A stretch of 64,000 nt of DNA, from assembly GCA_001557505.1 (NCBI GenBank), contig LSAX01000006.1:1798001-1862000 (forward strand), read 5' to 3'. The DNA is from Reticulascus tulasneorum (Eukaryota > Ascomycota > Sordariomycetes > Glomerellales > Reticulascaceae). Positions within the stretch are counted from its first letter, which is position 1, and every line of letters begins with the position of its first letter. A program made the position numbers and the translations under genes. The notes under the pieces were generated by a model. It did not search any database. It was given only the letters and a program-made list of their open reading frames with translations, and had not been told where the DNA came from. Below, piece by piece: positions 1 to 64,000 of the stretch.

Positions 1-112
1 TCTCAATGACATGAGATGTGAATGTGGGGTCGAATCTCTCCGACGCCTTCGGCTTTGAGGCGCCGTTCGTGCCATTTGTCCCGTGGGTGCCGTTGGTGCC
101 GTTGGTCGCCAT
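1..112 (-). CDS. Probable intradiol ring-cleavage dioxygenase, 5' end only (gene runs off the window)
   Basis: Only the first 37 codons are present; the ATG is at 112-110 and the rest lies beyond position 1. The visible N-terminus is a run of Asn-Gly-Thr repeats (MATNGTNGTHGTNG...) followed by ASERFDPTFTSHVIE. From memory of the family, an RFDPxFTxxVI segment after a low-complexity leader is typical of fungal catechol/hydroxyquinol 1,2-dioxygenase-like intradiol enzymes, which cleave catecholic rings using non-haem Fe(III). The catalytic Tyr and His ligands are out of view, so the identification rests on about 15 residues. The divergent neighbour is a carboxy-muconate cyclase, which processes the product of protocatechuate intradiol cleavage; this context supports the call. 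Any other protein with a similar short N-terminus remains possible. Confidence 0.45.
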   Translation of the reverse strand, partial: MATNGTNGTHGTNGTNGASKPKASERFDPTFTSHVIE

Positions 113-1386
113 GTTTGGTGTCTTCCAGGATTCGTCGTACTTGAGGGGGTGAGAGGAGATTCGGGCACAGTGAGGATGAGGCTTCGATTTGAAGTCGGGC
201 GATAGCTCTCAAGTAAGAATACAATCACGGGAAATCAGGCTTCTGAGCAAAGAGGCAGAAGATGCTCTATAGAGGAATGAGAGATGGGGAGGAATAGATT
301 GATGAACATGACGAAAGTTTGGAGGTGAGCTCCGCATGCTAAATATATATACCGGAAGAACGATCACCACTTGGTGGGCTTGAAGATTTCTGATTGCAAT
401 ACTGAGTCGGGCATTGGCTGCGATGAGTGCCGTTCGTCAGGAAGATGGTGGTGTCATACCCCGCAAACTGATATCCATGTCGGATTGACGACACGGCTAA
501 CGTGTTAGTATGCACGTAGTGTAGAGTAGCTCCATCTTTTAGTTTGCGAGGGACATGTGCAAGCCCACCCGCCTTCCTCCCCTCCCCCCTTTCCCCGATC
601 CCCCAGACTTGGGGAAGAGAAGCAAAAGCTGGGAAAGCAACAGATGGGATGCGGGATGCGCTGCTGCGAAGGGGAGTCCCGCAGCTCCTGGTTAACGTTC
701 TCACCCATTGTCTCACTGACTGACTAGCTGACTTGGTGACGATAGCGTGAGCTTGAGACAGACATTCAGCCGGATGCAGCGATAGTATTGGGGATAGAGG
801 TAGTTGTTCCAATAAAGTCAAGTACATTTTGTCTACCTGTATCCCGTGTGTGGTCGGCGATGCACGACAAACCGAACTTTGACGCGTCTGCTGCAGCTGT
901 TCCCCAATCCGCACGGCAGGACATGGGTTCGGAGACTCGGCAGTCGAGCAAGGCCAGTATCCGACATGGCTTTTTTGACTTCGTACGTCGTGCATTGGAT
1001 CCATTGGATCCATGAACCACCCGTGCCTTTGTCCCATGTGGTAACTTGGTTCAGAACAAGCAGAGAAGGATCGGATACGGCCGATCGGAAGTGAGCCCCC
1101 CTTCGTCCCCAGGACTCATCATACGAGCCTCAATTCCATCTCGAGCCTCTCAAAGAGGGCAGAGGAGACCAGGCCCGACTAGTGTAGAGCTCCCAAGCCG
1201 TGAGATCATAATTCCTGAAATATGGAGATTCGCGGGGTGAGGATAGCATCGGGGAAGAGCCTTTTGCCGGATGGGGGGGCTTCAAAATCAGGCACAGGTC
1301 ACATGTAGTCAGCAGGCTTAGCCCCGAGCCGCAGCCGAATCTTCAGTGGCCCTTATTACCTTGTAGGTACCTTACCTACCATAGTG

Positions 1387-1396
1387 TACCTAGGTA
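1387..1396. repeat. Palindromic decamer TACCTAGGTA, copy 1
   Basis: Perfect 10-bp palindrome in the divergent promoter region. It recurs identically at 27661-27670 and 58933-58942, always outside coding sequence. The function is unknown. Confidence 0.5.
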
Positions 1397-1878
1397 GAGA
1401 CGACAGTTCTGTACTTGCACTAACTTCCCCCTAACTCGGCACTGTTGGCGTTCGCATGGTTGTCATGGACATCGGCAGGTAAGGAGATAATTAGCGCTCG
1501 GTTTAGGGACGACGAGAAGTACATTTCCATCAGGCAGCGGCAGACAAGAGTACAGCAACCATGGAGCTCTGAATTACCGCCACATCTCCCGATGCCAACC
1601 CGCTAGTATTTTACGACCCCACCACACCCCCATCCCAGACAATGGGGAAATGAGAAGCGATGGAGGGGCAATTCCTCCAAATCTATCTTCCTGATCATAC
1701 GCTAGTTGGATCATGTATCGCGGCTTTGAGCGCGAATTGACAAAGTCAATTGCTCAGGAAAGGCGGAGCGGTTTCGGACTACGTGCTGGTAAACAAGAAG
1801 AGCTTGAAGCTAGGAATCCATGAATCCCGACTTTACCCCCTCTGCGTGTATCTTGGATCGACTCTCTTCAGTCGCATG

Positions 1879-1894
1879 CCCCCCCCCCCCCCCC
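1879..1894 (+). repeat. C16 homopolymer tract
   Basis: Sixteen consecutive cytosines followed by a (TCCATCATCATCC) pyrimidine-rich stretch, about 90 bp upstream of the muconate cyclase ATG. It may be part of a promoter pyrimidine tract. The exact length is likely to be unreliable in any assembly. Confidence 0.7.
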
Positions 1895-1984
1895 TCCATC
1901 ATCATCCCTCTCCCGTCCAGTACTGCCGAAACCCCTAAACGTCATAAGCCAAAAAGATAGAACCGTCCGAGCCCCAGCCTCGCC

Positions 1985-3304
1985 ATGCCCCTCCATCACC
2001 TCATGATCGGGACCTGGACCCCTCCAGGCGCGATCTTCACCGTCGCCTTCGACGATGAGAAGTTGGAATTGAGTCTCGTGAAGCGGACGGAGATCCCCAA
2101 GGACGAGCCGATATCATGGATGACTTTCGATGTAAACAACCCGCACCCTGAGTTTGTTGTAGTGCCTTGAGCAGAATGCGCCCGTGGCGTGGATAGTACT
2201 TGTGGCTGACATAGGCGTGATGACCGCAGCACTCTAAGAAGAACATATACGGCGCGGCGATGAAGAAATGGGCTAGCTACGCCGTCAAGAGCCCGGCTGA
2301 GATCGTTCACGAGACGTCACATCCCATGAACCACGTCCGTACGTTTCTCAATCTTGCCCTGCATCTTCCTCCATCCTCCTCTATCCTCCTCCTCCCTCCT
2401 CCTCCACCCCATCTTGAAATCTCAACTTACAACTTACAACTCACAACTCACACACCTCGCAGCCGAAGCCTCCTCCCCGACGACTAATACCCGCGCCATT
2501 TTTCTCCTTGCCGCTCAGAAACCCCCCTACGCCGTGTACTGCAACCCCTTCTACTCGCACGCCTCCCATGGGAACATCTTCTCCGTCTCGGGCTCGGGCG
2601 CCCTGCAAACCAACACTCAGAACTACGAGTACCAAGCCAACACGGGCATCCACGGCATGGTCTTCGACCCAACGGAGACGTACCTCTACTCCGCCGACCT
2701 GAAAGCCAACAAGCTCTGGGTCCACCGCAAGGACCCGGCCTCTCCCGCCTCGGGCGACGTCGTCCTCGTCGGCTCCGTCGACGCCCCTGACCCGCGCGAC
2801 CATCCGCGCTGGGTGGCCATGCACCCGACCGGGAAGTACCTCTACGCGCTGATGGAGGCGGGGAACAGGCTGTGCGAATACGTGATAGATCCAGCGACGC
2901 ACTTGCCGGTCTACACTCACCGGTCCTTCCCCCTGATCCCTCCCGGCATTCCAGACCGCTGGACCATGTATCGCGCCGACGTCTGCACGCTCTCGCACAG
3001 CGGGAACTACCTCTTTGCGACGAGCCGTGCAAACAGCTTCAATCTGACGGGGTACATCGCCGCCTTCAAGCTGTCGGAGAGCGGGAGCATCGAGCGCCAG
3101 ATCTGTTTGAATCCGACGCCGACGAGCGGGGGCCATAGCAATGCTGTTTCGCCCTGCGATTGGAGCGATGAGTGGCTTGCCATCACGGACGACCAGGATG
3201 GCTGGATCGAGATCTACCGGTGGCAAGATGAGTTCCTCGCACGGGTGGCGAGGCTCAGAATCCCTGAACCGGGTTTTGGCATGAATGCCATCTGGTATGA
3301 TTAG
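1985..3304 (+). CDS. 3-carboxy-cis,cis-muconate cyclase (carboxy-muconate lactonizing enzyme)
   Basis: Three exons: 1985-2131, 2230-2338 and 2463-3304, giving 365 residues, within a residue of the Neurospora enzyme. The product cyclises 3-carboxy-cis,cis-muconate to 3-carboxymuconolactone in the protocatechuate branch of the beta-ketoadipate pathway. It belongs to the cytosolic lactonase seven-bladed beta-propeller family. Conserved stretches include MPLHHLMIGTWTPPGAIFTV at the start, DEPISWMTFDHS across intron 1, NIYGAAMKKW, HGMVFDPTETYLYSADL, DHPRWVAMHPTGKYLYALME, GGHSNAVSPC and the C-terminal EPGFGMNAIWYD. Joining Asp49 to CAC at 2230 rebuilds the family's FDH(S/E)xKNIYG motif. Intron 2 (2339-2462) is unusually pyrimidine-rich, with CTCCTC and ACTTACA repeats. 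The segment after GIPDR is a few residues shorter than in Neurospora. The divergent dioxygenase supports a role in aromatic catabolism, with expression probably induced by phenolic acids (inference). Confidence 0.93.
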
Positions 3305-3564
3305 CAGCAGCACGTTGCTGTATGTTGACTGAGTGTAGACTCGGGGAGTACTTAAAACATGGGGGGTTGAATATTGCAACATCTAGACGCATCGATCAGA
3401 GCCTGTTATCGACTTGAAAACCAACACGCTGTATTATTTTAATATTTGGAGACATATGCACCGCCCAAAGCTGCCATGCCCACAATACGGTGACCGTTCC
3501 ACACTGACTACTTGTATTTACAAACCAGATTTGTCTGGCAGCGCTCGAACCCTGCCCGGCTAGA

Positions 3565-6043
3565 CTAGAACTTGATACCCCCCTTTCTCTTCTTGCGTCG
3601 GTTCTTTTTCTTGTTCTGCCCCTGATTATTGCTGTTGCTGGCAGATGGTGCTGCAGACGAAGAGCCGGCACCATCCCCCCCTGACTGGCGTCACCATCTT
3701 CCTCGTCGTCTTCCTCCTCCTCTTCCATGTGCCGTCCGAGAGTTATGTTGGACCGGTTCCGGCTCTGCGAATATTCGGTCGGTGAAGATCCGGAACCCTT
3801 CGACTTGGTGTCGTCCGAATCTGAGCTCGCTGCTTGGATAACAATCTTTTGCACTCCTCTACCAGTCTCAACTACATTCTCGGTGATGCTACCACTGCGA
3901 GCCACTGATCTGACCTTTGGTACAACTGAGCCATCATCTTTAACGCTGTTGATGCTGCCAGCGGCTGACCCTCGTCCTGATGAGAAGGCGTTGGCCAGCT
4001 CTGTTCGCGCTGTCTTCGGGCTACCATTGCTCGGCGCTGGCGGCGGCGCCTCGTTATCCTTCACGACTTCAAAATCAACCTGAGTACCCTCGCTAGCATT
4101 TGCTAGTCTGGCCTGGGCATCGCTCAGCCGTATCCCGCCGTAGCTCCTACGCACGGCTTGAACACCGCCTTTACCAGTGAGTTTCGGTCGAAAGATCAGC
4201 GGGGAATGCTCATCGCCACCAAGTTCGACTGCAAGTGCTTCGTCGACGTGATCGCCGGATATAGATGCAGGTCGGAGAGCTAGAGGGCTGGCTATCAAGG
4301 GTAGTGCGGCAGATCCCGCAGCTGGTTTGATCTTGACCGTGGTAGATTTCGTATTTTTTGGATTCGCAGCGCGGTTGGAAGGCCCCAGGTGTTTCAGTCG
4401 CTCCTTCATGTCTCCGAGGTTGGCCTTGACAGGAACTGCTGTCGCTGTCATGCGTCCATCTGGACCTGCTGAGCTCCTACGCATCAAGAAAGTCGCAGTC
4501 TTGGGGCTGCTCGAGATTATGGCCCGATCGCTCTGTGCACTAACAGATCCAACCCGCTTGTCTCGATGCTCTTCATCATCGAGGTCGATGAGATCGCCGT
4601 TCTCCTCGCTCCAAATTTTGGTTGCCTCCGCCTCCTGCATCATGCGTCGAGCTTTCGGTGCCGGAGTGAGCCGCCGAATGGCCTTGTGAACGTCGATGTA
4701 CACGTCAGATTCATCGATAATTTCCCTATCAAACAAACCAGTAAGTATTGTATCCAAAGTTTGACAAGCAAGACTTGTACGTACTCTCCAATGAGCTCCT
4801 CAATAACGTCCTCGAGAGTCACGACACCAATGGCGCCGTGGTCTGCGCCCGGATATTCGGATACCAAGACCATGTGAGATTTGCCTTCTTGGAAGAAATT
4901 TACAATGTCCAAGCAGCTCGTCTCCGGTCGAGTCTCTGGTAGGGTTGCTAGTGGGAACTCTTTGACAAGCATGGCATCCTCGGGGTCGTAGGTGATGAGA
5001 ATCTTGACCAAAAGCATGCCTACGAAGTCGGTGGGGCGCCCTGTAGCATGGATGGGAATTCTCGAGTAGCCTTCTGAGAGAATTCTGTCCATGGTCTTTT
5101 CGTCCAGCACGGTATCCTCTGCCATGACAAAGACATCGTCCATCGGGGTCATGACGTTCGCCACCGGCTTCTCTTTCAACTCCAACACGGCGCTGATGAT
5201 GGTGACTTCATCCTCGTTGAGTCGCTCGGACACCTCACCCAGAGACTGGTGCAGAGTCACCAACTGCTTCAGCCCACTCTTCTTGTAGACAGTTCCGTGA
5301 TCTTCCCCGAGAGCCCAGTCAAGGAGCTTTGCGGTAGGCCATGCAAGAGGAGCCATCAGCCACATCAAAATGAGGACTGGCTTAGACATGAAACCGCCGA
5401 TTTGAAGGCCATATCGTACGCAGATGGACTGGGGCACGACTTCGCCGAAGATGACTAAACAAGATTCATGTTAGCAGAGTGAAACAGAATATGATGAATC
5501 TCCATCGCCACCTACCAATAAGAACGGTACTGCCAACGACCGCTGCAACACCGCCTCCGAGGCATCGATCCAATACCACGGGCAATGTTTCGTTGACAAT
5601 GACATTGGACAACAACAGCGTCACTAGCACCCAGTGCTTCCCTTTCATCAAGAGATTGTACACTCTCTTGGCATTTTTCGACTGAGGCTCGTAAGGATCG
5701 CTAGAAAGGACCTGGAGGTAGATGTTGTCCTGTCCCATCAAGCTATGTATGATTAGCCAGTCGCCAAGCCAAGAGGGGAACGGAAAAGGTCAGCGTACGC
5801 GATGGTCAATCCGGCAAATGCGCCTCCAAGGAGGACGAGGACTATCGAAGCGACGTAGAGAACTGGAAGACTCGTTCCCTCGGCTTCTGGCACATTGTCG
5901 TGATGGTCCCTCGCGCCCAATGGAGCAGCAGCAACAGATGTTATTCCCAAGGTAAGAGCTCTCGAGAGGCCAATGACGGCCGAACGTACAGTCGCGAAGC
6001 CGCCGGAGCTATTGCCGCGGCGCGTCGCCATTCTCGTCGCCAT
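3565..6043 (-). CDS. MAM3: Mam3/CNNM-family membrane protein (DUF21 plus CBS pair), probable frameshift near 3' end
   Basis: Four exons: 6043-5799, 5742-5516, 5454-4785 and 4725-3565. The N-terminus has a signal-like segment and a strong transmembrane stretch ([20 protein letters not shown]). The DUF21 (CNNM) domain follows with [35 protein letters not shown] and [19 protein letters not shown]-domain pair comes next ([11 protein letters not shown] ... EGYSRIPIH ... [24 protein letters not shown]). The family includes yeast Mam3 (vacuolar, manganese sensitivity) and animal CNNM Mg2+ transport proteins. The tail is Ser/acidic-rich. As written, the last frame leaves the expected one at a C7 run (3675-3681; G7 on the coding strand) and ends at 3396. 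One added G restores a Lys/Arg-rich end, [18 protein letters not shown], with stop at 3567-3565 (767 residues). Either a sequence error or a real truncating variant fits. Confidence 0.88.
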
Positions 6044-6765
6044 CGTAAAAAGGTCGTCCAGGTAAAGCGTGGGCGCGTTCGTGTCAGTAGTGTTCGTCGA
6101 GCAATCAAGCGGACATTTTGTGCTGCACGAAGCGAGGCGGCGGATTAATGTGTAGCGAAGAACGGACGAACGGTATGGTCGAGGAAAAAAGGCCCCTGTA
6201 CGTTTACCTCCTCAATTCAGCCAGAATCAATTGTTCAACATCTCCACTGCGAGAAGTACAGAGAAAACGAGAAATTCGCACGATGAGTAAGGATGTGATG
6301 GAAACTGGTGGATATAAAAGTGCGGAGTGGGCAAATGCAGGATGATGCTTGTTTGCTCCACCGAATGCAAGGAGCACCACGGATTTGATGACGCCTCCGG
6401 GGTTTGGTCTTGTGCAAACACACGTGCTGATTGGGCATGTTGCAAGCAGGAACGCTTCCAGGGTTCCGGGGTTACCTTAGGGTGACTGCTTTCGGACACT
6501 TCCGCGACGATGAAAAGCCCCACCATCAGAATCAGAGAGAGATGCCGTGACAGCCACCTCTGTCGAGCACGCACTACAATCAGTGCGGTTATCTCCGGGT
6601 GACGGACTTCGTCATCTCTTCAGAGTACAGACTGCGAGTTGAGTTGGCTAGGACTTGAAATCCCACTATCTTCCATATCTGCCACGCGGATGCCAAGCAG
6701 GTCGGCTGCGGCAAAAGACTGAGAATCACCAGGACCGCCGCATCATCGTCTCCACCTCGCCCATC
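6044..6765. promoter_or_regulatory. Bidirectional promoter region MAM3 / SAF4
   Basis: A 722-bp spacer between two divergent housekeeping genes. The frame of the downstream gene stays open upstream to 6655, but its conserved N-terminus begins at 6766. No other gene was recognised here. Confidence 0.5.
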
Positions 6766-7833
6766 ATGCAGGGCTTTAACATGGGACGTTATGTCCCGCC
6801 GGACCTCGAAGGCACCACCAGCGGCAATAAGCTGCATGGGAAACACGCCCTGGGCGCCCGCGCGAACAAGATCAGCCAGGGCGTCCTCACCGTGCGCTTC
6901 GAGATGCCGTACCCGATCTGGTGCCTCTCCTGCCCCAAGCCCACCATCATCGGCCAGGGCGTGCGCTTCAACGCCGAGAAGAAGAAGATCGGCAACTACT
7001 ACAGCACGCCGATATGGCAGTTCCGCATCAAGCATGTCGACTGCGGGGGTGCCATCGAGATGTGCACCGACCCGAAGAACACAGCATACGTGGTTGTTTC
7101 GGGCGCGCGGAAGCGGGACACGGGCGAGGACGATACGGAGAAGGGGAGAGAGGTGCGAGAAGGGGAATATGTGATCTTGACGGATCAGGAGAGGGAGAAG
7201 TTGCGGAGTAATGCCTTTGCGAGTCTGGAGAAGACCATCGAGGATCGCCAGCAGCTTGTGCAGGCGACGGAGCGGCTGGACGAGCTGGAAGATGCATCCT
7301 CGAGACACTGGGACGATCCGTACAAGCGGAACCAGATGCTGCGACGGACCTTTCGGGCAGGCAGGAAAGAGAGGGAAAAAGAAGGACAGGCTACGGAGGA
7401 TCTGAGGGACAAGATGAGCCTGGGCATCGAGCTCGTGCCCGCCAGGGAAGAGGATGCGAGGCGGGCGGCATTGGTGGACTTCCGGCCAGCGGACGAGGAA
7501 GGGAATGCCGACAAGGCGTTGGCCAAGCCGTTGTTTGCCCCACCCGTTAAGCGGCAGGCTAGGGAGACATCCCAAGGGAAGAAGCTGAAGGCGGATGCCT
7601 TGGCTTCCAAGCGGCGGGATACTCTTGTGTCGGAGATCGTAGGCAATACCAGGATGGCAAAGGATCCATTTCTTATGAGTGGCCGGGGATCGGAGGGGCA
7701 GGTAGTAAAGACCCCGGCTAGACTTCCTGGCATCAAGCGGAAACGAGCCGGTGGGGTCGGGCTTGCTCCAGAGAGCACGTCGGGCGAACCCACAGGTTCA
7801 TCTGTCGGGCTGGTGAACTACGATTCCGACTAG
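6766..7833 (+). CDS. SAF4: Spliceosome-associated Saf4/CCDC130 (Yju2/Cwf16 family)
   Basis: Intronless, 355 residues. The product belongs to the CCDC94/CCDC130 (Yju2) family of step-specific splicing factors that join the Prp19-containing spliceosome. The start is the ATG at 6766 because family members begin MQGFNMGRYVPPDLEG; an in-frame ATG at 6655 adds 37 non-conserved residues. The core reads LHGKHALGARA, RFEMPYPIWCLSCPKPTIIG, GVRFNAEKKKIGNYYSTPIW and AIEMCTDPKNTAYVVVSGA. A zinc site is formed by CLSC and, about 40 residues later, HVDC, where His replaces the first Cys of the second pair. The C-terminal half is charged and coiled-coil-like, with basic patches (KRQARETSQGKKLK, GIKRKRAG) typical of nuclear proteins, and ends in VNYDSD. 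It is divergently paired with the MAM3 homologue. Confidence 0.93.
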   Translation: MQGFNMGRYVPPDLEGTTSGNKLHGKHALGARANKISQGVLTVRFEMPYPIWCLSCPKPTIIGQGVRFNAEKKKIGNYYSTPIWQFRIKHVDCGGAIEMCTDPKNTAYVVVSGARKRDTGEDDTEKGREVREGEYVILTDQEREKLRSNAFASLEKTIEDRQQLVQATERLDELEDASSRHWDDPYKRNQMLRRTFRAGRKEREKEGQATEDLRDKMSLGIELVPAREEDARRAALVDFRPADEEGNADKALAKPLFAPPVKRQARETSQGKKLKADALASKRRDTLVSEIVGNTRMAKDPFLMSGRGSEGQVVKTPARLPGIKRKRAGGVGLAPESTSGEPTGSSVGLVNYDSD

Positions 7834-8313
7834 GCGTTATGATTCGTTGCATATTGGGGCGTTCAAGAGGGAGTAGCATTCAGGACCAGGCATGATAGGA
7901 AAGATACCCAGTGATTTAGGCCCCCTTACCGGTCAGGGGGGATAGAGTGTCATAGAATTCGACTACCAGCTAGTGCTCTTATTTCTCATCCCCAAAAGGA
8001 ATGTATCCCCAAAAGTGATGGATCCAACCTCCCATTGAGAAACGCTCTCGCCGTAACTTTCGCACGTCTGAACCCCTTCGCCGCCTAACCGTGAAGGCAT
8101 ACCATTTCACCAGGCCTCTGTGTAAACTCCTAGTGAAAGTCAAGCTACCCACCGAGTCCCGAGAAAACAAAACCTAAACAACCAATGCCGGCCCACTGTG
8201 GGTGAGATAATGTGGGCAAATATCTTTATGCAACTCCGGTCGATGTATAGCCTACTCCTGGCTGTGAAAATATGTACGCCTCTTTCCAAGAGAACTGCGC
8301 AATGCTGCGTTGA
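7834..8313. other. Convergent intergenic region SAF4 / UBC8
   Basis: This 480-bp spacer receives the 3' ends of two convergent genes. A short palindrome-rich C/G segment lies near 7920-7940. I see no gene in it. Confidence 0.6.
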
Positions 8314-9371
8314 CTACACATCATCCATCTGGCCGGCAGGCTCGTCGTCGTCGTCGTCTCCGAAGCTTGCCACGGACGACATATCGTCATCGTCTTCGCT
8401 CTCGGCTCCAGCTTCGTCAGCGGCATCCTTGTTGGCGTATCTATGCACATATTCTGTACCCTTGTTCAGCATGCAAGCCTCCCTGGAGCCTTGGTGTCTC
8501 CAAGTACGTACCCTTTACTTTGACATCGTAGCTCTTAGGTTCTCGAATAAGAAGTGCGGCCGCCTCGCCATTTAGAGGGTCGGTCGGGTTAGGATATCGT
8601 AGCAGTTGCGGAAGGAAAACCTCGAATATGTTGATCATATCGAACATTGGCGACCATGTCTGGTTGATAACGTCCAGGCAGACAGATCCTGACCTACAGG
8701 ACACCGTGCCGTTAGCGACCAGCACCCCCAAGGGTTCTCGTACTCCCGGCGGTTTTCTGGCAACTCACAGCTCATCGATATTCGGGTGGAATATACGGTT
8801 TACGAAGCCGATACTAGGTGACTTGTACGGGTACTGATCGGGGAGCTCGACATGGATTTTCCACACACCGCCTTCGAATGGAGCTGCACGCTGTCAGAGC
8901 CGCCTCATGCATGGTATGATTGATAGCACTGACTCTCGGCTGGTCCCTTGAATCGCACGTAGAACTCCTGCCTGTATCGCAAAGGTTAGGGCGTTGGGAG
9001 ATTCGAAGGGGTAGGGTTCCTAGCTCACACTACAGGAGGTTAGTTGTCGGGACTGTTCGGAGTAGAGGACAATAAGACGAGAAGGACTTGGAATAATTCT
9101 TACTGTTGTCATTGACCAGCGTAACTTCATAGTCGCTCATGAGCCTACAGTAGTCAGTCAACCATGTTATGGGGCGCTGGTAGTTGCAGTTTCGTACATC
9201 CTAGGATCCGTTAGCGACTCGAACCACATGCAATCACAAAAGGGAAGAGCCCGTACTTCATGACCTGTAAGCCGCATAGCCCGTCAGTACATCTACATCT
9301 ACATGAACCAAAGGGGGAAGCAGTGGAGACAAGCTTACATCAGTCTCGATTCTCCTGCGTGGGCTGCTCAT
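8314..9371 (-). CDS. UBC8: Ubiquitin-conjugating enzyme E2 Ubc8 (UBE2H type), nine exons including 8-, 3- and 1-nt microexons
   Basis: Exons on the minus strand: 9371-9339, 9264-9257 (8 nt), 9200-9198 (3 nt), 9144-9104, 9029 (1 nt), 8971-8934, 8883-8769, 8693-8512 and 8453-8314. They total 561 nt and encode 186 residues, matching the 183 of human UBE2H. The protein is a UBC-fold E2 with the HPN motif at 74-76, active-site Cys85 in [13 protein letters not shown], the [17 protein letters not shown] segment and an acidic tail ([24 protein letters not shown]). In yeast, Ubc8 works with the GID/CTLH E3 ligase in degrading gluconeogenic enzymes; the same role is inferred. The start [11 protein letters not shown] is canonical. 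The 1-nt exon T joins A (end of 9104) and G (8971) to make the Met codon of NDNMQEF; the 3-nt exon supplies parts of Lys and Met in VMKMLMSD. Every intron has GT and AG ends and a plausible branch site. Confidence 0.93.
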
Positions 9372-10900
9372 CTTGGCCGATAGCGCGTGTTTCTGACGGT
9401 GGCGGGGATGTAGTGGTTTAGGTGGCTTGGTGCTGAGTTGCAATGCCAGAAGTCCCAAGGAGGAAGAAGACAGTTGAATAAGAGTGCCCGAGCCCTGAAG
9501 AAGAGTGGATGATCTCTAATGAGTCAACAAAGGTGTCGAGGCACGGGTATAAGTGGCAGTTGTTAGCGGAACAAAGGGCGGAGAGCGTGCGGTCGGGTCG
9601 GGTTCCTGGTGCCAAAGTCACGCGCACGATGATGATGATGAGGTGGTGGGGGGTGATAAGGCCAGATGGATAACGCTGTTTCCGAGGATTAAGCGCTTGG
9701 GGCGGGTAAAGTCGGTCCCAATATATCGGGTCAGAGAACCAGGTCTGATCAACTGCGGCCTAGTCTGAAGACCTAAAGGCCGAACTGTGTTGCCGTACGA
9801 AAACATCCAATGGCTAGAGTCAGTGCAATGGCGCGAATAGGGCCGTGTTCAGCAAGCGTTGAGCCACGACGTTGATGATAAGTCCATATGCGTGGTTCTG
9901 TTGATAAAGGAAAGCTTATTCAACATTCGACAAAATAAACATGAACCACTCGGTTGATGTCCCGGTACCGTCCACGCATACTATCTTTAGCTTGCCTGCT
10001 ATGAAGATTTGCTAGACTCCTGTCACTATCACGAAGTAATCCCCCGCCGGGGGGGAACAAATGAGTGAGAGGAAACCATTGGATGAGTAGATTACCATAT
10101 AGAAGTAAGAGTCATAGCCCTAGGTTGGTAAATAGGTTACTCTATATATTTACTTTGAAAGACTGTCTTCTGTAGTGGTGCTCTTTCTTCCCTATGTCCC
10201 GCCGAGTTTGCCGTGCAGGATGCTTTTGAATGAACTCACCTATCCGGTTTCTCGTGCTGTCACAAGGGATAGCTTCTGAGAGGCTTGAAGTCTTGTGTTC
10301 TCTAGGATAACGCTATGATTGTTGACCATATTCGACTTCAGGCACAACTTATCTGATATGGGTTTGCTTCCTCAACTTAACTCACCTTACCTTGATTCGA
10401 TGGGCGTACCAGCTCCCGACTAACGACGGGTTAAGAGGCCTGGGGTTTGCCTCGTGCCTCGGTCATCCTGACACGGGATCTGTCCAGCACCCTGCTTCAG
10501 GTACGTACCCTCAACCAGCTCCCCCACAAGCCTCCGCTATTGGACGGGCCACCGCCCCAAATCCCCCCCAATTCAGCAGCCAGCCCACTGGAAACCTGAA
10601 GGCTGTGTGCGGTATAACGTGCCCGTGAAGGCGGTACTCGCTCAGCTGTGCGTGCATGAGCGGGCCGCGTAGGGTGAAAAAAGGACACCCACGGCAATTT
10701 CTGAAGATACTCAATTATACGCAGCAAAAACCATCATGACTTGGAGAATAAAAGAAGCGCTTCGCCCTAATCATGGCAAATCTTAGAACTTCATTTCTTA
10801 CAATCTTACCTGGATCGCGCGATTGACCGCGCATTTATTTTCTTCCACTTTCTGCAATTTTGGTGTTTCGACCAAGTTATTTCATTCTATTCGCTGGACC
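9372..10900. other. Intergenic region UBC8 / panB
   Basis: This 1.5-kb spacer lies between divergent genes. Short ORFs here (up to 78 codons) show no family motif. A His/Asp-codon-rich GATGATGATGATGAGG run lies near 9628-9643. I see no RNA gene. It should contain the promoters of both flanking genes. Confidence 0.55.
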
Positions 10901-11992
10901 ATGTCGACCGCCCTTAGAAGTACGCTTCTGCGCAAGTCGTGTGCCGCCTCCTTGGTGGTACGCTGCACACGACCAGCCTTGGCCGCCACCACACCCTTCT
11001 ATTCGTCGCTGGGCCAGAGCCAAACGACACAGGCTCGGTATAGCTCTCATTCGCCCATGGGCGGATCGACTCAGCAATCAAGGAAGAAAGTCACGATTGG
11101 TACTCTGCGCAGCTTGTACAAGAAGCGGGAGCCAATCACCATGATCACTGCTCATGACTTTCCCAGTGCACATGTCGCCGATGCTGCCGGCATGGACATG
11201 GTCCTCGTCGGGGATAGCTTGGCCATGGTTGCGCTGGGGATGGAGGACACAAGTGAAGTCTTACTGGAAGAGATGCTGCTGCATTGCCGGTCCGTTGCAC
11301 GGGCTACCAAAGGAGCCTTCACTGTATGTTCATACTACTTCTAACTCCCGCCCCTGAAGCCCTTATTGACGGCTGCGTAGGTTGGCGACCTCCCAATGGG
11401 GACCTATGAGATTGCGCCAGAACAGGCCTTGGAGACTGCTATCCGCTTCATCAAAGAGGGCAGGATGCAATCTGTCAAGCTTGAAGGTGGCAAGGAAATG
11501 GCTGCAACCATCCGCAAGATCACCACAGCCGGCATCCCGGTGCTTGGCCATGTGGGCTTGACCCCTCAACGGCAAAACGCATTGGGCGGCTTCAGAGTCC
11601 AAGGCAAGACATCGAACGGGGCCCTAAAGGTCCTTGAAGATGCCCTGGCTGTTCAGGCTGCCGGTTGTTATGCCCTCGTTCTCGAGGCGGTACCCGCAGA
11701 GGTGGCCAGCCTTGTGACCGAGAAGCTTTCAATCCCGACGATCGGAATCGGCGCTGGCAACGGCTGCTCCGGCCAGGTCCTGGTGCAAGTTGATATGACT
11801 GGGAACTTTCCGCCAGGCCGGTTCTTGCCCAAGTTCGTCAAGCAGTACGGCAACGTCTGGGGTGAGAGTTTGAAGGCCATCGAATCCTATCGGGATGAGG
11901 TGAAGAGCCGTCAGTATCCTGCGCCAGAACACACATATCCCATTCCGAAGGAGGAGCTTGAGGCCTTCGCCAACACTGTAAAGAATTTATGA
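10901..11992 (+). CDS. panB: 3-methyl-2-oxobutanoate hydroxymethyltransferase (ketopantoate hydroxymethyltransferase)
   Basis: Two exons, 10901-11323 and 11381-11992 (57-bp intron, phase 0), give 344 residues. The enzyme transfers a hydroxymethyl group from methylene-tetrahydrofolate to 2-oxoisovalerate, the committed step to pantothenate and CoA; the yeast orthologue is Ecm31. Family motifs are present: KKREPITMITAHDFPSAHVAD, MVLVGDSLAMVALGMEDT, VGDLPMGTYE (first residues of exon 2), VKLEGG, GIPVLGHVGLTPQ, LVLEAVPAE and GIGAGNGCSGQVLV. About 60 residues precede the catalytic domain. They are rich in Arg, Ser and Ala and free of acidic residues, a good mitochondrial presequence. The ATG at 10901 is chosen because it begins this leader; an in-frame ATG at 10823 would prefix 26 Phe/Ser-rich residues. 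The enzyme should act as a decamer with a divalent metal (family knowledge). Confidence 0.95.
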
Positions 11993-12141
11993 GCAGCTGC
12001 AATAGTCAGCGGCGCGTGCATCAGCATGGGTAGGCGGTGTGGGGTTGCATTACTGGCGTCAGGCATTGGGAGCATATGCATTTCATCAGGCGTAGTGTCG
12101 ATATCATGAGTTTAGATACCATCATGTCAGGTTGGTAGCAC

Positions 12142-12656
12142 TCAGCCGAAGGCGGGAGTCATAGAATAAACAACTACAAGTTGATCACTCGAGTTCTTGA
12201 AGCACTGCATCTAGTCATTAGTCTTGGTAACATCACTGGAGCTCATGGTAAAATCCTCAATCTCACCCGGTGCAAGTTACCGACAATCTCATCCAGAGAC
12301 GGCGCAAACGAGCTGTTGACGTAGAGAAACACACTATCGGTGTCCTGGACTCTCAGCACCCTCCGCAGATAAGAGACAACGGCCTCGAACTTCTGCGTCG
12401 AGCTGATCTTGCAAACCTCCCGGTTGAGACTGGGTGCGTTGCCGATAGCCTTGAATCTGACGATAACTTTGTCCTGCAGAAACTCGCCCGCTGTGGCGAG
12501 TGCTGACGTCGCGTCTCGGGGCAGCGAGGTCAGGATTGCCGAAGCGGACATTGTGAGCGGTATCTCTGGCGAGGATGGCCGGTCCGGTATGGGTGAGGCT
12601 GGAGGCGACGGAGAGTCTGATTTTGGAGGTGGGGAGGATGGGGCGTTGGAAGCCAT
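12142..12656 (-). CDS. ATG12: Ubiquitin-like autophagy protein Atg12
   Basis: Two exons, 12656-12267 and 12204-12142 (62-bp intron, phase 0), encode 150 residues. Atg12 is conjugated through its C-terminal Gly to Atg5 by Atg7 and Atg10; the conjugate with Atg16 promotes Atg8 lipidation during autophagosome formation. The N-terminal 45 residues are a Ser/Pro-rich tail. The ubiquitin-like fold follows: [54 protein letters not shown]. The second exon supplies [20 protein letters not shown], with the essential terminal Gly immediately before the stop. Without splicing the frame would end early as VRLRILP, so the intron is well supported. The gene lies tail-to-tail with panB, with about 150 bp between stops. 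Confidence 0.95.
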
Positions 12657-13682
12657 CTCTGATATGGTCTACTTTCCTTTCTTTAGTCTGGAGTAATACG
12701 CTGGCTCAGAAGACAGAGTGAAGAAATCGGTGTTTTGTAAGAAGCTGGCAGTTGGGACTGGATACGTGATTCCTCGGATGTCATTGTGACTGAGGCTGAG
12801 TTCAATTCTCAGGACATCCGTGATATCTTACCCATGGTGGGGCAGGTGCCTACGTGTTGCAGAACGCCTAACAATTAGAGCGCCAATCGCTATGAAGCAA
12901 GGCCAAATAAGCCGCCGGCCTGGAATCCAAGGTTCCGTCTGCGATGTGGAGCGCCGGCATACTTGAGCTAGTGCTTCCGCTCTGCACATTGTCCACTGTC
13001 ATTTGCGATCACCTCATGGCACCCCAAACCAAGGTTGAGATGGCGAATAACCCCTCGAATACCGTGAAGCAAATCACCATAATGTATAAGTTCCAAACCC
13101 TCCATTTGCATTCGTTAACATACAGTATACACATATATAAACTGCTCAGTATATCTACACCCACTCACACCGTTTCATGGAATGAGCGGCCATGCTATTC
13201 CTGACAGTCATAGTCTCCCAGGTTTCCCTCCTCCACGCCGTCGACGCTCCATCATGCTCGCATCAGTCAATCAATTATGCATTGCTCCATCTCAACCCCA
13301 TAGTGACCACCGGGACTCGCCAAGTCCTCAGCCTAAAAGTAAATAAAAAAACGAATAAACCCTGACCATTGTGGTATAAATGCTCCATGCCGGACGCCGG
13401 TTTTGCATGCAGTGCCTGTAGTGCGGATCGACAGAATCGAGAGTGAAAAGAACAAAAAATCAAACAGAATTTGAGCCCGACCTTCCGAGTAAAGACTCAA
13501 GTTCATCCGGGAAAGAAATGAAAAGAGGCTGTGGTGGATCAAGGGGAGCCGGGAGTGTTATAGTCCTTAGCCACATGCCGAGTATGGTGGGACTGTGGTT
13601 AAGTATCGATATTGAGGAGGATTCGAGTTGTGAGTCGTGAGTCGGAAGAGATAGATCCCAGGTGGACTGTTCAACGACCCTT
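12657..13682. other. Intergenic region ATG12 / DBF4
   Basis: A 1.0-kb spacer upstream of ATG12 and downstream of DBF4. Several short ORFs of 60-86 codons have no recognisable motif. The sequence around 13080-13160 is A/T-rich. I see no gene. Confidence 0.5.
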
Positions 13683-15778
13683 CTAGTGGTCGTCCTCTCC
13701 ATCATCCTCAGCGTTTGAGTACTTTGATACCCGCGTCAATTGCGAGAGAAGATCGTCTAGTTCTGCCCAGTTGTCCTCGGATTCTGCAAATCTGCGGTGC
13801 TTTCGTGACAGGATGTGCTAAATCATTGTTAACATTGCCCCAGACCGCTTCCGCGGATTTGTCACTTACTTCATCAAAGTCCTTGAATTTGTCCTGGCAG
13901 TTCTCGCAATAGCCGGGTTTGAGGTCTCGCTTGCTCTTCTGCGGCGGGGCTTGCGCTTGGGACCTGGAACTTGTCCTCGCATGCTTTCCGCCTTCATTTG
14001 AGGCGCCTTCCTCAATAAGATCCAACCGTCGATTTGTGGCTCTTCCGAGACTCGCAGATCGGCTCGACGTGACATCTAAACTCATCTCCGTAAGACGGCG
14101 CGAGCTCAGGTCCTGCGAATTCGAAGCACTCCTTTGCAAGACCTTGCGTTGAAGGCCATGGACCTCCTTACTGGTACCTGCCTTGGCACCATTGATACCC
14201 GACGTCGACGAGATCATCTGCGATCGAATGGCCGAGGTGATGTTGGAGGGCTGTACTCCAGATGCAACTGGTTCTCCAGCGAAGAGACGTCCGGCACCTG
14301 CCCGGCTCGTAAAAGCATTTTGAGGGCGGAAGTCGATCTGCTTGGAAGAGAAGGTCTTGGGAGGGTTGAACATCTCCATTGGCTTCACTCCAGTGCGCAC
14401 CCTGTTGTGGCCATCCTGCATCTCGGTCAAGGTGCGTTTGCCCGTGATAACCTTGGGAGCAGGCATCTCTGGTGGTTGTATAGCAGGCCGTGTCTCGACA
14501 GGAGCTTTGGCCGCCCGCTCCTTCCCTTGTGCTTGTGGTTTACGGCTCGCCTTATCGGCGACCTCAACTTCCTCCACAAACGGGCAGCGACCATCCGTCA
14601 CCGTGCGAAACTGAGGCCATTCACCCTCGTACTTCTGGTTAGCCTTGGGGTACTCCCTGACCATGATTGGCTTTTGCTTTTCGTCAATGTCGTACACATA
14701 AATGTATGGCCCTTTGAAGTGAACCAGCTCTCGACTAACGACAGTTGGATCCCGGTCAGATGGTCCGTTGAGTCTTTCGTGTTGCAGGAGCTGCAGTAGA
14801 TTGGGCTCCTCTGTTACCTTGTTGGTCCCGGTCGTGTTGCGAACGGTTCCAGGCTTTGTCCCGTAAGACGCGATAACGTATGGGTCTGGCTCCATCAGGT
14901 ATTCTAACATTCTACGAAACTTCTCCAAATGCCAGATCTTCTTTCCCATTTCCCGAGCCTTATGCAACACATCCGTATTACGCGTTGGGTTTGTGCGCCG
15001 AACGCTGTCGTCCTGGGGCTGCGTGTGAGCTCGTCTGGTCGCACTTTCAAGCAAGAGCCGACGTCGAACATCTGTTGAGCGATCCAACAGCGAGGGATTG
15101 ATTGTCTGGGGCTGCTCGTCCGATTCGGTCTCCTCATGAAGGGAGTCGTGTAAGTCAGCTTGCCCGCTTTTCTCGGCAGGAGGGATCGGCCGAGTGGTGA
15201 CGACGTGTGTGATGTTGTTTGAGAAGAACCTCTCCTCTCGCTAATAACCAGGCAAATGTCAGTTTGGGTTGGGACAGCCGCCACGGTGACTTGGTGATAC
15301 GTACAGCTCCAAGCGAGGATGCCTGTTTAGACAGTTTGGCTCTGAGATCGTCCTGGATGCTCTCAAAGTAGAAAACCATACGAGGAAACCTTGTACGGTA
15401 CTCCTTCTGCCACTCACGGATCTTGTCCAAATTGGCCGCATCATCCTGCTGCTGCTGTGTCGGGCGTTCGCGTTCCTTTGCAACTGCTTGTCGTGTAGTC
15501 GTGCGTTGTGGGAGTTGACTCCGCGGGTTCTTCTGAGGAGACCTGAGAGGTCGTTGCGTGCCGTTCTCGAGCAATTGCTTCTTCAAGGGCGGCGGCTGGC
15601 CGTAGAGCTCTTCCCGCTGCAAGTTGGCGTGAGATCGCTTCTGCTTCGCTGCCTGTGCCAGAGCCGAAGCTCCTCGCAAGGGCGAGTTGGCGACATTGGG
15701 ATTACTAGACAGAGGGATTCGTCTAGTAGACATGGCAGAAATGCTGATGGGAGTCGGTGATAGGGATACAGCTGCCAT
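13683..15778 (-). CDS. DBF4: Dbf4/NimO-type regulatory subunit of Cdc7 kinase
   Basis: Three exons: 15778-15305, 15240-13870 and 13817-13683, giving 659 residues, about the size I recall for Aspergillus NimO. Dbf4 activates Cdc7 to phosphorylate the MCM helicase at replication origins. A BRCT-like motif N spans intron 1: EWQKEYRTRFPRMVFYFESI, then EERFFSNNITHVVTTRPIP. Motif M lies around FKGPYIYVYDIDEKQKPIMV and REYPK. The DBF-type zinc finger (motif C) spans intron 2, with Cys603 and Cys606 (GYCENCQDKF) before the junction and His616 and His622 (HILSRKHRRFA) after it. Basic, Ser-rich linkers separate the motifs. The start is placed at MAAVSLSPTPIS; an upstream in-frame ATG at 15859 and a downstream Met (MSTRRIPLSS) are alternatives. 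The last exon ends AEDDGEDDH. Confidence 0.93.
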
Positions 15779-16857
15779 AAGAAATGCCCAATCAAGATGT
15801 TTTGTGGGAAAAGGAAGGTTGTGAGTGGTGGGAGGAGGGGTTGCTCTGTGAACGAGCACGCGACGTGGAGGGCAAACACGTCAGGCCCGCGTACTTCACA
15901 GAGGCAGTATAGATGATGTTACGAAGGCATTGAAGTCCTGAAGAAGTCCCAGGGCGAGGACAGGAAGAAGAAAAGGTAAAGAGGAGGACTGGAGGCTTTT
16001 CGGATGGTTGTCTGACTTGCTTCTTTGGCGGTGACAGAGAGCGGAAGGACCTTGGGTGATAGAAGAGCTTTATTGAAAGGGTGTGTGTGTCTTGGTTTTG
16101 GCCCGGGTTCTGTGTTATGGGGGCAGTCGCGCTTGGGCGGGAGGAGGGACAACAGCACTAATCCCGGTTCGGAGCCTCGGAAAACACGCACAGACCACCA
16201 CCTTCTCCAGCAACCAGCTGCCATCAGGAACTTTGACTTTGGTGAGGTAAGCAACCGAAGAAAAAAAAACACTGCGAGTGTGGAGTGCTAATAAACAATG
16301 CAGGAAGGGGGTATTGATCCACTACAGTGAGCCACCTACACTGTAACACCGTGCCAGGTAATTAATCAGCCCAGTGCCCGAAGATTCAAGGTTCCAGGCG
16401 GCGTGGTCCACTGTCGCCTGACGCGTTCTACTGTGCTTCTAGCCTGAGTTTATAGCGTATCATCGCTGTATTTCGTCCCTAGTAGTAAACCTTTGAAACC
16501 ACTGGCGCGGACTAACTTAGATCTGAAGACATTTTACTACTGCAGCCGAGGCATTGAATACGGGCTATGTTCCGCATGAAGGCGAGAAGTAAGAACCTCA
16601 ACCAAGCACCATACTCCACTGATCTATTTTACCCTCGTGAGCGGTCAATAAAGGTCGCCATATCATACCCAGACGTCTCATCCTCTTGGTTGGATAGTGC
16701 AACAAGGCATAGTGACAGCCTCTCCAGCTCAATTCTCGTTATCTCGGCGAGACCGCATGAGGGGATTGCCAGCTTGGGTTCGTGATGACCTCATCCTGGC
16801 GAGCGAGTCAACGTCCAACCCTCGCTTAGTCTCCGACGCCATCCTAAAAACCCGGAC
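15779..16857. promoter_or_regulatory. Bidirectional promoter region DBF4 / ICP55
   Basis: A 1.1-kb spacer between divergent genes. It contains a GTGTGTGTGT run at about 16080-16089 and an A8-9 tract near 16260. No gene is recognised; the open frame at 15919-16272 (minus) has no motif. Confidence 0.5.
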
Positions 16858-18388
16858 ATGAAGCTCCCCAGGTCCGTCCCTCGCAGCTTTCGAGACTTGC
16901 ACCGGCCGGCACTTCTCCCAAAGCCGAGAGCTCAAATCCTCCATCGGAATTTTGCTTCCATATCTGCCGCGGATCTTCAGTTTGGTCAACCAGTCCATGA
17001 GACCCATCCTCACATTCTCAAGGCTGGCGAGAGTCAGTCAATCCCGCCAACACCATCAGGCTCATAACCCTTTTATCCCCTTTCCTCTCAACTAATGCGC
17101 GGATGCAGTAACTCCTGGCATCTCCGCTCAGGAGTATGCGGATCGCCGTGCCAGGCTAGCCCAGCGCTTGCCCGAAGGCGGCGTCGCCGTGCTGTCGGCT
17201 GCTGAGTTGAAATATCGGTCCGGTGCCGTGTTTTATCCTTACAGGCAGGAGACGAACTTCTTGTATCTCACTGGCTTCAACGAAAGTGACTCGTTGGCAG
17301 TCATACAAAACACCGGCAAAGAGCTCGGTGACTACTTCTTCTACCTTTTTGTGCGGCCCAAGGATCCCGTCGCCGAGCAATGGATGGGGCCGCGGAGCGG
17401 CATAGATGCCGCCACAGACATCTTCAACGCGGATCAGGCCGGCGACATCAACAAGATTGAGGCTATTCTGCCAGATATTCTCAAGGGCGCCACCAGGGTC
17501 TATACCGACGTCGAAAAGCCCAAGCACGGCCAGGCGGAGAGCAAGTTCTGGCAGCTGATGAAAGGCAACAAAGAATGGTTCCCATCCATTCAGTTGCCGC
17601 TCTACTCCCTTATGAACACCCTGCGAGCGACCAAGACCCCAGCAGAGATCGCAAACATGCGCAGAGCGGGCCAGATTTCCGGCCGAGCCATCACAGATGC
17701 CATGCGACGACAGTGGACCGGCGAGAAGGACTTGCAGGCTTTTCTGGATTACCGCTTCACCGCGGATGGGTGTGACGGTCCAGCCTACGTTCCCGTCATC
17801 GCGGGCGGCCAGAATGCGCTCTGCATCCACTACGTCTTGAACAACAAGATTCTTAAAGACGGGGATATGGTTCTTGTCGACGCTGGCGGTGAATATGGGA
17901 CTTACATCACTGACATCTCGCGAACATGGCCTGTGTCCGGGAAGTTCACGCCCGCGCAGAAAGACCTCTACAACGCTATCCTGAAGGTACAGCGCTCGAG
18001 CGTCTCCCTCTGCCGCCAGAACGCAAACCTTTCCCTCGACGAAATTCACGACGTCACCACCAACGGGCTCTTAGAACAGCTCAAGGACCTGGGGTTCGAC
18101 ATCTCGCACCGGACAATAGACACCTTGTTCCCCCACCATGTAGGCCATTACATCGGCCTTGACGTGCACGACGTCCCCGGGTACGGCAGAAAGGTACCCC
18201 TGCAGGCAGGCCACTGCGTCACAATCGAGCCAGGGGTGTATGTGCCTGATGATGACCGATGGCCCAAGCATTTTAGAGGCATGGGTATTCGCATCGAGGA
18301 CAGTATCTGCGTAGACGAGGATTCGCCGCTGATACTTACCACGGAGGCCGTGAAAGAGGTAGTCGACATTGAGGCTCTCCGGGGTTGA
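16858..18388 (+). CDS. ICP55: Mitochondrial intermediate-cleaving peptidase Icp55 (M24B aminopeptidase P family)
   Basis: Two exons, 16858-17032 and 17109-18388 (76-bp intron, phase 1), give 484 residues. Icp55 removes one residue from the new N-terminus of imported proteins after presequence cleavage, stabilising them. The first 40 residues are basic and hydroxylated (MKLPRSVPRSFRDLHRP...ILHRNFAS), a mitochondrial targeting sequence. The junction yields HPHILKAGEITPGISAQEYA, the conserved start of the aminopeptidase P N-terminal domain, followed by FYPYRQETNFLYLTGFNE. The pita-bread catalytic domain has the five metal ligands: Asp316 and Asp327 (VLVDAGGEYGTYITDISRTW), His405 (HHVGHYIGLDVHD), Glu432 (TIEPGVY) and Glu455 (RIEDSI). 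These bind two Mn2+ or similar ions (family knowledge). A cytosolic Xaa-Pro aminopeptidase is less likely, given the presequence. Confidence 0.93.
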
Positions 18389-18881
18389 CCCAAGTCCAAG
18401 GGGGAATTCATGTCCATGTAATTGTTTAATTAGAGTTTGAAGCCGTCGTTTTCAGACTGGCACGCCAGGGCTTCCGTGTCTAAGATGTTCAGATCTCTTG
18501 TGTCAGACACATTCAATCAGCTGCCTAGACAACGCGGCTTAAATTGTTCCATGTGTCTCGGTATGGCTAATGCTATGTTATATTAGGTACCGTGTTAATA
18601 TGGTATGCTGCAATTATATTGGCCATGCACCCGTGCAACGGAAGTGCATGGAAATTATTTCTCTTCGCACATGGAGTTTTGTATCTCTGTCTGTCATGCT
18701 TCCAGTATATCCAGATGTTGTCTGGGCCATGCCCTAGTACGCCGGTGTCTGAGTCAATATCCCGCCATTCATCTTCCATCCATGTTTAATCACCCCTTTA
18801 GGGCACCTGCCATCGTGTCATGTATATACAGTGTGATTCGCCGTTTGGCACATTTGCCATGTGGCTAGAGGATAGAATCCA
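18389..18881. other. Convergent intergenic region ICP55 / bHLH gene
   Basis: An A/T-richer 493-bp spacer holding two convergent 3' ends. No gene is seen. Confidence 0.6.
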
Positions 18882-20456
18882 TCAACAAAAGCCTCGGGGG
18901 TCGAAGAGTGTTCTGCTATAGATTGGCATGGGGAAAGGCTGTCTAGCCGAGGCGTTGAGGAGTTGTTCAAAAGCTTGCAGCCTCCTTGCTAGCTCCTGGT
19001 GTTCGCGCATGATAGCTCTATTCTTTTTTTCCAGATGATGTATGTATTCAGTAGCTTTCGTAAGAACCGTTCCCTGCAACCCGTGTCAGTCGTCCGCTCA
19101 GAGTTAGGATGGAAAGCAGCTACTCGCCTTGCTCACTTTAGGGGGACCTCTGGATTGGCTCTCGGCCTCTTCTTCTTCTGCGCCCTCGTCGGGTAATGAT
19201 TTTAGTGACGGAATCGCGTCCCGTAGCTCAGCAATTCGATCCTTAAGATTTGTCCGATACTTCTTCTCGATGTCGTTATGCGTTGTCCGGTCTCCGGCCT
19301 TCCCTTTGTCCTTGGACTTATCAGATAGTCCGGTGTTACTTCTTTGAAGGTGTGCTGGCTTCGTATCCCAGTCTGCAGTAGTATTTTTTCCCCTTGATGG
19401 TGGTGGAGGCATCGCCTTTTCTGGTACTTTCGAGATTTCACTCATGCTCGTTGTTGTTCTGTCGGGACCAAAGGCTCCTAAACTTGACGAGAATTCCGAC
19501 TCAAAATCCGCACCGGGACCAAAGCTGAATTCAGAGCCAAAGGAACTAGGTTTTCCAGTGTTCAGGGCTATTGCTAGCAGTTTCCGCTGCTCAGCATCAA
19601 ACATCGGGTTCCCTATTCCGAATAAAGAATCCATCCTGAGTCCGGCTTGCGGCCTCTCCCAGCTCAATGGCGTCGAGTACAACCCTTCTCTGGGTGGAAC
19701 ATCTGCCGGCGGTTGAGTGTCAATACTCGAAAGCTGCTCCCCAAGGTTCATAGACTCTATTAATTCTTCATCATCTGAAAGGGCATTATCGAGAGCGCTA
19801 TCGTCAGCAAAATCGTCGTCCTTGAAAATACTGCTAGTATACAGTCCAGTGCCCAGGCCAGGAGTGGTAGACAAGGGATTCAATCGGCTCGACGGTCTAT
19901 GAATCATTAGTACCCATCTAGTATATCTCTTTTATATTTAAGTATCCCAGGCTTACGTTGTGACGTTTCTGGTGCCAGTATTCCGCTTAGAAAAGTCTAT
20001 CTCAAAACTCTCGCCAAGCTTGCTGTCTTGATCATCATCATCAAATTGTATCCAGTAGTCCACCGAATCAAGCACCGATGGTTCCGGGGCTACCTTCACT
20101 CGTTTCCTATCATGCTTGTGTCGTTTTCCTGGCTCTGATGATGCCGGAGCTGCTCCCGCAAGTAGTGTACTCTTCGATTGTCCCAAGAACGATGACCCCG
20201 AGATAGATCCTCGGGAGGCATTAGTTGGCGCCGTTGATGGCTGAGCGAAGGAGAGAAGCGAAGCACTGGATGTCGCAGCTGAGGCTGATTCCGAAATACC
20301 AGCATCTCCCCTCAGTCCTTCCCAGAGCGATGTTTCCGCCGCTTTGGGAGTCACAGAAGATCTGGACTGCTCGACATCCTGTTCTACCGAGTTCGATGCC
20401 TGAGCGCTTGGCGCAGCGAAGTAGTCAAGATCCTTAAGAAGATTATCGTCCATCAC
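18882..20456 (-). CDS. bHLH-leucine zipper transcription factor of SREBP type, without membrane segments
   Basis: Three exons: 20456-19957, 19896-19128 and 19073-18882, giving 486 residues. The N-terminal 370 residues are Ser/Pro/Asp-rich with acidic patches (FDDDDQDSK, KDDDFADD, SDDEELIES), as expected of an activation region. The DNA-binding part begins at about residue 370 with RTTHNDIEKKYRTNLKDRIAEL. Tyr380 stands where most bHLH proteins have Arg, the hallmark of SREBPs that bind sterol regulatory elements. Helix 2 and a zipper follow (GTVLTKATEYIHHLEKKN, LARRLQAFEQLL), and the protein ends soon after at DPRGFC. There are no transmembrane helices, so it resembles Aspergillus SrbB rather than the membrane-tethered SrbA (inference). 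The donor of intron 2 is ambiguous: GC at 19127 keeps KVSK before GTVL, while GT at 19136 removes Val-Ser-Lys in frame. Confidence 0.85.
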
Positions 20457-22199
20457 AGTGCAGCATGTCGACCCCCGAAATATCGGCGGCCCTCGTTAAC
20501 AAATCGGTTCCGTGCGCTGAAGGTCCTAGTTTCCACCGTGCAATAATTGTAGCAAGCTGAACCGGCCACAAAATTCGGATTGCTGTTTGGCTTTGAATTC
20601 AACGCCGCCCCGAGGGCTTAGTATCTTTTATACGTTCAGCCAATTCGTTTGACGTGCCCCAGCCTTAGTGGCACACGACGGCGCTCGATGAAAGGCGACA
20701 ATTGGCGATAAATGATAGGCTTGCGTAGGGATAAGATCGTCAATGTCGAGAGACGTAAGAATGGCCGGCGTTGAAGAACAAGCCGAGTCGCAACGGTGGG
20801 GATGAAATTTGCTTAATAAGACCAAATTTCAAGATCACAGCCGCCAGGAGGGTATAATGGCTTCAGAAGATGACGGTGGCGCGTGTAGGTTGTTGATTGC
20901 CTCGATATCGGTGGTGAAGTGTTGGACTTGAAGCTCAATGAGAATTTAAGAAGTGCTTGTATTCGTGAGAAGGTGCTCGTTAGAGCGAGCTGTCAGATTG
21001 AAGTAGCGGGAAGATGCGGGCAGCTTCGAAAAGAGGAGTCAAAAGTCGGGTGATTTGCTCAGACTGGTTCCCGGACGACAGGGTCGTCTCCACGAATTAG
21101 CTCCTGCAGACGGTTAGCGAGCAGAGAATTTAGTCAATTGACAACTGGTCGCGTGAAAGGTCTGGGCATCCAAGTATGGGCTGACTTCTATCATCCTGAA
21201 GTCAAGTAAGGGAGCCGGGGTGAGCGTTACAAGAAGTTTGACCATTTTCATCTCGACAATCGTATGATGAACAAGGCTGAAGAGAGGGGAGTCGTGCCAC
21301 TCCGCGCCAAGACGGTTCGGGATGTTTTCTCATTGGCAGAATTCTCAAGAACCCCACCAATTACTATCAGCCTTGCAGGCTGAGTCAGTAGACGGGGTGC
21401 CGGGGTGGACCGATGCATTTTCAACCCAGGTAATTACGTCCGCAGTCCATAATCAGTTGCCTTCACACATTATGTGCATGAATAATCTATAGACCTTGCA
21501 TCCATCCAGCACGAGATCATTCTGTGAAGCGCAGATACAATTTGACTTTGAATCACGACACGAGCACTCTCGGCTATCAATGAAGGTAATTGTGTGCCTG
21601 ATGCATTCTCGATGGTCCCATCGAAATCGCTTGACATAACGGCAGACTCCAGACGGCCTTTTTTGCTGGCAACCCGCCTTTGCAATTAGAAGCCCCTTCT
21701 TTGTCCAAGTAGAGCCCACACTTTCCAGCTAGGTTGTCTCAATACCTCAGATTCCCTTGACTGATTCAACTGTTTTTTGTCGAGTCCGACTCTATAACGC
21801 AGCGTCATTGTTTGGTCTCTCAATAAAAACACATGCTTCAAGTGAAAGCCAATAACCGACAGTTCTATTATTGACTGGTCGAGTAGTACTTGTTTTATCT
21901 GGCAATAGCTATTGAGGGACTTATAGAGGGAAGTCTTTCATTGTCACAATGACGCTGTTCAAACCTCCAATGTGTTCCAACTCATTAAGAACATGGCCCC
22001 TTATGTTTTCAAGGCTTCGTCTTCACCTTCGTCTTCATCTTCATCATTTTCTTCCCCCTTCAAAACGACCCTTCATTCGTATTAGGGAAGACACGAGCCG
22101 TTACTTCAAACACCAAACTCAAGCAGGTCATATCTCTTCAAAGCAATTGCCGACTTCAGCCTACAGTTTCAAGATATCTAAAGGCAACGACTAGCAAAC
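20457..22199. other. Intergenic region bHLH gene / LysM gene
   Basis: A 1.7-kb spacer between divergent genes. The last 250 bp is probably the 5' leader of the LysM gene and includes a CTTC-rich run at about 22015-22070. ORFs up to 88 codons have no motif. Confidence 0.5.
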
Positions 22200-22889
22200 A
22201 TGAAATCCGCTATAACCTTCCACGCTTTGATTATGCCTGCCCTCGTCTATGCAACAGTCAGCCCCATCAACACACCTAGTCCCATGCAAAGAGGTGCCTA
22301 TGCTCACTGTGAGCAATTCTACAGAGCTTCTCCTGGCGTCACCTGTGCCAGTGTAGCAGCAGCACACTCCCTCACCCTAGCCGAGTTTCTTCTTCTTAAC
22401 CCGCAGGTTGGAGATCCAGTCGGGTGCAAGGATACTCTTCTTGCCCACTGGTGGTATTGTGTCAAGGGCTTGGATTCCAACAACTTTCTGCCGGATTCCC
22501 GGACACGCTTGCCTATAACTACAAATGCTGTCCCTGTTTCTCAGCCTCCGTCGCAACCACCACAAACCGCCCGACCCCCAGTGCAACCTAACCCGCCAAT
22601 TGCTCCGCCGAATCCCCTTCCAGCGAAGACTATCACAGCTGCTCCTCCTCCGCCGACCCAGTGCCTGACTGACAACTGCTGGCGCGCATTCAAGCTAGCT
22701 AGATACGGTGCTAGTATCAGTCAGAGTTCGTGGTGCACAAAGTTCCTGGCATCGCCTTGTTTGCAATCAGACCTTGGACTTGTTTCTGGCCTTCCTAATG
22801 CTGCCAGAGGGCTATGTACGCAAGGGCCGCCATGCAAAGTCATCAGTTCTGCCTGTGCCTGCTACACTGCTGGCCTCATGAATGCTTAG
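22200..22889 (+). CDS. Secreted LysM-domain protein (LysM effector-like)
   Basis: Intronless, 229 residues. A signal peptide covers about residues 1-19 (MKSAITFHALIMPALVYA). One LysM domain spans about 36-88: CEQFYRASPGVTCASVAAAH, LTLAEFLLLNPQVG and LAHWWYCV, with Cys37, 49, 76 and 87 in the four-cysteine pattern of fungal-type LysM. A Pro-rich linker (about 113-152) leads to a C-terminal module with eight cysteines (154, 160, 179, 187, 206, 212, 219, 221) that I do not recognise. LysM binds chitin oligomers; secreted fungal members often mask chitin from host immunity or protect hyphae. That is family knowledge, and the role here is inferred. The single LysM plus a Cys-rich tail is unlike the short one- or two-LysM effectors. 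The gene sits alone in a gene-poor stretch, a typical place for effectors. Confidence 0.82.
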   Translation: MKSAITFHALIMPALVYATVSPINTPSPMQRGAYAHCEQFYRASPGVTCASVAAAHSLTLAEFLLLNPQVGDPVGCKDTLLAHWWYCVKGLDSNNFLPDSRTRLPITTNAVPVSQPPSQPPQTARPPVQPNPPIAPPNPLPAKTITAAPPPPTQCLTDNCWRAFKLARYGASISQSSWCTKFLASPCLQSDLGLVSGLPNAARGLCTQGPPCKVISSACACYTAGLMNA

Positions 22890-25524
22890 AAAGTGCGCAA
22901 GGCACGCAGAGTGGGTGTGGGCGAAACAGAGATTCACGAGAACTTTCATCATGAGGGCACCACTACAAGCACCAACTGTATCTAGATCCTTGCGTGCTAG
23001 AGCACTTCAGTTTTCATAAAAGTTTGTTCTGTTTGAAGTTCATTAATGTCATGAAGCGGGCAAAACTCCCGCCCTTGCTTGCCCAGTGAGTGTGGTCCTG
23101 TTACCTCCGACCTATGCCGCTTGGGTATGGATAAGAAACGTAACTTTTCCGTCTCAGCACCAGTGTGCTTCTTTTATTTGCGAGCTCTAGGATTTGGATC
23201 TCGTGCGCGGTTCGCGCAATCGAAGCACTTGTCATGAACCAAAACAATGTCATGCCTCGCGCCTGGGCCCTTGCACCCGGCTTGGTGACACCATCTTATA
23301 TTGTAAAACCCAATGTGGCCACACTGCCACTGCTTATCAACCTGTATGCACATGCTTCTTGAAGTTCCTTGTCTTGGTCTCGGCGGTTTTTTGGGCTCAT
23401 TCAAGCCTTGCCTGTTGCTGGATTGCTGTCAGTGGACTTGTTTCCCCTTACAGTGTGCCGACTACGGTGACAATTCGAACAACGGCCAGACGAGCGTACC
23501 TTGCAAATTGTATCATCAATCGTTAATTTTGGATTTTGGATTCTGGATCTTGATCATGGATTTTACTTCCGCATTAGTTTATAGCCACTCTGCCTGTCGT
23601 GGTCTTTGCTTCGGACTCGAGAGTCACGGCTGTCTAGTAACAGCAGGAAGCCCACGGCCAGACAGTTTACGCCCTGATGTTCACGACATCGGGAAAGAAC
23701 AAGCCACGAAACTGATCATGACCTGGAAGACGAGCGGGCGAGGGTGTATTTTCAGAAGAAAGAATGCCTGAAAACTTTGATGGACGGGGGCGGCTTTTTA
23801 ATTCCCAGGATTCGAACAATCAACTACTTGTCAACCTGCGCAGTCCACCTGCGCGACACCGAAATGGGACCCTGTAGTCAGTGCATTGGTGGACATCCAC
23901 TTGTGTAAGCTAGACTAGTTGGTGACGAAAATGTGAGTTGTGATAGAACATCTGGATACCGTGTGCTCCCGGACCCAATTAGAAATGGGGCAGCTAGTTC
24001 TATCAGATCAACCTCGTCTTATCAGATCCTTGCTGTGCGCTTCTGCCGCTTTGAAGCACCGTATTCTGTGACGGGGTACCGTAAACCGAACCCCGGCTGG
24101 CTCTTCTTACCACCAGACCGAGCGAAGACATGTTGGTGTGGGTAGCCTCTTTTTGTCACACGAACGAGTCTGGCATACGCCGTAAACGGATAGCTACTTT
24201 CGAGAGGCCAGCGGGCAAGACCTGGACTCGCAGGGTCATGTTGTGTTTACAGAGTCTGCAGTATAGATGGGACAATTGCAAAAGCTGCCGCGATGTTGCT
24301 CGTCCATCAAAACCATGTCCGACGATCCCCGAAGAGGCGAAATGGAAGCCTACAAGCCTCCGTCTTCATGGCAGGCATCATAGTACATTCGACAGCTCCA
24401 GCTCCGAAGGCTGCAAAAAGTGCAAATCACTCAACAGTGAATGCAAACGGCAGACTTTGCTGCTAGACTGCTCATGTTTGTTGGGGGATGAATTCGACGA
24501 TAACGCAGACTGAGTTGCTGGGCAGAAATTCATAACTACATGCTACAGTTACCATAGGACCTGAGGCTCTCTAATATTTGCAATTGTATTTCCAGAATCA
24601 CTCGACCAAGCAGAAGAACGCGAAAAATTCGTCTGGTCGAATTGCGAGGCACCAATTGGGTTTCTGCGTCGCGCGTTTGATGAGAATGAAGCAGACAGCG
24701 TCGTCAACCAATACCTACCTAAGATCGCTCAAGTTTTGGACATAGAGTTCAAGCCCAACCAGTGATAATTGACGAGTATGGTATGGCTTCGTTTCCGAAG
24801 TACCTAGTAAGCAGGCACGCAGCAAGACTTTGTGGCACACAAATTTCCAGGATATGATAACGACATATTGGATATTACGAAGTACGCCCAGAAACGGACT
24901 GCCCAGCTTAACTTGTTTGCAGCAACCCCAAGAAGATCCGTACACTGTTGAAATTTGATAATGAGGTCCTCTTCAAGTCAGTACCTCTACTTCAGTGGCA
25001 GCAGGTTTTGTTTAATTCCGCCAACCCTGTTGAACCCCGCCAATCTCTGCTCAGAACGCCGTCGTCCCGAGAGGAAGGGCCAAAGGCAATCTTAATACCC
25101 TTTTAAGCGTCCAATGTCACCCTCCTTACCGTACATGATGGATGACATGGTGAGCTGCGACTGTTGTGGGGGAAATAAAAACGGAGGCATCCCACGACCA
25201 TATGCCGTGAATCGACTTCACTTAAAGGGTTCAACCCCGCTCGGCTACCTGCAGCTGCGAGTGAAATGGTCTGATGTTGACTGTTGATCAAAACGCCACA
25301 GTCATTGTGAGAATCGGTACCAAGGTACTTCGTACCCGTAAGTGCACTCTGTTCTCAGAAGCATCATCCTCATGGGGCTTGGTGGTTTGTAAATGGGACT
25401 GACAATCAGCTAGGCACGATATTAGTCGGCGCCTTGGGTGGAAGAGGCTTACTATTTGACGTGGATCCAGTAGAGTCACCATTCGCGTACAGAACGCCTG
25501 TGCACAGTGATATAGATCTAAGAT
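22890..25524. other. Gene-poor spacer between LysM and P450 genes
   Basis: A 2.6-kb region in which the only ORF with a credible pattern is the small Cys-rich one at 23174-23353 on the minus strand. Several open frames of 60-150 codons (for example 23313-23771 and 24130-24513, plus strand) show no family signature. Some may be relics of genes too decayed to name. Confidence 0.5.
23174..23353 (-). CDS. Small Cys-rich 'CGH' protein, candidate
   Basis: A 59-codon ORF starting MCIQVDKQWQCGHIGFYN and continuing with RWC, AGC and a terminal CFDC pair before a short basic tail. The spacing Cys-X(8)-CGH ... Cys ... Cys ... CxxC resembles small fungal proteins of unknown function that begin MC and carry a CGH motif plus a late CxxC, possibly metal-binding. 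That resemblance is from memory, not from a search. The in-frame ATG at 23404 would add 17 Pro/Arg-rich residues. No intron is needed. It lies alone in a gene-poor region, so it could be a real small gene, a pseudogene fragment or chance. Confidence 0.42.
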   Translation of the reverse strand: MCIQVDKQWQCGHIGFYNIRWCHQAGCKGPGARHDIVLVHDKCFDCANRARDPNPRARK

Positions 25525-27163
25525 ATGGGGCTCCTAAATGTAGACGTAGGGCCTTCCCAAGGTCTTGCTGTAGGGTTAGCCGGCATTGCAACTCTCTTCG
25601 TCGTATTGAGTCGTCTCAGCGCGAGGAAAGCACATCCTAATGAGCCACCATTACTTTTACCATGGGTTCCATTCATCGGCCACTTACTTGGTATGGCTCT
25701 GTACGGAGGCAAATATGTCAAAAGACTTGGGTAACGGCAGAGAGTTGACCGAATAAAACGGCTCATGCTAACCTCTGAATAGGTTGTCACATAAGGGATT
25801 GCCAATCTTTACCTTACCCGTCCCGATGTCCAGGATATACATAGTTACAGATCCATCTTTGGCAGCTGCTGTTCAGAGAGCATCCAAAGCACTCTCATTC
25901 ACTCCACTGGTTCCCGATATTACGGAGCGCATCCTTGGTCTGGACAAGCGAACAATCAACATCGTCTGCCAGAATCTCGATCCTCAACCCGGAGAGCCTC
26001 GAGGGTTTCTTGCGGATATCCATGATATGCTCTACTCGTATCTAGGCCCTGGGCAACCATTGAACGAACTCAGTCGCGATGCTGCGCAGGAACTTTGCGA
26101 GCAGCTGAATCACTACATGGAATCTCTGCAACGACAGAACCCTCCCTCGGAAACGGTAGATTTGCTTCTCTGGGTACAGCATTTTGTCACGGTGGGAACC
26201 GCTATGTTTCTTTATGGCCCCAGCAATCCAATCGCTGTCCATCCCGAACTCGAAGAAGCATTCTGGGACTTTGACCATGGCCTAGGTGGATTGCTGATGG
26301 GGATATATCCGTCCTTGACAGCAGCCAAAGCGTATCGGGGAAGAGAGGCGCTGGCAAAGGCATTGTCAGAGTATTTAGAAGCCGGGCATCATAAACAGGC
26401 TTCCCGAATCGTACAAAACCGGGTCAGCATTGCGGACCAGTACGATTGGACGAAAGACATGACTGCTCGTTCTGAATTGTCATTCCTTTTTGCTGGAATT
26501 GTGAACACAGCAACGACTGTCTTTTGGGTTGTGTTACAAATCTTTGCCAGCAAAGAACTCCTGGAAGCTGTACGGGCTGAGCTCGCGGCAGCTGTTGCAG
26601 AGAGCGAGACGAACGTCGGTCCAGGTCATATCAGCATTAACGCTATCAAAGAGAGCTGTCCAACATTGGTCGCAGTCTTCAGAGAGTGCTTGAGAGTAGG
26701 GTCGGAGAACTTCTCAACTCGCCTTGTAAGAGACGATATGATGCTAGCAGACAAGTATTTCTTGAAGAAGGACTCGGTGGTTCAGATCGCGGGTGGGGTT
26801 ATCCACGCTGACAAGGGAATATGGGGCGAAGATGTCGACGACTTCAACCCCCAGAGGTTTCTTAAAATGCAGGAGGGAAAGCAAAATTCCGTACATCCAG
26901 CTGCTTTCCGAGCTTTCGGCGGCGGCAAGACGTTGTGCCCCGGTAGACACTTTGCGGCGAACGAAATCCTGACTTTTGCGGCAATGATCGTAATGGGCTT
27001 CGAGCTCTCAGCCTCTGATGGTGGACAGATCCGTGTCCCGAAGAAGCATGACGGCGTACTGCCAGTACACATTCTGGAGCCCCATGAAAAGGACAGCGTC
27101 AAGGTCAAGGTCAAGGTCAAGAACGCGATCGAAAGCACGAAGGCTTGGAAGATAGTGTTGTAA
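25525..27163 (+). CDS. Cytochrome P450 monooxygenase
   Basis: Two exons, 25525-25730 and 25783-27163 (52-bp intron, phase 2), give 528 residues. An N-terminal membrane anchor (GLAVGLAGIATLFVVLSRLS) is followed by the Pro-rich hinge PPLLLPWVPFIGHLLG. The I-helix oxygen-binding motif is AGIVNT (about 306-311), the K-helix ExxR is ECLR (370-373), and the haem loop is FGGGKTLCPGRHFA with the thiolate ligand Cys454. The FGGGxxxCPGRxFA loop and overall look recall fungal P450s annotated near CYP7/CYP8-like (7-alpha-hydroxylase or prostacyclin-synthase-like) families; the substrate cannot be told. The C-terminus carries an in-frame (GTCAAG)4 tandem repeat encoding VKVKVKVK at 27098-27121. There are no other biosynthetic enzymes beside it, so it is not obviously part of a secondary-metabolite cluster. 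Confidence 0.92.
27098..27121 (+). repeat. Hexanucleotide tandem repeat (GTCAAG)4 inside the P450 gene
   Basis: Four perfect copies of GTCAAG encode alternating Val-Lys near the P450 C-terminus, after the conserved fold. The array is likely to vary in copy number, in frame, without harming the enzyme. Confidence 0.7.
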
Positions 27164-27790
27164 GCTGGATGCCCAACTTAAGGTCACTCCAGTCCCCTCT
27201 CTGTGTCTACCATCAATAGATATTTCTGTGTGTATTTTCTTATAATTGGTATAAAATAAAATAAAAAAACTGGTACATAACTTCCATCGCAACGACGTAG
27301 AGCTCTTGGGAGAATCGGGAACTAGTAATCTACATATTCCCCAAGAACTTGGGGAAGTAGAGAGTGGTTTGTCTGTCAGATGCCCTCTCGGTCCTTCCAC
27401 CGATTTTGTTTTTGTCGCAACTTTTTTACTCACCCTGCTTCTCTGACCTCTTTAGATCAGCCCTTGTGTTTCTTTCTTCTCGCAATTCCCAAGGCTAATG
27501 AGAAGAATCCCAATAATCGGAAACGTGCTCGGTCTCTGGTACAAACGAAGATATTTCTCTTCTCTGCAGCAAAATTGATGGCTATGGCCACTATCTGAGG
27601 ATCTTCTTTCTTTCCCTCAACCCCTACCCTTCCTTCTTCACTCGTTTTAAATCTTTAACCTACCTAGGTAGTTTTTCTCCCCAAACTCTACCAGAACTAC
27701 ACTACAACGTCATTGATGGCTTTGCTCTTCGTCAACAAAGCGTCCAGTCAAACGAATCTCGGAATTATATCAAGATCTTGAGTGGGCATC
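27164..27790. other. Intergenic region P450 / KAR5
   Basis: A 627-bp spacer holding the P450 3' end and the KAR5 promoter and leader. It contains an A-rich run near 27250-27268 and the palindrome TACCTAGGTA at 27661-27670, about 120 bp before the KAR5 ATG. The open frame at 27380-27598 has no motif. Confidence 0.55.
27661..27670. repeat. Palindromic decamer TACCTAGGTA, copy 2
   Basis: Identical to the copies at 1387 and 58933. It lies about 120 bp upstream of the KAR5 start codon, in the likely promoter or leader. Confidence 0.5.
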
Positions 27791-29644
27791 ATGCGCATCA
27801 AAGGTAACCGGGGCGCTGTTAGTGCCTTGGTACTGGCACTTTCGGCTCTGAACTCGGACGGGTTTTCATGGGGAAGTGGCAGACGGAAGGCAACATGTAT
27901 GGTCTCCAACCCAGATTCACAGGTGAAGCTGACAAAACGTGACAGTGGACGCCCAACCGTCAAACGACGAAGTTCTCCAGAGCCCGTCCCTTCTCCTTCA
28001 GTTTAGGTCTCGTCTCCCGAATATCTATGCCGTTGCAATGCATGAACTCCAGGAACTCGAATACGAGCCTCTTTGTCACCGAATTGCGGCCCGTCTTCTG
28101 GTCAACAACTGCCAACTACTAGAAGGAAAGGACGATGCGACGGTGCTGATGGATAGTGGTAGGCAAGTAAGGGACTTTGTGGACTCATACGCCGCCAGCT
28201 TAGCAATATGTGACCTTGGGAGAGGCGGCTTTCATATACCTCCCGGCTGCGCAAAGTTCCGCGAACAAACCTTGGCTGGAATCACAATATCCAAGAACCC
28301 TCGCTTGCACGTCTCTTCGAGTGAAATCGACTCTTGCCTCTCTGGTCTCGCAAAGTCAGACTCGGCGTGGAACACTTGGGTCAGCTATCGACACAAAGCC
28401 TTGAGATTCTGCGAGGCAGCAAGAGCAGACAACGAGAAAGGTATGGTGCAAGCTTCATCAACAAGTCTTCTTCTGACCTTATATAGCTCAAAATATCCAC
28501 CTTTATCAACGCTTGACGAAAGTGCTAGCGGACCTTACAAATGGAGTGGAACTAGAACTCAAGAAGCACTTGCAGTTAGTTGACCTGAGAGCGCAGGAAG
28601 CAATGGTCCACCTGGACAGCCTCAACCCACAGATTGATAAACTTCAAGATAGTCTTGCATCCATCGAAAAGCAGCTTTCCAGAGACATGATGAATGCTGT
28701 CAAGGTGAGATACTCGCTACTTTAGCCACGTGAAGCTGTTGACTTTGTTAGGATTCAACTGAAACGGCGAGACAAAGTCATGGAGATGCAAAGAACCTAC
28801 AACAGGTACTCACAGTATTACTCAAGACAGTCCTTGAAAACAATGCACAAGTTGCAGCTTCCCACGAATATGCTCTGGAAACTGTGGCACGACGAACGAA
28901 CGACGAGGTATCGTTAGTCATGACGGCCCTCGAAGCTGCTATTGCCTCCTCCACCACACTCCAAACCGAGATGGTAAGATATCTGCCAATGTGTTACTAG
29001 CCCCTATCTGACAGAAGTTCAGGAACTCACTCGACTTCATACAGCAGAACTTGCCCACCGCCAAGGGTCTTTAGAGGAGGTGAGTAACAGCTAGAAACCG
29101 AAATGTGATTTCTAACATTATGCAGGGAATGGAAAGACTTTTACATCTCACACAAAGCTTTTCTTCTATATATGAAGATCATAGGGGACTTTTGACTGAA
29201 GCACAGGGGAAAGCAATTCATATCCTAGATACTCTGGAAGAGGCAGAAAGTTCTGCAACCAACGTCCGCGGCTCACTGCAGAGCACCCCAGGATGGACTC
29301 GCTGGTGGCCATATATCGTTTGCCCAACAGCCTCTCTGGTTATGGGGTCATACGGACTTCCCCCATCTGCGCTTAGAAATGCGGTGCTTATTGCTCTAGG
29401 TGTGTTCCTGTCTGATTGTCCCGGGACCGAGCAAGTCACTAAATATTTCAATGTAGGTGAACTCACAGGCCTCGTCATTTCATCCGTAAAACATTACAAC
29501 GACGAATTTCTGGCGCCCTCTCAACCTAAGACATCCTTTGATTTGGAGAGGAACAATTCTCTTTCATTTACAACTATACAAGACGATTTTGCTCATATCA
29601 TATCTGCGGACCTACACGGGGTCCAACAATCGGGACGGCAATAG
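27791..29644 (+). CDS. KAR5: Nuclear membrane fusion protein Kar5/Tht1
   Basis: Six exons: 27791-27896, 27946-28440, 28487-28704, 28752-28973, 29023-29079 and 29126-29644, giving 538 residues. Kar5 (Tht1 in fission yeast, Brambleberry in fish) is an ER/nuclear-envelope protein needed for nuclear fusion after mating. The N-terminus is a short signal sequence ending near GFSWGS. The conserved luminal region contains [60 protein letters not shown] and [20 protein letters not shown], with spaced cysteines. Exons 3-5 encode a long heptad-like coiled-coil region ([20 protein letters not shown] and following). Exon 6 holds hydrophobic membrane segments starting at [20 protein letters not shown]. The five introns are 46-50 bp except that the first model depends on a 49-bp intron (27897-27945), whose removal joins Thr to LDAQP in frame. 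Confidence 0.9.
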
Positions 29645-30052
29645 ATCATATTGGCGCCTCGCTTCTTCATCCATCCTCAATCATAACGGAACAAGGACCA
29701 TGGGAATCGGGAATTTGGTGTTCTTATTGTTTTATTGGGCAAGAATTCTGGGAGAGGTCGGCTGCAGAAAGAGGGAAGTTACATTGGGACAAGGTGGCAC
29801 ACTCTTTAGAACCATCACGACTTTTAATTACCAACCTCGAAGTTCTTTCGTAGCTAATGCAAGTCATAGCTAGACATGATGAAATCATCTTCCGCTTTGA
29901 AAGGCTACCTTCGTTATGTGGGTATAGAGCATAAGGACGCGGGGTTTGACTAATGCATCTCAGACAAACTTAACATTGTATTTCTCACCAATCTATGACA
30001 ACCTGTTTTGACCTAGCAACACCGAGTTTACAAGCCAGATATTATTGAAAGG
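29645..30052. other. Intergenic region KAR5 / nitrilase-family gene
   Basis: A 408-bp spacer between two same-strand genes. I see only short open frames and no RNA gene. Confidence 0.55.
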
Positions 30053-31090
30053 ATGGCAACAAATATCAAAATAGCCCTCATTCAGCTGTATGCCAAGGTT
30101 AGAATTTCGTCGTGACCTCTCTCTTTCTTTATGGAGATTGGCAAAGTCGAGTATATCTCTCACTACGCCGAACCGCATGCACCTTCGATATGACATGGAC
30201 GTATGAGAGGCATTGACTAATTCGTCCTACAGCCCGTGGAACCGGACTACAATTTCACGAAAGCGGCCTCCTACATCCGCACTGCTGCCGCGCAAGGCGC
30301 CGACCTTGCCGTACTGCCCGAGTACCACCTCACCTCATGGGCACCCGACAGCCCAGCCTTCCAAGAATGCTGCGTCGCTTCGTCCCATTACCTTTCAAAG
30401 TACCAGTCCCTCGCCAAGGAACTCGGCATATCCATCGTACCGGGGACGGTCGTCGAGCTTGAACCTGACGGCTCGCTCGTCAACATCGCATACTTCATCT
30501 CCGCGACTGGTGAGGTGGTGGGCAGGTACCAGAAGAAGAGCCTCTGGCACAACGAGCGGCCGCATCTCACGGCTGACACGACGCCCCATCGCGCGTTTGA
30601 GACGGAACTAGGCGGGGGTTGCAGGGCCGGCATGCTGATTTGTTGGGATTTGGCGTTCCCCGAGGCATTCAGGGAGCTCGTGCATGATGGGGCGAAGTTG
30701 GTGATTTGCCCGAGCTTCTGGCTGATGGACAAGTATGCGCTGAATGGAAAGGTCGTGAATCCCGACTCGGAGAAGGTGTTTCTGGAGAGTGTGGTTGTCG
30801 CAAGGGCGTTTGAGAATACATGCGCTGTGGTGTTCGTTAATGCCGGTGGTCCCAACAGCCAAGATGCTGGAACGGTTGAGGATGTGCAGTATTGCGGTGT
30901 GAGTCAAGTTGGGATGCCTTTGATAGGCTCCGTGGGCAAGCTTGGGCCGGAGGAGGGAATGAACGTGGTAGAGATTGATCTAGAGGTGTTGGATGCTGCG
31001 GAGGAAAATTACAAGATTCGAGAAGATATGCGCAAGCAGGGCTGGCATTATGCACATACAATACTGAAGAGCCTAGAACGTGCAGAATGA
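30053..31090 (+). CDS. Carbon-nitrogen hydrolase (nitrilase superfamily)
   Basis: Two exons, 30053-30097 and 30233-31090 (135-bp intron, phase 0), give 300 residues. Exon 1 supplies the first beta-strand, MATNIKIALIQLYAK. The catalytic triad is visible: Glu45 (AVLPEYH), Lys116 (GRYQKKSLW) and Cys152 (MLICWDLAFPEAFREL). Further conserved parts are GTVVELEPDGSLVNIAYFIS and VVARAFENTCAVVFVNAGG. The family hydrolyses amides, carbamoyl groups or nitriles through a thioester intermediate. The CWDLxFPE nucleophile loop fits an amidase or Nit-like branch more than a true nitrilase; the substrate is unknown. The first intron is longer than most here and has a TTGACTAAT branch-like sequence before its CTACAG acceptor. 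The 3' end faces the RAP1 gene, with 135 bp between stops. Confidence 0.88.
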
Positions 31091-31225
31091 CAGTGGCTCA
31101 ATTCGCAACTCATATGCATATGCTATCAAGCCTGAATATTATCTCGGCATCAAAAGGGTATCAATGCTCAACCGCCATCCAATGCTACCCTTCGCCTTAG
31201 GCCAACACCTACCCGAACCGAACTT

Positions 31226-33765
31226 TTACCTGAGTGACAGAGTCAATTCGTCCGAATACTTCAGAAACTCCCTCCTCTGCTCAACCAGCGTGAGTCCATG
31301 CTTCCTCACTAGTCTTGTCCACTTGTGCTCGGCTTTCCTGACCCGATCTTCGTCCTCCTTGGTCAATGAAGTCTCATCCTCGTGCTTGGGCACCGAGTCC
31401 ACGTATCTTACTGCATTGTCATCCTGGGGAGTCCAGATTCCTCGGTGACCTGACGGGATCCCTTGTTTCTGGCGAATGCTCTGCATAACGACGCCGGCTA
31501 GGCCTGGGGCCATTGTTGTTGCGAGAAGAGCAGTGACAACATCTTTCCGGGGATAGCCCATGGACTCCCACCGTTCAATCTCCGCATCGATTTCGGCAGC
31601 ATTGTCATCTTCAGAAGATTGGTTCCGATCATCTGGCTGCAGATCCGGCTCCTTGGTCTGTCTGCTGTCTCGTACGGGATCTACTGAGCGAGCATCTAGA
31701 GGCTTTCCGCTTTTTGGAGAAAGAGGGTTACGTCTGGTGAGCGTGGCGGAGCCGAAGTTGACAGCGGGAAGCCCGGCCAACCCAGAACCACCCTGAACAG
31801 AGGTGACTTTTGGTGTATTGGCACTCAGTCGACACGGTATTGGGCTGGCTTCTTCTTCGGCATGTAGTTGCTGAGAAGGAGTGATGTCCCACTGCTGAGA
31901 GTCTTGTTCAAGCGGATCTTCCGGCTCGAACCCGAAATCTTGTGTCTCAGGTTCGAGGCGCTTATCACTGATTACCGCGGTGCCTTGGCGTTCCCTGGAT
32001 TGTGCGTTGGAGTCAGGAGATATTTGGGGTCTTCGGGCACTGAGTGAGGGGCTGCCGTTAAGAACATGGCTGGGCCTCGAGATCCCCAGTTTCTCATCCG
32101 GCGTTGAAGGGATTTCACCATCGCGACTCAGGCGTCGTCGCTTACTGCCCCGGCTCGGTGGATAAACTGAGTCGGTATCCTGGTGAAAGGAATCGATCGG
32201 TCTTTTTCGCGACCCTGCGGCAACTGGTAGAGATGATAGAAGTGCAAATCTAGTTTCGTCGTGTTGACGTATCTCAACATCCGCTTCCGCTTCCGAATCC
32301 CGCACCTCTTTTTCAACTTCTACACGCGTGAACCCGTCCATAAGAGATACAAATAAGGAAAGATTGATATCGTAGCATCGCTGTAACTTTCCAGGCACGT
32401 TCGGCGATTGGCTCAGATGAAATCCAAGGCTCTGCGAGACTAGCTTCCAGTCTATTTCTTCCGACATCAATGGCCGATCCGCCCCTGTCGCCAAAGCTTG
32501 ATTCTTTACGGCATCGAACAGATGGAATAAGTCGACCACTCGATGATCCACCGTGGGAGACATATCCACATGTACTCCGCTTGCCTCAACGTAGCTTGTA
32601 AAATCACTGTAAAACTGGTCTCTCACGGCTTTGTCTTCAGGAAGCTCGTCCTCGGTAGGATTAGGGTTACGCTCAATTCGACCCCGGCTTGAATTGGTCG
32701 GTTGCTCCTCCTTAGGAACTAGCCGGGTCTGCCGTGGGGTATCGCGGTCTGTCGAGAGTTTATGTGATCTGGTCGGCGATCTCGAATCCTCTGGTTGCTG
32801 GTCAGATTCGGTTCTTGCAGCCGTAGTTTTAGCGTTTTGCGGAAAAGTCCTTCTCCAACGCGATTTCCACGAATCCCAAGTATGATGGGGGTGCTGCACA
32901 CAGTTAGCCTACACGGATTTTTATTTATTTATCTACTACGCCAGTTCTTACCATTTCTGCAATCATCCTGAACACCTTAACTGTCATTCCAAACCCTTCC
33001 CTCTCTGCGTCGAGCACGAATTGAGATAAGATTGCATCGTCTTCGTTACTAAATTCGGTTCTTGAGCGACTTTGTCTTTCGGGAGGGCCAGGGCTTCTAG
33101 CTGGAGAAGCACGAGGATTGTAAGGTTGTGTTTCATGCCCTGCTATAGCCGAAAGTTCGGGTTCTGAAAGCTGAGAAAGCCTCTTTACCCACCGGTCCCT
33201 CCACGACATCCATGTGTGGCGAGGGTTCTGATACAATCAGCCTCTAAGCCTTTCAAAAGGTTACAACCTCGACTTACCTGTCCTTCCAACTCTTTATATA
33301 TCTCATTGCCACTCCGAGAGTCCCGTGACACAACCCACTTCACCAAGATCACATCATCGTCAAACGTGAATGGAGTCCGACTTATCTTCTTTGGTGTTGA
33401 GGATTCAGTATTCCGTGGCTCATGGGTTGCCCGCCGAATACGGTAAGGGTCTTGGTCCTGCAGTTCACCGGATTTGACGGAATCCTCAATGAACTTCCAC
33501 GAGATGGAATTTGGTGGAGCATCCTTCCTGACGTGATCTGCTATGAGAATGTCTGCATTCTTTTCCAAGGGCACAATCTTCCCACCATTTTGCTACAAGC
33601 CATCAGCAAGAATAGGACCGGGCGATGTGATGGGAAATATACCTGGATCTTGCTGATGATGTCCCGTCTTATGGGTATGCGCAGGGCAACCCAGAACTTT
33701 ATATCTTGAAACAAAGTCCCTGCTTCTGCGCTCTCAACTCCATCATACACGATAGTTGGCGCCAT
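31226..33765 (-). CDS. RAP1: Telomere protein Rap1 (BRCT, two Myb-like domains, RCT)
   Basis: Four exons: 33765-33643, 33592-33278, 33227-32952 and 32893-31226, giving 793 residues. The N-terminal BRCT region (about 1-90) reads TLFQDIKFWVALRIPIRRDI, then GGKIVPLEKNADILIADHV. Myb-like domain 1 (about 114-165) spans intron 2: FTFDDDVILVKWVVSR and NPRHTWMSWRDRWVKRL. Myb-like domain 2 (about 203-256) spans intron 3: FSNEDDAILSQFVLDA and HPHHTWDSWKSRWRR. Residues about 326-426 look ARID-like (DQFYSDFTSYVEASGV, VVDLFHLFDAVKNQ, DWKLVSQSLGFHLS). The C-terminal 120 residues match the Rap1 C-terminal protein-interaction domain (IERWESMGYPRKDVVTALLA, GIWTPQDDNAVRYVDSV). Rap1 guards telomeres and silences nearby chromatin. 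Introns are 50-58 bp and all phase 0. Confidence 0.88.
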
Positions 33766-34629
33766 CTCTCGTGGGTGGCAAAGGGATAGCAGAGAGAGCC
33801 TGAAATGACAGTGCAAACTGAGCTCGCTCCTTTCGATTTCGCCTTACGTTTCTCGTCGTCTTGTGGCGCCTACGGTCTTACTTTTGAAGAAAGTGCAAGG
33901 CGCTTGTGTTTCAATTATGCGATTTGAGGCTGCAAGTGATAGTTGAGGATGATGATGGTGATGGTGATAACGACGAAGAAATAGCTGATCGTTCTTTCAT
34001 ATCGGAAATTGGGGAAGAAGCTGCAGGCCTAGTACGCAGATTGTTTCAGAAGCCGATAACAGGCAGCTTCGCATTTATGAGAAATCGAAATGTATTACCA
34101 ATTCGTCGATGAATCGGCACGCAGTTGACTTTAGATGGTGATTTATGTGTCGTTGGGGCAGCGGGCCTTCAAGGAACGCGTGACTTGCTTGTGCAGCTCG
34201 CGTAATCACGTGGTGGTATTTAGGTCTGTTGGATTGCTTTATCGGGGCCACCATCCCTGTCTAACGCGAGACATAGGAGTGGCCATGGTCAGCCAGCACC
34301 GGGCCGGTGACAGTGCAGAGCAAGACTTTGTGTGTTAATTTATTAGCTGGTCCGCACACGAAGTTTCGGTCCCTACCTGTGTCACCGAGGTGAAGGTTAC
34401 TTGTGGATGATCAGAAAACCCCCTACGTCATTGTCACTCTGTCTTACCTGACCCTCTTTGCCCATGCCGCGTAGCCTCAGCTACCTAGTGCCCTGCCCCA
34501 GCTGACAGCCTCACTCTGACTTATCCCCCATTTGGATCACCCACAGTTGGATGGAGCCTTCGGTCAGAATCCCGATCACACTCTTACTTCGACAATGAGC
34601 CTCATGACAACGATAACAAGTCGAAAATC
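33766..34629. promoter_or_regulatory. Bidirectional promoter region RAP1 / SWF1
   Basis: An 864-bp spacer between divergent genes. It includes a GATGATGATGGTGATGGTGATAACGACGAAGA-type purine-rich stretch near 33949-33980. No gene is recognised. Confidence 0.5.
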
Positions 34630-35993
34630 ATGGGGACACTTGGAACCGTAGCACTTATCGTGCTAGTCATATCTTTTATGGTCTTTGTGGCGTTCTTTGG
34701 CAGACTTCCCGCATTAAGGTGAGGCGCCTCGGGTCGGCATCTACTACGGAACGAAGAAACTAATCTGCAGTTCAGACACACTCCGATTGCTCTACTTCAT
34801 AGAATCATATGGATTCATCTTCCAAATGGCATTCTGGCTGTGGACCAGGTGCTCACGGGAGGGAGGTTCACTCAATCCATGTCACGGTTTGGCAACTATA
34901 TGATGCATGATAGGCATCCCACTGTTGTTGTAAGCATCTGAACTTTCTGCCGTAAGGCTCTTGCATCGAACACAAGACTGATCCCACCAAGATCTTTTTT
35001 CTGCTACTTTTGGCTGTTTCTGAGTATCTCTACATGCCGACAGTTTGGCCTCAACTCAGCCTTTTTCACAAGGTTGCCGGAGCCACCAGCATCACCCTGC
35101 CCTACGTCTTTCTATATCTCTCCTGTGCGGTTGATCCGGGAATCATCACGCCCGATAACCATGCCTACTACATGGCTCTCTACCCATACGACTACTCCAT
35201 CTTTCATCCGGGCCATGAATGCAGCACGTGCAAGTTTCTGAAACCTCCCAGGTCGAAACATTGCAGCATCTGCAAGCACTGTGTTGCAAAGTCCGATCAT
35301 CATTGTATCTTCATTAACCAGTGCGTTGGATATGGAAATCAGCACTGGTTTGTACTGCTCTTGCTGTCCACAGCTGTGCTCACGGCGTATGGCGGCTTGC
35401 TCGGCGTGTCGCTGCTGTCGAACAAGATGAAAACCCAGTATCCCAGTTGGACAATGTGGCCCCAAGATGGGATGGATCTCAAGCAGTATCTGATCATATG
35501 GAGCTGGGCCTTGCAAGACAATGTGGGCATGGGTTCCGTAACGCTTCTATCAGCCATGACTACGCCACTTGTTTGGGGTCTGTTGATCTATACTCTATGG
35601 CTTATTTATTGTGGCACTACTACAAACGAGTCCCTGAAATGGTCCGACTGGAAGGACGACATGGATGACGGATACGCCTTCAAACGAACCATGCCGCCCA
35701 ATAGAACGAGGGACCCCAAAGTTGAGGCAGTATGGACCCGATGGCCGCTCGAGACGGAGCAGATCATGGTTATCACAAAGGATGGCATGCCTCCACCACC
35801 CACTGGGCCTGGGGAAGGAGAGTGGGAGCGAGTTTGGAATCTGAAGGACGTCGAGAACCTATATGATCTGGGCTTCTGGGACAATCTCATGGATGTGTTT
35901 GTCCCGAACTACACTTTCAACTCGGTGGGTGATCAGCCCACGGTGGAGACGCAAGGGCGGAGGAAGAGGACGCCGAAGACGTCGCCACTTTGA
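34630..35993 (+). CDS. SWF1: DHHC palmitoyltransferase Swf1
   Basis: Three exons: 34630-34718, 34776-34929 and 34992-35993, giving 414 residues. Swf1 is an ER protein acyltransferase that palmitoylates cysteines next to the membrane segment of SNAREs and similar proteins. Exon 1 encodes a first transmembrane helix (VALIVLVISFMVFVAFFG) and RLPAL. The acceptor is the second AG (34774-34775), because it gives RHTPIALLHRIIWIHLPNG, a conserved Swf1 segment; the earlier CAG breaks the frame. More helices follow, then the cysteine-rich domain CSTCKFLKPPRSKHCSICKH with the catalytic DHHC at 183-186 and INQCVGYGNQHWF. Two further membrane segments follow, then a cytosolic tail ending RRKRTPKTSPL. The cysteine-rich domain lacks nothing expected. 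Confidence 0.92.
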
Positions 35994-36629
35994 TTTTCCT
36001 GTTACCGGAACATGAGCGTGGTGATCTGTTTGTCTTTGCATTTGGCACGGGCTGCGGATTTTGGGCTAGACATTGGATTGTTGGACTTTAAAAGACTTTT
36101 GCACGTGTATATTCAATAAACCTCAGTTATATGGTTACTTGCCGGCTCTCAGTTCCTGGGACTGCATCCGAACGAAATTTCCAAGCTCACTATTACGCAT
36201 CTTGTTCACAACCTTCAAGCTCACAGGCTCACGTCATTTATATCGGCCTAATTTACTCGCCCGTTGGCTGGGGATAGGTCAGGTTGAGAAGGTGTCATTA
36301 TATCTGGTACCCGTATCCTGACGGTAGCATACATTTTGTTGGCGGCTTCTTAGTACCACGCAGTGTACTTATAGTGTGGCTTTCGGAGTAAATTTAACTG
36401 CTTTCATTCATAAATCATCAACCCCATGTTCCTAACCGAAGGCTAGCTAGCTCTTTGCTATCTACTATTGGTACGCCGCGAGCTAAAAGTCCGCGGATGC
36501 TTCAACCAGCTGCCCTTCCTGATCATCCTCCACCATGGCCAGAGCCTTCGAGACGTCTAGTTTCTGTCTTTACCTCTTTGCTTCATCTCGCACGCTGCGC
36601 CAACAACGCCTTCCTTAGTTGTCCAACCG
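35994..36629. other. Convergent intergenic region SWF1 / AHA1
   Basis: A 636-bp spacer between the 3' ends of SWF1 and AHA1. I see no gene in it. Confidence 0.55.
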
Positions 36630-37801
36630 TTATAGAATAGTACCAAACCTGAAGAGTCAGACGCTATTGCAAACATTGAAGGATGACAGGATACTTACCC
36701 AAAAGTGCGCTTGATGCTGTTCACGTAATATTCCTGCCAATTCCGCTTGGTGACCTCCTCCTGACCGACTGGGACACCGTCCCAAGTGACCCTCAACAAC
36801 GTGACATGATCAACATCATTTTGATCGAACTCAATGTTTAACTTTGAGAAGTGTCCTGCCGGCCATTGCTTGAGTCGCCAACTCTGCACAATCTTCCTCG
36901 GAGGATCCAGCTCGAGATATTCTCCAGTGACGTTTCCGTCAAATAGCTCAAACTTCCCTCCTTTCTTGGCACCCTCGAAAACTCTGGGAGGAGCACGTGT
37001 GAATGCAGCAAGCCTGCTGGCGTCCGTGAAAGTCTGATACATCTCATCCGCAGAAGTGCGGAATTCCGCGGTCTCATTCAAGACGACAGTATTCACACGG
37101 CTACCACCACTGCTCTGTGTGCTTGTCCCTGCTGAGGACTTCGGTACTGAGCTGGAGCTCTGTGCAAGAAGCTTCGGAGTAGAGAAGCCGCTCGACGGAT
37201 TGGAACCGGGGGCATGTTGAATGTCCTTTCCGTGCTCTGTGATCAAAGCCGGCGAGATTTTCAGAAACTCCTTCCGCAACAGGGGGCAAAGCTTAGAGCG
37301 GACAACATCCTTGACTGGCTGTTTCTCTTTGGAATCCGAGTAGATGTCGATGTCAAACTATTCTCGCTACTCAGCAATGAAGTCAAGAATAGGAGGCGAA
37401 GGGTGACCAACCACAAACTCGTTTTCTTCAGTGTCGTGGGCTACCTCCGGGATTGTGATGGTGCCGGAAACATCGTCGCCGCCAGAGGTAGTCCCTGCAC
37501 GTTGTCAGACTAAACGTATTCTGCTATGATGAGGTGAAAGAGCGGGGAAATGAGATTCCCTTGCCTCTCGCTACCTACCAGAGTATTCTAGCACGAGCTT
37601 GACATCAAATATAGTAATGACCTTGCCCTTGCGTTGGTTCACGTCGACATCTCCATCCATGCTTACGATCTTGCTAATCTTGGCTGTTACACCGCCATCT
37701 TCGACCTCGAGTTTTTGTAGGTTCTCCTCAAGGTATTGCTTGGTCCAGGCCGAGGCATCCTTGCTGACCCAGTGCCAATTGTTGGGATTATGGAGGACCA
37801 T
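36630..37801 (-). CDS. AHA1: Hsp90 co-chaperone Aha1
   Basis: Four exons: 37801-37579, 37494-37412, 37357-36699 and 36648-36630, giving 327 residues. Aha1 binds Hsp90 and stimulates its ATPase. The N-terminal domain begins MVLHNPNNWHWVSKDASAWT and contains KGKVITIFDVKLVLEYSG, TIPEVAHDTEENEFVFDIDI and SDSKEKQPVKDVVRSKLCPL. A Ser/Thr-rich linker leads to the C-terminal AHSA1 (START-like) domain: VLNETAEFRTSADEMYQTFT, GEYLELDPPRKIVQSWRLKQ, WPAGHFSKL and VPVGQEEVTKRNWQEYYVNS. The last 19-nt exon replaces an early stop after KRTFG with FGTIL, the usual Aha1 ending; this supports the 50-bp intron 36649-36698. Confidence 0.94.
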
Positions 37802-40800
37802 CGTGGCGGTGTGTTTGTGGGTTTAAAGATGTTGGTCAGATGAAGCTCTAGATAGCCAATCGCAGGGTTAGCAGCCGTTTACCATTTGCAGAATGAAGCA
37901 AAGATGATGAAGTGTAGTCTCAAGTCAGATATTGGTCGTAGACCGAAGCGTTTGTCATCAAAGGAGGGAGTACAAGTCACCCTAAGACTGGTGCCAGCTG
38001 GAATATCATCATGCAGAGAAGAAGGGCGGAGGAATGGAGATGCACGAGCAACTTTACCTTCGCTTGTAGATTTGTCGCTATGTCATATCACGGATGTCTC
38101 GAGTACTCGAGGGGGTTGGAAATCCCATAAATGGGGACGATGGGTTGTGGAAAAGCTTCTCAGAGAAAGCTCTAGAATTTCAAGGGTATATTTGAGGGCT
38201 GACTCTATTTTAGCGGTAAAAGTTCGGCCCACAGCCTTACAAACGCCCCACTTTGCTGAAGCCACCACCTCGGCTGAGAGGGACCCCGCGCCTAGCTGTG
38301 GCCAGCCTTGCGTCCTTCACACTACCTGCGAGCAATCCCAAGTTTTGTTTATTTTGCGAAATGCATTTGTGTGCGACTAGTTAGGGACGAACGGCATTCT
38401 CCCTCCCTTGCAGAAGACCATATTCACTTGATGCATAATGCTTGCAAAATCTCGCCGTCATACGGAGTATTGTGCCCAGCATCCTTGGACAGAGTCAACA
38501 TGTCGCTCCACCACTGTACCGCACTCGATCCGATGTGGACGATACCGTCATTAGAACAGTTCACGAGACTGTCGGGCTCTTGTGCTCCATTACCACAAGG
38601 ATTCTCAAAACCTATAAGTGTCACAAGGGTGGCATTCCACTGACCTAGGGTATTGTGCAGACATGGAAGAATCTGCTTAACAGGTTGATCCGAGATTGAA
38701 ATCCAGTTCAGACTTAGCAGTAATTGTTATGTCTGGATATTTCAGAGGTATTTGGGGTTGCTGTAACCTCTTACTTCTTCGAAACTCATTTCTCCTCTAA
38801 AACTTGGGAGCCATTGCTGCAATTCACTCATGCTCTACAACAGGCCAGAGGGTTGACGGACAGCTTTCAGCTCTGATGAAGAATTCAAACGATTTCAAGA
38901 GGGCCATAGGCTTAGTCGAGCCTTTGATCTACTTTCATTTGTGGCAACCGTTTATCCTCCCTGTGACGCATATTATTGGCTTTCTTTCTCCAACGAGCTT
39001 TTACCTCACATACATCGGTGATCACTTCGCCATGACCGTGCTAGAGAGTTCTACGCCTGCGGGATGATATTATGTTGGTTCTATATATAACTGGCCTGAC
39101 CTCCTTCCTCGCGGCTGGTCCATTCCCTCGGGTGCTCCCACCTCCTTCAGGTGTTCTGACAAAGATTCTCGCATCACTGGTTCTAAGCGCTTCCTGATTT
39201 CCTTCCTCACCGAGCTACGAGAGATGTAGTTCTCAAAGGATGTCATTACGGCAGGGCCAAGTATGATTGTCATGTGCTAATGGAGGTGCAATCTAGTGTT
39301 ATGCATCTTCAGACGTATCGCAGAAGGTATCTCCTTTTCCGGTGGAACGTGGCCCCACGAGAAGTGCCAAGCTGCTCATATTCCCATCCTCTTTACTTGG
39401 GAGAAGCTTGTTTGGGAGGGTCAAAGCTAGATATTCTTAGACACACCTGCCAGCCGGGAAGACCACATCTAGCGCACCGGCCGACCAAGCCCTCGTCTCT
39501 GGACGACGACTTAGAGTGATAATTTACAACGCACTCGCGTGTCGGCTATCCCTCTAGAGGGATAATCAATGGAGCCAGTCAGATTGTGGGCATCGAGACA
39601 AATAAGACAGTGTGTGCCAGCAGAACCCATCCTGCAGTTCATCTCAGTGACCACGTAACTTTGTGATGATGGTCTCCTTTTCCGAATCAGACATTTGCCC
39701 AGACTATTGACTAAAGGATCACAAGCCTATCCTGGGCCAATACCAGCCGCTGTCTCAAGATCTAGCTACATAGATCACTGCCTAGCTCACTTAGCGAAAA
39801 GCATAGAATGGCCGGCAGACAAGCTAGCCAGCCTGCTAGGCCCTGGTCGTCCATATTCCCGGCCAAGAGCTGAGAGAAGTGAAGGAAATGTGATGAAGAA
39901 CAAACGAGATAGGCGACAAGCGCGAGGCTTACTATTAATATCTTCTGACGTCAAGAGAGACGCACGCTCCATGGTGGGTCGAAATCAAACAATAAGCTTC
40001 TCCACAAACTGTTAATGAAGGTTACTCATTGTTAATAATGCGTACATGCTTGCAATGTTCGCATAAATTGGCGACCTCCAGATTCCGAAGCTGATCCGGC
40101 GGTGGAAAGCTGGGTTCGAGTCTGAAACTTTTGGCGAATAACAGGTTGGTCCACCGGTAATACGAGGAAGTCTAATTTTGTGATAGTTCTGGAATCTTGG
40201 CCACTGGCATACATCGGCATGTCTCTTAATTCGTGAGCATTACCCTATGTGAGACTGGTTCTTACTTATCCCTGTGAGGCCCCCATACACTGTTAGGTCG
40301 GGATGGACGCTATGAACAGATGGTGCGGCGTATGCTGACAACGTTAAGTTCATTCAGCCCTCTAACCCAGCCAACAATAGCACACAATCGGGTGAACGAT
40401 GGGATCGCCGTTGGTAGTGTCTTGGCTGATGACTGCGGGAGCTGACGGCAACGGAAGAGGCAACTCCCCCAAGCACTAATAGAACCTGTTCGTTAGTGAT
40501 CCCCACAGCTCCATTATGCTTCATTCGCGTGCAATCTAACACCACCGCCGTTCGACCCAAGACCCTGTGATGGGGGCGAGCCAAAAGCCCTCTCAGGTGG
40601 AAGTCCGTTCCATCTTACTGGACTAAATCGTGATGATGCGGAAGACAAGGTTCGCTACTAGACGCTAATGCGCGTTCTTTCAACTCGCAACTGGGCAAGT
40701 GTGCAGGTTGAAAAGCCGAATCACACTGCACGGCCAGGCCATGGGCATTGGGGGGTTGGGGTATGGGATGGAATAGAGGCATTAAGCGCCGGCAGCCACA

Positions 40801-42081
40801 TTCGTCCCCTTCGCAGCAACAAAGCCAATCAGGATCCTGACATGCTCTATGGCCAGCCAAGAATAGATTGCCATCCCACCAAAGATTCAGCCAATTGACG
40901 CCACCCATCGAGACATATGCCCACAACTTCTTCCCCACCTCACCACTCTCGCCGAGCCAAAAGACAGGCCACCTTCTCTCAGGGAACCCTGGTCCGGTTG
41001 TCCAGTGGCCTTCCGTTTTGCTCCACTGGTTATCAATGCCATGCGGCGTTCTTGTGCCTCTTCATGCTATCAGTACGACCACGAGAGGTATCTTACCCTG
41101 ACCAAGTGCTCAGGCTGCTACTTTGGTATCTTGGCCCAAGACACTAGACGCACCAGGTCCTGCACGATACAACCAAACCCTTCACAAGCCCATGCTGGCT
41201 CGGCCATTTCGCTCTGTGAATCGCATTCCTCTGAGGGTTGGGACACGGCGCACGCCAGCAGAAGCAATTTCGTCCCGGCACCTGCATGCCTGTCGTGCAG
41301 CAGGCAGTTAGCACATGTGGATAGGGTTTTTCTCGCTCTAGCCGGTCTGCCCATCTATCTGGCTTGCCCCTCAGTCCAAGAATGGGCAGAGAGTGGCGGG
41401 CAAATAATCGTTCAATTAACCCAGGTTGCCCTTTTACCCCATGACTTGAGCATTAAAGTACCGATATCCTAAAAAGATCTGCCCCCATCGGGAGGCCAGA
41501 TCCACTGTCACGTTTGCGTCCCGAGGGGTCGTCAGCGCTCTATTCTTGTCAACTTTTCGTGGTACCTGCCGGACTCTCCCTCCAACAGCCACCCGAGAAA
41601 CTCCCAGGTTGGTCGCACGCAGGGGCTGTCTTCCGTCGCCCTCTAACAATCCGCCCGATACTGGCTCGAAACCCTGGCCGGCCTTACTTCCTTTTGTGCT
41701 TCGTATGCAGGTCGACGCCGCAGCAGACCCGACCTGGCCAAAGAGACCTCTCGTTTATCTTCTGCATCTTCCCACCAAACCTCGACTTTGCTTCAGCCGC
41801 GTCGTCTTCCAACTGCAGGTGTCACGAACGACCTCACCTGCCGGCCGCCTGTCCTTCTTTTGGGTTGCTGGGTGCTCGTCTCGTCATGCGATTCCCCTAG
41901 TCCAGCTTAAATAAATGGTCTGGTGAAGAGCAGCTGAGTGAGTTGCTCTTCAGGCTACGGACGCAAACACCGACTACTTGTCTGCCCGTGGTTAACACTC
42001 CAAGTGTCGACGGGCTTGAAATTGCCAGGCTAGCCATTCGAGTTGCTGAGCAGCAAGGGCTCTCGCCACATCGCCAGCACA
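37802..42081. other. Gene-poor region (4.3 kb)
   Basis: No protein or RNA gene could be supported on either strand. The longest open frames are 155-164 codons (37886-38380 and 41005-41472, plus) and have no motif, no recognisable splice continuation and biased low-complexity composition. The last 600 bp, C/T-rich and rich in CCGACC-like runs, is probably promoter and leader of the gene at 42082. There is no obvious transposon terminal repeat or long duplicated segment. Confidence 0.5.
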
Positions 42082-45000
42082 ATGAGTAACACTCGTGATC
42101 CTGCGCGACTGCGACAAGGTCTAAACCCTCTGTTGACGACTTCTCTTGGTGGCTTCCACAATCAACTTAATACACCGCTGTCTGCTGTGTCCATGAGCTC
42201 GACACACACGCACTTGCACTCGGCCCAAACGCCTGCGAGTGCCATACAGCCATACAATCCGCAAGAATGGATCGGATCTCCAGTTGCTGGCCCAGAGCGC
42301 ACCCACCAATTTCCGGATTCCCAAGGTAAACTAGTCTTTTACCCTATTTTTGACATTATGCGGCATCTGCTGATTGTTTCGCGAAGCTTCACCACCACCC
42401 CCGCCTCCGTATAGCCCACCAAGAAGTCAAAGGCCCATGAGCATGTCTTTCGAACCTGCACCGGCCAACACATCGGCCGTGCGAATGCCTCCGTCGAACC
42501 TGCACCGACCCTCGCCAGAGCCGGTGGCCACGACATCGTTCCCACCTCCGCCAAATGCCAGTGGAAGAGGCGGCTCACGGGATAGGCGGTTTGGTCTTCC
42601 ATCTCTCAGACGAAACAAGGAGCACCACGACCAATCAAGTCCTCCCGAACCCCATCCACCAATATCAATCGCAAGATCATCTCCGGGGCCTTTGCAGATA
42701 CATATTCCGCAGCAACCTCCAGAGAGAACGCCATCTGCCTCTTCAATAAGTGGCGCTCCGGGTGCCCGCAGAGCAGTCTCGACAAGTGCTGTGGAGACAC
42801 CATTATCCGCGCGGTCTCGGTCGACGTCTCAGACGAGATGGGGCCCAGGGATGCCTCTTCCTCCACCGCCGCCAGGCCCACCACCGGCCCCGTCGCGGTC
42901 GCAAAGCGCCAGCAGGACAAGCGAACCTGCTATTTCACCACCTACCAGACGCCCTCCGCCGAATGGCGTATCTGCTCTCGGTCCAGTACCACCAACCCCT
43001 GCGGATTGGATAGATCAGGATAATCAGCAGAATCAGCCCGGCCGAGGAAGGTCACCCGGCCTTACTATAGACACAGTCAGTGCTGCCAGCTCTGCTCAAT
43101 CAGGCGACTCGAACACGTCTGCCGGGCTCAATTCTGGCGGGCTGAATCGTACCGGAGCTGTTCGACACGATAAGACAATTGTACAAAGGCGGACAGAGAG
43201 CCGAACCAGGCAGCCTGGACCTCGTGGTTCTATTGATGGGATTGATCAACTCGGGCAGTTGTCCGATATTGTGGTCCCGAGCTCGACCACGCTGTCTCGT
43301 AGATTAACGATCACAAAGTCAACTCCTCGAAGTGGGGGCCGAACGATATATGATACTCCCCGAACTGGTGAGCAGTCTGCGGATTCGAACCATGATTCTC
43401 GAGGTTCCACACCAAGACCACTAGGTTCTGCTCAACACCCGCACCCCGAGACAGCAACCCCACCGTTCTCACCACGTCCGATAAAAGCGGTGCCGATGGT
43501 GGAAGGCTCTCCAAGCGTTGTGCCGAAAGCCTTGCCGACTCCTCCGCCTCAGACTCGGTCAGCGTCTAGTTCACAAACTAGGCTGAGTGCCACGACACCA
43601 GCAGATACGATTTCCACGTCAGCCACAACAGGCCCGAAGCAAATCGTTGTCACCCAAACGGCCGAACAATTTTGCCGAGGAGCCGTCGAAAGATTTCAGG
43701 CATTTGCGCTGAAGGAGTCACTTGCCCCGTCCGACGCCGATCGCGTCCGTCTCTTTGCAGACTTCATAGTCAGCGAGTCTAGGGTGAGACGAGAAAGATA
43801 TTCCTCGGCTATCGGGGCTATGGGTTCGGAAATCTTCGATTTGACGAGGGACCTCTTCCGCCCTATGGCAGCATCAAGGCGGGAGTCTGCAACGTCCGAA
43901 GGGGAATGGACACCACAGTCATCTGCACCTACAGCGTCTCACCGTGGCTCTATGAACTCCATCTATCGAGATGGTACTGGACAATCGAGTTCAGCTCCAC
44001 CATCAGCAAACCTTCCAATGTCTCCAAATGGCGGCACACCAAACAACGTAAACTGGACGTCAAATTACATGCCCTCTCTGTCTCCTATCCTGAGTCTCAG
44101 TGTCAGCGATAACCATGATGGTAGTTCTAGAGGGCGACCGTCGAGCAGATGGTGGGAGGCTGAATCCATGGGTGGTCCAGACCAACGCCTCGAGAGGTCC
44201 AAAAGGGAGTCCAAATACATGGGGGTGCCGAAGGAGGCGCGAGAAGCTCTTCAATGGACGGATAACCCACACAAACAAGAAGTACAAGCTGGTTCTAGCG
44301 ACCAAGGTTCTTCCAATGGCTATCCTGCCGAGAAAACTGGCTGGCACGGCCAAGACCCGACACTAACGCCGCAGCCGCTGCGACACTCCAGCTATTCTGC
44401 CGTGTCGTCCTCATCCCCAACGACCCCGAACCCAGCCCACGTTGATGTATCCCGTTTAGTCACTCTTCCACCTCCATACCCCCGGCATCATCCGGCCGTG
44501 AACAACAGCCACCCAGAGCTTACTTCCACACGAACCGCAGTTCGGCAAATAACCGACTTGAGTGAAGTGGAGGCGACAAAGGAAAGGTTCAAGCTCAGTA
44601 GCCAGAAGAAGCGGGAGGAAGCTACTAAGGCCGCCTCTGAGCGCCGCCAGGCTTTGCGGGGCAACCTGCAGCAGGAGATCAATTCCGGTAACATGACATT
44701 CGCGGAGGCATCGGCTATCGAGGCAGACTCTTACGAAAGCGAGAAAGAAAAGACCAAGGAAAGGGAGAAGAACGACTTCGAGCTATTTCAAAGTCAAGTT
44801 GTGATGCCCCTGAATGAGCTCCTGACCGCCCGTATAGCAAGAGCGACGGCGCTTTTTGACGAGCTGGCCGGCCAACTTTTCGGTGACGTTGGGAATGCTG
44901 CAGATATGCCACAAGAAGAAGGCGACGACAAACCAGAACTGCTCGAGAAGTTGACGCTACTTAAGTGGATCTTCGAGGCACGAGAGATGCTGCACAGGGC

Positions 45001-45739
45001 CATCTACGATGTTCTCTCAGACCGGAATGATCGTTACCGAGAGGTCGTTCTCACCCCTTACCGATTGGCCCGCAATGAGGAAAAGATTCAATCAGCCGAG
45101 GCTTTCTTCGCTGAAGATGCTGCAAAGCGTCAACTGGCGTTTGCAAATGAGGTTCTCCATCGAGCCCGCGAGTTCCGGGCCGTAGCTGAGCAGAACGTGA
45201 TGCGAGGTGTTGAGGTACAGTTGTCAGCGTTCTGGGACATTGCACCGCCTCTTCATCGACTTCTCGATAAGATCCCTCCGACCCTTGAGGAATTCAACAT
45301 CCAGATCCCAGCGGTGGAGTACGAGGAAAACCCCTCGTATTATGAGCATCCTTTTCAGTACCTATTCAGCCTTCTCCTACACGCAGAAAAGAGCACCTAC
45401 CAGTTCATCGAATCCCAGACGAACCTTCTTTGTCTGCTGCACGAAGTGAAGGAGGCTGTTACCCATGCCAAGGTCAAGGTGGTGCAGAGCGAGATGGATG
45501 ATGCCGATGGGCAGCCCTACTGCGAGGAGGAACGCGAGCAGCGGGCGGACAAGATGCGCAAGGAGGAAGAGCAGAGGTTGACGGATGATCTGAAGGAGAA
45601 GGTGCGTGTGGTTCAGGATCAGTGGCACAGTGCCCTGGGCGAGGGTATCAAGAACGTCAAGGAGCGAGTTGGCGAGTGGCTGCTGCAGACCGGCGGCTGG
45701 GACGAATCGCTGGAAGAGGGCGGCGTTGGCAGTGTCTAA
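42082..45739 (+). CDS. Large Pro/Ser-rich protein with C-terminal coiled-coil region, function unknown
   Basis: Two exons, 42082-42325 and 42387-45739 (61-bp intron, phase 1), give 1198 residues. I do not recognise the family. Residues 1-490 are Pro/Ser/Arg-rich and probably disordered (ASPPPPPPYSPPRSQRP, MPLPPPPPGPPPAPSRSQSA), with many potential SH3- or WW-binding and kinase sites. A first compact region starts near 497 (KQIVVTQTAEQFCRGAVERF, DRVRLFADFIVSESRVRRER, IGAMGSEIFDLTRDLFRP). A charged helical segment begins near 807 (SEVEATKERFKLSSQKKREE, ASERRQALRGNLQQEINSGN), followed by a helical domain to the end (PLNELLTARIARATALFDEL, LKWIFEAREMLHRAIYDVLS, EEREQRADKMRKEEEQRLTD). The length, intact frame and compact C-terminus indicate a real gene, probably conserved in filamentous ascomycetes. 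A scaffold or trafficking role is only a guess. Confidence 0.85.
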
Positions 45740-46283
45740 GAGGAGCGCAGCATGGAGTGGATCTACGAGCCGACCATTTTACGGCGTGAGGGAGCATGTC
45801 ATTTGTTGCAACTTCCAAAGACGTTGATACCCCTTTGCGTCTGTAACGATTCGTTATATTTCTGGTACATAGTTTTTGTTTAGGTCCATCCCAAACGGCG
45901 ATGGTTCGGAGTAGAGTTGGAATGACGGGATGAAATGCCATCATACATCAGACCATAAGATATGATCTTCTTTGGTTTCAACACATCGTCTATGCGGACA
46001 GCCAACATTGGCGAACTAGTGCCATGCTGCCCTCTTCTCCTATCCCAGCTTTCGCCCCTTTTATCTTGTGTTTTCCGGCTTGACTCCTTGTGCAATATGT
46101 TTTTCAGGGGAGATTCTGCGGAGCACAGCTCTCAACCGCGGTTTGGTCGGACGACTTCGGTGGACGCATCCGAGCAGGCCGACCCAATTGCACCCTCTCT
46201 TCGCTGCGTGGGCCCTTCGAACGGCCAGGGCATACGGGGGATATCATCTTCTTCTTCATGGCCATGTATCGATCCCCGCTGCC
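45740..46283. other. Convergent intergenic region
   Basis: A 544-bp spacer between the 3' ends of the Pro/Ser-rich gene and FMC1. Several overlapping open frames in it are antisense or 3'-flank noise. I see no gene. Confidence 0.5.
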
Positions 46284-46604
46284 TCATTGCCCATCCTTGT
46301 CAAACTCGACTGGCAAGTCCATGCCCACCCGTCTTGCGGTAAGACGGACGCGTTCCTCCTCGTCCATCTCCATGCCGGGATTGTAGCGCTCCAGCAGCGT
46401 TGCGTATCTGCGCTGCGACCGCAGGTAGGCCACGAACTGCTCGGCCTGGGCGGCCTGGGCGGCGTCGGCTTGTCCAGCGGGCGTGGCGAAGCTGTCGCGC
46501 AGACGGATGTGTAGTGGTGAGCGGTCCGCGGACAGGAGGGGCCGGGGCGGGAGCTCGCGCAGGAGGGAGCGGTAGAGAGAGCGGAGGTGTCTGGGATTCG
46601 TCAT
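46284..46604 (-). CDS. FMC1: ATP synthase assembly factor Fmc1 (LYR-motif protein)
   Basis: Intronless, 106 residues. Fmc1 is a small mitochondrial matrix protein that helps Atp12-dependent assembly of the F1 part of ATP synthase. The N-terminus carries the LYR-type motif, RHLRSLYRSLLRELPPRP. The rest matches the fungal family as I know it: SPLHIRLRDSF, AEQFVAYLRSQRRYATLLER and YNPGMEMDEEERVRLTARRV, ending GMDLPVEFDKDGQ. An Ala/Gln-rich linker (GQADAAQAAQAEQ) separates the two halves. The short length is normal. The gene is divergent from MET22, with about 490 bp between them. Confidence 0.85.
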   Translation of the reverse strand: MTNPRHLRSLYRSLLRELPPRPLLSADRSPLHIRLRDSFATPAGQADAAQAAQAEQFVAYLRSQRRYATLLERYNPGMEMDEEERVRLTARRVGMDLPVEFDKDGQ

Positions 46605-47091
46605 CTCGTGTTTGGCGCTCTAAAGATGGGCAGAGGTGGAGGGTTTATCAGCACCAAATACTGATGAGATTGAACTTTTTTTCCGTCGCGAGCATGGAGA
46701 AGCAAGGCTCCTAACGCGGCATGCGCCTGCTCCTGGGGGTTTATCTCAATGCCCAATCAGCACCCTTGGGTGGCAAGCACTAACTGACTACGTAGTAATT
46801 TGGTACTAAATGGAAAATTGTTAAGGCCCCGCAGTGGCCTGGGAGCTGACGTGGGGCAGGTCATGTTGCTCTGAAAAGCTTCAATGGCGGGGGGATCCTG
46901 ATGGCTAATTCATTACTTCTTCCAGCTTTTATATATCCGCTTCGAAATTGAGAGGAACTTATATTAAAGAACTTATATTACACTGGTGCTCGCTTGCAAT
47001 CCAAGGCATTTCTGATCTGGGCCCCATATACCGTCGGAGACATAAGGCTCTATACTCATACCCCATTCAGCGCGAGTTGACGCAAGCGTCT
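46605..47091. promoter_or_regulatory. Bidirectional promoter region FMC1 / MET22
   Basis: A 487-bp spacer between divergent genes. The MET22 frame remains open upstream to an ATG at 46948, but residues before 47092 look like untranslated leader. A repeated AACTTATATTA occurs at about 46956-46981. Confidence 0.5.
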
Positions 47092-48342
47092 ATGCCCGCT
47101 AAGCAGCCAGTCCAGCAGAAAAGACGCTTCACCTCCCCCTTGTCTCTCCTCTTCTCGTCAGTCCTGGTAGTAACGCTGGCAATCTTGTCTCTACGAGCCT
47201 TCCCTCGGCTCTCTCTTCTCGCCGCCCACCTCCACCCCATTCCCCCAAGTTTCCGGCTCTATTCAGCTGGTCCGACCATGTCGTACGCAAAGGAGCTCGA
47301 AGTGGCCCAGCTGGCTGTCCAACGTGCAACAATCCTGACGAAAAGGGTCTTCCATGAGAAGGCCAAGGGAACGGTTGACAAGAACGACAAGTCGCCGGTC
47401 ACCATTGGCGATTTCGGAGCGCAGGCTTTGATCATCAGTGCGTTGAAGCACAATTTCCCCGAGGATGAGATTGTTGCAGAAGAGGAGGCAAGCAAGCTCC
47501 GCGAGGATGCTGGGCTGCGGGATCAGATTTGGGATCTGGTCAAGACCACGAAGTTAGAGGATGAGAAGGCGGAGAAGATATTGGGTGGTCCAATTACGGA
47601 TGCCCAGAGCATGCTGGATCTGATTGATCTGGGGAACAGCAAGGGCGGAGCCAAGGGCCGCATCTGGGCCATTGATCCCATTGATGGCACCAAGGGCTTC
47701 CTGCGGGGTGGCCAGTACGCCGTCTGCCTCGCTCTTATGATTGACGGCGACGTCAAGGTCGGCGTGCTGGGCTGCCCGAACCTGCCCATCGACGACGCAG
47801 CCAAATTGACAGCGGATATTGGCTCGAATGCCACAGACGAGGGCCGCGGGGTCATCTTCTCCGCCGTTCTTAGCCAAGGCGCAACAAGCCACCCGCTCGG
47901 CATAGGATCCCTTGCTGGCGGAACAGCCATCTCCATGCGCCCTGTTAAGGAGATGTCCGCAGCGACGTTCTGCGAGAGCGTCGAGGCCGGACATTCCGCA
48001 CACGACGAACAGGCGCAAATTGCGCAGAAGCTGGGCATCACGAAGCCAAGTGTGCGCATGGATTCGCAGAGCAAGTATGGATCTATTGCGAGGGGCGCCG
48101 GTGACATCTACCTGCGCTTGCCGGTGAGCAAGACATATCAGGAGAAGATTTGGGACCATGCTGCTGGAGACCTCATTGTGAGGGAGGCGGGAGGACAAGT
48201 CACGGACATCCATGGCAAGCGGCTGGATTTCACCGTCGGGAGAACTTTGGCGAATAACAAGGGCGTTGTTGCAGCACCAGCAGCTGTCCACGGCGAGGTC
48301 CTGAAGGTTGTGCAGGAAGTACTGAACCAAAAGGCAACATAG
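47092..48342 (+). CDS. MET22: 3'(2'),5'-bisphosphate nucleotidase Met22/Hal2 with N-terminal extension
   Basis: Intronless. The enzyme hydrolyses adenosine 3',5'-bisphosphate (PAP) to AMP during sulfate assimilation and is a Li+/Na+-sensitive member of the inositol monophosphatase-like metal phosphatase fold. The conserved enzyme begins at Met 47278 (MSYAKELEVAQLAVQRATIL) and would be 354 residues. Motifs are FHEKAKGTVDKNDKSPVTIG, the metal-binding EEEAS, WAIDPIDGTKGFLRGGQYAV and WDHAAGDLIVREAGG. The frame stays open upstream. An ATG at 47092 adds 62 residues with a basic start, a hydrophobic helix (PLSLLFSSVLVVTLAILSLR) and a basic, Ser-rich end. I chose 47092 because chance opening of this length is unlikely and the extension looks like a mitochondrial or membrane signal. 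Leaky scanning could give both forms (inference). Confidence 0.9.
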   Translation: MPAKQPVQQKRRFTSPLSLLFSSVLVVTLAILSLRAFPRLSLLAAHLHPIPPSFRLYSAGPTMSYAKELEVAQLAVQRATILTKRVFHEKAKGTVDKNDKSPVTIGDFGAQALIISALKHNFPEDEIVAEEEASKLREDAGLRDQIWDLVKTTKLEDEKAEKILGGPITDAQSMLDLIDLGNSKGGAKGRIWAIDPIDGTKGFLRGGQYAVCLALMIDGDVKVGVLGCPNLPIDDAAKLTADIGSNATDEGRGVIFSAVLSQGATSHPLGIGSLAGGTAISMRPVKEMSAATFCESVEAGHSAHDEQAQIAQKLGITKPSVRMDSQSKYGSIARGAGDIYLRLPVSKTYQEKIWDHAAGDLIVREAGGQVTDIHGKRLDFTVGRTLANNKGVVAAPAAVHGEVLKVVQEVLNQKAT

Positions 48343-48457
48343 AGAACCATTCGACTCAATATAAATTATACACGTACTCCCAGGCCAAGATATCTATACA
48401 TAGCCTCCCCCGTCCTTATATTTCTCCCATTGTAATGCTACATCCAAACAAGCCAGC

Positions 48458-49329
48458 CTAGCTGATCTTCTTCTGCTTGAGCTTGATAGTCTGGTCGTTG
48501 ACAAAGATGCCCTTCCCCTTATACGGCTCCGGAGGCCGCCACTTCCGGACCTTCCCAGCAAAGCTCATGATCTTCTCACGCGAGATGCCTTCGAGCAAGA
48601 TGCGCGTCGTTGACGGCGTCGTGGCCGTCACGCCGGCCGGGATGGCTTCCTCGACGGGGTGCGTAAATCCCAGCTTAAGGCACAGGAACTTCTGCCCCTT
48701 GAACTGTGCTTTGGCCGGACGCTCCTCGACCGTGGCACGGTACCCGACGCCGACGAGGCGGAGGAGCGCGGTGTGACCTTCGGAGACGCCCATTATGTAG
48801 CGCTGGAGGTAGGCCCATGTTGTTCCTGCAGGCCGCGTCAGTCTGACTCGAAACGAACGAACGGAACAGGGAAAGGGAAAAGAAGAGAAGAGCTACGCAC
48901 CCCACATTTCTCGCTGTTGCTTCACCGTGTCATCCTCGACGCTGAGAACTGCTTTTCGACCATCGGCATCCTGGTCAATCTTAATGAAAGGGAGGACTTC
49001 TATGTCAAGTTTCCCTGTCGATGTCAGTAGGGTTTAACCACCCCTGACCTGAAGAACTAACCTAACGGTCCCACGACCGTCACTGTCCTCGTAGCTATCT
49101 TAAGGTATGTCGTCGTATCCTTCTTGACTTTCGGCTCGCTGATGAGGAGCTCTACGCCCGGGGGTATCGAAATTGGGGTCCGGCCAAGCTTCGATCTTGG
49201 GTTCGGCGTGGTCGAGAAGTGTCGCGGCGAGAAAGATTGGAACGCTGGGACAAGGAAGGTAGGAAGCGTAACGGCTGAGGAAGCGGCGAAGGCACTCTTC
49301 AGTGCCTTTCCCCGGCTTGGTGCAAGCAT
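48458..49329 (-). CDS. MRPL6: Mitochondrial large-subunit ribosomal protein uL6m (Mrpl6)
   Basis: Three exons: 49329-49062, 49014-48901 and 48825-48458, giving 249 residues. The first 45 residues are a mitochondrial presequence (MLAPSRGKALKSAFAASSAV ... RHFSTTPNPRSKLGRTPI). Two L6-type folds follow: ISIPPGVELLISEPKVKKDT, TVTVVGPLGKLDIEVLPFIK, then GTTWAYLQRYIMGVSEGHTA and LRLVGVGYRATVEE. The C-terminal rRNA-binding part includes ILLEGISREKIMSFAGKVRK and WRPPEPYKGKGIFVND, typical of bacterial L6. Both introns are phase 1 and restore Gly codons. The gene is tail-to-tail with MET22, with 115 bp between stops. Confidence 0.94.
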
Positions 49330-49764
49330 CGTAGGTAATTGGCACCTGGAGGCTGACTCTGCTCTATTGATCTGTTGTAGATTGGAAGACCTGGGTTAAA
49401 GCTCCAAGGAACTTTTCTGTGGCTTAGTCATCAAGAGCACATTATTTTCGGAACATGCCGAGACCAAGCACCTAAGGTAATCAGAGCCAAGGTTGAATTG
49501 ATTTCCAAACGGCAAAGGCAAGCAAAGATCAAGTAATCAAGATGAAAGGCACAGTTTTAAAGGACCGTGATATGTAGTCTTTGATTGATTGATTGGTCGT
49601 ACTTGATTGATACGCCTGTCACTATACTAACAGAGGTTTCCCCAGGAACCCCTTTGGGGATCGATTACCACAACCCCAAAACGAATGTGCATTGATGGAA
49701 GAAAAGGCGGTGAGACTGGCTAGAGAACCAGATACCCAAGGGTAGTCGTAAATGTGGCACCCAT
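49330..49764. other. Intergenic region MRPL6 / TUB2
   Basis: A 435-bp spacer containing the MRPL6 promoter and the beta-tubulin 3' end. It has a short TTGATTGATTGATTGG repeat near 49578-49593. No gene is seen. Confidence 0.55.
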
Positions 49765-51581
49765 TTACTCCTCTCCCTCAAGAGGAGCCTCCTCCTCATA
49801 CTCCTCTTCTTCCTCATCAACACCGGCATCCTGGTATTGCTGGTACTCCGAGACCAAATCGTTCATGTTGGACTCAGCCTCGGTGAACTCCATCTCGTCC
49901 ATACCCTCACCAGTGTACCAATGCAAGAAAGCCTTTCGTCGGAACATGGCAGTGAACTGCTCTCCAACACGCTTGAAGAGCTCCTGGATGGCAGTAGAGT
50001 TGCCAACGAAGGTGGAAGACATCTTCAAGCCTCGTGGAGGAATAGAGCACAGAGCAGTTTGGACGTTGTTGGGAATCCATTCGACGAAGTAGGACGAGTT
50101 CTTGCTCTGGACGTTGCGCATCTGATCCTCGACCTCCTTCATAGCGACCTTGCCACGGCTGCAACCACATCAGCAACTCATCAATAGAAAGGGAAATACA
50201 ATAACTCACAAGATGGCAGAGCACGTCAGATAACGACCGTTGCGGAAGTCAGAAGCAGCCATCATGTTCTTGGGGTCGAACATTTGCTGAGTCAACTCAG
50301 GGACGCTGATGGCGCGGAAAGAATGGGCACCACGGCTGGTCAAGGGGGCAAATCCAACCATGAAGAAGTGCAGACGAGGGAAGGGCACCATGTTGACGGC
50401 CAGCTTTCGGAGATCAGAGTTCAGCTGACCAGGGAATCGAAGGCAGGTGGTGACACCAGACATGACAGCAGAAACCAGGTAATTGAGATCACCGTAGGAA
50501 GGGTTGGAGAGCTTCAGGGTTCGTATGCAAATGTCGTAGAGAGCTTCGTTGTCGATACAGAACGTCTCGTCCGAGTTCTCAACAAGCTGGTGGACGGATA
50601 GAGTGGCGTTGTAAGGCTCAACAACGGTATCGGAGACCTTGGGGGATGGCACGACGGAGAAAGTAGCCATCATTCGGTCGGGAAACTCCTCACGGATCTT
50701 GGAGATCAAAAGAGTTCCCATACCGGCACCAGTGCCACCACCGAGAGAGTGGGTGATCTGAAAGCCCTGGAGGCAGTCACAGCCCTCAGCCTCTCGTCGG
50801 ACAACATCGAGCACTTGGTCAACAAGCTCAGCACCCTCGGTATAGTGACCCTTCGCCCAGTTGTTTCCGGCACCGGACTGACCGAAAACAAAGTTGTCGG
50901 GACGGAAGAGCTGGCCGAAAGGACCCGCGCGGACGGCATCCATGGTACCAGGCTCCAAATCGACGAGGACGGCTCGAGGAACATACTTGTTGCCGGAAGC
51001 CTACCAATCTTGAGTCAGCATGATGCTGACAGAGGAATATGAATGGATTGGATTGGTTGTCATGGTCGACATACCTCGTTGAAGTAAACGCTCATGCGCT
51101 CAAGCTGGAGCTCGGAAGTGCCGTTGTAACTGCAGGAGTATGGCGTGAGCTTCGATCAACGACCAGGTGAGGGGCACAGAAACTTACACGCCATTGCTGT
51201 CGAGGCCATGCTCGCCAGAGATGGTTTGCCTATTACGAGTCAATATGTTTCCTTTGACTTCCCATCTTTCGTATGTCTTGATTGGTAAGTACGTACCAGA
51301 AGGCAGCACCGATTTGGTTACCCTATGGGGTAGTTAGCGACCCTACAAACTCGACAAAAAAAGATCAGGAATGACTTACGCACTGGCCGGTCTGGAGATG
51401 GACCTATAAACGCAGAGAGACACACTGGTCAGTAGATATTCGAAGCGTTTGCAGGTTGACGCGAGAGGTCATTGCAAGGAGAGACGGGCGAAAAGTCGGC
51501 GGGGTAGAAATCAGGGGTACGATTTCCACTAGAACGCGTCGCAGGATTGTGAGGGGAGAAAATACTTACGATCTCACGCAT
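49765..51581 (-). CDS. TUB2: Beta-tubulin
   Basis: Seven exons: 51581-51570, 51403-51380, 51322-51297, 51229-51188, 51129-51075, 51000-50210 and 50158-49765, giving 447 residues, the standard length. The short first exons (12, 24, 26, 42 and 55 nt) reproduce the usual 5' clustering of introns in ascomycete beta-tubulin genes. The protein starts [20 protein letters not shown] (Met-Arg-Glu-Ile autoregulation motif), has the GTP-binding [15 protein letters not shown] signature and a Glu-rich tail ending APLEGEE. It polymerises with alpha-tubulin into microtubules and is the benzimidazole target. Residues linked to resistance are wild type: Tyr50 (MSVYFNE), Phe167 (MMATFSVVP), Glu198 and Phe200 (SDETFCID). 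Sensitivity to benzimidazoles is therefore predicted. Intron 1 (51404-51569, 166 bp) is the longest. Confidence 0.98.
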
Positions 51582-52212
51582 TTTGGATGATGAAGAGCTT
51601 GATTAAGCTGTACAGACGATGATCAAGGAAGGAGGAGGTCTTGAGAGCTGTTCGAAGCTTCAAGATTGACGTGGTTGGTGGAGTGAGGATGTGGTGTGGT
51701 TAGGTACAGGAGATTGTTGATTTTTGTTGAAGGTGTGGTGGATGTGAATTTGTTCACCGCCACGGGTCACAGCAGGAAGGGAAAATGGGGGGTGCCTGGT
51801 CTCGCTTGTTTACCTGGTGGCCCGTGCACGGACTAAGTCTTCTCAAAACGGCAATGACAATGCAGGCGAACCCCCTCCAAATGTCAGTGCCTGGGACGTT
51901 ATGGGTACGTACCTTTAATCCCACCACCTTTCTCAAACCTCAAACCATAATGTGATGAGTGATCTTATGCTAAGACCCTAGGGAGGAGCTTAAGGCGATA
52001 AAAGGATATCTACAGGCCATAACAAGAGAACCGCAAGTCCGCCCTCTAGTTTCTTTTGGGAGAGGGACGGTAGATGGACACACGATAAGTGTTTGTTTTG
52101 TCTACAAGATCTGCTATCGCGTCTTCGTCAACCTCAGGTGTCAGTGTCAGGGGTAAAAGCAGCGCCAGTCTATTGGTTTCCTTCAAGCTGGTTTTGCTAT
52201 ATATCCTATCTA
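51582..52212. other. Intergenic region TUB2 / GCN20
   Basis: A 631-bp spacer with the beta-tubulin promoter and leader and the GCN20 3' end. It is G/T-rich near 51680-51760 on the plus strand. No gene is recognised. Confidence 0.55.
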
Positions 52213-54571
52213 CTAGTGGGCCTTCACTACTCCCGCGGCATCGGCTTGTGCTGCAATCCTCTTCTTGTACTGTTGTACATCTCCGGGGAACTTCTCCACG
52301 GTTCCACCATCACAAACCCAGAGCGACTTGCAGACGGTCTGTAACATCGTCACATCGTGGGATACCATGAGAACGCCACCCTGGAACTCATTTAGAGCCT
52401 CCGCAAGAGCGTCCATTGCCTCAATATCGAGATGATTGGAAGGTTCGTCGAGAACCAGAATTTGCGGGTTCGTCAATGCCAAGCAGGCAAAGGCCACGCG
52501 AGACTTTTGTCCACCGGATAGAAACTCCATCTTCTGTAGACCAGTAGTACCTGTTATGCCGAAAGCTCCAAGTTGCCGCCTGTATTCTTCATCCGTTCTA
52601 CCAGGATAGTTTTTGGCCATGAAGCCGACAGCGCTGGCGTTGAGGTCCAATGCGTCAACGTGGTGTTGGGCGAAGAAGCCAACACGTAGACGAGGGTTCT
52701 GTGAGATCAAGCCAGTCGTCGGGGTCAACTTGCCGATCAAAAGCTTGAGCACCGTGGTTTTACCCGCGCCGTTGGGTCCGACAATCCCTATTCGGGAATC
52801 AAGCTGCACATCAAGGTCGACGTTTCTCAGGAGAATATTATCTTCGGTATAGCCGAACGACACCCCAGACATTTGGATGATGGGTGGCGAAAGCTTCTCG
52901 ACGTCAGGGAACTTGAAGTGGACACTGTATTCGGTTTCGGGTGCTTCAAGGACTGGCATCTTCTCCAGTTTCTTAATTCGCGACTGAGCCTCGGAGGACT
53001 TGGCGGCATTGTACCGAAACTTATCGATGAATGCCTGGAGATGGGCTCGCTGCGCCATCTGATTCTCGTATTCTCTCTTCGCTGTCTTCTTCCTTTCTTC
53101 CCTGGTTGCGTAGAATGAATCGAAATTTGCGCTCCTGTAGTAGTCTAGTCTTTCGGAGTGTTGATGGATGATGTCTGTCGCTATTTCATTGAGGAACGCT
53201 CGGTCGTGACTGACTACAAGAACGGTGCTGGGATATCCTTGGAGGTAGTTGGAGAGGAAAGTGATGGAGGGAACGTCCAACATGTTGGAAGGTTCGTCGA
53301 GCAACAGTAAATCCGGCTCACAGAACAGGGCTCTGGCCAACGCCAAACGCATTCTCCAACCACCGGAGAAGGTCTTGGTCGCAAACTGTTGCCGTTCCGT
53401 CGAGAAACCGAGGCCAGCCAATATACTTGCAGCTCGGGATTCGGCTTTGTCGGATTCCATCTCTGCCAGCTTGGCTTGGACATCTCCAAGCGTTTGATCC
53501 AAAACCTCTCTCTCTTTGTCGATCTTCGCAGCATCGGCGGATGTATCCGCCAAAGAGACCCGTTGACTTTCCAGGTCGCCGAGCTTTCTGGTGATTTCCT
53601 ATCTACTGTCAGAACGTACGCTGAAAGGTGAAAGCGAAGAAGACTTCGTACAGTTTGTTCTTTGAGCAAAACTTTACGCCAAACATCGGCATCAAGAACT
53701 GCTTGCAAGGCTGGAGTGTCATCGCCAGTGATCTGTAGGTTTGGTTAGCATGGCGCAAGATGCCGGAGGAAACAAATCGCCTTACCTCCTGTTCCACATG
53801 AAGAATTGAAATGTGAGGAGGGATCGGAAGGTCACGTCTTGCCAAGGCTCGGAGAAGCGTAGATTTACCAACACCGTTGTGTCCAACCAAACCATATCGG
53901 TGGCCGAAGGCCAGAGTGAAGTTGGTGTCGGTGAGAATTCGGGTTCCACTGATGGATACGTCGACATTGTCAATTTTGATGTCCTTGGATTTCCCTTGTC
54001 CCCCACCGCCTAGTTGAAGTGGGTTGACAGCCATGTAGAACTCTTCATAGGACTCGGTTGACTCGGGCTGATTCAGCAATCTCGAAGCCTCATACTCGAC
54101 AGTCTTGAACGTCTTCTTCTGCTGTTTCGCAGCAATCTTTCTCTCTGCCTTCTCCAGCTTCTTCCTGTCTACTTTGGATTCGACCTTCCTTGCATTTGCA
54201 GATTCCAGGTCTACCCCGACAGTAGACACTGCAAGAGTTGAGGACATGTTTCTTTGAGAACCGACTTGAATAGTCTGATCTAGTCTCCTGACAAGAGACG
54301 GGCCTTTTCGTTCTCCGCCATTGGCGGCGCTGTACTTATCTACCCATTTCTCAACAAGCTGCCGGATCTTTTGTTGGAGGGCAGGATCAGAGTTTCCCGA
54401 GGCTGAGAGCAGAAGGTCAGTGACGATAGCCGCCGCCTCGGTGAGAGGGGATGAGTCCGTCGGATCATCCTCGTCCGACCATGTGGTCGAAGCATGGGTC
54501 AAATATCCAACCGAGTACTCCGATATCACCGGGTCGATATTTGGAAGGACGGTTCTCAGCTCAGACTCCAT
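52213..54571 (-). CDS. GCN20: ABC-F ATPase Gcn20, translation regulator
   Basis: Three exons: 54571-53786, 53732-53652 and 53598-52213, giving 750 residues, against about 752 for yeast Gcn20. Gcn20 partners with Gcn1 on ribosomes to activate the eIF2alpha kinase Gcn2 under amino-acid starvation. The N-terminal 200 residues are the Gcn1-binding region with a charged helix (KVESKVDRKKLEKAERKIAA). The first ABC domain has Walker A GHNGVGKST, signature FSGGWRMRLALARAL and Walker B DLLLLDEPSNMLD. An ABC-F linker rich in Arg and Lys follows (TREERKKTAKREYENQMAQR). The second ABC domain has GPNGAGKTT, LSGGQKSRVAFA and QILVLDEPSNHLD. There are no transmembrane segments. The two 53-bp introns are phase 0. 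The 81-nt middle exon encodes ITGDDTPALQAVLDADVWRK and following residues. Confidence 0.97.
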
Positions 54572-57500
54572 GATGCGAGGTTTTCAAGAACGCAAAGTTC
54601 GCAGTTCTTCTACCTGGAAGAACTAGCAGTCGATAATTCACGGAGCCGGTTAATCAACAGTATCAAACTATGACGCAGCAGTTCGGATATTTGCAGGCTC
54701 TCTGACAATTCTACCCACCAAGGCGTATTTCTGCGTTGTGGCGGCTCCCATTACCATATTGGGACGCCTGACGTCGGAAGGTTGATCATGTGAAAAGTCA
54801 CATGATTATGTGCTTATATAAGGTGCCATTTCCAAATGACACCTTAGCCCTGCTGGAGAAGCAATCCATGTCTAACGACAAAAACCTTTGCCTTCTGGAA
54901 TCTCCAGCGATTTTAGGGTTGTAGTTCCACGCAGATTAATCATTCGACTATCGCCACCTTCATTTCCGCGACGTTTTCGACACAGATAACCATCTACGTA
55001 GCACGCCATGAAATTGATTAGTCTGGAGAGAGGCAGCAAATCCCTGGCAGGATAGGTGACCGCACGGCAACGGCAAGCCAAGAATGTGCAGACCCATATT
55101 AACAGGATCTCTCCAGGATGCGTGACTTGGCCTTTTTGCAAGTTTCGTAATAAGAAGGACCAACTCTATTCTCAATAGTGCGACCCAAACCGGTTAATAC
55201 TTCATCTCTTCCACGCTGGAGAGGCGAGCTGGAGCTGGGGATGGAATCCAATAGCCTCACGAGCCTGGACGCCTGATGTTGCACGACGCAAACGAGCGAA
55301 TAGGAAAGTGCGGAGAAAACAGGCACTTAAAAATACTTGCAGATCCATGGATGACGCGACAGTTTGGAGATTGGCGAACGCGTCAATTTCGCGCGTCAAA
55401 CGTATCGTGTTCCCGCCCGACCACGCGACTTGCAGGGTACATGTCTACCTTCTGGCCAATCGCCGATGCGAGCCAATCTGTCGTTACCCAAAAAATTGGC
55501 CATGACATGATGTGAAATGGCCATTTAGCACCACTTTCTGTCATGCACTGGAGATCTGCCTGGGGATCCTAGGATTAAACAGACCTACACTACTTCGTAC
55601 GAGTAAATGTCCCATCGTTTTCAAGGTGCAGATTAGGTGCACGCTCACACTGGCCCGACACCCATTGTGGCTGGCCAAATACGACATGCATGGTCCCAGC
55701 GTCCCCATTCAGGTCTATTTCTTCCTTTTTGCGTTTTGAAGTCCTCTGGCAGGCCCAGCCGTGTCAGCTGCTGAGCGATTCCTATGCATTTTATGAAACG
55801 AAGGTAAAGGTCTTGCAATCGAATCCCGCTGGACGAGGCAGCAACTGCATGCTCATCACAAGCAGCCCCCAACTCCCAAGCAGAAATTGACTAAGGCACA
55901 ACCTTTTCCCTGCGCTGTTGGCTTTTCCGGCTCACTAACCGGTTCAGATGTGCTAGGGCTTCAAGCAATACCACACTGTCCTCTCAGCTTCATTGTTTGG
56001 TGCTGGCTACTCTAGCTTGTCTTCTTAGCTGGAGGAGGAGTTTCCAAGCCCCATCATCATCGCTGGAGACCATTGATATTCATCTCGTGCCGGCCATTGG
56101 AAATCGTCTCATTTCTGGTGCTCCATCTACCTCAGGTCTTCATGGTATGATTGCGACTGTTGCATCGAGGCGCGTATAGACCAGCAACTATAGCTCCACA
56201 CTGAGGGATCCCGGATGAAAATGGGTTGATACCGGGGAGGCACAAGCCTGCTGCCATGGTCAGACGCTCCAACGTTTGCCCTTTCAAACCATACCTGTAT
56301 GAACTGGGAAGGTATTACTTATAGGGCATTGTTCTCCATCCGGCCTGGGCTGCAAATTGCCACAGACAGGAGAAAGCTCCATGTAGAAACATTCCCGTCT
56401 GACAGGTGACCAAGCAGTAAGTTTCTGACCATGTCGCAACGTGAAGAGGATCGATACGGAAAGTTGGTTTTTCGTCATCATTTCATAAGTAAATCTAGCC
56501 AATGTCTGGGCAGAGATCAACAGTGGAGCATGATCCTTCCCCCGAGGACAGCACCGAGCGGTTGGAGGCTAAAGTCCTCGTGAGCCTTCCCAACCGCTTT
56601 GCAGGTTCCTCTCTGTCCCAAAGCTTGACGCCAAGTCATTTGGTTCCTACGGACCATCTATTCATACAGGATTGTACAGAAGTCTTTTTCGTCAGTTTGC
56701 TGCAGGATCAAAGTCAAAATATCTCGGGGAAATCTCAGCATCCGGTAACCTCCGGCGACCATCAGAGTGGTCCGGCAACCCGGGGTTCCATCGTCCACTT
56801 CGAGACTGCTTCCATGGTTCAGCCCTGGAGATCAGAGCGGGGAAGTTCGACGGCAACTGGTCCACTGGAGAGTTGTTCGTGATTGCTGTTGGTTACGTGC
56901 TTGCCAAGCAGTGAAGCAGGTGTGTTAGCAAACCAAACCACTTAAACAGAAATGTGCTAGCCTCAGCAAGCCGAACTAGCTGCCAGCGTCCGGGGACTGA
57001 CGTGGAAGCTCGGCAAAATGGCTCTTTGCTTTCTTCCCACGCCGCCTCTTTCCCCACTTCGAGATCGGCTTCAGGTCTCAGGTTTCAGGCGGTTATCAAG
57101 CGTGACAAACAGCCCTGGTCCGCCAGCTGGTCGCAAGTCTATATAGATAGAATGGAAAAGTAGATCGCTCAACTCTGGTCTTAGCGGCAGCAGACTGCCC
57201 ACGAACGCTCAGGCTAGCCTTGGAGGGCTGGTCTGAGCAAGGCCACATTTCTTTTCTATTGTTCGTGTTTGGATGCTAACGAGTCACGTCATCAGACGAT
57301 AGCAGGCTGGGATCTTGGAATCTGGGAGCTAGTCTTTTGGGCGTGAAGCAACTAGCAATGATTGCCTCTTGCTGATCCGCGGAACGCAAGTAGGTCAGCA
57401 CGTCGGTAGTAAGAATACTATTACTTTGCCAATGATGGAGCACGGTCAGGTACAAAGTAGAGGTCCGTACTTAATTAATGTCAAGGGGGCTTCTCGAAGG

Positions 57501-58932
57501 AATACACATGCCGATCCTGAGACCGGAGGCGTCACTAACAACTGCCCCTCAATATCAGAAGCAACTTAAGCGACAAGCAGCATTTACTTATCAGTGAGAC
57601 GGCCAATGGGCTTGCCTATTAGATCAAAAGACAGAGTTGTCAGACCGTCAGCATCGGCTCCTGGCAGCACGGGAAGATAGACGGAAGTCCCTTGCCAGGA
57701 GTGCGAAAAAGATAGGAGGCGGAGGTCTAAGATCTGCTGTATGGTCGGGGTTCGTTTAATCCCTGGGGAGTTTAACTGATGGCAATAATGAGCCTTTTGT
57801 GCCCTGAAAAGGCCCAGTAAGTCTCTCATTGGACACAGGCTCACCGATCATTTGAAGCCTCAGGGCTGCGTAGCCCACAGGCCACGGCAAAAGGCAATCG
57901 GCTGTGTACACGTCAAACTTGAGGACAACATCCGGCCACCCTTCAATTGGTAGAAGCATTGCGGTCGCACCATGCAACTGCTCAGCTTCTTGAATGGCAA
58001 GCGAGCCTTGGCCAAGCCATTGTTTCTTGTTACTCTCTGGCCATCTCAGTGCCGGTTATCAACCATCTAGTTACGGGTTAGATAGAATTCTAGCTCGTCA
58101 CTAAAGGGCGGCCGTGTGATGAGAGGCCCAGAATAGGACCGGCCTTGGGCCACTGAGGCGCACTAGGTCGACCGCGCAACCAGTTTTCGCTTTACAGATC
58201 TCGAGGCCAGCAAGGAGTGGAAGCTAAGATACGTGATGCAACTAGTACAGAAATGAGAGGAGCTTGATTTCTCAGGCTACGTCCCGATCCAATATGGTCC
58301 GACACAGGCGACTCCAGTGCCGACTTTTTGTCTTCTCAGATTAAGTATAGGTGCCTGATTAACGGCAGGCCCTCCAACCAGAGCCACCCTATTATTGCTC
58401 AGACCCTTTCCTTTCCACGGACATGTATGTAAGCTGCCATCCGTTAATATTGAACAAAGTTGTAATAGCCAGGCCGCTGTGGGTGTTTCCGGACCATGGG
58501 GTTGGCCGGAGGTGACCACCATATGGGGAGAATGCTTTGCTGCAGAAGGAAGCCGGGCTGCATCGACTCGCTTCCTCTCTCGTGGCATGGGAGACTACTC
58601 ATCGACCACTTTTTTCTTGTGACGAAACCCCGTCAACGAAATACGAACTGTATGCTGATACCCATGGGCTGAGGCAAAGGATAGATGAGCCGGGTGGCAC
58701 ATAATAGGAGCAAGCCTGCTAGAAGAGACAAAATTGTGGTCTCGAAGAATGGAAATCGATTCGATCAATCTTTACAAGTGAGTGAGGCGTGCCTAGTTAT
58801 GTTGTGCAAGCACCCTTGTTCGGATGTCATTGTACCAAAATGCTTTGTGGCATTCCTCCATCTCCCAGCAGGAGGTAAGTTCTGGGTTACCTTAATTACC
58901 TTAGTAAGGCAAGGCACCGTCCGTATATCTAC

Positions 58933-58942
58933 TACCTAGGTA
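58933..58942. repeat. Palindromic decamer TACCTAGGTA, copy 3
   Basis: Identical to copies at 1387 and 27661, again intergenic, and extended by a further GGTA on the right (TAGGTAGGTA) and a TACCTTAATTACCTTAG stretch about 40 bp to the left. Confidence 0.5.
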
Positions 58943-59622
58943 GGTACGACATTAGTGCACAAAGTGCCTGTAATCCTCGGGAAAGTCACCCTAAGCGGCC
59001 CCCAACATGGATCCCCAGCTTGTCCAGGGCCCCCTGTAAATTTATCCCGCTTGCCTCCCAAGATGCAAGCCAGGGGCCCATTGTTGCAGGGTCGTGTCTG
59101 TGGCTCGATTTGCCTTGGCTTAGCCCAAATGATAGGTCTCAGCCGATCCACGCTAGGTCAGATCGATGGCATCAATGGCTGTTTTGAGAGGGAAAAACAA
59201 GACGGAAGAGGCAAAAGTGATGGGCTACGAGCGAGAACAGTCTGCTGGGACCGTCGAGAGCGAGCAAGTCGTGTCAAATAGAATTCTTGAAAGAACGCAT
59301 TGGTATGATTAGGAGACGACCAAAGTCCAGGCAGGTAAGCTCAAAGAGCACGGTGGAACTTGCAACCTAATTAGCAGGTAATGGACGAATAACCATCTCC
59401 CTGTCGGTTTGGAGTGCGCTACCTCAGACCGCGTCCGGTGCGGCCGACTCATCTTACCTACAGGGCTTACGTGCGCCGTAGCAGGATTAACTCGCCCTAG
59501 AAATTCTTCGCTCCAGTGGGCGTCTCCTCCCCCACAGGGCCAGAGCTCCCTAGCAGGCACAGGCCTGTTTTGACGCTCTTTTCCTCACCAGTCCTCCCCC
59601 CGAAAATCTTCCATCCCGGCTC

Positions 59623-59638
59623 CAGTCAGTCAGTCAGT
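59623..59638 (+). repeat. Tetranucleotide repeat (CAGT)4
   Basis: Four perfect CAGT copies (followed by CAG) in the pyrimidine-rich leader region upstream of the gene at 60098. Confidence 0.7.
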
Positions 59639-60097
59639 CAGGTCCCCCCTCGTATCAGAACACAAACAAATTCTCTCGAATTTCCACAGCTGCCCTCGGT
59701 TTCTTTCCACACTTCAATTTGCATTGTGTTGCCAAAGACCGCTCTCTCTACTCTAGAGCAAGGGCATTTTGGAGGCATTGGAGCTTCGCGGAGGCATCAT
59801 ACTGACCGGTGTTATTTCTTCCCTTGTTTTCCACGTCTTTTCCCTCTCGCTCGGCCCTCTCCTTCTGTGGCGTGGTGCTGCTTCACGTCACTTTTCCTCG
59901 GTCTCTCTCGCTCGCTGTCTTGCACCCACACCGCATAACACACAGAGGCACAGTTTACGCGCATTCCTCAGCTCCTCTCCGGTAAAATTGCCCATGTGTT
60001 GACGATGCTCACCCCGTCCCTCGAGAGCATCAACGACCCCTTAGCTCGCATGCTCCTCATCGTTTGCTACTCTCTCGAGTAAACCCGCTCAGCAAAC

Positions 60098-63000
60098 ATG
60101 CAGACCGTTCCAAGCGTAAGTTGCTCCTCGGCGTCGCGCCTCACCCCCTCCAAAGAGATCGTCGAAACAGTCCAGACCCTCTCATGAAACTTTCTACACA
60201 CTCCCCCTCCTCCGCTTGATGGGCGACTGCACACTGCCCAATGCTCTTAATCTCTCGAAACGCTCTCGACAATAGTCCCAGGAAACTCAATCGCTGACTT
60301 ATCACTTGATTAGCTCGTTGGGACTGGTTCTGCCGTTGCTGCAGCTGCCATCGGACTGGTCTTCGCCCAACCTGTCGACTCAATTCCCACCCGACCTCCA
60401 TCGAGCAAGAGGAAAGCAACTTCAGACAATGAGATCCATACGAACCTTCGATTGAGCAGTGCACCTGCTACTTCAAGGCCGGGAACAAGCTCTGCCTCCC
60501 AGATGCCAGCTTTTGAAGAGACTCCTGCCCAATATAATACCCTTCCCCATCAGTTCTCCTTGTCATCAACAACAACAAATACCACGCGTCACCAACGACC
60601 ACTTAGCACACAATTCACCCCGCAGAAACTGAACAGCAGAAGACAGTCATTCATACGCCAAGGAGACTTTGGTGCCCCAACCATTGCGGAGGATCAGCGG
60701 GATTCTGTTTCGTCCAACGGATCTTGGATGAGACGGCTGTCTATCCGACCTTTGTCACAACACGGAAGTATTCGGTCTAGTATTGGGCCTGATTCACCAT
60801 CCATCACTTTCTCACACGGCTCGTCTGCCCCTATATTGTCTCCCTCAGGTTCCACCCCTCCCCCGTTACCTCCGAACAAGCTGGTCAAGCGTGCTCCGTC
60901 AGCCCATCAGAATGGAACTGTGATGCGACGGCGTTCTAAATCGCACTTGCCAACTCTTCGACGACCTGCAACTAGCCACCAACGTTCTGCCACACTGCAG
61001 CAGTTCCAACAAACCGTCGATCTCACTGCACCAGTTCCTGGGCCCAAGTACTCCCTGGATCAACACACCCGGCCAAGGGATGCTTTGGCACAGCCCGAGA
61101 TCGAGCCGCCTAGCCAAGCGAAAGATACAACCAGGTGGACTTCATTTTTCTATTCCCGAACAACGATTGCCAATGTCCGGGGAGCGTCCGATCGATTACT
61201 GGATCGAAGTCCCAACAGTCGATCGTCTCCGGCAACAAAACGAGTCTGCATCCCAGTCGAAGACAGCAGGGACGTCTACTTGATAAGGGGCGGATTGATT
61301 GATAGTGGTGCTTTTTATACTGAAAATTCTATCAAGGAAGGAAGTCCGGTTGTGCCTAGTCGGGACACAATCAACACAGAAAATATAACCCCAACTCCAG
61401 AGGATACACCCACGAAACGGGCAAGGCGTTCGATATCCATGCATTTTTCATCACCAACTAATTGGATCTCGAAAACTGGTAGCATTCGACGGCCAAAGCG
61501 CGGAGCGGAACCAAAAGGTGGGAATAAGCGGCACGTATCTGCACCTGTAACAACGTCGCAGGGCGCCATTCAAGACGACCTCACTAGTCCTGCAGAAGGG
61601 GACTACACCTTGCAAAACCGGCGGCAATCCACCGACTTCGATCCTACATCAATTCAGCCACGGGCACGTAAACGCAATTCCTCTTCTCCGCTCCCTCCGA
61701 TCTCTCGTCTCTCGAGTTTTCACATGGACCTTCCGAGAACTGGGGGGTCTACCACCGCAACCCAACAGATTCGGCCCAACCAGCCATCTGGCAGTTCACA
61801 AGGATCTGCGGCTGAAGGTGCATACAGAATTCCCCAAAACGAGCGCAGCTCGACCATGAATAGTTCCGATTTGGAAGTGAGAGATTTCAATTCTGGAGAT
61901 GATGATGACACAGACTTCAAGAGTGATACAATGTTCGACTCCATTCGAACTGTAGCATCGGGCCGTAATCGCACAGTCGAAACTCCACTGGAATCAATGT
62001 TCGACGAATCGCCTCCGAGCACTGCTGGCAATAACAGCAAGACAAAGCGGCTTTCTATCCAGGAGATTCTCGGTCGGTCATGGGACGGAGACAATAGAAT
62101 TATGGAGGAGGATGAAAGCATATCGACGCCCGTGCGAGACACTCACGATCCCGACGCTCGAGCGAACACGGATAGAAACGCATCAAGGTTCAGCTTCGAT
62201 CAGTCACTACATGAGTTGTCTCTGGCAAACAAGGAGTTCGGTCGATTGTCAATGGACGAGGACTTTGAGGAGGATTGGGCTCGAGATGATGACATGCATC
62301 TGAGCAATCACCTCTCGCCGCCGTCAAGCTCACTGAACTCGCGAAACGTCAGCCCCAATCTACGGATGGCACTCGCTAGTATCAGCGGTAATGGTAGCCC
62401 AGAGGCTTCACACAGCGACACGAACAGTGAGAGACCTCGCAGCAATTTATTCGATTGGAGCGAGCCATCAGTTCATGATAAGAACGAGCTGGAGGGTCAC
62501 TCACCTCGGCCTCGAACGGTGCATGGGAAGCAAGAATTGGATGTCAGAGGTGGCCGCTCGGCGAGTCGAAAAGGACCAAGTGTGGCGCACGTGCGTAGTC
62601 AGAGTGTACCAGTGGTGCATGACCCGACGGATAACACGAAATCGGCTACTCCCAAATATGGAACTTGGGGCCTGGGGACGAAGACGGTGAAGGAAGACTG
62701 GGACGATGACTTCGAATTTGGCGGTAGCGAGATCGAGGGCAAGGATGCTGAGAAGGACTTTGCGATGCTTGTCCCAGCTTCCATTCAAGCCTCCCAGCCA
62801 AGTGTCAAGGCTCATTCCGGCCAGATTCGAGAATTTTCTCTCCTCGTCAACGATCTGAAACGTCTCTGCCGGCATGGACGAGATATGGATATGTTGACCG
62901 GTCCTCAAGCAGGGCTTTGGAAAGAGGCCGAAGGCATAATTGCGCTCGCTTCTCCCGATGAAGATTCAATGGAGGGAATGGACGTGGAATCTTCATCGGT

Positions 63001-63649
63001 AAACTTTGAAACGTCGAGTATGAGCGAGCGATTCGTTGATGATGGGTTCGACGCTGCATCCCTTGATAAACCGGAAGACCCCTTCGAAATGCATGATCAT
63101 GGCCTATCCAAGACTACAGTCATTAGAGAGCGGCCCTCTGGACGAAGACGGTCCGTCTTCTCTCCTGATGATGATATCTTCGGCGGAAGCTGGCCGGCAG
63201 CAGACGAGAATGTCGCCCCGGAACGGCCAAGGACGCCTGAGAATAACATCAATCTCGGTGGTCACGATGTGACGGTGGTCGTCAGATCAGTGCTTGAAGC
63301 TATGCAGCAAAGATCTGCTTCTGATTCACTGCATGGCTCCGGAAGCCGGGATGACAAGCTGCATTTCGGCACCAACAGCCTTAAGGCTCTCGTCAAGCGG
63401 GCGGGCGATTTGCGAGACGCTCTGTCTGATTTGGTCCGCAGAGCAGACCAAATCACACAAAGTCCGGCCAGGACTCCTAGACACGGCGCCAGTCCTGAGT
63501 TTACACGCGTATTTACCGATCCTTCATCTAGCCCGCCGAAACGGCTTCCCCATAGTCGCAGCAATAATTCTGGACTTGGTCGCACGTCCATGGATGCCTC
63601 CCCTTCAAGCGGCATCGGCCAGCGCATGCAGATGATGACTGTGAGCTGA
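60098..63649 (+). CDS. Large Ser-rich protein with acidic WDDDF segment and C-terminal helical region, function unknown (weak Byr4/Bfa1 resemblance)
   Basis: The model has an 18-nt first exon (60098-60115, MQTVPS) and a second exon 60314-63649, giving 1117 residues. The 198-bp intron joins to LVGTGSAVAAAAIGLVFAQP in frame; the frame is closed by a TAG just upstream of the acceptor, so an upstream exon or a later start is needed. The first exon is the least certain part. Residues about 40-780 are Ser/Pro/Arg-rich and probably disordered. An acidic motif DWDDDFEFGGSEIEGKDAEK lies near 802, followed by a helical stretch (IREFSLLVNDLKRLCRHGRD). A second helical segment near 985-1060 contains VTVVVRSVLEAMQQRS and LKALVKRAGDLRDALSDLVR. 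The WDDDFE-type motif and late helices faintly recall Byr4/Bfa1, the GAP subunit of the septation network. I did not recognise it firmly. Confidence 0.75.
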
Positions 63650-64000
63650 GATGAGTTGCTAGACGTCTAACCATGACGCCTAGCATTCAAGAAACAAAAA
63701 CAAAGAGTGTTGTTAACATTCTCGACAAAGGAACCGTTGGCTCTAGAGAAAGAGCGCTTGTATATGTATAAATACTGTCAGATTTCCTTGCCTGCATAGC
63801 GATGGTTGGGGGTCTTTGGTTGATTTGTTTTCCCTATGCGCATAAACATAGCCCGGCCGCCTGTATCGACCACAACAAACACGGAGCCGGACAGAGACGG
63901 CCAGGTTTGATGGACATCTCTGTCGTCCGGGTCTCTGCTGGTCCAGCCGCCTGGTACTCTGGATAACGATGTCGAAACACAGGTTTTGAACAAGAATGGC
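63650..64000. other. 3' flank of the last gene
   Basis: The last 351 bp hold the 3' end of the preceding gene. A 71-codon open frame on the minus strand (63778-63993) has no recognisable motif and could be noise or part of a gene entering from the right. Confidence 0.4.

What the first reader, a model, noticed from the sequence alone, without database searches (positions are those of the whole stretch)
9029..9029. Single-nucleotide exon in the UBC8 homologue
Seen: exon 4 ends ...AAC A at 9104 and is followed by a perfect donor GTAAGA. The next exon with the conserved [10 protein letters not shown] begins G CAG at 8971. One base is missing for the Met codon of the family motif NDNMQEF. Between them lies CTAAC...CTGTAG, then T, then GTGAGC...CTAAC...ATACAG. 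Treating the lone T at 9029 as an exon restores ATG and the frame, and the whole CDS becomes 561 nt (187 codons). Alternatives fail: a single long intron shifts the frame, and using the nearby GAACAG acceptor meets an in-frame TAG. Known: a 1-nt exon has been described in an Arabidopsis gene; exons this short are very rare. How the spliceosome recognises a 1-nt exon is an open question. Possible answers are sequential splicing of the two introns or a shared recognition unit.
Basis: partly seen in the sequence, partly recalled or inferred. Interest (0 to 1): 0.9.

Follow-up and report, generated by a model that had tools for sequence, protein, structure and literature searches.

The report
One-letter exon in fungal UBC8 gene
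In a fungal gene for a ubiquitin-conjugating enzyme, one single DNA letter lying between two predicted introns is likely an exon by itself, and protein records of related fungi suggest that it is probably old, widely shared and usually missed by gene annotation.

Summary
The minus-strand gene 9371-8314 is the only UBC8-type gene found in its genome. Nine exons of 33, 8, 3, 41, 1, 38, 115, 182 and 140 nt give a 561-nt CDS. The lone T (9029) has CTAAC..TAG before it and GTGAGC..CTAAC..CAG after it. Of 45 enumerated in-frame, stop-free joins of exon 4 to exon 6, only this one gives NDNMQEF at family length. Motifs alone are near chance genome-wide; the case rests on frame and conservation. In 120 named relatives' records the length at this junction is right in 24 of 112 anchored, against 114/116, 112/115 and 115/118 at the next three junctions. 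In 61 unnamed, mostly short-contig (probably cDNA-derived) proteins it is right in 61. Many wrong annotations decode to the same out-of-phase edges (A|GTNNGT, AG|G), and nine read as A+T+GTNNG. So the 1-nt exon is probably shared across Pezizomycotina and systematically misannotated. One-nucleotide exons are known (plant APC11 and VPS55, conserved in land plants; Fusarium CYP621A), so this is a new member of a known kind, the first sign of deep conservation in fungi that I found. Sequential removal of the introns is likely; the order is unresolved. No RNA reads or relatives' DNA were available.

The parts
9339..9371 (-). Exon 1, 33 nt, [11 protein letters not shown]
9265..9338 (-). Intron 1, 74 nt, phase 0, GTAAGC..CTGAC..CAG
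9257..9264 (-). Exon 2, 8 nt (GTCATGAA)
9201..9256 (-). Intron 2, 56 nt, phase 2, GTACGG..CTAAC..TAG
9198..9200 (-). Exon 3, 3-nt exon (GAT); gives VMKML; skipping it stays in frame (VMKL)
9145..9197 (-). Intron 3, 53 nt, phase 2, GTACGA..CTGAC..TAG
9104..9144 (-). Exon 4, 41 nt, ends ..GACAACA (first base of the Met29 codon)
9030..9103 (-). Intron 4, 74 nt, phase 1, GTAAGA..CTAAC (9 nt follow it)..TAG
9029..9029 (-). Exon 5, the single-nucleotide exon T (second base of the Met29 codon)
8972..9028 (-). Intron 5, 57 nt, phase 2, GTGAGC..CTAAC (13 nt follow it)..CAG
8934..8971 (-). Exon 6, 38 nt, starts with G of Met29, then [12 protein letters not shown]
8884..8933 (-). Intron 6, 50 nt, phase 1
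8769..8883 (-). Exon 7, 115 nt
8694..8768 (-). Intron 7, 75 nt, phase 2
8512..8693 (-). Exon 8, 182 nt, carries the only Cys (Cys85, CLDVINQTW)
8454..8511 (-). Intron 8, 58 nt, phase 1
8314..8453 (-). Exon 9, 140 nt with stop, acidic tail

Best explanation
The T at 9029 is most likely a constitutive one-nucleotide exon of the UBC8/UBE2H gene, predicted to be joined between exons 4 and 6 when two short canonical introns are removed, probably one after the other. Shown here: both intron candidates carry full splice signals, and the T completes the ATG of the conserved NDNMQEF and keeps the frame. Inferred: each intron is recognised by intron definition, because one base is too little for the 3' splice-site factors of intron 4 and U1 on intron 5 to bind together. 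The introns would therefore be spliced in succession, with the T first carried at the edge of a still-unspliced intron. Skipping the T would shift the frame and stop translation after 68 codons, before Cys85 (computed). Also inferred from proteins: the same out-of-phase pair of introns around one base is shared across Pezizomycotina, and most annotations examined get it wrong.
For: (1) Gene model complete at 561 nt with GT-AG ends at all eight introns. CTAAC lies near the end of introns 4 and 5, with 9 and 13 nt after it. (2) The only family-consistent join among 45. (3) The only UBC8-type gene found in the genome, with the other exons in frame. (4) In the 64-kb window, tandem intron motifs 0-12 nt apart occur only in this gene: spacers T, GAT, GTCATGAA and two overlapping 9-nt hits. 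(5) Relatives: named annotations keep the length at this junction in 24 of 112 anchored of 120, versus 114/116, 112/115 and 115/118 at the next three junctions. Unnamed proteins keep it in 61 of 61, all reading M(Q/S)EF (60 by pattern plus P0079). (6) The residue after NDN is one that an ANN codon can encode in 116 of 116 left-anchored named records, as expected if exon 4 always ends in A. (7) 16 records read S[KEMTQ]QEF, as a +4 donor shift in A|GTNNGT would give; 29 end in RQEF, as AG|G would give; 12 read KF[YF], as GCAAG|AG would give; 9 of 10 with M plus an insert read M-[YFS]-[VA], i.e. A+T+GTNNG. (8) Precedents with RNA evidence: APC11 and VPS55 in plants, CYP621A in Fusarium.
Against: No RNA reads and no relatives' DNA could be examined. 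The motif is near chance genome-wide: 2 strict hits in 42.8 Mb, reversed control 2, and 29 loose tandem hits over 13 spacers (3 with a 1-nt spacer) in 2 Mb of shuffled sequence. A looser single-intron motif was not enriched over one shuffle (274 v. 310). Five named records read RQEF at the right length, and one M-insert (P0037, MHP) does not decode; 25 of 120 fall in no class and 4 could not be anchored. The classes were written after seeing the strings. The unnamed set has length differences of its own at one control junction (E7/E8, 52 of 60). Splice order could not be decided: duplex energy favours intron 5 first (-5.4 v. -4.5 kcal/mol), consensus matches favour intron 4 first (6 v. 4 of 9).
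Confidence: 0.88

Rival explanations
1. One long intron (9103-8972) plus a sequencing or assembly error of one base at an exon edge; the codon would then be AxG from a longer exon.
For: One lost base at either edge would also restore the frame. Five named relatives are annotated RQEF at the right length, which one in-phase intron would give.
Against: The 132-nt stretch holds a second complete acceptor/donor/branch set around exactly one T, seen in 0 of 20,000 shuffles by the strict test. Relatives' annotations break at the same junction (24 of 112 right), and nine decode as A+T+GTNNG. A private error would not do that.
Confidence: 0.04
2. The join uses a 19-nt exon (9052-9034) between GTAAGA..GAACAG and the weak donor GTAGTG, adding six residues to the protein.
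For: In frame and stop-free.
Against: It puts intron 4's CTAAC into coding sequence, uses donor GTAGTG, and puts IPTTNLL in place of Met29 in a stretch that all 61 unnamed proteins keep at family length.
Confidence: 0.02
3. A complex intervening sequence spliced as a nested unit (stwintron-like), with one intron recognised only after the other is gone; the T is kept either way.
For: Geometry of two introns one base apart; stwintrons are described in ascomycetes (abstract starts and passages).
Against: Neither intron interrupts the GT donor, branch or AG of the other; both have complete signals of their own, so the defining split element is missing. As a kinetic scheme it merges with the best explanation.
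Confidence: 0.05
4. The gene is a decaying or regulated unproductive copy, whose normal product lacks the T.
For: Skipping exon 5 gives a 68-codon frame-shifted product, a possible off-switch.
Against: The only UBC8-type gene found; the other exons are in frame and highly conserved.
Confidence: 0.01

Closest known systems
Arabidopsis APC11 single-nucleotide exon (Guo and Liu 2015, PMC4674806; abstract and discussion read)
   Same: A constitutive 1-nt exon between two introns in a ubiquitin-pathway gene; sequential removal proposed
   Different: Plant and a different gene; shown with APC11-GFP constructs in vivo. Here fungal and not yet shown on RNA
1-nt microexons of APC11 and VPS55 in land plants (PMC8831610; passages only)
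   Same: 1-nt exons conserved over a large clade and missing from reference annotations, which then predict wrong proteins
   Different: Plants, with RNA-seq and RT-PCR; VPS55 has isoforms with and without it. Here fungi, other gene, evidence from protein records
Fusarium CYP621A one-nucleotide exon (Nelson and Syed 2026, PMC12940212; abstract, introduction, results and discussion read)
   Same: A fungal 1-nt exon as middle base of a codon in a conserved motif, phase 1 then phase 2, with SRA reads in two species
   Different: Base is G, which fits the splice consensus; reported in Fusarium species for a P450 said to be rarely expressed. Here the base is T, in an enzyme with yeast and human homologues, with signs of it in six classes, and with 3- and 8-nt exons beside it
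Stwintrons (spliceosomal twin introns) of ascomycetes (PMC5639578, PMC7138796, PMC6616335; abstract starts and passages)
   Same: Two adjacent short introns removed in succession, missed by automatic annotation
   Different: There one intron splits a splice element of the other; here both have complete signals and one coding base lies between
Mitochondrial one-nucleotide exons (placozoan cox1, PMC5436844; Ophiostoma rnl, PMC12308204; passages only)
   Same: One exon base between two introns
   Different: Group I or group II introns in mitochondria, not spliceosomal
Trichoderma Xlr2 20-nt microexon (PMC11121469; passages)
   Same: Fungal microexon conserved in a genus and missed by annotation
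   Different: 20 nt and differentially included

Membership tests
Single-nucleotide exons (APC11, VPS55, CYP621A) | Exactly one base between an AG acceptor and a GT donor of two complete introns | tested here: met
   TAG-T-GTGAGC with CTAAC in both introns
Single-nucleotide exons (APC11, VPS55, CYP621A) | The base is needed for frame and conserved protein motif | tested here: met
   Only one of 45 joins gives NDNMQEF; M(Q/S)EF in all 61 unnamed proteins
Single-nucleotide exons (APC11, VPS55, CYP621A) | Mature RNA contains the base | not testable with these tools
   No reads of this fungus; unnamed, mostly short-contig proteins of relatives are only indirect
Single-nucleotide exons (APC11, VPS55, CYP621A) | Conserved in orthologues at DNA level | not testable with these tools
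   No fungal DNA collection was open; protein records imply it
Stwintron | One intron interrupts a donor, branch or acceptor element of the other | tested here: not met
   Both introns have intact GT, CTAAC and AG
UBC8/UBE2H E2 enzymes | UBC fold family | tested here: met
   PF00179, E 6.2e-39
UBC8/UBE2H E2 enzymes | Best solved relatives are UBE2H-type, with the catalytic Cys in CLDVINQTW | tested here: met
   8pmq (E2-24 kDa), 8pjn and 2z5d (E2 H) rank first; Cys85 aligned in 2z5d. That 8pmq is Ubc8 is recalled
UBC8/UBE2H E2 enzymes | Partner of the GID/CTLH ligase | not tested
   Recalled function; no test here

The most novel reading that the evidence does not exclude
A one-nucleotide T exon, with a 3-nt exon just upstream, has sat inside the ATG of Met29 of UBC8 since the common ancestor of Pezizomycotina, was kept because imprecise loss of either intron destroys a needed frame, and is misannotated in most sequenced filamentous ascomycetes.
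Probability: 0.72. Interest if true: 0.8.

Novelty: new member of a known kind. Interest (0 to 1): 0.72.

Why it matters
My searches found three nuclear genes with a 1-nt exon in print: APC11 and VPS55 in land plants, CYP621A in Fusarium. A conserved one in a single-copy fungal gene would bring the question to organisms with short introns, simple genetics and much public RNA-seq: how does the spliceosome join an exon that it cannot recognise as one, in which order do the introns go, and how often does it fail? It would also give a ready test for gene predictors, which get the length wrong here in about four of five named records that could be anchored (88 of 112).

Tried and rejected
Genome-wide motif search as proof: rejected, since the strict motif has two hits and its reversed control two. 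The other hit (C32:3112841) showed no convincing coding context by eye. Loose tandem motif in 200 kb more of the genome: one hit, with a 7-nt spacer.

U1 pairing to settle splice order: inconclusive (the U1 letters are recalled).

DNA of relatives: viral contigs gave no relative.

Stwintron reading: rejected as membership because no splice element is split. An AT-initial outer intron after intron 4 removal: considered by hand only, and rejected because the frame fails.

My first junction script used wrong expected lengths at two junctions. It was corrected and extended to both searches.

In print: searches 'single-nucleotide exon', 'stwintron', 'microexon' with 'fungi' and '1-nt', 'micro-exon' with 'ascomycete' and 'intron', 'one-nucleotide exon', '1-nt exon', 'UBC8' with 'exon', 'annotation' and 'fungal', '1-bp exon', 'microexons' with 'Aspergillus' and 'gene prediction' listed nothing whose title or abstract start reports a 1-nt exon in UBC8; listed papers were mostly not opened. 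The library holds open-licence papers only; the paper on a single-nucleotide intron shift (Fekete 2017) is not held.

Change after re-checking: passages of PMC8831610 show that 1-nt exons conserved across land plants are already in print.

Full report
What is there. The minus-strand gene at 9371-8314 encodes a 186-aa UBC8/UBE2H-type ubiquitin-conjugating enzyme: PF00179 at 6.2e-39, best solved relatives a yeast E2-24 kDa (8pmq; Ubc8 by recall) and UBE2H (8pjn, 2z5d). Nine exons give exactly 561 nt, and all eight introns have GT-AG ends. Exons 2, 3 and 5 are 8, 3 and 1 nt long. It is the only UBC8-type gene found in the 42.8-Mb genome: three of 17 protein matches are its own exons, the other 14 are partial and at most 52% identical.

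Whose genome. It is unnamed. A 1,121-aa open frame 33 kb away is 70-73% identical to its best Colletotrichum matches, so the fungus is probably a relative of Glomerellales (Sordariomycetes; lineage of Colletotrichum). In C. jinshuiense the UBC8 record (P0027) and that protein (P0190) are 12 locus numbers apart, on contigs of the same length. P0027 reads NDNMQEF.

The T at 9029. The upstream exon ends in phase 1 (..AAC A), the downstream one begins in phase 2 (G CAG..). Exactly one base is missing, and of the four AxG codons only ATG gives the family's Met. Of 11 one-intron and 34 two-intron open joins, only GTAAGA(9103)/T/GTGAGC(9028) gives NDNMQEF. Both introns have CTAAC near the end (9 and 13 nt follow it); introns 2 and 7 have CTAAC too, introns 1, 3 and 6 CTGAC, and intron 8 no such motif. 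In the whole window, tandem intron motifs with spacers of 0-12 nt occur only in this gene, with spacers T, GAT, GTCATGAA and two overlapping 9-nt hits.

What motifs cannot show. In 20,000 shuffles of the segment the strict arrangement never appeared and a loose one appeared 4 times. Over the genome the strict motif has two hits and its reversed control two, and loose tandem hits appear in shuffled DNA at about one per megabase per spacer (29 over 13 spacers in 2 Mb). The motif supports a place already marked by frame and homology; it does not prove an exon.

Relatives. Two protein searches (best 120 of 5,951 and of 5,545) gave 189 distinct proteins. By hand from the tables I sorted 61 as unnamed (longest contig 0.9-3.3 kb for 57, 7.3 kb for one, not given for three), 120 as named genome records, 6 as Lipomycetaceae (all clean) and 2 plant-named (left out). 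The 120 are ascomycetes by name, mostly Pezizomycotina; they include Saitoella, which is outside it, and some records labelled MAG. At the 1-nt junction the length is right in 24 of 112 anchored named records (19 MQEF, 5 RQEF) and in 61 of 61 unnamed ones. The next three junctions are right in 114/116, 112/115 and 115/118 named records, the first junction in 103/113, and the 3-nt-exon junction in only 52/118, most often by skipping (38 VMKL). In the unnamed set the same control junctions give 61/61, 52/60 and 58/59. Breakage in named records thus concentrates on the two microexons.

How the errors read. Wrong annotations are informative because they seem to translate pieces of intron. The residue after NDN is ANN-codable in 116 of 116, so exon 4 seems to end in A everywhere. 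S[KEMTQ]QEF (16) is what a four-base donor shift in A|GTNNGT gives: K, E, M, T and Q would correspond to GTAAGT, GTGAGT, GTATGT, GTACGT and GTCAGT. Inserts ending RQEF (29) fit AG|G read through. KF[YF] (12) fits an acceptor inside GCAAG|AG. Nine of ten M-plus-insert records (Beauveria, Fusarium sp., Septoria, Coniosporium, Paecilomyces, Aspergillus tamarii, Hortaea, Botryosphaeria, Aureobasidium) read M-[YFS]-[VA], i.e. A + T + GTNNG, the T exon followed by an unrecognised donor; the tenth (P0037) does not. I defined these classes after seeing the strings; 25 records fit none and 4 could not be anchored. Looked-up examples with a broken junction span Sordario-, Leotio-, Eurotio-, Dothideo-, Geoglosso- and Pezizomycetes; the T itself is readable in looked-up species of three of these (Beauveria, A. 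tamarii, Hortaea).

Mechanism. Inference: each intron is short and complete and is recognised across itself; the single base cannot hold both sets of factors, so the introns go one after the other. Guo and Liu propose much the same for APC11 and note that in potato invertase the second intron around a 9-nt exon goes first (discussion read). Here order is open: duplex energy and consensus matches disagree. Losing the T would give a 68-codon product without Cys85, whereas losing GAT removes one residue in frame. The T is thus predicted to be all-or-none for the enzyme.

Known and new. Single-nucleotide nuclear exons are in print for APC11 and VPS55, both described as conserved in land plants and missing from reference annotations (PMC8831610, passages), and for Fusarium CYP621A, whose report calls itself the first fungal one. 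Mitochondrial cases between self-splicing introns exist too. My searches listed none for UBC8 (see Tried and rejected). This is therefore a new member of a known kind. What would be new is a deeply conserved one in fungi: a single-copy gene, a non-consensus base (T), a 3-nt exon beside it, and indirect signs of it across a subphylum.

Limits. No reads, no fungal DNA from relatives, and no proof that the unnamed proteins come from cDNA. The five RQEF records may be real losses or one-base slides of an intron, and would be worth reading first.

Noticed in passing
window 9200-9198 (-): A 3-nt exon GAT in the same gene; named annotations of relatives often skip it (38 VMKL among 118 anchored), while all 50 anchored unnamed proteins keep the length.
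   Followed up: partly
window 9264-9257 (-): An 8-nt exon GTCATGAA, so three exons under 10 nt lie within the first 29 codons.
   Followed up: partly
L003:1501-1573 (G000:C32:3112841-3112913): The only other strict CTAAC..YAG-N-GTRAG..CTAAC hit in the genome, also with T as the single base; no clear coding context by eye.
   Followed up: partly
window 42374-45739 (+): 1,121-aa open frame; no Pfam domain is recorded for any of its 120 listed relatives; 70-73% identical to its best Colletotrichum matches.
   Followed up: no
window 13708-15087 (-), 31226-32899 (-), 60452-63649 (+): Open frames with Dbf4/Dfp1, Rap1 C-terminal plus ARID, and septation-protein Etd1 domains.
   Followed up: no
window 17168-18388 (+), 25784-27163 (+), 46948-48342 (+), 52213-53553 (-): Aminopeptidase P, cytochrome P450, inositol-phosphatase and ABC-ATPase open frames; ARAGORN found no tRNA in the window.
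   Followed up: no
P0041, P0052, P0127, P0139, P0155: Five named relatives read RQEF instead of MQEF at the right length: possible intron loss or one-base intron slide, or another annotation error.
   Followed up: no
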